Origin: a virus
Strand: one strand, 5' to 3'
Virus record (IMG/VR): IMGVR_UViG_3300017764_002897
Coordinates: 1 to 40,388 of that record
DNA: 40,388 bases
A program made the position numbers and the translations under genes. Numbering within the stretch: the stretch's first letter is position 1; every line of letters begins with the position of its first letter. A model generated the notes under the pieces. That model was not told the DNA's origin. It saw only the letters and a program-made list of their open reading frames with translations, and did not search any database. Positions 1 to 40,388 of this stretch are shown one piece after another.

Positions 1-7
1 GAAAAAG

Positions 8-49
8 TTATTCACAATGCTTGACAGCAAGGGGTTTCCGTGTTACCTT
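8..49 (+). promoter_or_regulatory. Sigma70-type promoter with DnaA-box-like element
   Basis: TTGACA (21-26) and an extended -10 (TG at 41-42, TACCTT at 44-49) are separated by exactly 17 bases. A TTATTCACA sequence (8-16), which fits the DnaA-box consensus TTATNCACA, lies four bases upstream of the -35 box. The same block recurs almost base for base at 261-310. The next ATG is at 55, so the transcript should start at or very near the start codon. Confidence 0.8.
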
Positions 50-54
50 TAGGT

Positions 55-261
55 ATGACGTTTGAGACAGGAACACAAGTCCACCACCGTGAGAATTCCA
101 ACTGGAGAGCCGTTGTGGTGCGCGACCTCAACCCCCGCAAGCCTGTAAATGGTTTGGTATTAGTGAATCACAACGGGCGCGAGTCACTCATGCCCAAGAC
201 ATTGTTGAGAGTATCTTTCCACGCAGATGCCAAGGCAGAATTTGGCGAGGTAGTGAGCTAA
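55..261 (+). CDS. Small hypothetical protein, probable leaderless gene
   Basis: Sixty-eight residues, mixed polar and beta-prone, with several His, Asn and Arg residues; I do not recognise the family. An in-frame GTG at 40 would lie inside the promoter, upstream of the expected transcription start. I therefore place the start at ATG 55, about six bases after the -10 box. GC content and the use of CGC arginine codons are higher than in the sugar cassette downstream and resemble the capsid genes, which suggests strong expression. It is the first of three short genes that each have their own promoter. Role unknown; an early host-takeover or regulatory protein is a guess from size and promoter strength only. 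Confidence 0.65.
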   Translation: MTFETGTQVHHRENSNWRAVVVRDLNPRKPVNGLVLVNHNGRESLMPKTLLRVSFHADAKAEFGEVVS

Positions 262-267
262 AAAAAG

Positions 268-309
268 TTATTCACAACGCTTGACAGTCACCCGTTTCCG
301 TGTTACATT
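268..309 (+). promoter_or_regulatory. Second copy of the same promoter block
   Basis: TTATTCACA (268-276), TTGACA (281-286), a 17-base spacer, and an extended -10 (TG at 301-302, TACATT at 304-309). It matches the block at 1-50 except for a few bases, mainly in the spacer. The ATG at 318 falls at the expected transcription start, so the mRNA is predicted to be leaderless. Confidence 0.82.
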
Positions 310-317
310 TAACCAAG

Positions 318-536
318 ATGAAAGCAACCAAAGAACACTTCGAATTCACCGCAGCCCTTATCAACGCAGCTAACAACGGCACTCCAGCCTTTGCGCTGGC
401 CATACTAGCCTCGGCCGAGTTTGCCAAGGATAACCCAGACTTTGATGCTGACCGCTTCAAGGCTGCTTGCGGGGTGGATACTGATGGAGTGGCTTGCGTG
501 TCAGATACTGGAGTAGTAGCGTGGGCAGAAGATTAA
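318..536 (+). CDS. Small phage protein with NPxFDxxRFxxACG motif
   Basis: Seventy-two residues. The N-terminal half is an alanine-rich helical segment beginning HFEF, followed by FAKDNPDFDADRFKAACGV. That pattern (HF near the start, then NPxFDxxRFxxACG) belongs to a widespread family of roughly 70-residue proteins in phages and bacteria with no assigned function. The ending is acidic. The GTG at 300 is in frame but overlaps the -10 region, so ATG 318 is the better start. No Shine-Dalgarno sequence can exist if the transcript begins at 316-318. It is flanked by two similar single-gene promoter units. Confidence 0.75.
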   Translation: MKATKEHFEFTAALINAANNGTPAFALAILASAEFAKDNPDFDADRFKAACGVDTDGVACVSDTGVVAWAED

Positions 537-549
537 TCGTAAAAACCTC

Positions 550-578
550 TTGACTTATTTGAGAAACTGAACTATATT
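550..578 (+). promoter_or_regulatory. Sigma70-type promoter, third small-gene unit
   Basis: TTGACT (550-555), 17 bases, TATATT (573-578). The ATG follows at 588, 15 bases from the start of the -10 box, again predicting a leaderless transcript. The TTATTCACA element of the first two promoters is absent. The bases just before the ATG (ACCAAG) match those before the gene at 318. Confidence 0.8.
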
Positions 579-587
579 ATTACCAAG

Positions 588-866
588 ATGAACGACATGG
601 AATACAACAACAGCGACGACTACACCAACAACCTCCTCGACAAAGTATGCGAAGGTATTAAGGTTGAGGATAACGAATACAACGATTGGAGCAGCGAAGG
701 TAACACCGTAGAATACAAGGGGGCCTTGCACGAGATCGTAGAGATTGAAATGGAGATGGTGTCCTATGGTGATGACGCTTTCACTGGCGACGACCCCTAT
801 GCCTACTCCCTCAAGAATTTAGAGACGGGGGAGGTCTCTTACTTACTGGAGTCAGAGCTAGACTAG
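588..866 (+). CDS. Small acidic hypothetical protein
   Basis: Ninety-two residues, strongly acidic (many Asp and Glu) with several Asn and Tyr. The second half (YGDDAF, DPYAYSLKN, GEVSYLLESELD) looks like a compact beta-rich unit. I do not recognise a family. Such acidity is compatible with a DNA-mimic or an inhibitor of a nucleic-acid-binding host protein, but nothing in the sequence proves this. It is the last of three small promoter-linked genes and is followed within 30 bases by a strong intrinsic terminator, so it forms its own transcription unit. Confidence 0.72.
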   Translation: MNDMEYNNSDDYTNNLLDKVCEGIKVEDNEYNDWSSEGNTVEYKGALHEIVEIEMEMVSYGDDAFTGDDPYAYSLKNLETGEVSYLLESELD

Positions 867-892
867 CCCCCTTGCTACTTACTGACTTAGAA

Positions 893-926
893 AAGACCGC
901 TCCTACTGAGGACGGTCTTCTTTTTT
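893..926 (+). terminator. Rho-independent terminator
   Basis: Outer stem AAGACCG (893-899) with CGGTCTT (913-919); inner stem TCCT (901-904) with AGGA (909-912) closing an ACTG loop; then six T residues (921-926). It ends the small-gene region. Confidence 0.9.
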
Positions 927-1088
927 ATCCAAACACCTTACCCCCCCCTTTTTTCAGATACGAATATCAAAAGCGCGTAATAAAATGGGGCTGGGGGTTA
1001 AAAAATATTCTCCCCGAAAAATTAAAATACTTATAAATATTTATTAATATTAATTCGAAGCAAAAGAAAGAATAAGGGGATTTTTTTA
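927..1088. other. AT-rich gene-free spacer
   Basis: No open frame of note. It holds a run of seven C (the start of a C-rich patch), a GGGG/CCCC inverted repeat around 993-1015, and a long A/T stretch that includes TATAAATA (1032-1039). That octamer equals the T4-type late promoter core, but in such AT-rich DNA this may be chance. It ends in a T tract just before the structured RNA candidate. Confidence 0.5.
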
Positions 1089-1223
1089 GGTGCTTTACGC
1101 TTCATCTGACATGGAAACAACCCCATGCACCCTTGGGCCTGTGCAGAAAGCACAATTTACATCGTACCCAAGATTGTACGCTAGTAATGGAAGGAACTAG
1201 CGCAAAGCCAACTACAAGTAGTT
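1089..1223 (+). ncRNA. Candidate structured RNA or leader element
   Basis: This stretch departs from its AT-rich surroundings and is full of complementary arms. GGTGC (1089-1093) pairs with GCACC (1127-1131), enclosing ATGG (1111-1114) with CCAT (1123-1126). CTTGGG (1132-1137) pairs with CCCAAG (1167-1172) around a hairpin TGTGC/GCACA (1140-1154, loop AGAAA). CGTAC (1163-1167) can pair with GTACG (1176-1180), competing or forming a pseudoknot with the previous stem. CGCTAGT (1179-1185) pairs with ACTAGCG (1196-1202). AACTA (1210-1214) pairs with TAGTT (1219-1223). I do not recognise a tRNA, tmRNA or known riboswitch. It lies upstream of the sugar cassette and could be a leader or an independent small RNA. 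The strand is inferred from the neighbours. Confidence 0.5.
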
Positions 1224-1295
1224 AACTTAATTACATAATATAAATTAAAAATAAAAATCCAAAAAAAAATATATAGAGATTAACGTCTTGGCCGC

Positions 1296-1310
1296 TATAA
1301 TATAAATATT
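1296..1310 (+). promoter_or_regulatory. -10 element ahead of sugar cassette
   Basis: A perfect TATAAT (1296-1301), overlapping TATAAATA (1301-1308), lies 15 bases before the ATG at 1311. That is the spacing seen for the leaderless units further left. No convincing -35 box is present at 16-18 bases. A similar TATAAT-to-ATG arrangement occurs at 30041. Confidence 0.5.
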
Positions 1311-1478
1311 ATGTCTGGAGACGATTGGACTCCAAATAGCGGAGAAGATTACTACAATAAATATAATAATTTATTTAAAAATATTCAAGACGAAACGAAT
1401 TTCGTTAAAATAAAGAAAAAAAAGAAAAAGTCTGTAAAAAATGAAAGGCATAATTCTAGCAGGAGGAAACGGCACTAG
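1311..1478 (+). CDS. Short hypothetical ORF overlapping rmlA start
   Basis: Fifty-five residues beginning MSGDDWTPNSGEDYYN and ending in a lysine/arginine-rich tail. It begins 15 bases after a TATAAT box and overlaps the first 38 bases of rmlA in another frame. rmlA itself has no Shine-Dalgarno sequence, so translating this short frame could deliver ribosomes to the rmlA start, as a leader peptide would. The real product may be trivial. I do not recognise a family; the acidic/Tyr head and basic tail look like a genuine protein, but length alone cannot prove it. Confidence 0.4.
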   Translation: MSGDDWTPNSGEDYYNKYNNLFKNIQDETNFVKIKKKKKKSVKNERHNSSRRKRH

Positions 1479-2298
1479 GCTTTACCCTACCACCATTAAT
1501 CAAAACAAAGGTTTATTACCTGTATATGATAAACCTATGGTTTATTATCCCCTTTGTACCTTAATCGAAAACGGGGTTAAAGATATTTGTATTATTTCTA
1601 CTCCTAAACATATAGATCAATATAAAAAATTATTGGGTAATGGAGAAAATTTAGGTATTTCATTAAAATACAAAACACAAAAAAAACCAGAGGGCATAGC
1701 CCAAGCATTTTTATTAACTAGAAGTTTTATTAAGAATGATTCTGTATGCTTAATACTAGGTGATAATATATTTTATGGTGCTTCTTCTACTTTTAAAGAA
1801 GCTTTTAGTCGTTTTAGATCAGGGGGTACTATTTTTGGGTATAAAGTAACTGATCCAGAGCGTTACGGTATCATATCGTTTGATAAAAAGGATAATCCTG
1901 AATACGTTATAGAAAAACCAAAAGAGTTTATCAGTGATTACGCTATTCCGGGGCTATATTTATTTGATGAAGATGTTGTTGATTATACTTCTAGAATAAA
2001 TCCTTCAGATAGAGGAGAATTAGAAATAACAAGTGTTATAAATCAATATCTTTGCCGTGATAAAATTAAAGTATATAAAATAAATCGCGGCTGTGCATGG
2101 CTAGACGCTGGTACTCCTCAATCACTACACGATTCATCAGAATACATTAAAGTTATTGAACAAAGACAAGGAATTAAAATAGGATGCATAGAAGAGGCTG
2201 CGTATAATTCAAAATTCATAAACAAAACACAATTAAAAGAATTAGCGGCAAAGATGCCTGATAGTGATTATAAAGAGTATTTAGAAAAAATATTATGA
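1441..2298 (+). CDS. rmlA: Glucose-1-phosphate thymidylyltransferase (RmlA)
   Basis: RmlA joins glucose-1-phosphate to dTTP, giving dTDP-glucose, the entry point to dTDP-deoxysugars. The 285 residues match the family length. The N-terminus has the nucleotide loop AGGNGTRLYPTT (residues 7-18), then GLLPVYDKPMVYYPL; further on come the Mg-binding LGDNIFYG motif and EKP. The usual Lys/Gln before LLPVYDKP is a Gly here, a small deviation. The start ATG at 1441 gives the standard MKGIILAGG beginning. Its stop overlaps the next start (ATGA), the first of many such overlaps in this operon. RmlB is encoded at 8420. Low GC and AGA-dominated arginine codons are typical of the whole cassette. Confidence 0.95.
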   Translation: MKGIILAGGNGTRLYPTTINQNKGLLPVYDKPMVYYPLCTLIENGVKDICIISTPKHIDQYKKLLGNGENLGISLKYKTQKKPEGIAQAFLLTRSFIKNDSVCLILGDNIFYGASSTFKEAFSRFRSGGTIFGYKVTDPERYGIISFDKKDNPEYVIEKPKEFISDYAIPGLYLFDEDVVDYTSRINPSDRGELEITSVINQYLCRDKIKVYKINRGCAWLDAGTPQSLHDSSEYIKVIEQRQGIKIGCIEEAAYNSKFINKTQLKELAAKMPDSDYKEYLEKIL

Positions 2299-2660
2299 AC
2301 TTTCATGAATCAAAACAATTTGAAGCAGATGATCAAAAGGTAGTATTGGTAGATATAGACGAAACCGTTTGTTTTTACCCCAATAAGAGGCAATACGATT
2401 TAGCGGAGCCATGTAATAAAAACATACAAAAAATTAATGATCTTTACGATCAAGGATGGTATGTAATCTACTGGACAGCGAGAGGTGGCTCCGAAAAGTC
2501 AAAAAAAGCTGGTCGCTGCTATTATGATTATACTTGGAAACAGCTTGAATCATGGGGTTGTAAATTCCATGATCTATCTACTGGCTCTAAAGGAAAATAC
2601 ATTAAACCAGCCTGTGACTTAGTTATTGATGATAAATCTAAAAGAATAGAAGAATTATGA
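2295..2660 (+). CDS. HAD-superfamily phosphatase-like protein
   Basis: A 121-residue single-domain HAD-like protein. Motif I is DIDETVC (Asp nucleophile and Asp+2), motif II is the YWTARGG region, and motif IV is LVIDDK near the end; there is no room for a cap domain. Such capless HAD proteins are common in capsule and phage polysaccharide gene sets, where they are thought to remove phosphate from sugar phosphates. The actual substrate cannot be read from the sequence. It is coupled to both neighbours by four-base ATGA overlaps, so it is expressed with rmlA and the epimerase/reductase. Confidence 0.75.
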   Translation: MNFHESKQFEADDQKVVLVDIDETVCFYPNKRQYDLAEPCNKNIQKINDLYDQGWYVIYWTARGGSEKSKKAGRCYYDYTWKQLESWGCKFHDLSTGSKGKYIKPACDLVIDDKSKRIEEL

Positions 2661-3526
2661 TATTATTATTAGGAGCTAATGGATATATAGCTGAGTCTTT
2701 CAGTAATTATTTCTACGAGAATGAAATAGACTTTGAACCTCTTTCTAGGTCAGATTTAGACTATACAAATTTCAATAACATGTATTTTTTTCTTAAAAAT
2801 AATATGGCCGCTATTGATACTGTTATTAATTGTGCTGGATATGTAGGTAAACCAAATGTAGATGCATGTGAATCAGCTAAGGGAGAATGTATAAAAGGTA
2901 ATGTATTATTACCTCAGATGCTTTCTGAGTTATGTCATCAGTTTTCTATTAAATTTTTGCATGTATCTTCTGGTTGTATATATGATGGTTATGAAAAAGA
3001 ATTCACTGAAGAAGATGAACCTAATTTTTGTTTTAATACAAATAATGGTTCTTTTTACTCCGGAACCAAAGCTCTTGCAGAAGAATTAATACATAAGAAT
3101 TCATCTTATATATGTCGCTTACGTATACCTTTCGATAGTTTCGATAACCCCAGAAATTATCTATCTAAAATTCAAAGATATCAAAAACTACTTAATGCAG
3201 AAAATTCTATCTCTCACAAAGAAGACTTCGTGAAAGCATGTGTTCATTTAATAGATAAAGATAACCATTGCCCCTTCGGTATATACAATATAACAAACAC
3301 AGGTAAGGTAAATACGAAACAAATCTGTGATTTGGTTTCTAAGCATTTAAATATTAATAATGATTTTGATTTTTTTGAATCTATTGAGGAGTTTTACAAG
3401 ATTGGAGCAATAGCTCCAAGGTCTAATTGTTTATTAGATAACTCTAAACTTTTAGCCACGGGTTTTAAAATGCGTTCAACCGAGGAGGCTTTAGAGGAGT
3501 CTTTAAAAAATTGGACTTATCTTTAA
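2657..3526 (+). CDS. Probable NDP-4-keto-6-deoxyglucose 3,5-epimerase/4-reductase
   Basis: A 289-residue short-chain dehydrogenase-like protein: NAD(P) loop GANGYIAES near residue 6 and catalytic YSGTK. It is RmlD-like, but several segments resemble the bifunctional plant and giant-virus epimerase/reductase that makes UDP-rhamnose (NRS/ER): SSGCIYDG, FTEEDEPNF, FYSGTKALAEEL, DNPRNYLSKIQRYQKL and APRSNCLLDNSKL. Those enzymes replace both RmlC and RmlD. No RmlC-like gene is seen in the cassette, which fits. The product would be dTDP-L-rhamnose (or a UDP-linked equivalent). The bifunctional call rests on recalled motif similarity; a plain RmlD-type reductase is the alternative. Confidence 0.75.
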   Translation: MILLLGANGYIAESFSNYFYENEIDFEPLSRSDLDYTNFNNMYFFLKNNMAAIDTVINCAGYVGKPNVDACESAKGECIKGNVLLPQMLSELCHQFSIKFLHVSSGCIYDGYEKEFTEEDEPNFCFNTNNGSFYSGTKALAEELIHKNSSYICRLRIPFDSFDNPRNYLSKIQRYQKLLNAENSISHKEDFVKACVHLIDKDNHCPFGIYNITNTGKVNTKQICDLVSKHLNINNDFDFFESIEEFYKIGAIAPRSNCLLDNSKLLATGFKMRSTEEALEESLKNWTYL

Positions 3527-3541
3527 GAAGTTGGATTTAAA

Positions 3542-4885
3542 ATGTGCGGTATATATTGCTCAACTAACGGAGAGCTTAAAAACGGTTCTTTTGGCGAGCA
3601 TCTCTTAAAATTAAGGGGTCCGAATTGTTTGTCAAAAATAAATATTGAACAATTTAACTTTTCTCACTCTTTATTGAGTATTACAGGAAATTTCAAGTTC
3701 CAACCATATGTAAAAGATAATATCGTTTGTTTATATAATGGAGAAATTTATAATACTAGCTATTTTGGTACAAAATATGAAAGTGATGGAGAGTGTTTGA
3801 TAGATGCGTATAAATTTAAAGGCGTTGACTTTGTTAAATACCTAGATGGTGAGTTTGCTTTAATATTGTATGATATCATTAATAACGTTCTAATAGCCTC
3901 TACAGACGTTTTCGGAACGAAACCGTTATACTATAGCCTAGATGGAGAAAACTTCGGCTGTGCTTCTTACAGGACACCTTTAGAAGAGTCAGGTCATATT
4001 AACATAAAAAAATTTAAACCTAACACTACTTTAGTATTTTCCGATAAAGATTTTTCTATAGTACATAAGTATAACCCTTTTAAATTTAATATTGAACAAT
4101 ATAAAACATCTTTTGATGATTGGATGAAGGCTTTTGCTAGTTCCATACATAAAAGAGTTAATAATTGTACTAAAAAAATTTTCATCGGATTGAGTAGTGG
4201 ATATGATAGTGGTGTTATATGCAACGAATTAATACGTCAGAAAAAAGAATTTAAAGCGTATACAGTTTTAGGCTCAGAGGACGAAGGGGTAATTAACTCT
4301 AGGCAAAAAATAATATCTAAATCTAATTATGGCAATTATGAAAACTTCACTAAAACAGATCATAACTGGGAAAAGTCTCATGATTATATAAAAAGGAATA
4401 CAGAAAATTATAAATACGATATTAGCGCCAAAAATAACCCTTTTGATAATTGGAGGGGATGTGATTTAATTGATGATAGCGGTTCTAACTGGCTCTCTTT
4501 AATATGTGATCGCGCTTCTAAGGAGGGCTATAAGGTGCATTTATCAGGAATGGGTGCAGACGAAATTTTTTCTGATTACGGATTTAATGGTCAACCCTTT
4601 TTGCCTCACAGCAATTTTGGCGGTTCGTTTCCGGACGATTTAAGCTCTATATTCCCTTGGGATAATTTTTATAATGGAAGCATGGAGGCTTATATAGCTA
4701 AGGAAGAATACGTCGGCGGTGCTTACGGTATAGAAACAAGGTATCCGTTCTTAGATAAATACGTGGTGCAGGAATTTTTAAATTTAGAAAAAAACCTTAA
4801 GAACAGTAACTATAAGTCAGTATTGTATAATTATCTTAAAATTTATGATTTTCCTTTTCAAGAAAACAATAAGCTAGGTTTTTAA
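3542..4885 (+). CDS. Asparagine synthase-like glutamine amidotransferase
   Basis: A 447-residue protein starting MCGIYC, which puts the class II glutaminase nucleophile at Cys2. The glutaminase domain has YNGEIYN (65-71), SDGE (81-84) and DVFGTKPLYY. The synthetase domain has the PP-loop LSSGYDS (217-223), where the usual SGGxDS has Ser for Gly, and a later LSGMGADEIF motif. Glutamine-derived ammonia would be ligated to an acid activated with ATP. It is shorter than AsnB (about 550 residues). Within a glycan cassette, amidation of a uronic acid or sugar-linked acid is as likely as asparagine synthesis. It starts 15 bases after the previous gene and ends 1 base before the next. Confidence 0.85.
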   Translation: MCGIYCSTNGELKNGSFGEHLLKLRGPNCLSKINIEQFNFSHSLLSITGNFKFQPYVKDNIVCLYNGEIYNTSYFGTKYESDGECLIDAYKFKGVDFVKYLDGEFALILYDIINNVLIASTDVFGTKPLYYSLDGENFGCASYRTPLEESGHINIKKFKPNTTLVFSDKDFSIVHKYNPFKFNIEQYKTSFDDWMKAFASSIHKRVNNCTKKIFIGLSSGYDSGVICNELIRQKKEFKAYTVLGSEDEGVINSRQKIISKSNYGNYENFTKTDHNWEKSHDYIKRNTENYKYDISAKNNPFDNWRGCDLIDDSGSNWLSLICDRASKEGYKVHLSGMGADEIFSDYGFNGQPFLPHSNFGGSFPDDLSSIFPWDNFYNGSMEAYIAKEEYVGGAYGIETRYPFLDKYVVQEFLNLEKNLKNSNYKSVLYNYLKIYDFPFQENNKLGF

Positions 4886-4886
4886 C

Positions 4887-5732
4887 ATGAAGAAAACTTC
4901 AATAATAGTTTTAGGATGGTTTTCTCCCTCAATAATCAGGAGGACGTTATCTTCAATAAATCTATTAGAAGGCATAAATGCAGAAATATATTTCGTAGAA
5001 AATAAAAGCATTAATTCCAAAGAGATAGAAAAAATTGTTAGATCAAATAAAAACGTAAAAGGGTATATACAATTTAAAGAAAACTTTGCCGCTAATATAT
5101 GGAAAATAACCCTAGAGCATTTTTTTAATCAAATAGACACGGAGCACGTTACTCTTACGGATGGTGATTATATGTATGGTTGTAATTCCATGTTGAATCA
5201 GCACGATTATATCGACTCACGAAAGGATGTAGGAATTATATCTCAAAGAAGAAATTTGGTAGGCGTAAATGGGTATTGGAGAGAATTAATAACTCAATAC
5301 TGGAACGGGGGGATAATTGACGGGGAAGAAACCGATTTTTATTCGAGAAACATAAGAAACGGCTTTTTGTTAACTACTGCTAAAAAATCAGATTGGCAAA
5401 CATACATCAATGCGGTTAACTCCCAAACTCTGAGATTCGAAACACATGCTTTCGGTAATCCCATGGCTAGAGAATATAGGTCACCTTTGTTTTTTGATAC
5501 AGATATGTATAATTTTTTCGAAATGGTGTTGGGCAAAAAATCTATATGTATAAAAACAGACGGAGCTTATCACCTAACGGATGAAGAACACAACGATCCG
5601 GATAGTGAATATAACAAAGCCAAAGGAAGCTTTGGGTATGAAAATTCTTGGGGAAGTTATCAAGGTAATCCAGACTTTTATCATAATAAATTTTATCCAG
5701 ACGGTTCATTAAAATATGAAGTTATTATATGA
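4887..5732 (+). CDS. GT-A type glycosyltransferase-like protein
   Basis: 281 residues. The first hundred look like a GT-A nucleotide-sugar domain: SIIVLGWF start, FVENKS after the second strand, and LTDGDYMY around residue 90-97, which supplies a DxD-like metal site. The C-terminal half is Tyr/Trp/Asn-rich with HLTDEEHNDPDSEYN. It resembles GT2 enzymes more than any other family, but conservation is weak. It probably transfers a sugar made by this cassette. It is coupled to the next gene by an ATGA overlap. Confidence 0.65.
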   Translation: MKKTSIIVLGWFSPSIIRRTLSSINLLEGINAEIYFVENKSINSKEIEKIVRSNKNVKGYIQFKENFAANIWKITLEHFFNQIDTEHVTLTDGDYMYGCNSMLNQHDYIDSRKDVGIISQRRNLVGVNGYWRELITQYWNGGIIDGEETDFYSRNIRNGFLLTTAKKSDWQTYINAVNSQTLRFETHAFGNPMAREYRSPLFFDTDMYNFFEMVLGKKSICIKTDGAYHLTDEEHNDPDSEYNKAKGSFGYENSWGSYQGNPDFYHNKFYPDGSLKYEVII

Positions 5733-6520
5733 AAACTTTAATCATATATTCTTTATATGAAGAGACTCAGGAAACTGATTTCTTTTTTAAAAATGGTATA
5801 GTTAATAATTCCGAGGTTGATTATATATTTGTAGTAAATAACCCCAGTTTTACAGCATCTAGCGTTTTCTTTGAATTACAAAAAAAGTTAGGCAAAAGAT
5901 GTAAGCTAATTCTAAGAGAAAATTCTGGATACGATTTCGGTGGTTATTCATTCGTCGTAAATTCTTTAAAGAACGAAAATCAATATGATTATTTCATATT
6001 TATGAATCAAACCGTTACAGGCCCTTTCTTTCCTGAGTGGTATAAAGATTCAGAAAACAATTGGGCTAAACTATTTACCAAAAAGATAAACGAAGAAACT
6101 AAATTAGTGGGTGCTTCCATTAATTGTTTTTATAAAGACATGGAAAAAAACGAGTTTATATACTCACCTCATGTACAATCTATGTTTTTTGCCACGGATA
6201 AAATTGGTTTAAAATTATTAATTAAAAGCTCTATATTTAATTATCCTGATATACATACTATTAAACAATGGATAATAATGGATAAAGAAATAAGAATGTC
6301 TAGGGTTATGATTGAAAATAATTATAATATTGGATGCATGTTGTCATGCTCTAACAATTATGACTTTAGAAAAGAAAAACACCCCGGCGCTTGGCAAGAC
6401 CCTTTATTCCCTAATTCATACTTTAAAGAAAACGTGCATCCCTACGAAACTATTTTTATAAAAAACAATAGAAACATAACTCCCGATTTAATAAGTAATT
6501 TAAAAGAATGTCAAAATTAA
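5729..6520 (+). CDS. RgpF-like (rhamnan synthesis F) glycosyltransferase
   Basis: 263 residues. The key motif is RENSGYDFGGY in the first third. NxGYDFGGY is the hallmark of the RgpF family (rhamnan synthesis protein F), implicated in rhamnose-containing wall and surface polysaccharides. The following FIFMNQTVTGPFFP and the HPGAWQDP segment fit the same family. This agrees with the rhamnose-forming enzymes in the cassette. The acceptor cannot be told. The end overlaps the next gene by 13 bases. Confidence 0.7.
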   Translation: MKTLIIYSLYEETQETDFFFKNGIVNNSEVDYIFVVNNPSFTASSVFFELQKKLGKRCKLILRENSGYDFGGYSFVVNSLKNENQYDYFIFMNQTVTGPFFPEWYKDSENNWAKLFTKKINEETKLVGASINCFYKDMEKNEFIYSPHVQSMFFATDKIGLKLLIKSSIFNYPDIHTIKQWIIMDKEIRMSRVMIENNYNIGCMLSCSNNYDFRKEKHPGAWQDPLFPNSYFKENVHPYETIFIKNNRNITPDLISNLKECQN

Positions 6521-7410
6521 AATACATAATATGGAACGTAAATCTACTTCATGAAAATGTTAATGGATGTGGAGGTTGCGTAGCTTTGGCGACTCTTTTC
6601 GAAAACCTAAAAGACTTAGGGGCAGAAACGTATTTGGCTATGAAAACTTATCAAAGAATACCCGGTTTAAAACCATACGAAAACGAAGACTTTTTTTCTT
6701 TAGCTGATTTCCCTAATGTAGAAAATACTCATAATCTTGATTTAGACGAATGCGTAGTTATATATCCAGAGGTGACCATAGGTAATCCTTTAAATTGTAA
6801 AAATGTTGTTAGATGGCTGCTTCATGCTCCTGATGTGATTGCACAAGGCACTTCCGAGTTTTACGGTTCAGACGACGTATTATTTGCTATGGAAGGGTGG
6901 GTAAAAGACATGAGCGAAAGCATGGGTTTTAATGTTGAGGATGAGATTCTAAAAACCCTACATATAGACTTTGAAACATTTTATGATAAAAAACAATTTA
7001 GATACGGTTCATGTTATGCAATAAAAAAGGGTTGGGTTGATAGCAGCCAAATTCCTGATTACAGTTTAAATATAGAACTCTTTTTCAATGATCCAAAAGC
7101 TCTAGCAGAATATTTTAATAAAACTCAATGTTTTTACTGCTACGATGATAAATCCTATCTTTCTATTTTAGCGGCTCTTTGTGGGTGTGATTCAGTTGTG
7201 GCAAATACAAACAGTCAAACGGAGAAAGAATATTTTGATTCAAGGTCTAATTTCTGGAGATACGGAGTAGCTTATGGGATAAATAACTTAGAGCATTCAA
7301 GAGCTACCAAACATTTATTAAAACAAGAATTAATAAAAGAACAGGAAGTATGCTTATCCACTGTTAAAGGTTTCATGGACCGTATGCAAAATAGACATGA
7401 AAACAAATAA
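6508..7410 (+). CDS. GT-B-like glycosyltransferase candidate
   Basis: 300 residues. The N-terminus (KYIIWNVNL, then GCGGCVALATLFENLKDLGAETY) looks like the glycine-rich first loop and helix of GT-B/GT4 enzymes, where GGxxxxxxLxxxLxxxG is common. VVRWLLHAP near residue 110 is shared with a set of bacterial GT4-like proteins. The C-terminal CFYCYDDKSYLSILAALCGCDSVVAN resembles the donor-site helix seen in this fold, with an unusually high cysteine count. It is presumed to act in glycan assembly with the two previous genes. Confidence 0.6.
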   Translation: MSKLKYIIWNVNLLHENVNGCGGCVALATLFENLKDLGAETYLAMKTYQRIPGLKPYENEDFFSLADFPNVENTHNLDLDECVVIYPEVTIGNPLNCKNVVRWLLHAPDVIAQGTSEFYGSDDVLFAMEGWVKDMSESMGFNVEDEILKTLHIDFETFYDKKQFRYGSCYAIKKGWVDSSQIPDYSLNIELFFNDPKALAEYFNKTQCFYCYDDKSYLSILAALCGCDSVVANTNSQTEKEYFDSRSNFWRYGVAYGINNLEHSRATKHLLKQELIKEQEVCLSTVKGFMDRMQNRHENK

Positions 7411-7804
7411 ATTAACATTTATAAAAAATGCTCCAAAGTATCATGAGTTTATAAGGAACCTTAGAAACGATAAAAGAGTTCAAGATGGTTTATTGGAAAA
7501 AAATGTAAATATAACCAAAGACCAGCAGCAAAAATATATGGAAAAATATGAAAGTAATTTTTATATTTGTCTAGAGTCTGAAAGCCCAATAGGATATATA
7601 AGGCATATAAATGAAGATATAGCGGTTTGCGTACATCCCGATCATTGGGGAAAAGGAGCGGGAACTTTTATGGTGAAAGAATTAATCAAAAAACATCCTA
7701 ACTCTGTAGCCAGAATAAAATTAGATAATCAGGCAAGCTTGAGAGCTTTCGAAAAAGCTGGATTCAAAAAATGGGGATATGTACTAATACCTGAGAATGA
7801 GTAA
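7397..7804 (+). CDS. GNAT-family N-acetyltransferase
   Basis: 135 residues with a clear GNAT core: IGYIRH strand, AVCVHPDHWGKGAGTFMVKELI (acetyl-CoA loop of the Q/RxxGxG/A type, here WGKGAG) and the closing LDNQASLRAFEKAGFKKWGY. These small GNATs often acetylate or acylate the amino group of dTDP-amino sugars made by a neighbouring DegT aminotransferase, which is exactly the next gene. The substrate is inferred. It overlaps both neighbours by 8-14 bases. Confidence 0.82.
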   Translation: MKTNKLTFIKNAPKYHEFIRNLRNDKRVQDGLLEKNVNITKDQQQKYMEKYESNFYICLESESPIGYIRHINEDIAVCVHPDHWGKGAGTFMVKELIKKHPNSVARIKLDNQASLRAFEKAGFKKWGYVLIPENE

Positions 7805-8411
7805 TCCATTTCAATCCGTAAAAGAATTAGAAAGCGCTATCTCAGAATATGCTGGAAGCAAATATGCTGTTGCTGTTGATAGTTGCACTAACGCTTTATT
7901 CCTTGCTTTAAAATATTGCAAAGCAGAAGGGCAAGCCGTTTCTATACCAAAAAGAACTTACGTTTCTGTCCCGTGTTCGATAATCCATTCTGGAGCAAAA
8001 GTAAAATTCGAAGACTTCGATTGGCAAGGACACTACCAGTTAAAGCCATTTCCTATTTACGATGCCGCAAAAAGATTCACCAAAGGAATGTACGTCAAAG
8101 ATTCTTTTTACTGTCTTTCTTTTCATGCAAAAAAGAAATTAGCCATAGGTAGGGGTGGAATGATTTTAACAGATAATGAAGACGCATATAAATGGTTTAA
8201 ATTAGCTAGGTTTGATGGCCGTAATGAGGTAGATTTAAATAATGACTCATTTGAGATGTTGGGATGGAATTTTTACATGACCCCAGAGCAAGCTTCTAGA
8301 GGTCTTTGGCTTTTTCACTCTTTAAAGAATTTAAATAATGGAGTTCATCCGGACCTAGAAGAGAATCCCCCTTATCCAGATTTATCAAAATTTAAAATAT
8401 ACACAAAGTAA
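7797..8411 (+). CDS. Shortened DegT/DnrJ/EryC1/StrS aminotransferase
   Basis: PLP-dependent sugar aminotransferase. It begins FQSVKELESAISEYAGSKYAVAVDSCTNALFLAL, the usual N-terminal pattern, and has DAAKRF and the PLP-lysine segment SFHAKKKLAIGRGG, where the second Lys of HAKK aligns with the catalytic Lys of SFHATK. MLGWNFYMTPEQASRGL corresponds to the family's GxNxRMxxxxAAxGL stretch. At 204 residues it is little more than half the usual 360-380; the small C-terminal domain is nearly absent. The frame ends cleanly and the next gene starts nine bases later, so this may be a compact natural form. With RmlB it would give a dTDP-3- or 4-amino sugar. Confidence 0.82.
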   Translation: MSNPFQSVKELESAISEYAGSKYAVAVDSCTNALFLALKYCKAEGQAVSIPKRTYVSVPCSIIHSGAKVKFEDFDWQGHYQLKPFPIYDAAKRFTKGMYVKDSFYCLSFHAKKKLAIGRGGMILTDNEDAYKWFKLARFDGRNEVDLNNDSFEMLGWNFYMTPEQASRGLWLFHSLKNLNNGVHPDLEENPPYPDLSKFKIYTK

Positions 8412-8419
8412 AACAAGAT

Positions 8420-9355
8420 ATGAATTTATTAGTAACAGGAGGATGTGGGTTTATAGGTTCTAATTTCATAGAACACGTTATAAATAAAAAAGAGATCAAC
8501 AAATTGGTTAACGTAGATTGTATGTCTTACGCAGCTAACCTAGACAACACAAATTCTTTTTACAAAGACCCAAAGTATATTTTAGAAGAATATAATTTAT
8601 CAAATTATGATAAAACATATGACACTTTCTATAAGCATGACATTACTCACGTTGTTCATTTTGCAGCTGAGTCTCATGTTGATAATTCCATTAAAGGATC
8701 AAAAGAGTTTATTGATTCCAATATTGTCGGTACTCACGCATTATTAGAAGCGGCAAATAAATTCAAAGTAAGGTTTCATCACGTTTCTACGGATGAAGTT
8801 TATGGGGTTGCGAAAGACGGAGAAAAGTTCACTGAGCAGACCCCTTATGACCCCAGAAATCCATATTCAGCCACGAAAGCCGCCTCGGATTTTTTAGTAA
8901 AATCCTATGTTAATACTCACGGTTTAAAAGCTACAATATCTAACTGCTGTAATAACTATGGACCCAATCAACATGGAGAAAAATTTATACCAGTAATTAT
9001 TGACTCGCTGTTAAACGATATAAAAATTCCTGTCTATGGTAAAGGTGATCAAATTAGAGATTGGATATACGTAGAAGACCATTGCTCTGGAGTATGGAAA
9101 GTTCTTAGGAAGGGTAAAATAGGGGAAACTTATTTAATTGGTTCAGATTGCGAAAAAACTAATTTGGAAATAATTATGACCATTTGTAAAATATTAAATA
9201 AGAAGCCAGAGGATTATATTTCATATGTTAAAGACCGCCCCGGTCATGATTTTAGGTACGCAATAGATAGCTCAAAAATAAGGAAAGAACTAGGATGGAA
9301 ATCGAAAATAAATCTAGAAAAGGGCTTGAAAAAGACCATTAAGTATTATGCATGA
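8420..9355 (+). CDS. rmlB: dTDP-glucose 4,6-dehydratase (RmlB)
   Basis: Converts dTDP-glucose to dTDP-4-keto-6-deoxyglucose. The 311 residues carry the NAD loop TGGCGFIGSN, VVHFAAESHVDNSI, the catalytic TDEVYG and YSATKAASDFLV, NNYGPNQHGEKFIP, and the late motif VKDRPGHDFRYAID. All are canonical. It is slightly shorter than bacterial RmlB (about 355). It supplies the intermediate for both the epimerase/reductase at 2657 and the aminotransferase just upstream. Its last codons overlap the next start. Confidence 0.95.
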   Translation: MNLLVTGGCGFIGSNFIEHVINKKEINKLVNVDCMSYAANLDNTNSFYKDPKYILEEYNLSNYDKTYDTFYKHDITHVVHFAAESHVDNSIKGSKEFIDSNIVGTHALLEAANKFKVRFHHVSTDEVYGVAKDGEKFTEQTPYDPRNPYSATKAASDFLVKSYVNTHGLKATISNCCNNYGPNQHGEKFIPVIIDSLLNDIKIPVYGKGDQIRDWIYVEDHCSGVWKVLRKGKIGETYLIGSDCEKTNLEIIMTICKILNKKPEDYISYVKDRPGHDFRYAIDSSKIRKELGWKSKINLEKGLKKTIKYYA

Positions 9356-10298
9356 TACTTTCATAGAGGGCGTAAAGCTGCACATCGATTCCATTGAAGG
9401 TCAAAATGAAGAAATCAATATATCTGGGTGGTGCGCTTCTAGTTCCGTTAAAATAGAAGGCATAAGGCTTTCTAAAGGTAAAGAGTCTTTTTCCTCCGTG
9501 TTTGGCGGAGAAAGGAAAGACGTAGGCGAATTTTATAAGAATAAAAACTTTTTAAATTCTGGATTTAATATATCTATACCTAAGAAATTTGAAAACACAA
9601 AAGGTGTGGAATTGCAAATATTTAATGAAAAGAAATGGAAAACCGTACTAGAATTAAACAGAAAAGAATTAACTGTTCCTAAAATTGATTTTAAAATTTC
9701 AAGCAAATTAACTGCCGATTTCTTAGTTATAGATGATTTTTACGAAAACCCCGACGAAGTAAGAGACTTCGCTCTATCAAACGATTTTGCCCCTCACTTA
9801 CAATATCACAAGGGGCAGAGAACTGAGGAGAAGCTTATTCCCAGTGGAATGAAAGAAAAATTCGAGAGCCTCTTGCATACTGAGATAACTAGCTGGGAAG
9901 ATCAAGGGGCTAATGGGGTTTTTCAGTTTTGCACAGCGGAAGATCAATTAGTGTACCATGTAGATAATCAGAGTTATGCGGCAGTCGTTTATCTTACGCC
10001 AAATGCCCCGCCTTCCTGCGGCACAACCTTTTTCAAAAGTCGAAGAACCGGATTAAGGGCTTCACCTAGCCGACAAGACTGTGAAAGGTTAAACAAAAGC
10101 GAGCAAGATTTATCTTTCGAAATTTTTCAAAACAATTTTTACGATAAAACAGATTTAGAAATCGTAGACGTAGTAGGAAACGTTTACAATAGATTAGTAA
10201 TATGGAATGCAAAGTTAATTCACGCAGCCTCAGAGTACTTTGGAGATAAAAAAGAAAACTCTAGGCTGTTTCACATGTTTTTCTTTGATATAAAATGA
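9348..10298 (+). CDS. 2OG-Fe(II) oxygenase-like (DUF6445-type) with N-terminal beta domain
   Basis: 316 residues, two parts. Residues about 1-105 form a beta-rich domain with SGWC...IRLSKG and SVFGGERKDVGEF, like accessory domains attached to glycan enzymes. The rest follows the pattern of a 2OG-Fe(II) oxygenase-like family: FLVIDDFYENPDEVRDFAL, the metal site HVDN, YLTPNAPPSCGTTFF, a second histidine in KLIHAASEYFG, and RLFHMFFF carrying the 2OG-binding arginine. It may hydroxylate a sugar or protein residue; the substrate is unknown. It is translationally coupled on both sides. Confidence 0.75.
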   Translation: MHDTFIEGVKLHIDSIEGQNEEINISGWCASSSVKIEGIRLSKGKESFSSVFGGERKDVGEFYKNKNFLNSGFNISIPKKFENTKGVELQIFNEKKWKTVLELNRKELTVPKIDFKISSKLTADFLVIDDFYENPDEVRDFALSNDFAPHLQYHKGQRTEEKLIPSGMKEKFESLLHTEITSWEDQGANGVFQFCTAEDQLVYHVDNQSYAAVVYLTPNAPPSCGTTFFKSRRTGLRASPSRQDCERLNKSEQDLSFEIFQNNFYDKTDLEIVDVVGNVYNRLVIWNAKLIHAASEYFGDKKENSRLFHMFFFDIK

Positions 10299-10945
10299 AA
10301 ATAACAGTTCTACAACCTAACCTCTTCCCCTTTAAAGCTTACTTTGACCTGATAAAGAAAGTCGATAAAGTTGTCTTTTTTGACGACAGTTTTTACAATT
10401 CAAAAACTTGGGTAAATAAAACGGTAATAAAAAAGAACGACAGAAGGTTCGTGTTCAATATAAATGTGATCGATGATGGGGAAGAGACCAAGCTTTGTGA
10501 TGTAAAAATAAACTGCAAGAATTGGAAAAGAAATTTTTTAAGAATTATTTCATCACAGTACAAAACTGCAAGAAACTTTCCAATAGTATTCCCTCTAATA
10601 AAAGAAATAATTAATTTACCAGTAGAAAACATATGTCAAATATCTGCTTATAGCATATTCAGAATAAGCCAAGAATTTTATGATTATAAAGGAGAATTTA
10701 TTTTATCTTCAAAAAAATATAAAAAGATTAAAAGTGGCTCTTTTAGGAATAAAATTATTGATATATGTAAATACGAAAGAGCTGATCACTTCTATACGTT
10801 TTCGATGTATAGAGAGACTTTTGATTCCCACTACTTTACTAAAAATAATATATCTATAAGCTATTTCGAGTCGCCAAATAAGGCCGCTTACTCATGTATA
10901 GACTTTTTAATGAACGATTTGGACTTAATTAAAAAAATAGTGTAA
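10295..10945 (+). CDS. WbqC-like family protein
   Basis: 216 residues beginning ITVLQPNLFPFKAYFDLI, followed by VVFFDDSFYNSKTWVNK. The family hallmark is QPNFFPWxGYF then FxDDVQYxxxxWxNR. WbqC-like proteins occur in O-antigen and amino-sugar gene clusters; a role in acylating or forming N-substituted sugars has been suggested, but the reaction is not settled. It closes the cassette. Its final codons (GTG TAA) are part of the promoter-like sequence before phoH. Confidence 0.85.
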   Translation: MKITVLQPNLFPFKAYFDLIKKVDKVVFFDDSFYNSKTWVNKTVIKKNDRRFVFNINVIDDGEETKLCDVKINCKNWKRNFLRIISSQYKTARNFPIVFPLIKEIINLPVENICQISAYSIFRISQEFYDYKGEFILSSKKYKKIKSGSFRNKIIDICKYERADHFYTFSMYRETFDSHYFTKNNISISYFESPNKAAYSCIDFLMNDLDLIKKIV

Positions 10946-10946
10946 T
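10919..10946 (+). promoter_or_regulatory. Candidate promoter for phoH
   Basis: TTGGAC (10919-10924), 16 bases, TGTAAT (10941-10946), with the phoH ATG 16 bases after the start of the -10 box. It overlaps the end of the WbqC-like gene. The same AGTGTAAT word precedes genes at 18377, 33534 and 35850. Confidence 0.45.
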
Positions 10947-10956
10947 ACATATTACG

Positions 10957-11760
10957 ATGCCAGCTAAAAAGAAAAGGGCTTCTACAAATAGAGCCAAGGA
11001 AGCTGAACAAGTTAGAAAAGAGTTGGAAGATACTTTGGGTACACCACTCGAAAATCCTAACCCAATTAAGAGGCAGCTCAAAATAAATCAATTTCCTTGG
11101 ACAGAAAAACAAAAAGAATTCTTTAAGATAGCTTTAGACAGAAATACAAAAATTATTTTTGTCAATGGCCCAGCAGGGACTTCAAAAACACTACTAGCTG
11201 TTTACTGTGGTTTGCAGTTAATGAATATGAAAACAATAAGTGACATTATGTATTTAAGGTCTGCTGTAGAAAGTTCTGCCCAAGGGTTAGGATTTTTACC
11301 GGGAACAGCTGAAGATAAACTTAGATTTTATCACTTACCCTTTTTAGACAAGATAGAAGAACTATTGTCTGAAACTAGAGCGGAAAAGCTAGAGAAAGAA
11401 GGAAGAGTTAGCATGTTCCCAGTTAATTTTGCTCGCGGAATGAACTGGAAATCTAAATGCGTAATAATAGACGAAGCTCAGAATTCGACATATAAAGAAA
11501 TAGTTACGGTTTTAACTAGGCTAGGAGAAGGAAGCGTCTGTTTCGTTTTAGCAGACCCAATGCAAACAGACTTAAAAAGTCGTCAGCTTGCGGGGGGATT
11601 CGAAAAGCTGCAAGCGGCATTCGATGATGACGAAAGTTTAGCTATGGGAATTTATAGCTTCAACTTTACGGAAGAAGACATAATGAGGTCTGAATTAGTT
11701 AAGTTCTTAGTTAAGAAAGTTAATCAACAGAAAGAAAGGGATGAAGGAGAGGGGCGATAA
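10957..11760 (+). CDS. phoH: PhoH-like P-loop ATPase
   Basis: 267 residues. Walker A GPAGTSKT (71-78), Walker B VIIDEAQN (169-176) and the DPMQTDL motif identify the PhoH family, a cytoplasmic ATPase with helicase-like fold. It is common in phages, including marine ones, and not always linked to phosphate. The N-terminus MPAKKKRASTNRAKEAEQ is a basic extension similar to those at 18377 and 27239. It starts 12 bases after the sugar cassette and is probably driven by its own promoter. Confidence 0.92.
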   Translation: MPAKKKRASTNRAKEAEQVRKELEDTLGTPLENPNPIKRQLKINQFPWTEKQKEFFKIALDRNTKIIFVNGPAGTSKTLLAVYCGLQLMNMKTISDIMYLRSAVESSAQGLGFLPGTAEDKLRFYHLPFLDKIEELLSETRAEKLEKEGRVSMFPVNFARGMNWKSKCVIIDEAQNSTYKEIVTVLTRLGEGSVCFVLADPMQTDLKSRQLAGGFEKLQAAFDDDESLAMGIYSFNFTEEDIMRSELVKFLVKKVNQQKERDEGEGR

Positions 11761-11761
11761 C

Positions 11762-12076
11762 ATGCATCCAATTTTGAAAAGAGAAGTAAATAATTTAAAA
11801 AAGATAGCTAAGGAAAAAGGTGAAAGCCTGTCTTTTATGGAAACTCATGTGGAGGAAGTTATATTTATTTCTAACGGAAAAAAAATCGTATGCGTTATCC
11901 TAAAGGAGAATGAAATACACAACATGCTTTGCTGTTATAAGGTTAATTTTAAAAAGTGGAATTGGGCGCAGAAAGAAGGATTCGATACTGACGAGCATTT
12001 TCCAAAGATAATGAATGAAGTTTTAGATCAGTTCGCTACCCCAGAAGAATACCTAAGTTATTTAAATTTAAAATAA
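11762..12076 (+). CDS. Hypothetical protein downstream of phoH
   Basis: 104 residues from ATG 11762. An alternative ATG at 11741 lies inside phoH, but a good ribosome site (GGAGAGGGG) sits just before 11762, so I prefer the shorter form. The protein is mixed alpha/beta, with VEEVIFISNGKKIVCVIL, several cysteines and an amphipathic end (EEYLSYLNLK). No family recognised. A stretch of mostly A and T follows, before the next gene. Confidence 0.7.
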   Translation: MHPILKREVNNLKKIAKEKGESLSFMETHVEEVIFISNGKKIVCVILKENEIHNMLCCYKVNFKKWNWAQKEGFDTDEHFPKIMNEVLDQFATPEEYLSYLNLK

Positions 12077-12138
12077 CGTTACACTTTTTTCATTTTTAAA
12101 ATATTGTATTTTTTCAAATTTAACATAATAATAAAGAT

Positions 12139-12513
12139 ATGAAGATTTTTTGTTATAATTGTGGGTCAAAGATTGAATTTTCAGCTACAAACAAGCCTAA
12201 GTTTTGTATGAGTTGTGGTGCTTCCCTTGACCCCAATAGCAATACTAAAGCTAATACGTCATCAGAACCGCAGGAAGACCTAGAAAGTGAGCAGGGAAAT
12301 TTTTCCGCTGATATAAGTAAATTAGATTTTGATTTCATTCCAGATGAATCACATAGAGTTAAACTCGGAGAAGCTTTGGGGAGTAATTCCGGAGGGAGAG
12401 TCGATGAAAACCCCCTGCAACCAAGATCAATTTCCGAAGAAGAGTTTAACAAGCAGTGGGCAAAAGAGTCTGGAACTTTGAGGGGAAGTCCTCCTCAAGA
12501 AAGTAATGAATAA
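12139..12513 (+). CDS. Zinc-ribbon protein
   Basis: 124 residues. The N-terminus has a two-knuckle zinc ribbon: FCYNCGSKIEF then KFCMSCGASL (CxxC spaced 15 residues from CxxC). The remainder is low-complexity, acidic and Ser/Asn/Pro-rich with no fold I recognise. It overlaps the sigma-like gene by eight bases, so the two are co-translated and may act together in transcription; that link is inference. A CATAAT sequence 15 bases before the ATG could be a -10 element. Confidence 0.75.
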   Translation: MKIFCYNCGSKIEFSATNKPKFCMSCGASLDPNSNTKANTSSEPQEDLESEQGNFSADISKLDFDFIPDESHRVKLGEALGSNSGGRVDENPLQPRSISEEEFNKQWAKESGTLRGSPPQESNE

Positions 12514-13210
12514 AAAGAAAGGCTCTTACAAAAAAAAGCCTACATTTGAAGAATCTTTCGATTTTATAAATCAAGAAATTAGGAAAAGAACAAATAAGTG
12601 GAACCTCTCTTCCTTAAACTGGATGGATTTCGATGATGTATCTCAAATTATAAGGCTACATATATATGAGAAATGGCATCTATATGATGTCAACAAACCT
12701 CTTGGGCCTTGGCTAAATAGGATAATATCGAATCAAATAAAAAATTTAATCAGAAACTATTATGGCAACTTTACTAGACCATGTTTAAAGTGTGAGGCTC
12801 AAGAAGGCGAGATTGGATGTAAGATATATATAGAACAATGTTCTCAATGCCCATTATACGGTAAATGGGCAAAGGGGAAAAAATCTGCCTACGATATAAA
12901 AATACCCTTATCTTTAGAGGATCACTCTTTCGAAGTTAATTCAATTAGGTTAAGCGATGGTGCATCTTTGGAAGATAATATAAAAAAACTTAATGTAAAA
13001 TTAAAAGAAATCTTGAGACCTAATGAATGGATAGTATATGAAACCATTTATATAAAAAATTTAAGCGAAGAGGAAGCGGCTTCCGAATTGGGTTTAAAAT
13101 CTAACGAAAAAAACAGAAAACCCGGATACAAACAAATACAAAACATTAAGAAGAGCATAATTAAAAAGGTAAAAGAAAATATGGAAAAAGGTGAAATTGA
13201 AATATTATAA
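12506..13210 (+). CDS. Sigma-70-like factor with cysteine cluster
   Basis: 234 residues. Residues 38-84 resemble sigma region 2: MDFDDVSQIIRLHIYEKWHLYD, then PLGPWLNRIISNQIKNLIRN. Residues 165-225 resemble region 4 (LRPNEWIVYETIYIKNLSEEEAASELGL, then a basic recognition-like helix). Between them sits an unusual cluster Cys93, 96, 105, 112, 115 (CLKC...C...CSQC) that could bind zinc. Its size and place before the structural genes suggest a phage late sigma factor comparable in role to T4 gp55. It could direct the AGTGTAAT-type promoters, but that is speculation. Confidence 0.7.
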   Translation: MNKKKGSYKKKPTFEESFDFINQEIRKRTNKWNLSSLNWMDFDDVSQIIRLHIYEKWHLYDVNKPLGPWLNRIISNQIKNLIRNYYGNFTRPCLKCEAQEGEIGCKIYIEQCSQCPLYGKWAKGKKSAYDIKIPLSLEDHSFEVNSIRLSDGASLEDNIKKLNVKLKEILRPNEWIVYETIYIKNLSEEEAASELGLKSNEKNRKPGYKQIQNIKKSIIKKVKENMEKGEIEIL

Positions 13211-13217
13211 TAGATAA

Positions 13218-13841
13218 ATGAAAATAATAGATGACATAGAAGATGGGTTATTTCTAGCTCAATCAAAAATACCGGGAGCGGGAGTAGGGCTTTTCACTTC
13301 AAAACATATATTAACTGGCGTCCCTGTGTGTGAGTATAAAGGAGATGTTTTTACTTCGTCTCAAGAGCTGTTTTCCACTAAAAGATATGATTATACTTTA
13401 AGGCAAAATTTGGGGTCGAGAATGCCCATGTATACACTTGGACATAACTCAGGTAAACTTATCGATTGTCAACCTTGGGCAACTAAAAATATAATAGGCT
13501 TAGGGGGCTTTGCCAATGACGCTTTAGGCTTTCAGCTAAGAATGAATCCTAATTATTCGGAAAAAAGAAAAGATATGCTTGGCTATACCGAAGAGAGACA
13601 AGTTGCAACCCAAGAAGAAAAGGAGTTGAAAGATAAGTGGGAAATTGAGATGGGCTACAATACATTCTACTGGTCTATACCCAATGAAGATAAATTTTAT
13701 TTAATGTCTATAAGAAATATAAATCCCGGAGAGGAGATATTCGTAAATTACGGAGAACAATACTGGACAAAGTATATAGACGCTTTGACTAAAAATCCAA
13801 ATCACTTTAAGGAAGCTTCACAAGAAAATGAAAATAGTTGA
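13218..13841 (+). CDS. SET-domain protein, copy 1
   Basis: 207 residues. SET motifs in order: GAGVGLFTSKHI (20-31), VCEYKGDV, LIDC (81-84), GGFANDA (96-102, the N-H/D substrate and cofactor motif) and the C-terminal IRNINPGEEIFVNYGEQYW. SET enzymes transfer methyl from S-adenosylmethionine to protein lysine, and viral examples are known. The 60-residue insert between GGFANDA and the last motif is the expected SET-I region. It is followed by a paralogue overlapping by 14 bases. The target is unknown. Confidence 0.85.
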   Translation: MKIIDDIEDGLFLAQSKIPGAGVGLFTSKHILTGVPVCEYKGDVFTSSQELFSTKRYDYTLRQNLGSRMPMYTLGHNSGKLIDCQPWATKNIIGLGGFANDALGFQLRMNPNYSEKRKDMLGYTEERQVATQEEKELKDKWEIEMGYNTFYWSIPNEDKFYLMSIRNINPGEEIFVNYGEQYWTKYIDALTKNPNHFKEASQENENS

Positions 13842-14475
13842 TAACATATCCAACAGAATCTTTATTGGAGCTTCGCTCTTGAAGGGCGCTGGTTGTGGAC
13901 TTTTCGCTGGTGGAGAAATTATAAAAGGCGTTCCCGTGTGCGAATACAAAGGTGAAGTTTTTGAAAATGTTGATAGCTTGATCGAAACGGGAAGGTATAA
14001 TTATACACTCAATATGGAATTGGGAAGACCTCACGCTATTTATACTTACCACCATCCAGATTTAGATAAAGTCATAGACTGTCATCCCGGAATCTGCAAA
14101 GAAGAAATGGGTTTAGGAGCATATATAAATGATAGGCTTCACTGGGCAGACAGAACTCGTCCAGAATACATTAAAAGTCGAGACGAAATGTTGGAGCAAA
14201 TGCAAAATAAAAAAAATCCTCAAAACTTTCAGGAAGTCGAAATAGTAAATAATTGGAGAAATTCAATTGGGTGGAACTTAATTTTTTGGCCTGTCCCACA
14301 TTTGCACAAAGCTCTTCTTATTTCGACTAGAAATATAAAACCGGGAGAAGAACTTTTTGTAGATTATGGTGATGATTACTGGGAGCCGTTTGCTCAAGCG
14401 GCAATAAAGAAGCAGGAGCTAGAAGAGAAAGAGCAGGATATTCCCGTTTTGAAGCCGGAAGATTTTAAAACTTGA
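13828..14475 (+). CDS. SET-domain protein, copy 2
   Basis: 215 residues, clearly paralogous to the previous gene: both begin MKI(I/V)D(D/N)I and share GVPVCEYKG(D/E)V, G(R/K)(Y)(N/D)YTL and RNI(N/K)PGEE(I/L)FV(N/D)YG. Motifs: GAGCGLFAGGEI (20-31), VIDC (82-85), GAYINDR (97-103) and the final FVDYGDDYW. Outside the motifs the two have diverged, so the duplication is not recent and each copy probably has its own substrate. The C-terminus carries a charged tail (EEKEQDIPVLKPEDFKT) absent from copy 1. Confidence 0.85.
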   Translation: MKIVDNISNRIFIGASLLKGAGCGLFAGGEIIKGVPVCEYKGEVFENVDSLIETGRYNYTLNMELGRPHAIYTYHHPDLDKVIDCHPGICKEEMGLGAYINDRLHWADRTRPEYIKSRDEMLEQMQNKKNPQNFQEVEIVNNWRNSIGWNLIFWPVPHLHKALLISTRNIKPGEELFVDYGDDYWEPFAQAAIKKQELEEKEQDIPVLKPEDFKT

Positions 14476-14476
14476 T

Positions 14477-15562
14477 ATGGCTGAAGACACATTAAAAGAA
14501 TCTCAGAAAGAGTTAATAATAAATGAGTGGAATTCTAGACCGGATAATCCACCCTCCTTATTAGAACTTATAAATGTAGCTTTTCCAGATAAAGGTTTAG
14601 ATGGGAGAACAAAAGAGGGCCGAGCGGTCAAATCTTTCTTAGCTTCAAGAGACATTAAAGCTCGCGCTTCTCACGAATACCAATCAAAAAAACAAATAAG
14701 TCTTTCTGAAGAGGATAGGTTATTTATTCAGAATAATCTCGAATTCATGAGTAGCGTCGAAATGGGGAGAATGATTTTTAAAGATAATTCCCTTAGCAAC
14801 CTAAACCAAGAGGCAAGGATTATAGCTAACTACGTTAAAGAATTGAGTTCATCTGAAGAGACGATACCATTCGAACCCACGGAAGAGATTCCTGCGGAGT
14901 CATATAAACCACCAAGAACTTTTGATAAAACGATGTACAGGGTTAACAAGTATATACCCGATGCAATCAATAAAGAAAAAATAACAAGTAAAGATAAAAA
15001 AAATGTTAAAGCTTTAATAGGTTACTTAAGTGCTTACAGGTTTTCCTATCAAATGAACACCTATACCAATAATACAGATAGAGAACTATATGAATCTAGC
15101 TTTATTAGGTATACATACAATAAAGACGACCTTACTCAAGAGGAAGTTGATCAATATATAGTTTTATCTTCAGAAGTAGTTATAGCCGCAAATATACAAA
15201 GAAGAAAAGAACACTTAACGAGATTACTAGACGCCCTTGTTGAAGACTCAGACGGGAGAGCGTCAATGTCTTTGGTTGAAGCGATAGGTAAAACCGAAAC
15301 AGAGTATAATCAATCTGTTAATAGGCAGCAAAAATTACTTGGTGACCTCAAAGAGAAAAGAAGCGATAGGCTAAAGAATCAAATAAAGGAAAACGCTAGT
15401 ATATTGAATTTGGTTAGCCTCTGGAAAGAGGAGGAGAGTAGGAAAAACCTCTTACACCTAGCGGAAATGAGAAAGAAAACCGTGGATAATGAGGTTCAAA
15501 AATTATCTGACATGGATGAAGTAAAAGCTAGAATTCTTGGCCTTGGGGAAGATGAAATATGA
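14477..15562 (+). CDS. Hypothetical protein, possible small terminase
   Basis: 361 residues. The first 70 (NEWNSRPDNPPSLLELINVAF, GRTKEGRAVKSFLASR) look like helix-turn-helix units; the middle is mixed; residues 240-361 are long charged helices (coiled-coil-like, LLGDLKEKRSDRLKNQ...). It lies two genes before the large terminase, in the position of a DNA-recognising small terminase, and an N-terminal HTH plus C-terminal oligomerisation helices would suit that. No direct motif proves it. It overlaps the nuclease gene by four bases (ATGA). Confidence 0.5.
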   Translation: MAEDTLKESQKELIINEWNSRPDNPPSLLELINVAFPDKGLDGRTKEGRAVKSFLASRDIKARASHEYQSKKQISLSEEDRLFIQNNLEFMSSVEMGRMIFKDNSLSNLNQEARIIANYVKELSSSEETIPFEPTEEIPAESYKPPRTFDKTMYRVNKYIPDAINKEKITSKDKKNVKALIGYLSAYRFSYQMNTYTNNTDRELYESSFIRYTYNKDDLTQEEVDQYIVLSSEVVIAANIQRRKEHLTRLLDALVEDSDGRASMSLVEAIGKTETEYNQSVNRQQKLLGDLKEKRSDRLKNQIKENASILNLVSLWKEEESRKNLLHLAEMRKKTVDNEVQKLSDMDEVKARILGLGEDEI

Positions 15563-16515
15563 GCGATTCAAATAACAAAGTTGTATGTAAAGCTTGCGGT
15601 AAAGAATTCGAAACGGAAAGACAATTACACGCTCACATAAAAGTACATAGTTTGAGAGTAGTAGAATATTATCAAAAATATTACCCTAGGCATGATCTTC
15701 ATGATGGAAAAATTATAAAATATAAAAATAAAGAACAATATTTTTCTACCGATTTTAATTCAAAAACAAATCTTCGTATGTGGCTCAAAAATTCAGAGGA
15801 ATCTGAAGCAAAAAAGTATTGTAAGAATTTACTCGCAGACAGGAAAGATAAAAAGAACCTAAAGTACTCCCCGACTCAGGTAGAAATGAGAACCGTTATG
15901 ACTCCACCCATGCAATACTACGATGAATTATTTAATGGGTATTATTCTTTTTGCGAATCTCTAGGGTTCGAAAATAAGTATCAAAAAGTATCTGAAATAA
16001 CTACCGGGAAAGAATACGAAAAAACTCAGTATTCTATACATGTAGACACTAGAGAGCAGATGCCTTTGAATTTTGATAATTACAAAACAGAAATTAAAAC
16101 CTTATCTGTTGGGGATTATACCTTTAGTGAGCCAAAGTTAACTTGTAATTGTTATATAGAAAGAAAGTCTTTAGCCGATTTTATTTCGACATTAAGTGTT
16201 AAAAATTTTGAAAGATTCGAAAGAGAGATAGAAAGAGCTAGGGATATGAATGCTAATCTAATAATCTTAGTCGAAGACACTTTAACAAACGCGCTTAGTT
16301 TCAAGTACCTTCCTCACATATCTAAAAAAATAAAAGTAACTCCAGAATACATTTTCCATAATGTAAGATACTTGATTCAAAAACACCCCCACATACAATT
16401 TTTATTCGTTAATGGAAGACAAGAGTCGAAGAGGGTAATTCAAAAAATATTTTTTAGTGGTTGCGTATATAAGAAGATTGATCTTCAATACGCCTATGAT
16501 CAGAAGATTTTATAA
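15559..16515 (+). CDS. C2H2 zinc-finger plus ERCC4-type nuclease
   Basis: 318 residues. The N-terminus is a classical C2H2 finger: Cys10, Cys13, His26, His30 (VCKACGKEFETERQLHAHIKVH pattern). Residues 158-260 form an XPF/MUS81-type nuclease: HVDTREQ (161-167), GDYTF (185-189), IERKSLADF (200-208), the GDx(n)ERKxxxD core. Such nucleases cut branched or flap DNA. Lying between the putative small terminase and TerL, it may trim replicative intermediates before packaging or degrade host DNA. The last base is shared with the terminase gene. Confidence 0.85.
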   Translation: MSDSNNKVVCKACGKEFETERQLHAHIKVHSLRVVEYYQKYYPRHDLHDGKIIKYKNKEQYFSTDFNSKTNLRMWLKNSEESEAKKYCKNLLADRKDKKNLKYSPTQVEMRTVMTPPMQYYDELFNGYYSFCESLGFENKYQKVSEITTGKEYEKTQYSIHVDTREQMPLNFDNYKTEIKTLSVGDYTFSEPKLTCNCYIERKSLADFISTLSVKNFERFEREIERARDMNANLIILVEDTLTNALSFKYLPHISKKIKVTPEYIFHNVRYLIQKHPHIQFLFVNGRQESKRVIQKIFFSGCVYKKIDLQYAYDQKIL

Positions 16516-18353
16516 TGTGGTATTGTCCGGAAAGTTATAATAGCGAAATCCAAACTCCAAAAGAGTTAAATGGAGAGCTTGGATTACTCAAGGGAGAACT
16601 GCCAGACTCTGAGGCTAAGATAAGTTTGGCTAAGTTTTTGTATGGTAATCTTGGCATAACCACGGAACTTCTATCGGGAATAAAACTCGCTCCCTATCAA
16701 GAAATAACCTTGAGAGCCATGATGGAGAGGAATTTTTCAATGTGCGTTTGGGGTCGTGGTTGTGGTAAAACTTTTATAGCTTCTGTATTTTGTTTTTTAC
16801 AATGCATATTTAACCCCGGAACAAAAATTCTTATCGCTGGGCCGACATTTCGTACTGCCCGTTTTATTTTTAATAATTTAGAAAAGCTGGTGGAAAGTAA
16901 AGGAGCGGAGCTACTTTCTCAAGCTTTCGGAACAAAAGCTAAAAGAAATGACGCTTTCGAATGGCAAATAAACGGTGGCACTATAACCGCTATTCCATTG
17001 AACGGAGAAAAAATTCGTGGTTTTAGAGCGAATGTCTTAGTGCTGGACGAGTATCTGCTTTTACCTGAAGACTTAATTAAAACCGTATTAATGCCTTTTT
17101 TGGTGGCCCCCCAAGACATGGCTGAAAGAATAAAAGTAAGAGAAATGGAAGATGAGTTAATACAAAAAGGGGAGCTTCAAGAGAAGGATAGGATGGTGTT
17201 TAAAAACGATTCAAAGATGATAGCTCTTTCTTCGGCTAGCTATACATTTGAAAATCTTTACAAAACTTACAGAGATTGGTCTGATAAAATACAAGGCGGT
17301 GAAAGAGAGTCTGAAACAACCTATTTTATATCTCAAATGGGATATGAAGCTCTACCGAAACATATGATAGATGAAACAGTTATAGAAGAGGCCCAAAGTG
17401 GGGGTTCTTCTCACGCTTCTTTCTTAAGAGAGTATTGTGCAACTTTCACCGATGGGAGTGATTCATATTTTAGCGCAAGAAAAATGCACGAATGCACTGT
17501 CCCAGATGGAGAAGAACCCTCAAGTTTGATTGCTGGTAGAAAAGATAAAGAATACGTGATGGGTCTTGACCCTAATATGAGTGATAGCCCAAGCGCTGAT
17601 TATTTTGGTATTGCAATAATGGAGATAGATAGAGACACCAAAACCTCCACACTAGTTCATTCTTATGCTGGGTTAGGTAGTTTAAATAAACATGTTAATT
17701 ATCTTTATTACATTCTTACCAACTTTAACATATCTTTAATTATTGCTGACAACGCAGGTTCCGATATGCTTTTTGATACCTGTAATCATTCTAAGGTATT
17801 TCAACAGAGTAAATTAAATTTAAAAAATATAGACTTTAATTCAAACAGCGAAGGTTCAGATTACATCAAAGAAGTTAGAGACCTTAAGAGGAAATACAAT
17901 AAAGAAGGTGGACATATATTGATACAACAAGTATTTTCTTCCGATTGGATAAGGAAAGCTAACGAATTACTGCAAGCAAATATAGACTATAAAAAACTAT
18001 GGTTCGCTTCCAGAACAGCAGCTAATCAAGCTTCCTTCGAAAGCCAGATAATTTCGAAAGTCCCTCTAAAATTAATAGGTGAAGAAAATTTGGGAGAATT
18101 CATTGAAACGCAAGATAATCTTATATATCAAACTAAAAAGCAATGCGCTTTAGTAGAAGTTAAAACCACCGCAAAAGGTACTCAAACATTTGATCTACCG
18201 CAGCATCTGAAGAGGAATACTTCAGCTAGTAGAGCTAGAAAAGATAATTATACAGCTTTACTTTTGGCTAATTGGGGGGTAAAATGCTTTTTTGATATGG
18301 AGGACTATAAAATAGATGACGCTGTTGCGACATTTAAGCCTAGATTAGTGTAA
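16515..18353 (+). CDS. terL: Terminase large subunit
   Basis: 612 residues. The ATPase that drives DNA into the prohead and the nuclease that cuts concatemers. Walker A GRGCGKT (80-86), Walker B VLVLDE (174-179), coupling motif SSASYTF (239-245). The RNase H-like nuclease domain has Asp352 (MGLDPN), Asp412 (IIADNAGSD) and Asp577 (ARKDNYTALLLAN). Length and order are standard. It is adjacent to the portal gene as in most tailed phages. Confidence 0.95.
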   Translation: MWYCPESYNSEIQTPKELNGELGLLKGELPDSEAKISLAKFLYGNLGITTELLSGIKLAPYQEITLRAMMERNFSMCVWGRGCGKTFIASVFCFLQCIFNPGTKILIAGPTFRTARFIFNNLEKLVESKGAELLSQAFGTKAKRNDAFEWQINGGTITAIPLNGEKIRGFRANVLVLDEYLLLPEDLIKTVLMPFLVAPQDMAERIKVREMEDELIQKGELQEKDRMVFKNDSKMIALSSASYTFENLYKTYRDWSDKIQGGERESETTYFISQMGYEALPKHMIDETVIEEAQSGGSSHASFLREYCATFTDGSDSYFSARKMHECTVPDGEEPSSLIAGRKDKEYVMGLDPNMSDSPSADYFGIAIMEIDRDTKTSTLVHSYAGLGSLNKHVNYLYYILTNFNISLIIADNAGSDMLFDTCNHSKVFQQSKLNLKNIDFNSNSEGSDYIKEVRDLKRKYNKEGGHILIQQVFSSDWIRKANELLQANIDYKKLWFASRTAANQASFESQIISKVPLKLIGEENLGEFIETQDNLIYQTKKQCALVEVKTTAKGTQTFDLPQHLKRNTSASRARKDNYTALLLANWGVKCFFDMEDYKIDDAVATFKPRLV

Positions 18354-18354
18354 T
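18325..18354 (+). promoter_or_regulatory. Candidate promoter for portal gene
   Basis: TTGCGA (18325-18330), 18 bases, TGTAAT (18349-18354), part of an AGTGTAAT word that also supplies the terminase stop codon. A GGGAG ribosome site follows at about 18361, some 11 bases before the portal ATG. Confidence 0.35.
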
Positions 18355-18376
18355 GATATAGGGAGTTTTTTAACAA

Positions 18377-20353
18377 ATGAGCACACCGAAAAAGACAACA
18401 AACGCTAAAAAGACAACTGCTCGTAAACCAGCTAGAAAGTCTACTGAGAAAAAAGAAGAAGAATCCGTGCCTCCATACATGGTTTCGGAAGCTTCGTATA
18501 AGTATCAGGCTAAAGCGGGTAGAACTAGTTCAAGAAGAAATAGGTCTGGCAGCATAGAAAGAACCGATAGGTACGAAAACATAGATAATGGTTTAAGTCC
18601 GTTTAGGTCTACCAATGGTGGCAGCAACTTCGAAGTAAGGGAAGCTGTTAAATTATGCCAAAAGGCGTATTACAATTTTGCTATTTTCAGAAACGCTATA
18701 GACTTGATGACTGAATTTTCTATAAGTAAAATATATTTTAAAGGTGGTAGTAAAAAATCCGTAGACTTTTTCGAAGCATTACTTAAGAAGGTAAATATTT
18801 GGGATTTACAAGATAAATTTTTTAGAGAGTACTTTAGGTCGGGAAACGTATTCCTTTATAGGTTCGACGCATCTCTTCCAAAAGAAGAAGCCGAAAAGAT
18901 AGTCCAAACATTTGCAAATTTAAAAGGCGAAGTAAAAATTCCCTATAGATATATGATACTAAACCCAGCTGACATGCAACTCACTGGTTCAGTAACTTTC
19001 TCTTCTGACATTAAGAAATACCATAAAGTTTTATCAGACTACGAATTAGAAAGGGTTCGTAATCCTAAGTCGGAAGAAGATAAAAGAATAAGAGAATCTT
19101 TGCCGCCAGAGGTTAAAAAACATTTAAACAAAAGAGACGGAACAGTAATGAATTCGATATACATACCTCTTGACGAAGAGAGGGTGAGTGTCGTTTTCTA
19201 TAAAAAACAAGATTATGAACCATTTGCAGTGCCAATGGGTTATCCGGTGCTAGAGGACATAAATTATAAATATGAACTTAAAAAAATGGATATGGCTATA
19301 GCTCGTACAATACAGCAAGCCGTATTACTTGTAACTACTGGTACTGATCCAGATAAGGGTGGAGTAAATCAAAAGAATTTAATTGAGTTGCAAAAACTCT
19401 TCGAAAATGAATCCGTAGGTAGAGTTCTCATAGCTGACTACACGACTGACGCTAAATTTGTAATACCACAAATAGGAGACTTGCTAGACCCAAGAAAATA
19501 CGCGGTTGTTAATGCAGATATTCAAGCTGGCTTGAACAGTATGATAACTGGGGCAAGCACTGGGGGTTCAACGGCTAGTGGAGACAAATCTAGTAGCTTT
19601 CAAATGAAAATTGAAATTTTCTTAGCAAGATTAAATCAAGCTAGGCAATCATTTTTAACTGAATTTTTAATACCAGAAATAAAAAGAACCGCTCAAGCTT
19701 TAGGGTTTAAAAACTATCCAACTCCTTATTTTGACGAAATAACCTTAAGAGAAAATACTACCAAGTATAGAGTTTACAGTAGATTAGTAGAATTAGGTAT
19801 TCTGACTCCAGAAGAAGGAATAGAGGCCATTGACACCGGAAGACTACCGAATAAAGAAGACTCTGTTCGTTCTCAAAAAGATTTTCAAGACTTAAAAGAG
19901 CAAGGGCTTTATCAACCGTTAATAGGCGGAAGTAATCAATCTGGCCCAGTACCCGAATCACAAGGAAGACCCGAAGGTACTACAGAAATACAACAAGAAA
20001 CACCACGAGAGTCTAAATCTAAAGAAGGCTTTAGTTTTAACAAAATTAAAGAAAACATTTTACTTTCTCAAGATTTAGAAAAAAAAGTGGAAGCTCAATT
20101 AAGGAAAGTTAATAAAGTTAAAAGATTAAACGCTTCTCAAAAAGAAGTAGCCAATGGAATAGCTTGCATAATTATACATAATGAAGCTCCAGAAAACTGG
20201 AGTAAATCAGTGGCTTCCTACTGTAAGGCCCCAATAGACACAAACCAAGAAATGGTTGATGATATATCTGAGATTTGTTTGGATCATCAAGTTACAACTT
20301 TCATGGGTGGCATATTATACCATAGTAAACAAGAAAATTTAAAGGAATTATAA
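18377..20353 (+). CDS. Portal protein with histone-like basic N-terminus
   Basis: 658 residues. The portal ring is the DNA gate of the head. The core includes CQKAYYNFAIFRNAIDLMTEF, FFREYFRSGNVFLYR and the MILNPADMQLTG region typical of phage portals, directly after terL. The first 28 residues are extremely Lys/Thr/Ala-rich and contain TARK (14-17) and ARKST (19-23). ARKST is identical to histone H3 residues 7-11. Residues about 530-560 are low-complexity Pro/Gln/Ser. The last 95 residues form an extra helical domain (LEKKVEAQLRKVNKVKRL, EEAPENWSKSVASYC-like) not usual for portals. It precedes the tubulin-like gene by one base. Confidence 0.88.
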   Translation: MSTPKKTTNAKKTTARKPARKSTEKKEEESVPPYMVSEASYKYQAKAGRTSSRRNRSGSIERTDRYENIDNGLSPFRSTNGGSNFEVREAVKLCQKAYYNFAIFRNAIDLMTEFSISKIYFKGGSKKSVDFFEALLKKVNIWDLQDKFFREYFRSGNVFLYRFDASLPKEEAEKIVQTFANLKGEVKIPYRYMILNPADMQLTGSVTFSSDIKKYHKVLSDYELERVRNPKSEEDKRIRESLPPEVKKHLNKRDGTVMNSIYIPLDEERVSVVFYKKQDYEPFAVPMGYPVLEDINYKYELKKMDMAIARTIQQAVLLVTTGTDPDKGGVNQKNLIELQKLFENESVGRVLIADYTTDAKFVIPQIGDLLDPRKYAVVNADIQAGLNSMITGASTGGSTASGDKSSSFQMKIEIFLARLNQARQSFLTEFLIPEIKRTAQALGFKNYPTPYFDEITLRENTTKYRVYSRLVELGILTPEEGIEAIDTGRLPNKEDSVRSQKDFQDLKEQGLYQPLIGGSNQSGPVPESQGRPEGTTEIQQETPRESKSKEGFSFNKIKENILLSQDLEKKVEAQLRKVNKVKRLNASQKEVANGIACIIIHNEAPENWSKSVASYCKAPIDTNQEMVDDISEICLDHQVTTFMGGILYHSKQENLKEL

Positions 20354-20354
20354 A

Positions 20355-21512
20355 ATGAGTGAAGAAAATAACGATGACCAAATAAAAGCGATTTACGGAG
20401 AGGCTGACATTTCTATGCCTGATTTAATGATGCCCGAAGCATCTGAAGATATAGAGCAGATAGAAAATGAAATGAAAGCCGTTGAAGACAGGTTTAAAGC
20501 TTCTTTCGATTTTTGTTTCATCGGTGCTGGCCAAGGTGGAAGCAGGGTTGCTGAAGCTTTCAGTCGCCTTGGGTACGGTAGAGTTGCTGCGGTAAATACC
20601 GCCGAGCAAGACTTAAACACTCTAAAGATAGAAAACAAACTATGTATAGGTGACGGAGGAGCAGGTAAAGAGCCTGAGTTAGCTAGGAAAGCTATCGAAG
20701 ATAAGAAAGAAGACGTGCTAGACTTCATGAGATATTCATTCGGCCAAAAATTCGATAGAATATTCGTATGCGCTGGAGCTGGAGGAGGCTCTGGGTCAGG
20801 TATGGTAGTTCCTTTGGTAAATATAGCTAAAGAAGTTCAAGAACTACATAAAACAACTGATAAACAAGTTGGAGTAATTTTAACTTTACCAAAAAAATCT
20901 GAAGGCAAGAAAGTTAGTCAAAATGCATATAACGTAGTCAAAAGCGTTTACTCTCTAGTAAGACAAAATATTGTTTCACCTTTGATAATTTTAGATAACG
21001 AAAAAGTAGCTCAAATGTATCCAAACGTAGCTGTGTCGAAATTTTTCGATGTAGCTAATTCCAGTTTAACTGGATTATTTCACTTGTTCAATTTAACTTC
21101 CGCCAAAGATAGTAGTTATTCTTCTTTCGATAAGAATGATTACAGGGGGATTTTAAACTCTGGAATGATGTTGTTTGGGGCATCTCCAGTTAAAAACTTT
21201 AAAGACCCAGTGGAAATATCAAGGGTAGTAAGGCAGAATCTTAAAGGAAACCTCTTATGTGGTGGAATAGATGTAACCACAGGTAATACCGCTGGGGTAA
21301 TAGTTGTAGGTGGACCCGAAATACTAGACAGTCTACCTCAAAGTTTCATAGATGAAGCGTTAGACCAAATAAATAGAATGCTTCAATCCGGTAGCGTTGT
21401 CCATGGCGGTGTTTACAGCGGAGACAAACCCAGCTTAAGCATATTCAGCGCCGTAGGTGGACTAGCTGAACCAAAGAAAAGAATGGAAGAACTTTTGAGA
21501 GATTCAATGTAG
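20355..21512 (+). CDS. FtsZ/tubulin-like GTPase
   Basis: 385 residues. After an acidic 48-residue N-terminus comes FCFIGAGQGGSRVAEAF (GTP-binding first loop), VNTAEQDL, and the tubulin signature GAGGGSGSGM (141-150), equivalent to GGGTGTG. SFDKNDYRGILNSGMMLFGA (257-276) matches the T7 loop/helix that completes the GTPase site of the next subunit. If aligned with FtsZ NVDFAD, the second acidic residue appears replaced, so hydrolysis may be weak. There is no long C-terminal tail. The gene lies inside the head operon, one base after portal, rather than in a replication module. Roles could be DNA or capsid positioning, or a structural GTPase. Confidence 0.85.
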   Translation: MSEENNDDQIKAIYGEADISMPDLMMPEASEDIEQIENEMKAVEDRFKASFDFCFIGAGQGGSRVAEAFSRLGYGRVAAVNTAEQDLNTLKIENKLCIGDGGAGKEPELARKAIEDKKEDVLDFMRYSFGQKFDRIFVCAGAGGGSGSGMVVPLVNIAKEVQELHKTTDKQVGVILTLPKKSEGKKVSQNAYNVVKSVYSLVRQNIVSPLIILDNEKVAQMYPNVAVSKFFDVANSSLTGLFHLFNLTSAKDSSYSSFDKNDYRGILNSGMMLFGASPVKNFKDPVEISRVVRQNLKGNLLCGGIDVTTGNTAGVIVVGGPEILDSLPQSFIDEALDQINRMLQSGSVVHGGVYSGDKPSLSIFSAVGGLAEPKKRMEELLRDSM

Positions 21513-21549
21513 CTCTCGCCAAATAATAAAGTAAATTATTATCTTAAAT

Positions 21550-21582
21550 AAGGTGTAATCATTATTGATGCACCTTTTTTTT
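21550..21582 (+). terminator. Intrinsic terminator overlapping lipoprotein start
   Basis: AAGGTG (21550-21555) pairs with CACCTT (21571-21576), inner ATCA (21558-21561) with TGAT (21566-21569), loop TTAT, then a T run to 21582. The ATG of the next gene (21568) is inside the 3' arm, and the T tract codes for Leu-Phe-Phe of its signal peptide. It ends the terL-portal-tubulin transcript and could also hide the start codon. Confidence 0.75.
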
Positions 21583-22080
21583 GTATTTTTAGCAAGCTTC
21601 CTAATTACTGGATGTGGACTGTTTAAGCAGTTTAATGACTCAGAAAAGACGAGGCAATTAAAACTATTAAACAAAGACCCAAACCACGCTTATAGCTGTG
21701 GGCCAAATGCCTTATATAAAGCCTTAAAAGAGCTAGATCAAAAGATATCTAGAAAACAGTTGAGTCACGAAATACTATCAAATGGTGAAATCACCTCATT
21801 GATAAGAGACCTATTATCTATATTTGACAATGAAGCTAGAGAAATTACTTTTCCAAGCGAAATTAAGAAAGTACTAAGCGAAAAAGGATATAGGGTTAAG
21901 AGTATTAAGTCTCTAAAAGAGTTAAACGAGCAAAAGGACGTTGCTTTAGTTCTTATTAAGAAGAAATGGACCTTCACTTACCACTGGATGTGTTTCCCGG
22001 TGGATAAAAATATATTAACTTTTTTTGGAAATAAAACAAACATAGAGGAAATATATCTTATATTAAAATACCCGCAATAG
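21568..22080 (+). CDS. Lipoprotein with C39-like cysteine-protease residues
   Basis: 170 residues. The start MHLFFVFLASFLITGC is a short lipoprotein signal with lipobox ITGC (Cys16), so the mature protein should be lipid-anchored in the host envelope. Then SCGPNALYKAL (Cys44), KWTFTYHWM (His139) and LTFFGN (Asn155) follow the Cys...His...Asn/Asp order of C39/papain-like peptidases, whose Cys sits in a CGPxxL helix. A phage lipoprotein could block superinfection, alter the envelope or cleave a host protein. The start codon lies in a terminator hairpin; TTG 21565 is the only close alternative. Confidence 0.7.
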   Translation: MHLFFVFLASFLITGCGLFKQFNDSEKTRQLKLLNKDPNHAYSCGPNALYKALKELDQKISRKQLSHEILSNGEITSLIRDLLSIFDNEAREITFPSEIKKVLSEKGYRVKSIKSLKELNEQKDVALVLIKKKWTFTYHWMCFPVDKNILTFFGNKTNIEEIYLILKYPQ

Positions 22081-22082
22081 GA

Positions 22083-22109
22083 TAAATTAATTCTTAATTT
22101 AACTTTTTT
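22083..22109 (+). terminator. Weak AT-only terminator candidate
   Basis: TAAATTAA (22083-22090), loop TTC, TTAATTTA (22094-22101), then six T (22104-22109). The stem is all A-T, so strength is doubtful. It sits right after the lipoprotein stop and would isolate that gene. Confidence 0.4.
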
Positions 22110-22157
22110 AGTGTATTTCTTAATACCAAATTGATCATTTTTATAGATTAAATCTTA

Positions 22158-22652
22158 ATGAAAAGGGAAGATAGTAAAGATACAACTGAGAAATCACAAA
22201 AAAGTGATTTAGCTTCGGAAGCCGAGATTATTGATTTCTCGGCCAATCTAGTTTCTTGCCTCGAAGAAAAGAAGAAACTCTTCAATAAAGAAAACAAATC
22301 TTCCATTAAAGTAGACCAACTCAAAGAAGTTTATAGAAGGGGTACTGACTCCGAAAGAAATGATTTAAATTTGCATGGTTTAGCTAGAGTAAATATGTTT
22401 TTGAGGCAAGGAGCCTTCAATAGTGAAACTTCAAAAGAAGAATTACCTCAACTCACAGACTCTTTAGTTTTCGAAGAATCAGAAGCTTCGTCTGTTTTAG
22501 AGTTTGATATATCAGAAGATTGGAAACCTTCTGAAGAAGATTACGAATTAGCTAAAGCAGATCAAGAAAAGTTTAATTTAAATTTAAATTTTTCAAGTTT
22601 TGATGAACTATATATAGAAGCTTATAAACCTATAGATTTTGACTGGGAGTAA
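22158..22652 (+). CDS. Acidic hypothetical virion-region protein
   Basis: 164 residues, charged and low in hydrophobics: N-terminus rich in Lys, Glu, Ser, Asp; then NDLNLHGLARVNMFLRQGAF, probably an amphipathic helix; C-terminus acidic and aromatic (SFDELYIEAYKPIDFDWE). No family recognised. It lies between the lipoprotein and a Met-rich repeat protein in the head operon, so it may be an internal or scaffold-associated head protein. A TATAGA sequence 16 bases before the ATG could be a -10 element of a leaderless unit. Confidence 0.7.
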   Translation: MKREDSKDTTEKSQKSDLASEAEIIDFSANLVSCLEEKKKLFNKENKSSIKVDQLKEVYRRGTDSERNDLNLHGLARVNMFLRQGAFNSETSKEELPQLTDSLVFEESEASSVLEFDISEDWKPSEEDYELAKADQEKFNLNLNFSSFDELYIEAYKPIDFDWE

Positions 22653-22656
22653 TATT

Positions 22657-23547
22657 ATGAATGTAGATTTTACAAATGACATTATTAAATTAAAAAGAAG
22701 AGAAGTGGTATATAAACCATTTAGACAACAAAACAGCGAAAGCGTATACATCTTTGAACAAAGGGAAGATAAGATAGTAAAAGTAGCTTTTGATAATGTA
22801 GAATCTATGGCGAATTATTTAAGCCACGTAGGCTATGATTGGGACAAAAATAACTACGATAACGAACAAAGGCTTTTAAAGTTTCTCCCAGAACTAGAGA
22901 GCGCGGAAGTTGTAGCAGCTGACCCGCAGTGGGACGTAGATAACTTGAAGCCTCAAACCCCCAAGGAATCAAGTTTTGAATCTACAAGAAAAATCGAAGA
23001 CATTCCACATCTTGCCGAAGAGCACAGAGAAGTAGATCACCCAATTGGGTTTGACGAAAGAAGTGAATCTTCAGAAGAAAAAAATTACTCTGAGCTTTGG
23101 GCGCAAATAAACTCTCATGAATCAACCGCTATGTCCACACTTATGAAGGGTGACATGGTTAAAAATATTAATCCTGAGTGCAAGCATTATGAAAGTGAAG
23201 GAGAAGTTGTAGATGTGAAAGAGTTGCATTCTGCAATGGACATTAAAGATTACGCTATGATGACTGAAGACGAGGCTATGATGAGAAAAATGTACGCCCT
23301 TATGAAAGAAGATGAAGCCATGATGCGAAGATTGATGGGCATGATGCAAGAAGACGAGGCTATGATGAAAAAATTAAGGGCTATGATGGAGGAAGACGAG
23401 GTTATGATGAAAAAGAATCGTATTGGTTATGCGATTTCCTATAAAACAATCAACGAAGGAATGAATTGGATGAAGGGTGAAGTTTTGGAAAAAACCCCTG
23501 ATCAGTTAGAAAAAATCGAAAGCATGATGCGTCGCCCCATGATGTAA
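22657..23547 (+). CDS. Met/Glu-rich 14-residue repeat protein
   Basis: 296 residues from ATG 22657, which has GGGAG nine bases upstream; an in-frame ATG at 22639 lies inside the previous gene and is less likely. The first 100 residues look globular (VYIFEQREDKIVKVAF, NYLSHVGYDWD). Residues 199-254 are four tandem 14-residue units of the form (Y/R/M)(A/G)(M/L)MxEDE(A/V)MM(R/K)(K/R)x. Each is two heptads, so a continuous amphipathic helix with Met on one face and Glu/Asp/Lys on the other is likely. The end MMRRPMM is again Met-rich. Function unknown; a structural or scaffolding rod within the head is the best guess from context. Confidence 0.75.
   Translation: MNVDFTNDIIKLKRREVVYKPFRQQNSESVYIFEQREDKIVKVAFDNVESMANYLSHVGYDWDKNNYDNEQRLLKFLPELESAEVVAADPQWDVDNLKPQTPKESSFESTRKIEDIPHLAEEHREVDHPIGFDERSESSEEKNYSELWAQINSHESTAMSTLMKGDMVKNINPECKHYESEGEVVDVKELHSAMDIKDYAMMTEDEAMMRKMYALMKEDEAMMRRLMGMMQEDEAMMKKLRAMMEEDEVMMKKNRIGYAISYKTINEGMNWMKGEVLEKTPDQLEKIESMMRRPMM
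23251..23418 (+). repeat. Four tandem 42-bp repeats
   Basis: Four imperfect 42-base units inside the Met-rich gene, each containing a GAAGAYGARGCYATGATG-like core. They are diverged enough to show selection on the protein repeat rather than fresh slippage. Confidence 0.85.
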
Positions 23548-23562
23548 GAAAGGAATTAAAAA

Positions 23563-23880
23563 ATGTCATTTAGAGCAACAGGATTACCAGAGTCAGCAAA
23601 TACAGTAAACCAATCAGCAGGATCGTCTAATACATTAGTTTCTGCACCGGGAACGGGTAAAAAGATTGTTATTTATGACGTAATCGTAGTTGGTGGATCG
23701 ACGGAAATCATAAGAGAAGGGTCAAGTGGCTCCACAAAAATGTATTGCCCAGAAGGACACGTTGGATTTACTTGCCCACTTGCTCTCGGTGAAAATAAAG
23801 AATTACATGTCAGTAAATCAGGTGACGCTAGTACATCTTTTGCCATAACAATCACATATTCGATAGAAAGTATCCACTAA
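23563..23880 (+). CDS. Small virion-type beta protein (decoration-like)
   Basis: 105 residues, beta-rich: LVSAPGTGKKIVIYDVIVVGG, CPEGHVGFTCPLALGENKELHVSKSGD, ITITYSIE. A good AAGGA site precedes the ATG. The same pattern (LVSAPxTGxxIIIYDLIV, then a loop, then LTYNVV) forms the N-terminal 100 residues of the Calx-beta protein at 27632, so the two share a domain. Such compact beta-sandwich units flanking the capsid genes are usually head decoration or tail/fibre attachment domains. Assignment is by context and this internal homology. Confidence 0.65.
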   Translation: MSFRATGLPESANTVNQSAGSSNTLVSAPGTGKKIVIYDVIVVGGSTEIIREGSSGSTKMYCPEGHVGFTCPLALGENKELHVSKSGDASTSFAITITYSIESIH

Positions 23881-23881
23881 A

Positions 23882-25357
23882 ATGAAAGATTTGAAATATA
23901 CAACAAGTTTTAGTTCTACAATAAAAGCTCTCATATCTGAAGAGAAAGACAAATATTTAGCCTTGGCTAGTATGGTGGATATCGGTGATTTAATCCCCGA
24001 CGTAGACACAGAAATCAATGTAGACTTATTACCCGTTGCTTTCAATGCTTTCGTGGCGAATAGAGTAAATAAAAATGGCGATGTAATCGATACTGAAACT
24101 GCCATAGCAATTCATGAAAATTTTATAAACAAACCAATTAATATCGAGCACAACAGAGAAAAAGTAATTGGTACGATTTTAACTACTGGATTCAGTGAAT
24201 TTGGGACAGACAAGCCTTTAACAGAAGACCAAGTTAAGGCGATGACCGGGCCATTTAACGTTACATTGGGTGGCGTTATTTGGAAAACCGTAAATGACAA
24301 AGTGGCTGATTTTATAGAAGAATCTAGTGATCCAACGAGTGAAAAGTACTTAGCTGTTTCAGCTAGTTGGGAGCTAGGATTTTCAGATTTTAACATCGTT
24401 TTGTTAAAGAACGATGAAAAGAATATTGAAGGAGGAGAAATTGTTGCTGAAGAAGAGCAAATTGAAGAACTCCAGAAATATTTGAGAGCTTTCGGTGGAG
24501 AAGAATCTGTAGACCAAGAAACTAAAGCCTATAGGCAGGTTGTTGGCAAGGTTGTTCCCCTCGGAATAGGACTAACGGAAACTCCTGCGGCTGATGTCAA
24601 AGGAATTTCTACGAAATCAACAAAAACAGAAGAAAAATTAGTCAAAGAGGAAGGCGAGGCTAATAATACTTCAGCAAATAGCAGTAAACAAGTAATTTCA
24701 AGGAGAAATACCATGAATATTAAATCGATTGAAGACATTACAGACGAATCTTTAAAAGAGGTGTCTGCTTCCGCCGTCTCCGATTTCATTGAGAGCGAGC
24801 TTAAACAAGCTTCCGAAAAGTACGCGGAAGAGAAAGTCGCTCTTGAGACAAAAATCGACGAGGCTGGTGCGAAGCACGAATCTCTTACAAAAGATCATGA
24901 AGAGCTAATGAAGAAATCTGGCGAGCTTGAAGCTCAGTTGGAAGAACTCGTTAAAGCTAATCAGGAAAGAGAAGCTCAAGAGAAGTTCAATCAACGTATG
25001 GCTTCTTTGGATGAGAAGTACGAACTTAACGATGAAGATCGCCAAGTTCTTGCTACTGATATCAAAGAGTTAAACGATGAAGATTTCGAAGCTTATGCTA
25101 ACAAGCTTTCCGTCTTGTTGAAAGACAAAGACAAGGAATTGCTTGCTAAAAAGCAAGAAGAGCAAAAGCAAGAAGAAGTAACTGAAGAAGTCAAGGCTTC
25201 CGAGGAGAAAATCGAAGAACCTTCTGTTGAAGCTGTTGTCGAAGAGGCAAAAGCTGATGAAGAGGTAGAAATTCCAAATTCGACTGTCGCAGAGGATGAA
25301 ACTCTTGTAACAAGATATCAAAAAGCTTTCGACATCGACCAGTTTGAAATCAACTAG
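23882..25357 (+). CDS. Prohead protease-scaffold fusion
   Basis: 491 residues. Residues 1-240 resemble a phage capsid maturation protease: PINIEHNREKVIGTI (candidate His90), YLAVSASWELGFSD (candidate Ser160 or 162). Residues 278-460 are a long charged coiled coil (ASEKYAEEKVALETKI, EELMKKSGELEAQLEELV), the usual look of a capsid scaffold, ending in an acidic tail. An AAGGAG site lies before in-frame Met278, so a separate scaffold can be made from the same gene, as with lambda C/Nu3. It lies directly before the decoration and major capsid genes. Confidence 0.8.
   Translation: MKDLKYTTSFSSTIKALISEEKDKYLALASMVDIGDLIPDVDTEINVDLLPVAFNAFVANRVNKNGDVIDTETAIAIHENFINKPINIEHNREKVIGTILTTGFSEFGTDKPLTEDQVKAMTGPFNVTLGGVIWKTVNDKVADFIEESSDPTSEKYLAVSASWELGFSDFNIVLLKNDEKNIEGGEIVAEEEQIEELQKYLRAFGGEESVDQETKAYRQVVGKVVPLGIGLTETPAADVKGISTKSTKTEEKLVKEEGEANNTSANSSKQVISRRNTMNIKSIEDITDESLKEVSASAVSDFIESELKQASEKYAEEKVALETKIDEAGAKHESLTKDHEELMKKSGELEAQLEELVKANQEREAQEKFNQRMASLDEKYELNDEDRQVLATDIKELNDEDFEAYANKLSVLLKDKDKELLAKKQEEQKQEEVTEEVKASEEKIEEPSVEAVVEEAKADEEVEIPNSTVAEDETLVTRYQKAFDIDQFEIN
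24700..24715 (+). promoter_or_regulatory. Internal ribosome site and start for scaffold
   Basis: AAGGAG (24700-24705), seven bases, ATG (24713-24715), in frame with the protease gene. Starting here gives a 214-residue protein comprising only the coiled-coil scaffold. Arginine and other codon choice also shifts toward the capsid-gene style after this point. Confidence 0.7.
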
Positions 25358-25389
25358 AACATTAACATATAAATTAGGAGAAATAAATT

Positions 25390-25938
25390 ATGGCAACCTT
25401 AAGACCATTTAGAGATTACGATGAAAAAGACGTTATCAACTTGTTTAGCCTTCAAACAGGAGCTACGCTTCCTGTACTGAAAGGCACTATGGTGAAACTC
25501 CATACGACAGGTTGGCAAAGCGATCAAGAGTTGAGCTTATTAGGTGACGTAGGCACTTCTGTAACTAATGTGACTTCACAACGTTACGGTGTTGCGGCTA
25601 ACGTAGACCTTTGCGGAGCAACAGACATGCCTCTCGGTATGTTGTTGCATGACGTAAGATCAACTGATGAAAACGGAGAATTGTTAAAGTTTAACCCAAG
25701 AAAAGCTGCCGAGATGGAAGCTGTTATCGAAGGTCAAGCTGTACCGATTGTAACCAAAGGAATCTTTTTGATGAAAGACATTGCTGGTTCTGCACCAACG
25801 GTAGGCGCGAAAATTTACGCCGCCGCTTCTGGTGAAATTACCACGACTGCTGGATCATCTGTAGAGATTGGAATCTGTCTTGGAGCCGAGGCTAATGATC
25901 AAACGCTCATTCTTCTCGACATTAACAGACATGACTAA
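25390..25938 (+). CDS. Probable capsid decoration protein
   Basis: 182 residues with a strong AGGAG site nine bases upstream. The sequence is beta-rich with many small residues: LPVLKGTMVKLHTTGW, DMPLGMLLHDVR, GQAVPIVTKGIFLMKDI and VGAKIYAAASGEITT. It sits immediately before the major capsid gene and has its high-expression codon choice, as head-stabilising or decoration proteins typically do. The family is not firmly recognised, so this is by context. Confidence 0.65.
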   Translation: MATLRPFRDYDEKDVINLFSLQTGATLPVLKGTMVKLHTTGWQSDQELSLLGDVGTSVTNVTSQRYGVAANVDLCGATDMPLGMLLHDVRSTDENGELLKFNPRKAAEMEAVIEGQAVPIVTKGIFLMKDIAGSAPTVGAKIYAAASGEITTTAGSSVEIGICLGAEANDQTLILLDINRHD

Positions 25939-25971
25939 ACTATAATCTAAGCATATAGGAGAATAAAGATT

Positions 25972-27135
25972 ATGAAATTAAAATTAAAAAATACCCCAGA
26001 ACAAGTAGAGCTTATTAAAGCTATTGGTGGTAAGGACAGCACCGCTGCAAGAGAAGCTTCTGAAGCTTTCGCCGCGTTTCTTGGCCCTGTCATCCAAAAA
26101 GTTCTATACACAGCTGGTACAGCAGGTAGCATCTACGTAGATTCTGAATACGATGAAGATGATAGCCCAAGCTATCCTCTTGACCTTTACTATGATGAGG
26201 GCGCTGGTTATGTCAATGTCTGGAGTCAGACAATGGCTGGCGGTCTTCCTACATCACACGTAGAAGGCATGAAGGAAGTAAAGATTCAAACCTATCGTTT
26301 AGATAGTGCTGTATCTTTCAACAAGCGTTATGCTCGCAAAGCGAGACTAGACGTTGTAAGTAAAGCTATCGAAAGAATGGCTAATGAAGTTCTTATCAAG
26401 CAAGAGCGTAACGCATGGGCTGTATTGCTCAAAGCGTTAATCGACGCGCAAACTGCGCCCGGTGCTCCTGACAAGAATAGCGCTACATTTGCCGCTTCTA
26501 CTCACCTCAAGCACGTTTACAGAACAGCCGCTACTGGCGCTGCAAACAGCTTCGACTTGAGCCACTTGAATGGATTGATGACAAGAATCAAAAGACTCAA
26601 CGAGTCTTTCTCTGGTAATACCCCAGTTGCTGCTGCTTCTGGCCTTACTGACTTGTACCTCTCTCCTGAAGTGATGGAGCAAATTCGTGCGTTCTCGTAC
26701 AACCCAGTTCATACAAGCACAGGTAATGACGTTCTTCCGAACTCTGTTCGTGAAGACGTATTCCGTAACTCTGGCATGGCCAGTATTTACGGTGTTAACT
26801 TGAATGAATTAGTTGAACTTGGCGTTGGCAAGAAGTACAATAAGTTGTTTGACACCCTCGCGGGTTCGGACGAGTTCTTCTTGGCTGATGGCTCCACTAG
26901 TAACGCCGTGTTCACTGAAGCTAACGATGAACTCATCGTTGGTCTTGATAACAGTCGCGGATCGTTTGTACGTCCTATCGCCCGTAACGGCGAAACTGGC
27001 AGTACATTCACAGCGTTGCCTGATGAGCAGTTCAATATGTACGGAGGCAGAGTTGAGAAAACGGGCTTTTATGGTCACCTCGAAGAGGGCCGTCTCGTTC
27101 TCGATGCCCGTTCCATCGTCGGATTGATTATCTAA
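25972..27135 (+). CDS. Major capsid protein (HK97-fold expected)
   Basis: 387 residues, AGGAG ten bases upstream. After a charged helix (ARE-ASEAFAAFL) comes the capsid core: FNKRYARKARLDVVSKAIERMANEVLIKQERNAW (the long spine helix), LYLSPEVMEQIRAF, SIYGVNLNELVEL and FVRPIARNGETG. Its position after protease/scaffold, the strong ribosome site, high GC and CGT/CGC arginine codons, and the strong terminator right behind it all mark the most abundant head protein. A TATAAT at 25941 upstream may be a -10 box, but no -35 is clear. Confidence 0.85.
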   Translation: MKLKLKNTPEQVELIKAIGGKDSTAAREASEAFAAFLGPVIQKVLYTAGTAGSIYVDSEYDEDDSPSYPLDLYYDEGAGYVNVWSQTMAGGLPTSHVEGMKEVKIQTYRLDSAVSFNKRYARKARLDVVSKAIERMANEVLIKQERNAWAVLLKALIDAQTAPGAPDKNSATFAASTHLKHVYRTAATGAANSFDLSHLNGLMTRIKRLNESFSGNTPVAAASGLTDLYLSPEVMEQIRAFSYNPVHTSTGNDVLPNSVREDVFRNSGMASIYGVNLNELVELGVGKKYNKLFDTLAGSDEFFLADGSTSNAVFTEANDELIVGLDNSRGSFVRPIARNGETGSTFTALPDEQFNMYGGRVEKTGFYGHLEEGRLVLDARSIVGLII

Positions 27136-27164
27136 GTTAGTTAAGATAATTCTTAAATAGTTCA

Positions 27165-27192
27165 AGCCCCCGCTTCGGCGGGGGTTTTTTTT
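27165..27192 (+). terminator. Strong Rho-independent terminator after capsid gene
   Basis: CCCCCGC (27167-27173), TTCG tetraloop, GCGGGGG (27178-27184), eight T (27185-27192). A textbook terminator that ends the head operon. Confidence 0.95.
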
Positions 27193-27203
27193 GTTTAAAA
27201 AAT

Positions 27204-27232
27204 TTGTTTTTTTTTGATGAGAGTGTTAATAT
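27204..27232 (+). promoter_or_regulatory. Candidate promoter after capsid terminator
   Basis: TTGTTT (27204-27209), 17 bases, extended -10 TGT-TAATAT (TG 27224-27225, hexamer 27227-27232). The ATG at 27239 is 12 bases from the hexamer start, so this transcript may be leaderless. Confidence 0.55.
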
Positions 27233-27238
27233 ATTGAT

Positions 27239-27631
27239 ATGCCAGCAAAGAAAAAATCAGCAAAAACTGCTAAAAAAACGGCTCCCGCCGGTAAACCCAA
27301 AAAGGAAGAAATGCAGCAAACTCATGCAAAAGAGGAAAAGTTTCAACCCACTACCTTAGATCAAGTTTGGGGAGATACTGGCATGACCAAGTACGGTCAC
27401 TTGGATCAACCAAAATATGAGCAAGAAATAAAAGAAATGACAAAGGCCGACATTCAGGCTCACGCCCATTTCATCGGCTTGATCCCTGTAGATAACAGAG
27501 AACAGTTAGAAAAAAGGTTGGTAATGGAATTCAAAAAATACTCTTCTTCCTTTGTGAAACCATCAACAACTCAAGAATCTCATCCTGAAATATCAGAAGA
27601 GGGCTTAAGAATACTAAGAGAAGGAAGGTAA
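27239..27631 (+). CDS. Lys-rich tail plus SAP-like helical protein
   Basis: 130 residues. The first 24 are almost only Lys, Ala, Pro, Thr and Gly (MPAKKKSAKTAKKTAPAGKP), like a histone H1 tail and like the start of PhoH and portal. The middle (TKADIQAHAHFIGLIPVDNREQLEKRLVMEF) has the helix-extended-helix pattern of SAP-type DNA-binding motifs. It follows the capsid terminator with its own promoter and may bind DNA or join the head. I see no known family. Confidence 0.6.
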   Translation: MPAKKKSAKTAKKTAPAGKPKKEEMQQTHAKEEKFQPTTLDQVWGDTGMTKYGHLDQPKYEQEIKEMTKADIQAHAHFIGLIPVDNREQLEKRLVMEFKKYSSSFVKPSTTQESHPEISEEGLRILREGR

Positions 27632-29158
27632 ATGAGGCGCGACCATTCGGGAAGACCTAAGTCATCTTATTCAGTAAGTAAAGATAGTACTTACTTGGCT
27701 GCTAATGATGGACTTCTTGTATCTGCCCCTACAACGGGTAATTGTATAATAATATACGATTTGATCGTAACGTCTGGGTCAGGTAAGCTTGGCACTTCTG
27801 CGGATGGTGCTGGAACTCAAATTTGCTTAATAAAACAAGGTCTCAACCAGTTTAGAACCCCAATTAAAGTTCCCGCTGGTCAAGCTTTATATACTGATGC
27901 TCAATCAGGAAATATAACCCTTACCTACAACGTCGTAAAAGAACCTAGTGGGACAACTACTAATGTAAGTTCTGGTGGCGGTGCAACCACCACAACTATT
28001 CAACCCACAACCCTAGCTTTCGCGGCAGCTACTTCTTCGATTGCGGAAGGTAATTCGGGAACATCTGTTCACACCGTAACGGTTAATCGTGCTGGGAATA
28101 CAAGCGGTACGGCTACGATTGATTACGCTACCGCTAATGTAACAGCGACTTCTGGAAGTGATTATACAGCGGCGAGCGGTACTTTGACTTTCGGGGCTGG
28201 AGTGACTTCCCAAAATGTATCCATAACTATTACTGGTGATACTGGGAATGAAGATGGTGAAACTTTTAACATTACTTTATCTAACCCAACACAAACAGTG
28301 GGTTCTGCTTCCATAACTGGCACGAACCCGCATGTAGCTACTATTACGAACGACGATACATCAAATATATCGTTCGCCGCTGGAACCTCTTCGATAGCGG
28401 AGGGAGCCTCACCGGGAACATCCACACATACAGTAACCGTTAATAGGAGCGATACGAATGGTACTGCCACGGTAGACTATGCCACGAGCAACGTTACCGC
28501 AAATGCAGGAACAGATTATACGGCGGCAAGCGGCACTTTGAGTTTCGCTAATGGCGAGAGTTCAAAAAACATATCTGTTACAATCACTGGGGATGGAACT
28601 AATGAAAATAGTGAAACCTTTAACGTAACTTTATCTAATGCAGCTTCTCAATACGGAAGTGTAGCCATAACGGGAACCAACCCGCATGTAGTTACTATTA
28701 CGAACGACGATACATCAAATATATCGTTCGCCGCTGGAACTTCCTCAGTGGCGGAAGGAAATTCTGGTACATCTACTCACGCGATAACGGTCAATAGAAG
28801 CGATACAAATGGTACTGCCACAGTAGACTACGCCACGAGCAATGCTACTGCGACTGCTGGATCAGATTATACAGCGAAAAGCGGTACTTTGAGCTTTGGT
28901 AATGGAGTGGGTTCAATGAATATTTCCATAACCATAACTGGAGACAGTACGGTTGAAAGCAGTGAAACCTTTAACGTGACTTTGTCTAATGCCGCTTCGC
29001 AGTATGGCGCTACAGCAATAACGGGAACTAATCCACACGTAGTAACGATTACTAATGATGATTCAGATGGCGGAACAAGCACGACTACGAGTACCACGTC
29101 AGCGGGAACAACCACGACCACATCAGCGGGAACAACTACGACTACCTCATCACCGTAA
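27632..29158 (+). CDS. Calx-beta repeat virion protein with Thr-rich tail
   Basis: 508 residues. Residues 1-105 repeat the domain found alone at 23563. Residues 128-242, 247-360 and 365-478 are three Calx-beta repeats, each with (I/V)AEGxS, NGTATVDYA, GxDYTAxSGTL, SETFN(V/I)TLSNA and HVVTITNDD. Calx-beta units are extended beta domains often used in adhesion, and usually bind calcium. The last 27 residues are Thr/Ser/Gly/Ala only (TTTSTTSAG repeated), like a mucin-type linker. Likely role: head fibre or surface adhesin. The next gene encodes a glycosyltransferase. Confidence 0.8.
   Translation: MRRDHSGRPKSSYSVSKDSTYLAANDGLLVSAPTTGNCIIIYDLIVTSGSGKLGTSADGAGTQICLIKQGLNQFRTPIKVPAGQALYTDAQSGNITLTYNVVKEPSGTTTNVSSGGGATTTTIQPTTLAFAAATSSIAEGNSGTSVHTVTVNRAGNTSGTATIDYATANVTATSGSDYTAASGTLTFGAGVTSQNVSITITGDTGNEDGETFNITLSNPTQTVGSASITGTNPHVATITNDDTSNISFAAGTSSIAEGASPGTSTHTVTVNRSDTNGTATVDYATSNVTANAGTDYTAASGTLSFANGESSKNISVTITGDGTNENSETFNVTLSNAASQYGSVAITGTNPHVVTITNDDTSNISFAAGTSSVAEGNSGTSTHAITVNRSDTNGTATVDYATSNATATAGSDYTAKSGTLSFGNGVGSMNISITITGDSTVESSETFNVTLSNAASQYGATAITGTNPHVVTITNDDSDGGTSTTTSTTSAGTTTTTSAGTTTTTSSP
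28326..28740 (+). repeat. Near-identical DNA repeat pair inside Calx-beta gene
   Basis: Positions 28326-28386 and 28680-28740 are the same over about 60 bases except for one C/T change, 354 bases apart, at the junction between Calx-beta repeats. Other parts of the repeats have diverged more. The pair could recombine to gain or lose one repeat unit in frame. Confidence 0.85.
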
Positions 29159-29169
29159 GATAAAATTAG

Positions 29170-30030
29170 ATGATTGATAAAAAACCTTTTTTAACCATAG
29201 GTATGGCAACCTATGACGACTTTCATGGGGTGTATTTCACTATTCAAGCCTTAAGAATGTACCATAAAGAGGTAATGGGCGAGGTAGAATTCTTAGTAAT
29301 AGACAACAATCCAAAAGGTACGCATGGCTCAGAACTCAGGAATTTTGTTAATTGGGGTGATAATATAAAATATGTTCCCGAAGAGAAATGGGTAAGCACC
29401 GCAGTGAGAAATAGAATATTCGAAGAAGCTAATGGAGATTTTGTAATGTCTACGGATTGTCATGTTCTTTTCGAAGAAGGCTCTATAAAAAAACTTATAG
29501 ATTACTATAAAAATAATTTTAATACAAATAATCTACATCAAGGCCCAATGGTTTATGATGACTTCAGAAATTATTCTACTCATTTTGATCCAGAATGGAG
29601 ATCGCATATGTATGGCACATGGGGAACAGACGAAAGAGCCAGTAGCCCAGACGCAGAGCCGTTCGAAATCCCAATGCAAGGCTTAGGGGTATTTTCTTGC
29701 AGAAAAGATGCTTGGCTTGGTTTTAATCCGCTATTCAGGGGGTTCGGAGGAGAAGAGGGTTATATCCATGAAAAATTCAGACAAAATGGAAATAAAACTT
29801 TGTGCTTACCTTTTTTAAGGTGGATGCACAGATTTGGGAGACCAGATGGACCCAATTATCCACTTACTTTAGAAAATAAAGTCAGAAACTATATACTAGG
29901 ACATCTTGAATTGGGTTTGGATGTAAAACCTATATTTGAGCATTTTTCAGGAGATATGCAGCAGCAGCAATTAGATAGGCTGTTCGATGCTTGTAATTTA
30001 GAAATAGAAAAACAAAGAACTGAGCAATAA
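29170..30030 (+). CDS. GT2/GT27-like glycosyltransferase in virion operon
   Basis: 286 residues. LTIGMATYDDFHGVYFTIQAL and FLVIDNNPKG are the first strands of a GT-A fold; MSTDCHVLFEEGSIKKLI holds the metal-binding region (DxH, as in polypeptide GalNAc-transferases); FRGFGGEEGYIHEKFRQNG matches the acceptor-side GGE motif of GT2/GT27 enzymes. It lies 11 bases after the Thr-rich protein, away from the main sugar cassette, so O-glycosylation of that protein is a natural proposal. No signal or membrane segment. Confidence 0.8.
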   Translation: MIDKKPFLTIGMATYDDFHGVYFTIQALRMYHKEVMGEVEFLVIDNNPKGTHGSELRNFVNWGDNIKYVPEEKWVSTAVRNRIFEEANGDFVMSTDCHVLFEEGSIKKLIDYYKNNFNTNNLHQGPMVYDDFRNYSTHFDPEWRSHMYGTWGTDERASSPDAEPFEIPMQGLGVFSCRKDAWLGFNPLFRGFGGEEGYIHEKFRQNGNKTLCLPFLRWMHRFGRPDGPNYPLTLENKVRNYILGHLELGLDVKPIFEHFSGDMQQQQLDRLFDACNLEIEKQRTEQ

Positions 30031-30040
30031 TATGTGTAAC

Positions 30041-30046
30041 TATAAT
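30041..30046 (+). promoter_or_regulatory. -10 element ahead of connector gene
   Basis: Perfect TATAAT, 16 bases before the ATG at 30057, preceded by GTGTAAC (30034-30040). No clear -35 box. The spacing suggests a leaderless or nearly leaderless transcript, as at 1296. Confidence 0.45.
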
Positions 30047-30056
30047 ACACACTATT

Positions 30057-30575
30057 ATGAACGCGGATACTATTGCTACAGAAATATTTACTGAATTAGG
30101 TTCTCCATCTAGCACCACAGAAGTAGCTATAAGCTATTGGCTCAAGGCTAACGTAGCCGCTTTAAATAGTTTAATAAACTCAACTTATACCGTCGCAGGT
30201 GGGGCTATAACCTATCAGGACACTTCAACTACTCCAGCGACTGAAACCGCTATGACTACTAATGAAGCGGCAATACTTAAAAAAATGTATTACGTTTATG
30301 ATTACGATAATAAACTTAGGAATATTTTAGGAGCATCATCGTGGGATTCAGTTGTAGAAATAAGTGACGCAGGGACAAGGGTTAGAAAAGTAAATAAAAG
30401 CGAAATAGGAAAAACTTTACATCAAGCTAAAATTGAAGAACAAAAACAATTAAATGACTTAGTCGCGGCTTACAAGCTTAAAAACTCAAGTCCAATACAG
30501 GTTGCTGGAGACGACACTGTTGAAGGTAATTGGCCTGTTTATCCACATTACGATAGAACTTTAAACAAATATTAA
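30057..30575 (+). CDS. Probable head-tail connector (adaptor)
   Basis: 172 residues, mostly helical: ATEIFTELGSPSSTTEVAISYWLKANVAALNSLI, then AILKKMYYVYDYDNKLRNIL. Small helical proteins of this size encoded after the capsid gene form the adaptor ring on the portal. The C-terminus (GDDTVEGNWPVYPHYDRTL) is extended. Assigned by position and secondary structure only. It is the first gene of the connector/tail block, behind its own -10 element, and the next gene starts one base later. Confidence 0.5.
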   Translation: MNADTIATEIFTELGSPSSTTEVAISYWLKANVAALNSLINSTYTVAGGAITYQDTSTTPATETAMTTNEAAILKKMYYVYDYDNKLRNILGASSWDSVVEISDAGTRVRKVNKSEIGKTLHQAKIEEQKQLNDLVAAYKLKNSSPIQVAGDDTVEGNWPVYPHYDRTLNKY

Positions 30576-30576
30576 T

Positions 30577-31026
30577 ATGGCTTTAATAAGTGCTACAGAA
30601 AAAACAGCTATGCAACTGGCTTACGAGGAGTTTTTTACAGACTTCAAGCAAACCATAACTGTTCATAGAAAAGCTAAAACCGCTATAGTTGATATATACT
30701 TAGATCAGCTATTCGGTTACGGGCAGTATTCTGGCCCTAGTCATTTCGCATACACGCCAGTTAATCAAACTTTTGATGCGATAGTAATATATCAACAAGA
30801 CCAAAATAATACTTCTGACATAGCTATGTTAAACGAAATAAGAGTAGGAATTTTAGATAGCGAAGTTTTAATAAAGGTCAAAGAAACATGTAAAACTTAT
30901 CTTTCTCACAAAGATGTAGAAAGAATAGATATAGGAACAAAGTCTTATAAACTAATAAGCGAAGAAGCTAAAGTTCATAAAGTGCTTGATGATTATTATT
31001 TATTTAAACTAAAAGAAACTAAATAA
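30577..31026 (+). CDS. Probable head-tail connector (stopper)
   Basis: 149 residues, mixed alpha/beta: DFKQTITVHRKAKTAIVDIY near the start and a central FDAIVIYQQDQ strand, then EIRVGILDSEVLIKVKETC. Beta-barrel stopper proteins often hold such an N-terminal strand pair (ITVHRKxK). Order after the adaptor supports this, but no sequence hallmark proves it. It is joined to the next gene by a one-base overlap. Confidence 0.5.
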   Translation: MALISATEKTAMQLAYEEFFTDFKQTITVHRKAKTAIVDIYLDQLFGYGQYSGPSHFAYTPVNQTFDAIVIYQQDQNNTSDIAMLNEIRVGILDSEVLIKVKETCKTYLSHKDVERIDIGTKSYKLISEEAKVHKVLDDYYLFKLKETK

Positions 31027-31625
31027 TGGCTAATCCAAAGATAAAATCATACAAGCTGAACATGAATTCAATTAATAAAAAAATTGGATCAAGTAAAAAA
31101 TACAATGAACTAGCTGATGATTTTGCAAACGAAAAATTTAAAAAAACTAAAAAAGCTTTGATGCAGGAGTTCGAGCAGCATCCAGTGACTCAGGAAATAG
31201 AAGCTGGTGCGGCCTCACCCAACATGTCAGGCACACTAAATGGATACGGAAATCTTTTTACTTTTATTGGATTTGAGTCAGGCGCAAAACCCGTGAATAG
31301 CGTAAGAGTTTTTTTGCAAACCAGAATAGCCTTGAGAAAGAAAACAGCCAGAGGCTCTTTGTTAAATAAAGAATATAGTATAAATATTCCTACGCTAGAA
31401 AGTTTTAATTTTGCATCCATGCCTTGGGAGGGCCAAAGCTGGGTAAAGGCGATAGAATTTGGAATATCTGGATTTAGTTACTACATGTCGAAAGCGAGTG
31501 CTGTTTCGAGATCGGGTAAAGGAATACAAATTGATGGAAAATTAAGATCATTAAACTCTAGTAAAGGGGTTCCGTATATGACAGACATACTTAGAAGATT
31601 TATGAAAAGGATTACATCTAAATGA
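31026..31625 (+). CDS. Probable neck/tail completion protein (gp10-like)
   Basis: 199 residues, basic. The N-terminal 55 residues are a Lys-rich helix (ELADDFANEKFKKTKKALMQEFEQHP), followed by glycine-rich loops and hydrophobic strands (GNLFTFIGFESG, VRVFLQTRIAL). HK97 gp10-like neck proteins have this helix then beta layout and this position. The ending RFMKRITSK is basic. It overlaps the following gene by four bases (ATGA). Confidence 0.45.
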   Translation: MANPKIKSYKLNMNSINKKIGSSKKYNELADDFANEKFKKTKKALMQEFEQHPVTQEIEAGAASPNMSGTLNGYGNLFTFIGFESGAKPVNSVRVFLQTRIALRKKTARGSLLNKEYSINIPTLESFNFASMPWEGQSWVKAIEFGISGFSYYMSKASAVSRSGKGIQIDGKLRSLNSSKGVPYMTDILRRFMKRITSK

Positions 31626-32533
31626 TAGCACAATGGGAAAATAAAGTTATGAGCAGTATGTTGCTTTTTTTGGATAACCAAATATGCGAAAAAGGGCAAG
31701 GTTATACTAACGTAACAAATCAAGAGGCTTATTTAATTGATTCAAATTATTCGCAATTAACATTCAACCTTGCAAATTACGATCTTCACGCATACGCTCT
31801 TCCTTTTAAGCAGATCATCATAGATGAGTCGATAACTGGCGCAAATATATGTAAAACCGTAGAAGTTAGTCAGAATGGAGTGACTTACGTTACTTGGTCC
31901 CCCGGCTTTCCCGGTCCAAGCACAGAATTAAATTCTATTCTACATCATAAAGGACAATTTCTATTTCATGAAAATATAGCTAGTTTGGGCTACACAAACG
32001 TAAGAGCTACTTGCGCTGTAAAAGATTTCAATATTTATATAAGTTCAAAGTTTGAAGAAGATTTATTAATAAATACGAAATATCAAGTTAATCCTAAAAT
32101 CAATCAAACCTTGGCTGGCTTACCAGATAATACAGAAACTTATCCAGCTATTTTCTTAAAAAATATGGGAGGAGTCAATCAACCCTTAAGCCTAGGCAGT
32201 AGAACCCAAAACGTTAAAACCAAGATAAGGGCAGTTGTAATGGCTGATTCAGCTTTTAATTTGGATGCTGTATGTAATATTTTAAAAAACACAAAAGACT
32301 TAGATATTCCCATTTTAGAGTCAAATAATTTACCTTTTAATTCTATCGGGGGATATAGAGGTGTAATATATGACTACAGTATAGAATCTGCCGCAGCGAC
32401 TGAACAGGCCATGGTTTGGGATGTCAACGTGACTAGATTAAATCCTAATTCGTCAGAATTAAGGAATTTACATGCCGAAGTCCATTCCGCTTTTGTTGAT
32501 TTCGAGGTCCATGGAGTAGGCAAAAATACATAA
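31622..32533 (+). CDS. Hypothetical tail-region protein
   Basis: 303 residues. Beta-rich with few charges: LTFNLANYDLHAYALPFKQIIID, VTYVTWSPGFPGPST, KTKIRAVVMADSAFNLDAVCNIL, and MVWDVNVTRLNP at the end. It occupies the place of the tail terminator, between neck and tube genes, but is longer than usual terminators (about 130-200). It could combine terminator and another function. No family recognised. Confidence 0.55.
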   Translation: MIAQWENKVMSSMLLFLDNQICEKGQGYTNVTNQEAYLIDSNYSQLTFNLANYDLHAYALPFKQIIIDESITGANICKTVEVSQNGVTYVTWSPGFPGPSTELNSILHHKGQFLFHENIASLGYTNVRATCAVKDFNIYISSKFEEDLLINTKYQVNPKINQTLAGLPDNTETYPAIFLKNMGGVNQPLSLGSRTQNVKTKIRAVVMADSAFNLDAVCNILKNTKDLDIPILESNNLPFNSIGGYRGVIYDYSIESAAATEQAMVWDVNVTRLNPNSSELRNLHAEVHSAFVDFEVHGVGKNT

Positions 32534-32566
32534 CAGTGAAAACATTAAAATAAGGAAAAATGACTT

Positions 32567-33421
32567 ATGGCTATAGATAGAGTAGTTTACACAAATAGTG
32601 CCGTAGATATTAAGAGCGCAGTAACCGCCAGTACAGCCATTAGGTTGGACACGGTTCAAAACGCCACGTACACGGTTAACGTTCCTCGTGAGAACGTAAA
32701 TACATTAGGAGCCAAGGGAACTGTTTTCAGACCTCAGTTAGACGCAGCCGATGCTTCGATTGAGTTTAGTTTGATTCCAGCAGTTTCTGGTAGTCCTGAT
32801 TGGAGTCCTGCTGTTGCAGACGCTTATCTTGACAACACCTTGGCTCAAGACCCATCAGGTGATGAGGCCGAAGTTGATGCTTTGGGTTTAGGGTCAATTG
32901 AAAGAGGCTTAATGAACTCGTTGACTTCCGAAGCTACGGTTGGCGCGATGGCTAACATGACCGTCAGTTTTACTGGCGCTCCTTCTTCCGGCGCACCTTT
33001 GGCTGCCCTTGGCAGCCCCGGAGCAATCACAACATTAACATTGGTTCAGTCTAAAGATGTAACCGTTGCAAACAGTGACTTCGCGTCAGCTTGCGTTCAG
33101 TCTGCTTCGACTGCTTGGGACGTACCTGTTGTTAACGTTTTGTGTCTCGGTTCTGACCCAGCAGTGCCAGCAAACATAAATCCGTTCGGTAACCCACCCG
33201 GAACCGCTTCGCACACAATCGAAGGTTTAGATACCGCGTTAAGGCATAATGATGGAACAGGAAGTACTGCAAACAATTATACCCTTTCGATTGGTATGTT
33301 TGACTTCAAAATAACTGGTGGATTCGTTGACTCGGAAACTAACAGTGTTGCTGTTGGCGATGTGTTCGCTACGTTTAATTACGTAATTGGTGGCACAGGT
33401 GACAGTTACGGAATCAGTTAA
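32567..33421 (+). CDS. Probable major tail tube protein
   Basis: 284 residues, Ala/Thr/Gly/Val-rich and beta-strand-like, with an AAGGA site ten bases upstream and the high-expression codon choice seen in the capsid gene. It is followed directly by a strong terminator. NATYTVNVPRENVNTLGAKG at the start and LSIGMFDFKITGGFVDSETNSVAVGDVFATFNYVIGG at the end form the strand pattern expected of a tube subunit; its abundance signals and position before the chaperones and tape measure agree. No sheath gene is adjacent. Confidence 0.7.
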   Translation: MAIDRVVYTNSAVDIKSAVTASTAIRLDTVQNATYTVNVPRENVNTLGAKGTVFRPQLDAADASIEFSLIPAVSGSPDWSPAVADAYLDNTLAQDPSGDEAEVDALGLGSIERGLMNSLTSEATVGAMANMTVSFTGAPSSGAPLAALGSPGAITTLTLVQSKDVTVANSDFASACVQSASTAWDVPVVNVLCLGSDPAVPANINPFGNPPGTASHTIEGLDTALRHNDGTGSTANNYTLSIGMFDFKITGGFVDSETNSVAVGDVFATFNYVIGGTGDSYGIS

Positions 33422-33464
33422 GCTAGTGTTAAATTATTAATAATTATTTATTAATTAAACTAAA

Positions 33465-33490
33465 CCCCTTGCTTCGGCAGGGGGTTTTTT
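33465..33490 (+). terminator. Rho-independent terminator after tail tube gene
   Basis: CCCCTTGC (33465-33472), TTCG loop, GCAGGGGG (33477-33484) with one T-G pair, then six T (33485-33490). Same architecture as the terminator after the capsid gene. Confidence 0.93.
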
Positions 33491-33533
33491 ATTTTAAATA
33501 AGTGTAATTTTTAACAGGAAAAAGGATATTCTT

Positions 33534-33875
33534 ATGGGGAACCAAGATAAGATAGAAAGATTAGTCAACGCTGAATCAAGGCGTTTGGTAACCAAGATTT
33601 TCAAATTCAGCTTAACGGTTTTAGAAGACCTTAGACAAGAGCACCTATATGCTCTCGATAAATTAAAAAAAGATGGTCTTTCGGAAAAACAGATAGAAAT
33701 ACTAAACTATCTAGACTTCCATAAGTATAGTTTATTAAGAAAAAGAATACTAGATAATGGTAATGAATCAATAAGGGATTTGGAAAATTTATTGGATTAT
33801 TTCGAGTTTAATCTGAAAGATAGTGATAAGGTAATAATTTATAAAAAGGCAAAAGGAAATGAAACAAAAAAGTAA
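33534..33875 (+). CDS. Small helical protein, possible tail assembly factor
   Basis: 113 residues, nearly all helix: VNAESRRLVTKIFKFSLTVLEDLRQEH, ILNYLDFHKYSLLRKRIL, SIRDLENLLDYFEFNL. An AAAAAGG-type ribosome site lies about nine bases before the ATG. The N-terminal half could form a coiled coil. No recognised family. Between tail tube and tape measure, tail assembly chaperones or minor neck proteins are expected. It overlaps the next gene by 17 bases. Confidence 0.6.
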   Translation: MGNQDKIERLVNAESRRLVTKIFKFSLTVLEDLRQEHLYALDKLKKDGLSEKQIEILNYLDFHKYSLLRKRILDNGNESIRDLENLLDYFEFNLKDSDKVIIYKKAKGNETKK

Positions 33876-34881
33876 ATGGCTATATCGATTCGAAATTAAC
33901 CGAGAGGTTGACAAGAAAGTAACTGAGAAGAAAAAAGACGAAGAGGGTCAAGAGATCGAGGTTACCAAGACGGTTAAAGAAACTAAACCAATTAAGTTTT
34001 TTATTAAGAAACCAAACAGAAGACTTTACGATGAAGCAGAACTATTTTACGGAGTTAAAATGTCCGAAGGAATCAAAGCAGGTCTCTTAACTAGAAATCT
34101 TTTGTCCAAAAGATATGAAGATGACGGAGGGGCTTTTAGCGAGGCCGAGAAAGAAAGGTATTCTACAATCTACATGGAAATTTACGCAAAAGAAGCTGAG
34201 TACCAAAGATTGCAGGTAAACCTAGATAATAAACCACAAGAGCTAAAGGATAGAATTGGTCAAGACATTCTTCTGGAAATATCAGAACTGAGAAGAGAGC
34301 TAATAGAAATCGAAAATAGCCAAGCAAATATATTTGATCAAACCGCTGAAAACAGAGCAAAAAATCAGACTATTATGTGGTGGGTTCTTTCGCTTTCCTT
34401 TTGGAAAGAAGAGGGCAGGGAAAAAGAAGAGCATTTTTTCGTCGGAGAAGATTATCAAAATAAGTTAGATACTTACGACGAATACGAAGAATCGGATGAT
34501 GATTTCTTAAATGAAGCAATTAAAAAGTTGGCATTCTTTGTGAGTTTTTGGTACATGGGGAGAGCTACTTCCGAAGAAGAATTTGGTGCTGTGGAAGAGC
34601 TTTATAATTCTCAGAACCAAGAGGAGGAGGCTGAAGAAGGTGAGGAGGCCGAAGAAGCCGATCAAACCGCTGAAAAGGTTGATGTTGAGGAGTCTAAAAA
34701 AGAAGATAAACCTAAAAGAAAACCTAAAGTAAAAAAACAAAAACAGGCTGAAGAAAAAAAAGAAACCCCAACTCCAGAAGCAAAGCGAGAAACCGAACAG
34801 GGGAGTGAACAAGTTGCAGCGGAAGAGGAAAAAAGTATTTCTGCCGAAGCCAAGGGTTCTCTAGGTAAAAATGAAGAATAA
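33859..34881 (+). CDS. Acidic-tailed protein, possible tail assembly chaperone
   Basis: 340 residues. Residues 1-230 are helical with KPIKFFIKKPNRRLYDEAELFYGVKM and MWWVLSLSFWKEEG; residues 245-340 are low-complexity Glu/Lys/Ala/Pro (EEEAEEGEEAEEA, KPKRKPKVKKQKQ), presumably disordered. The position before the tape measure suits a tape-measure chaperone. The next gene begins 2 bases after the stop in the -1 frame, but that frame is open for only ten bases before the stop and has no slippery heptamer, so I see no programmed frameshift. Confidence 0.6.
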   Translation: MKQKSKWLYRFEINREVDKKVTEKKKDEEGQEIEVTKTVKETKPIKFFIKKPNRRLYDEAELFYGVKMSEGIKAGLLTRNLLSKRYEDDGGAFSEAEKERYSTIYMEIYAKEAEYQRLQVNLDNKPQELKDRIGQDILLEISELRRELIEIENSQANIFDQTAENRAKNQTIMWWVLSLSFWKEEGREKEEHFFVGEDYQNKLDTYDEYEESDDDFLNEAIKKLAFFVSFWYMGRATSEEEFGAVEELYNSQNQEEEAEEGEEAEEADQTAEKVDVEESKKEDKPKRKPKVKKQKQAEEKKETPTPEAKRETEQGSEQVAAEEEKSISAEAKGSLGKNEE

Positions 34882-34883
34882 AC

Positions 34884-35783
34884 GTGATAGAACTTTTTTC
34901 GCAAAAAGATTGTAGATACGTCTATAGAGAAATACTTCAAGGCTATACTCAAGTATCAGACCAAAACTTTTATATAAAACATTTTTCAGAACACGATTTA
35001 GGATTCATAGATACAGTCTATAAAGAATGCTTTGAAGAGTGTAGGGAAAAAGGTTTACCTTCTAGAAAAGAGAAAATTGAAATTCTAACAAAAGAAGACT
35101 TCTGGGACCAAAAACTCGACGAACATAGAGTATACTTACAATCCGCTATAAGAGATGGTCATGAATTTGCTCGCGGATTAGGCAAGAAAGAGGGCCAACC
35201 GTTTCTTGATGAAAATATACACCCAAAAGAAAAAGAACTTAAAGAAATTGAAGAAGACTTTTGGGAACTCATAGAACCTGTAGCAGAAACCTATTGCGAT
35301 AAGCTATTAAATGAAAAATATGTTTATCATGCTTTGTATAAAGATAAAGAATGCAAAAGCCCCTTGTATACTAAAGAGCAATTTGAAAACTTGTCTTTTG
35401 TAGAAATATCAGAATTAGTAAAAGTATATAATTATCATTGTTCTAAGTTTACAGAGTTAAATGTAAATAAAATATCTGTAAATTCCTTCTTTTTAAATCC
35501 GTTTTTTATGAGTGCTGACGATCCCGTTAAGTTCTTTGGTAAAAATGTTATAGATTTAACTATGTATCAATTAAATATCTATGCAAGAGGACAATATAAC
35601 AAAACTGTACTAACAGAGGGGAGAGAGCCTCCTGAGCATTTTTTTAGCGAAAATGAGGCAGATGGACTTAAGAAATTGGTTGATTGGTATAATACATCTT
35701 ATACGCAAATAAAAGCCGAAAGAACCGCTCAAGAATCAAAAGCTAAAGGTAGAGGCGCTGCTGGACGAGCAATTGGCTTATAA
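34884..35783 (+). CDS. Hypothetical protein upstream of tape measure
   Basis: 299 residues, starting at GTG 34884 immediately after the previous stop (stop-restart arrangement). Helical and charged: RYVYREILQGYTQVS, FIDTVYKECFEECREKGLP, KEIEEDFWELIEPVAETYCDKLL, YQLNIYARGQY. The tail is Lys/Arg/Gly/Ala (ESKAKGRGAAGRAIGL). The pair 33859/34884 may be the two-component tail chaperone set of this phage, made as separate proteins. Function is inferred from place only. Confidence 0.6.
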   Translation: MIELFSQKDCRYVYREILQGYTQVSDQNFYIKHFSEHDLGFIDTVYKECFEECREKGLPSRKEKIEILTKEDFWDQKLDEHRVYLQSAIRDGHEFARGLGKKEGQPFLDENIHPKEKELKEIEEDFWELIEPVAETYCDKLLNEKYVYHALYKDKECKSPLYTKEQFENLSFVEISELVKVYNYHCSKFTELNVNKISVNSFFLNPFFMSADDPVKFFGKNVIDLTMYQLNIYARGQYNKTVLTEGREPPEHFFSENEADGLKKLVDWYNTSYTQIKAERTAQESKAKGRGAAGRAIGL

Positions 35784-35789
35784 TTTATT

Positions 35790-35817
35790 TTGAATATTTT
35801 TTTAAAAAAAGTGTAAT
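35790..35817 (+). promoter_or_regulatory. Candidate promoter for tape measure gene
   Basis: TTGAAT (35790-35795), 16 bases, TGTAAT (35812-35817), within an AGTGTAAT word. The leader of about 25 bases contains an AAAAGG ribosome site before the ATG at 35850. Confidence 0.45.
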
Positions 35818-35849
35818 AACTATCAGTTCCACTAAGGTAAAAGGTTAAA

Positions 35850-38800
35850 ATGGCTGATGTAAGACTAACGGTAACGGGTGATACTAAGCTTCTAGAAAGA
35901 GAAATAAAAAAGGCTCTAAAAAGCGGTTATCAACTCGGATCATTAAATACTAGAGGATTTTCTCAACCACTTGGCAAAATAAAAGGCCAGCTGGGTGAGT
36001 TTGAAAAATCTTTGGAAGCTTCTAATGCTCGCGTTATAGCATTCGGCGCGTCAACGGGCGCGATTCTAGCTGTCTCAACAGCTTTAAAAGGAATGGTGAC
36101 TTCAGCTATTCAAGTAGAGAAAGCCTTAACAGATATAAATGTAATTCTCGGAGCTTCTGCGGGTAATCTTGCCAAATTTGGAGACAAACTTTTTTCTATT
36201 GCAAATAACACTGGTCAATCATTTCAAGTAGTTGCAGAAGCGGCTAATGAATTTGCTAGACAGGGTTTAGGAATGGAACAAACCCTAGCTAGAACAAATG
36301 ATGCTTTAATTTTAACACGCATATCAGGAATGAAAGCCGCCGATTCTGTTGCTGCGTTAACTGCGGTAATGAATGGTTTTAACAAGTCGGCTTATCAATC
36401 TTCAGAAATAACAAGCAAACTTGCGGCTGTTGATGCAGCCTTCGCTGTGAGTTCTGCTGACTTGGCAGAGGCTTTAAGACGAGTAGGCAGTACTGCTTCA
36501 ACGGCTGGAGTAAGTTTAGAAGAACTTTTGGGTATAGTTGCGGCAACCCAACAAATCACCGCTCGTGGTGGCGCTGTAATTGGTAACTCATTCAAAACAA
36601 TTTTCACAAGAGTACAAAGACCGAAAGTTATAGAAGCTCTTAAAAAATTAGGAATAGAAACCACTAACGCTCAAGGCAGTCAGTTGGGTTTGATGAAAAT
36701 TTTATCTAACTTAGCTAAAGAATATGATACTCTTGTCCCTAAGCAGCAAGCGCTAGTCGCTGAAATGGTTGGTGGCGTATTCCAAGTTAACGTACTAAAA
36801 GCCGCTTTAGGAGATTTAGGTAAAGAGTATTCTTTGTATGCAAACGCTGTTAAAATAGCCAACAATGCGACAAACGAAGCGGATCAAAGAAATAAACAAC
36901 TCAATCAAACGATAAGCGCACAATTAATTCAAACTTTAAACAACCTTGTTAAAGCTGGCTCTGCCGTAGGTAAATTAACCTTTGGGCCAGCGATAGAAGG
37001 ATCATTAAAAAGCGTAAACACTTTGCTTGGAGGATTAGGGGGAGATGACAGTGAGATGGAAGGTATGGGCCAAAAAATGGCTAAAGGTATTTTAAGTGGT
37101 TTCGGTGCAGTCTTAAAAGGTCCGGGAATTGCCCTACTAACGCTTGGTTTATTTAAAATGTTTGAACGTCTCTCTAAATTTAGTGCAGACGCTTTAGGCT
37201 CTGTATTGGGCTTCAATAGATCAGGAAGAGAAGCGGCAAACATTCAAGCGCAAATAGCTGGACACCTTCAAAAGAATCCACAAATCCTAGCAGCAATAAA
37301 CAGTGGGCTTAAAACGGAAAAAGATTTACACGCTCAAATTCTTGCAAACATAAGAGCAGAGCAACAAGGAATGGTTCAGATAGATAGAATCGCTGGAAGC
37401 ATAGCTGTTAAAATGTCTAAATCAGGATATAAAATTTCTGATAAAGGATCGTTGGTTTCTCCCGGAAGTAAAAGCGCAGGAGGTAAAGGTGGCTACTCAA
37501 AGGGATATGTCCCAACTTTATCAGAAAAAGGCTTTGAAGAATCAAGCGCCAGAAGTCTTGGTGCTGACGCGGGAGTTAAAGCTAGATTTTTACCAAATGT
37601 AAAAGCGGGTGGATCGAAGGGAGTTATAGCAAATAATAAAGAAGACGTTATAACTCCTAAACAATTTGCAAAAGATTATGGCGTAGTACCCAAAGGTGGT
37701 GAATCAGCAATTATACCAAAATACGGTTCCATAGGAAAGAAAAGAAAGGCTGAATTAAAAAGAAATCTATCACGCGCCACAAAAAATTCTTTCTCCGAAG
37801 GAAGCATACCAAATTTCGTAACCATAGAAGACGTAAATAAGTGGAAACAAGCTAACGCGGGTGCGCCTAGAAAATTTGGTAAAAAGAAGGGGGCCAAAAA
37901 AGCTCAAGACACAAGACCTAGTGCCGCAAATATGTTGGATTTTTTAGGGCAGAATGTTAATTCGTTATCTGATGATAAAATGAAACAATATTCAAGCCTA
38001 ATAACAACAGGCGTTATTCGTGGTAACTGGCCAAGGTCTGCCGACAAAGCCCCTACTCCTGCAACTATGAGTAAACTTTATGCAGCTTCAGGTGGACAAA
38101 TAGGGACAAGCGCGGCTGCCGGAAGAAAGAAAGACGAAAGAATAAGAACTCCTCTTGCTAGCGCAAGCGACAAAGGATCACTTCTTCCTGTTCTCGGAAT
38201 GGAACAAGGAACGCTTGCTAAAGTAAATGAAACAACTGCTAAATACGGTCTTTCGCCACAAGAAATGCCCGGATTCCAAAAAAAGTTCGACGGAGTATTT
38301 AAAGCGGAATACGACACGATGGTTGGCAGAGTCGCATCTAAAATGTTTAGTGGTTTAAAAGGTGGTCAAAAAATGTCAAAAGCATTCTCAACTCAAGAGT
38401 TGGGAGCAGACGCTGAAGGCCCAGTTAAAGGCGCAGTTTTCGAAAGCTTTATCAGGGGAATGGTTAAAAAGCAAAAGCAAACATCTGGACAAGCTGTTGA
38501 TATTGAAAAAGGTGGAGTAAAAAAAGAATTTAGACACTTATTCCCTGAACAACTTAGGGATAGACCTTTTGAAGTTAGAGCCGGAGGAATCACTAGATCA
38601 GAAGCGGCAGGTAAAACGCAAAGAAGTGGCGTCTCCATGACTTTAGAGGAAGTCGGTCAATTTGAAGTAGGTGGTCAAGAAATATCTGCACAAGACGCAA
38701 TAACTAGAGCCAAGAGAAAACAGGGTCGTGGATTAAAAGCTCCAAGTTTTGCTGACATAACCAAAGGAAGTTTGACGCGAAATGTCAAGAGAATGGTTTT

Positions 38801-40388
38801 AGATAAAGATTTTTTAAGGCAAAAATATAACTCAATGACTCCGGAAGAAAATGAAGCAGTACTAGCGCAGCAAGGAGTTAAAAACGTAGATCAATTATTT
38901 GATAAAATTGCAGCATCAGCCAAAGGGAAGGGCGTTTCAACCACGTTAATTAATGCAGCACCCGGAGCAGGTAAAACTAGTTTTGCTTTAGGAAACAAGG
39001 GCGCTCAAATCTCTTCCTTAAATGATCTAAATTTTGGAAACAAGCTAGCTGTTGTAACCGCAAGAGCACAAGGGGAAAATTTAGTTGGTAAAGATTTCTT
39101 CAAAGACATGGACAAAGTTGTACATTTGGACGTACCAAAGGAAGAAATACAAAGAAGACGAGCACTTAGGGATCAACAAATTCAATCGGGTAAATCAACT
39201 ACTGGATACGGAAGAAAATCTGGTTCCACTAAATATGCAGATACCGATTTCGAAGCAGCGGAGGCAAGACTAGCGGAAGAGTTCACGGGTCAACCCGGAA
39301 GATTTAAATCTTTGAAAGCTGTGAAGTCTGGAGAAGATTGGAGATTTAGATCAAAGCGAGAGGATGAAATTAAAAAAATTCAAGATATTCCTATGGTAAT
39401 GACTACGGGAGCATTCACTCCCCCTACCTCCGGTCACGGAAGAATCTTTAAAGAAATGCAAAAGGTGGCAGGACAAAGCGGAGCCATGCCTCTAGCAGCT
39501 GTATCTACTGGAACCTCTAGAGAAGGGGACATTGGTCTTTCTAAAGCTGAAAAAAGAAAATTAATAGAAATGCAACATCCGGGCATCTCTACAGTAGGCG
39601 TTCATGGAACTATACCAGAAGTCATTAAAAAAGATGATAAACTTTTGAGAGCCATCCCATCAAAATCAACTGTAATTTTAGGTTCTGACAGAGCAGGAGA
39701 TTCCGTAGGTGAAAGATTTAGAAAGAAAGGTTTTGGTGTTCAAGAAATAAAAAGAGATATGGAAGGTTCAGGCATGAACCAAGAAGCCTTAAGCGCGACA
39801 AAAGTTAGAACAGCTTTGAGTGAGGGTAGAATGCAAGATGTTGCTGGGGCATTAGAACCTAAGATAGCTGATGTTTTAACAAATCCTCAAAACGTAAAAA
39901 GGTTAAAAGACAGAGCTAATGTAATAAAGAAAAGAGATAAAGAATTTGCAGCTTTCAAGAAAAGTTCCCCAGTAGATGCGGAATTAAACAATACATTTGC
40001 AGAACTAACTAGTTTGATGGTTTCCAAAGGATTAAGAAAACCAGCCCAAGGTCAAATAACCAGAATGTATGCTGGCATAACTAAAGCAAGACAAGATCAC
40101 CCAGACATAAATAATGCAGCCTCTCAAGTCTCCGTATTAAGAGACAAGAAAAAACTTCAAGAAAAAGAATTACTATCTAAATACAATACTGAACTTAATA
40201 GAATGCAAATAGAGCAGCAGATTTCTTTTGCAAATGGTTACGTTCCGAATTTTGCTGAAAAACAAAATCAAGCTTTTACCGCCAATAAAGTAATGCTCAA
40301 TAGAGTCATTGATGGAGATAGTTTAAATATAGATTTTTATCCAGCCTCAAAACCCCGCACAGGTTCCTCTAGACTACAAGGCTTTGAC
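35850..40388 (+). CDS. Tape measure protein with enzymatic domains (partial)
   Basis: Open from ATG 35850 to the window edge: at least 1513 residues, no stop. Residues about 1-430 match TP901-type tape measure cores (AIQVEKALTDINVILGASA, FARQGLGMEQTLARTNDALI, ALRRVGSTASTAGVSLEELL, GGAVIGNSFKTIFTRVQRP), then a hydrophobic segment near 410-440. GYVPTL (552), GSIPNFV (651) and GYVPNFA (1463) are repeated linker-like motifs. Residues about 850-920 may be a degraded nuclease-like fold (GAVFESFI, FEVRAGG). Residues about 1020-1170 are a P-loop domain: AAPGAGKT (1036-1043), VHLDVPKEEIQRRR. Residues about 1180-1335 are a nucleotidyltransferase: GAFTPPTSGHG (1187-1197), SATKVR (1315-1320). From 1484, RVIDGDS...SRLQGFD starts a staphylococcal-nuclease-like domain. 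It probably sets tail length and may carry enzymes into the cell. Confidence 0.85.
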   Translation, partial: MADVRLTVTGDTKLLEREIKKALKSGYQLGSLNTRGFSQPLGKIKGQLGEFEKSLEASNARVIAFGASTGAILAVSTALKGMVTSAIQVEKALTDINVILGASAGNLAKFGDKLFSIANNTGQSFQVVAEAANEFARQGLGMEQTLARTNDALILTRISGMKAADSVAALTAVMNGFNKSAYQSSEITSKLAAVDAAFAVSSADLAEALRRVGSTASTAGVSLEELLGIVAATQQITARGGAVIGNSFKTIFTRVQRPKVIEALKKLGIETTNAQGSQLGLMKILSNLAKEYDTLVPKQQALVAEMVGGVFQVNVLKAALGDLGKEYSLYANAVKIANNATNEADQRNKQLNQTISAQLIQTLNNLVKAGSAVGKLTFGPAIEGSLKSVNTLLGGLGGDDSEMEGMGQKMAKGILSGFGAVLKGPGIALLTLGLFKMFERLSKFSADALGSVLGFNRSGREAANIQAQIAGHLQKNPQILAAINSGLKTEKDLHAQILANIRAEQQGMVQIDRIAGSIAVKMSKSGYKISDKGSLVSPGSKSAGGKGGYSKGYVPTLSEKGFEESSARSLGADAGVKARFLPNVKAGGSKGVIANNKEDVITPKQFAKDYGVVPKGGESAIIPKYGSIGKKRKAELKRNLSRATKNSFSEGSIPNFVTIEDVNKWKQANAGAPRKFGKKKGAKKAQDTRPSAANMLDFLGQNVNSLSDDKMKQYSSLITTGVIRGNWPRSADKAPTPATMSKLYAASGGQIGTSAAAGRKKDERIRTPLASASDKGSLLPVLGMEQGTLAKVNETTAKYGLSPQEMPGFQKKFDGVFKAEYDTMVGRVASKMFSGLKGGQKMSKAFSTQELGADAEGPVKGAVFESFIRGMVKKQKQTSGQAVDIEKGGVKKEFRHLFPEQLRDRPFEVRAGGITRSEAAGKTQRSGVSMTLEEVGQFEVGGQEISAQDAITRAKRKQGRGLKAPSFADITKGSLTRNVKRMVLDKDFLRQKYNSMTPEENEAVLAQQGVKNVDQLFDKIAASAKGKGVSTTLINAAPGAGKTSFALGNKGAQISSLNDLNFGNKLAVVTARAQGENLVGKDFFKDMDKVVHLDVPKEEIQRRRALRDQQIQSGKSTTGYGRKSGSTKYADTDFEAAEARLAEEFTGQPGRFKSLKAVKSGEDWRFRSKREDEIKKIQDIPMVMTTGAFTPPTSGHGRIFKEMQKVAGQSGAMPLAAVSTGTSREGDIGLSKAEKRKLIEMQHPGISTVGVHGTIPEVIKKDDKLLRAIPSKSTVILGSDRAGDSVGERFRKKGFGVQEIKRDMEGSGMNQEALSATKVRTALSEGRMQDVAGALEPKIADVLTNPQNVKRLKDRANVIKKRDKEFAAFKKSSPVDAELNNTFAELTSLMVSKGLRKPAQGQITRMYAGITKARQDHPDINNAASQVSVLRDKKKLQEKELLSKYNTELNRMQIEQQISFANGYVPNFAEKQNQAFTANKVMLNRVIDGDSLNIDFYPASKPRTGSSRLQGFD

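What the first reader, a model, noticed from the sequence alone, without database searches (positions are those of the whole stretch)
38900..39870. Kinase-like and NMNAT-like domains inside a phage tape measure protein
Seen: in one unbroken frame with the tape-measure core, AAPGAGKT (38955-38978) and VHLDVPKEEIQRRR define a P-loop kinase-like domain. GAFTPPTSGHG (39408-39440) plus SATKVR (39792-39809) define a HxGH-type nucleotidyltransferase such as NMNAT or cytidylyltransferase. Known: tape measures enter the cell with the DNA, and NadR pairs an NMNAT domain with a P-loop ribosylnicotinamide kinase. Inference: this virion protein may deliver an NAD- or nucleotide-modifying enzyme at the moment of infection, perhaps to restore NAD+ against NAD-depleting defences or to modify host molecules. 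This is the strongest candidate for an undescribed system here.
Basis: partly seen in the sequence, partly recalled or inferred. Interest (0 to 1): 0.92.

Follow-up and report, generated by a model that had tools for sequence, protein, structure and literature searches.

The report
Phage tail ruler carrying enzyme cassettes
A family of mostly uncultured phages builds its tail-length ruler protein with a row of exchangeable enzyme domains (here a kinase joined to a nucleotidyltransferase) set between copies of a short repeated motif, which suggests the ruler doubles as a vehicle carrying ready-made enzymes into the infected cell.

Summary
One open frame (35850-40388, running off the contig) fuses a tape-measure core to a P-loop kinase-like domain and a HIGH-superfamily nucleotidyltransferase with intact motifs (TxGH, SxTxxR). 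The nucleotidyltransferase is supported by PHROG and fold matches; the kinase is clear by motif and conservation, weaker by fold.

About 100 related tape-measure proteins share the core, then carry a hypervariable region cut into modules by a motif, [SA]xG[FYL][IV]PNFA (327 copies in these proteins, none in other ORFs of the same loci). Modules include PD-(D/E)XK-like, SNase, GNAT, HAD-like and HExxH-like domains, kinase alone, and kinase plus nucleotidyltransferase. In one pair with flanks 72% and 64% identical, the kinase-nucleotidyltransferase is present or absent exactly between two motifs.

Best reading: polyvalent (multi-effector) tape-measure proteins whose cassettes are carried in the tail and released into the host. 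Delivery is inferred, not shown. The NadR/NAD reading is not supported: domain order is reversed, no NAD family model matches, and cultured-phage relatives of the nucleotidyltransferase pair with a ligase-like protein (DUF6267), which favours RNA-end repair or modification; the substrate is unknown.

The parts
35850..40388 (+). tape-measure protein ORF, 1513 residues, open at the contig end
36027..36989 (+). conserved tape-measure core (residues ~60-380)
   Evidence: PF10145 3.6e-31, phrog_4211 6.7e-53; 230 relatives by tblastn in IMG/VR, best 80 kept
37503..37523 (+). degenerate copy of the linker motif (GYVPTLS, residue 552)
   Evidence: same place as motif 1 (residue ~545) in relatives
37800..37820 (+). 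linker motif copy (GSIPNFV, residue 651)
   Evidence: same place as motif 2 (residue ~630) in relatives
38181..38516 (+). degenerate PD-(D/E)XK-like module (residues ~778-889; GAVFE kept, D..DxK not clear)
   Evidence: phmmer to L003 PD-(D/E)XK-like module, E 6e-5; alignment
38730..38753 (+). degenerate motif GLKAPSFA at the start of the kinase module
   Evidence: aligns with G[FIY][IV]PNFA in L016, L082, L186
38772..39374 (+). P-loop kinase-like domain (Walker A 38955-38978; K1042, D1059, R1104, R1107 invariant in 7 modules)
   Evidence: AF2 pLDDT 76, pTM 0.75, one model of five; zeta toxin 6epi, prob 0.99, E 2e-3
39390..39884 (+). HIGH-superfamily nucleotidyltransferase domain (TxGH 39426-39437, SATKVR 39792-39809)
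   Evidence: phrog_3041 2.2e-8; AF2 with pLDDT mostly 66-89 in this part and Foldseek to FAD synthetase/PPAT/NMNAT, prob 1.00; PF16581 above cut-off in relatives L016 and L082
40236..40256 (+). canonical linker motif GYVPNFA (residue 1463)
40287..40388 (+). start of an SNase-like module (NRVIDGDSLNIDF...RLQGFD), cut by the contig end
   Evidence: sequence, and the same motif-then-VIDGDS arrangement in L051, L054, L064; the window's own piece is too short to test

Best explanation
The ORF is the tape-measure protein of a tailed phage in which the stretch between the conserved core and the C-terminal part is a tray for exchangeable enzyme cassettes, each preceded by [SA]xG[FYL][IV]PNFA. The kinase plus HIGH nucleotidyltransferase is one such cassette, inserted as a unit or, in relatives, as kinase alone. 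Most likely the cassettes are carried in the tail with the tape measure, leave it when DNA is ejected, fold and act in the host at the first moments of infection: a tape-measure version of phage 'polyvalent' effector proteins. For this cassette the most likely job is healing or modifying RNA ends or a small nucleotide, against RNase- or nucleotide-based defence. Shown: architecture, motif, modular gain/loss, conserved active-site motifs. Inferred: ejection into the cytoplasm, activity, target.
For: Core plus cassettes in one frame. About 100 relatives share residues 1-650 and then diverge: 70+ relatives match over the core, 0-30 over most of the cargo region, ~50 at the closing motif pair. Motif 327 times in tape-measure proteins (199k aa), 0 times in other ORFs (541k aa; the 4 'others' are a split tape measure). 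L186 vs L063: left and right flanks 72% and 64% identical, the 491-residue kinase-nucleotidyltransferase inserted exactly motif-to-motif; L035 and L047 carry a kinase-only module at the same site after the GNAT; the kinase profile also finds L202, not in its training set, exactly motif to motif. Neighbouring cassettes include GNAT (PF00583 30 bits, cut-off 20.7), SNase (PF00565), and HExxH-like, HAD-like and PD-(D/E)XK-like modules by motif. A distant tape measure without the motif, L191, carries a similar kit: SNase, HELTH, kinase-nucleotidyltransferase, HAD-like. RNA lean: cultured-phage relatives of the nucleotidyltransferase are fused or adjacent to DUF6267 with ligase-like KWDG...GDLMF...PEGYV...KFV motifs, and the module occurs with HAD-like modules in L186 and L191.
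Against: No virion proteomics, no demonstration of ejection or enzyme activity. Folded domains would not fit unchanged in a tail tube, so unfolding or a location at one end must be assumed. The kinase fold rests on one good AF2 model of five and a modest match. Most module names other than GNAT, SNase and HIGH nucleotidyltransferase rest on motifs, not family hits. The window's PD-(D/E)XK-like module looks degenerate. Substrate unknown.
Confidence: 0.6

Rival explanations
1. Injected NAD enzyme: the pair is a NadR-like ribosylnicotinamide kinase plus NMN adenylyltransferase that refills NAD+ against NAD-depleting defences.
For: HIGH plus P-loop kinase is the composition of NadR (PMC9503650); Foldseek includes NMNAT and NadD among equal matches; weak 11-bit partial NCBIfam match to the NadM-type bifunctional model.
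Against: Domain order reversed relative to NadR; no NadR/NadD/NadM model passes; kinase also occurs without the nucleotidyltransferase in L035, L047, L059, L202; closest phage families are the generic 'cytidyltransferase' PHROGs.
Confidence: 0.12
2. Polyprotein processed before assembly: the motif is a cleavage or assembly signal, cargo is released in the producing cell and is not in the virion.
For: Motif sits exactly at module borders and is almost invariant at G, P, N, F; tail length would otherwise vary by tens of nm between close relatives such as L186 and L063 (inference).
Against: No protease linked to the motif was found or sought in depth; producing enzymes through a late structural gene to act in the same dying cell has no obvious gain.
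Confidence: 0.2
3. Structural or decorative use only: the domains are folds recruited as spacers or tail-tip parts without catalysis.
For: The window's PD-(D/E)XK-like module has lost clear catalytic residues.
Against: Nucleotide-binding motifs of kinase and nucleotidyltransferase stay invariant at 24-35% identity; module kinds are enzymes rather than tail folds.
Confidence: 0.1
4. Assembly artefact: unrelated genes joined by misassembly.
For: The contig ends inside the ORF.
Against: The same fusion is seen in independent contigs L016/L017, L082, L186 and, in a different tape measure, L191.
Confidence: 0.01

Closest known systems
Phage polyvalent proteins (Iyer et al. 2017, PMC5512222)
   Same: One virion-linked polypeptide with many exchangeable effector domains, with overlap in domain kinds (metallopeptidase, GNAT, zeta-like kinase); predicted to be injected.
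   Different: Those are tied to MuF, portal, head and conjugative contexts; the paper does not mention tape-measure proteins (0 occurrences). No repeated border motif of this kind is among the passages read.
Sle1-type tape-measure-related effectors of actinobacterial contractile systems (PMC13277306)
   Same: Tape-measure-like carrier with a functional domain that differs between species and can be swapped.
   Different: Bacterial contractile system, coiled-coil carrier with one C-terminal domain, no motif-bounded multi-cassette tray.
NadR (ribosylnicotinamide kinase / NMN adenylyltransferase)
   Same: HIGH nucleotidyltransferase plus P-loop kinase.
   Different: Opposite order, no family match, embedded in a tape measure.
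Cyanophage 'cytidyltransferase' (PHROG 3041/395; S-PM2p139, Syn1_161) with DUF6267
   Same: Closest sequence relatives of the nucleotidyltransferase among cultured phages.
   Different: Separate genes in the replication region, no kinase and no tape measure.
Zeta toxin / UNAG kinase
   Same: Best fold match of the kinase (6epi, prob 0.99); zeta-like kinases are reported in polyvalent proteins.
   Different: No zeta-toxin family hit by sequence; different arginine spacing (own knowledge).
Tape measures with muralytic domains (e.g. SPbeta YomI, matched)
   Same: Enzyme domain within a tape-measure protein.
   Different: Those act on the cell wall; the modules here are cytoplasm-type enzymes.

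Membership tests
Tape-measure protein | Core homology to tape-measure/minor-tail families | tested here: met
   PF10145 109 bits, cut-off 33.2; phrog_4211 6.7e-53
Tape-measure protein | Position in a head-tail structural gene cluster | tested here: inconclusive
   Terminase upstream and an ordered run of late-type genes, but most neighbours have no family hit
HIGH-superfamily nucleotidyltransferase | (H/T)xGH and (S/T)xTxxR motifs | tested here: met
   TSGH 1193-1196 and SATKVR 1315-1320; invariant in five modules
HIGH-superfamily nucleotidyltransferase | Rossmann-like nucleotidyltransferase fold | tested here: met
   Foldseek prob 1.00 to FAD synthetase, PPAT, NMNAT; TMt up to 0.69
NadR | NMNAT domain followed by ribosylnicotinamide kinase | tested here: not met
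   Order is kinase then nucleotidyltransferase
NadR | Match to NadR/NadD/NadM family models | tested here: not met
   No model near cut-off
P-loop kinase | Walker A and LID arginines | tested here: met
   [AG]xxxxGK[ST] plus R1104 and R1107 invariant in seven modules
P-loop kinase | P-loop kinase fold | tested here: inconclusive
   pTM 0.75 in the best model, four other models poor; best match E 2e-3
Zeta toxin | Zeta-toxin family sequence match | tested here: not met
   No Pfam hit at E<=1 for the window or L035 modules
Polyvalent protein | Several unrelated enzyme domains in one virion-linked polypeptide, shuffled between relatives | tested here: met
Polyvalent protein | Presence in virion and injection | not testable with these tools
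   needs proteomics and ejection assays

The most novel reading that the evidence does not exclude
Tape-measure proteins of a widespread phage group are general injection vehicles: the PNFA-type motif marks the borders of interchangeable effector cassettes (perhaps also as loading, cleavage or recombination site), and the kinase-nucleotidyltransferase cassette is an RNA-end repair or modification enzyme delivered before any phage gene is expressed.
Probability: 0.25. Interest if true: 0.9.

Novelty: new variant of a known kind. Interest (0 to 1): 0.77.

Why it matters
Injected multi-effector proteins have been described mainly for phage heads; a tail ruler that carries swappable cytoplasmic enzymes would be another delivery route, would offer a short motif that marks cassette borders for mining unknown early effectors, and raises a testable question about how folded cargo passes a tail tube.

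Tried and rejected
The search for related loci with the window's kinase-nucleotidyltransferase alone found nothing, and the first GAFTPPT DNA pattern found nothing; searching with the tape-measure core, a looser pattern and small alignments worked. AF2 of the whole 415-residue pair left the kinase poorly modelled, so the kinase was folded with seven modules. Walker-A hits in L070, L062 and L032 were inspected and rejected as chance. An ADP-ribosyltransferase reading of L034 residues 1220-1460 was considered by eye but had no Pfam or PDB support. The Halobacteriovorax and Neomarinimicrobiota MAG hits show the same architecture but were not taken as host evidence, since viral contigs can be misbinned. 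Literature searches for the motif and for enzyme-bearing tape measures found no description; the library lacks most subscription papers.

Full report
Check of the observation. The frame 35850-40388 is open from ATG to the contig end, 1513 residues. The N-terminal part is a tape-measure protein. The nucleotidyltransferase is found without any hint by PHROG 3041 at E 1.5e-7 on the whole protein and 2.2e-8 on the module; in relatives L016 and L082 the HIGH_NTase1_ass Pfam family passes its cut-off. The predicted structure of this half has mostly pLDDT 66-89 and matches FAD synthetase, PPAT and NMNAT with probability 1.00. The kinase half needs more homologues: with seven modules the best model reaches pLDDT 76 and pTM 0.75, the other four are poor, and the best solved match is a zeta toxin, E 2e-3, followed among others by adenylate kinase 3.

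What surrounds it. A search with the tape-measure core found 230 relatives in IMG/VR, the best 80 of which were kept, 52-63% identical over the core. Their tape measures carry repeated G-[FYLH]-[VI]-P-N-F-A motifs. The motif occurs 327 times in tape-measure frames and not at all in 541,000 residues of other frames of the same loci, apart from four copies in a split tape-measure frame. Consensus around it is [SA]-x-G-[FYL]-[IV]-P-N-[FL]-[AS]. Relatives are alike up to residue ~650, unlike for the next 200 to more than 1000 residues, and alike again for about half of them near the last motif pair. Segments between motifs fall into 37 clusters by single linkage, one of them large (77 segments) and rich in PD-(D/E)XK-like domains.

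The cassette. Four motif-bearing tape measures carry the kinase-nucleotidyltransferase pair: the window, L016/L017, L082, L186; a fifth, L191, is a distant tape measure of more than 5300 residues without the motif. At 24-35% identity to the window's module these keep TxGH and SxTxxR, and those that include the P-loop keep GxGK[ST]. L035, L047, L059 and L202 carry the kinase alone; in L035, L047 and L202 it runs exactly from motif to motif. In the window the module starts at GLKAPSFA, which aligns with the motif of its relatives and is probably a decayed copy.

Proof of modularity. L186 and L063 are 72% identical through residue ~1065 of L186 and 64% identical from ~1518 on, and differ by a 491-residue insert that begins and ends at the motif. 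L035 and L047 carry the kinase-only module next to the same GNAT module. So the unit of exchange is motif to motif.

Other cargo. GNAT (Pfam above cut-off) and SNase (above cut-off in L191; two further members) are firm. HAD-like (DWDGTI...TSR...VDDN), HExxH-like (FHEASH, FYHELTH) and PD-(D/E)XK-like (GxxFE...DF...DxK) modules are read from motifs and alignment and are less firm. The window itself ends in what looks like the first 34 residues of an SNase-like module, as in L051, L054 and L064.

Mechanism. Tape-measure proteins sit in the tail lumen and leave with the DNA (established knowledge). Enzymes built into one would reach the host before transcription. The kinds of enzyme resemble those of phage polyvalent proteins (PMC5512222), which are predicted to be injected; that paper has no mention of tape measures. 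A tape-measure-related effector with swappable functional domains is known from actinobacterial contractile systems (PMC13277306). Delivery here is therefore a good inference, not a result. How folded cargo passes the tube is unexplained; unfolding or placement at one end must be assumed.

Function of this cassette. NadR is not supported: order reversed, no NAD family model matched. Cultured relatives of the nucleotidyltransferase in cyanophages are separate genes beside DNA replication genes, adjacent to DUF6267; S-PM2p139 and L146 fuse DUF6267 and the nucleotidyltransferase. DUF6267 carries KWDG, GDLMF, PEGYV and KFV stretches that read like the covalent ligase motifs (my reading, no structure test). 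With a kinase, and with HAD-like modules beside it in L186 and L191, an RNA-end repair or modification role against RNase-type defence is the leading guess, at roughly one in three; NAD salvage about one in eight.

Verdict. Architecture and modularity are well supported; virion carriage and catalytic role remain to be tested. No cultured phage with such a tape measure was found.

Noticed in passing
20355-21512: Tubulin/FtsZ-family GTPase encoded between the terminase region and the other late genes (PF00091 1.2e-13).
   Followed up: partly
13218-14475: Two tandem proteins; the first is a SET-domain protein (PF00856 1.5e-8), the second looks alike by eye. Unusual in a phage.
   Followed up: partly
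12506-13210: Sigma-70 region 2 protein, a possible late-gene sigma factor.
   Followed up: no
15559-16515: ERCC4-type nuclease with an N-terminal C2H2-like zinc finger.
   Followed up: no
1441-10945: Cluster of sugar-nucleotide and glycan genes (nucleotidyltransferase, dehydratase, amidotransferase, aminotransferase-like), read by eye.
   Followed up: no
23254-23416: Tandem repeats encoding MMxEDEAMM-type units inside ORF 22639-23547.
   Followed up: no
28311-29052: Two copies of a 351-base repeat in ORF 27632-29158, which matches phrog_6040; Calx-beta-like by eye.
   Followed up: no
L191:5021-20992: Tape-measure frame of more than 5300 residues with SNase, HELTH, kinase-nucleotidyltransferase and HAD-like modules but no PNFA motif.
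   Followed up: partly
L146:5141-7567: DUF6267 fused to a HIGH nucleotidyltransferase; DUF6267 has ligase-like motifs.
   Followed up: partly
L157, L169, L098: Other large phage ORFs start with a HIGH nucleotidyltransferase followed, by eye, by GNAT-like repeats, a HExxH-like domain or an HNH-like end.
   Followed up: no
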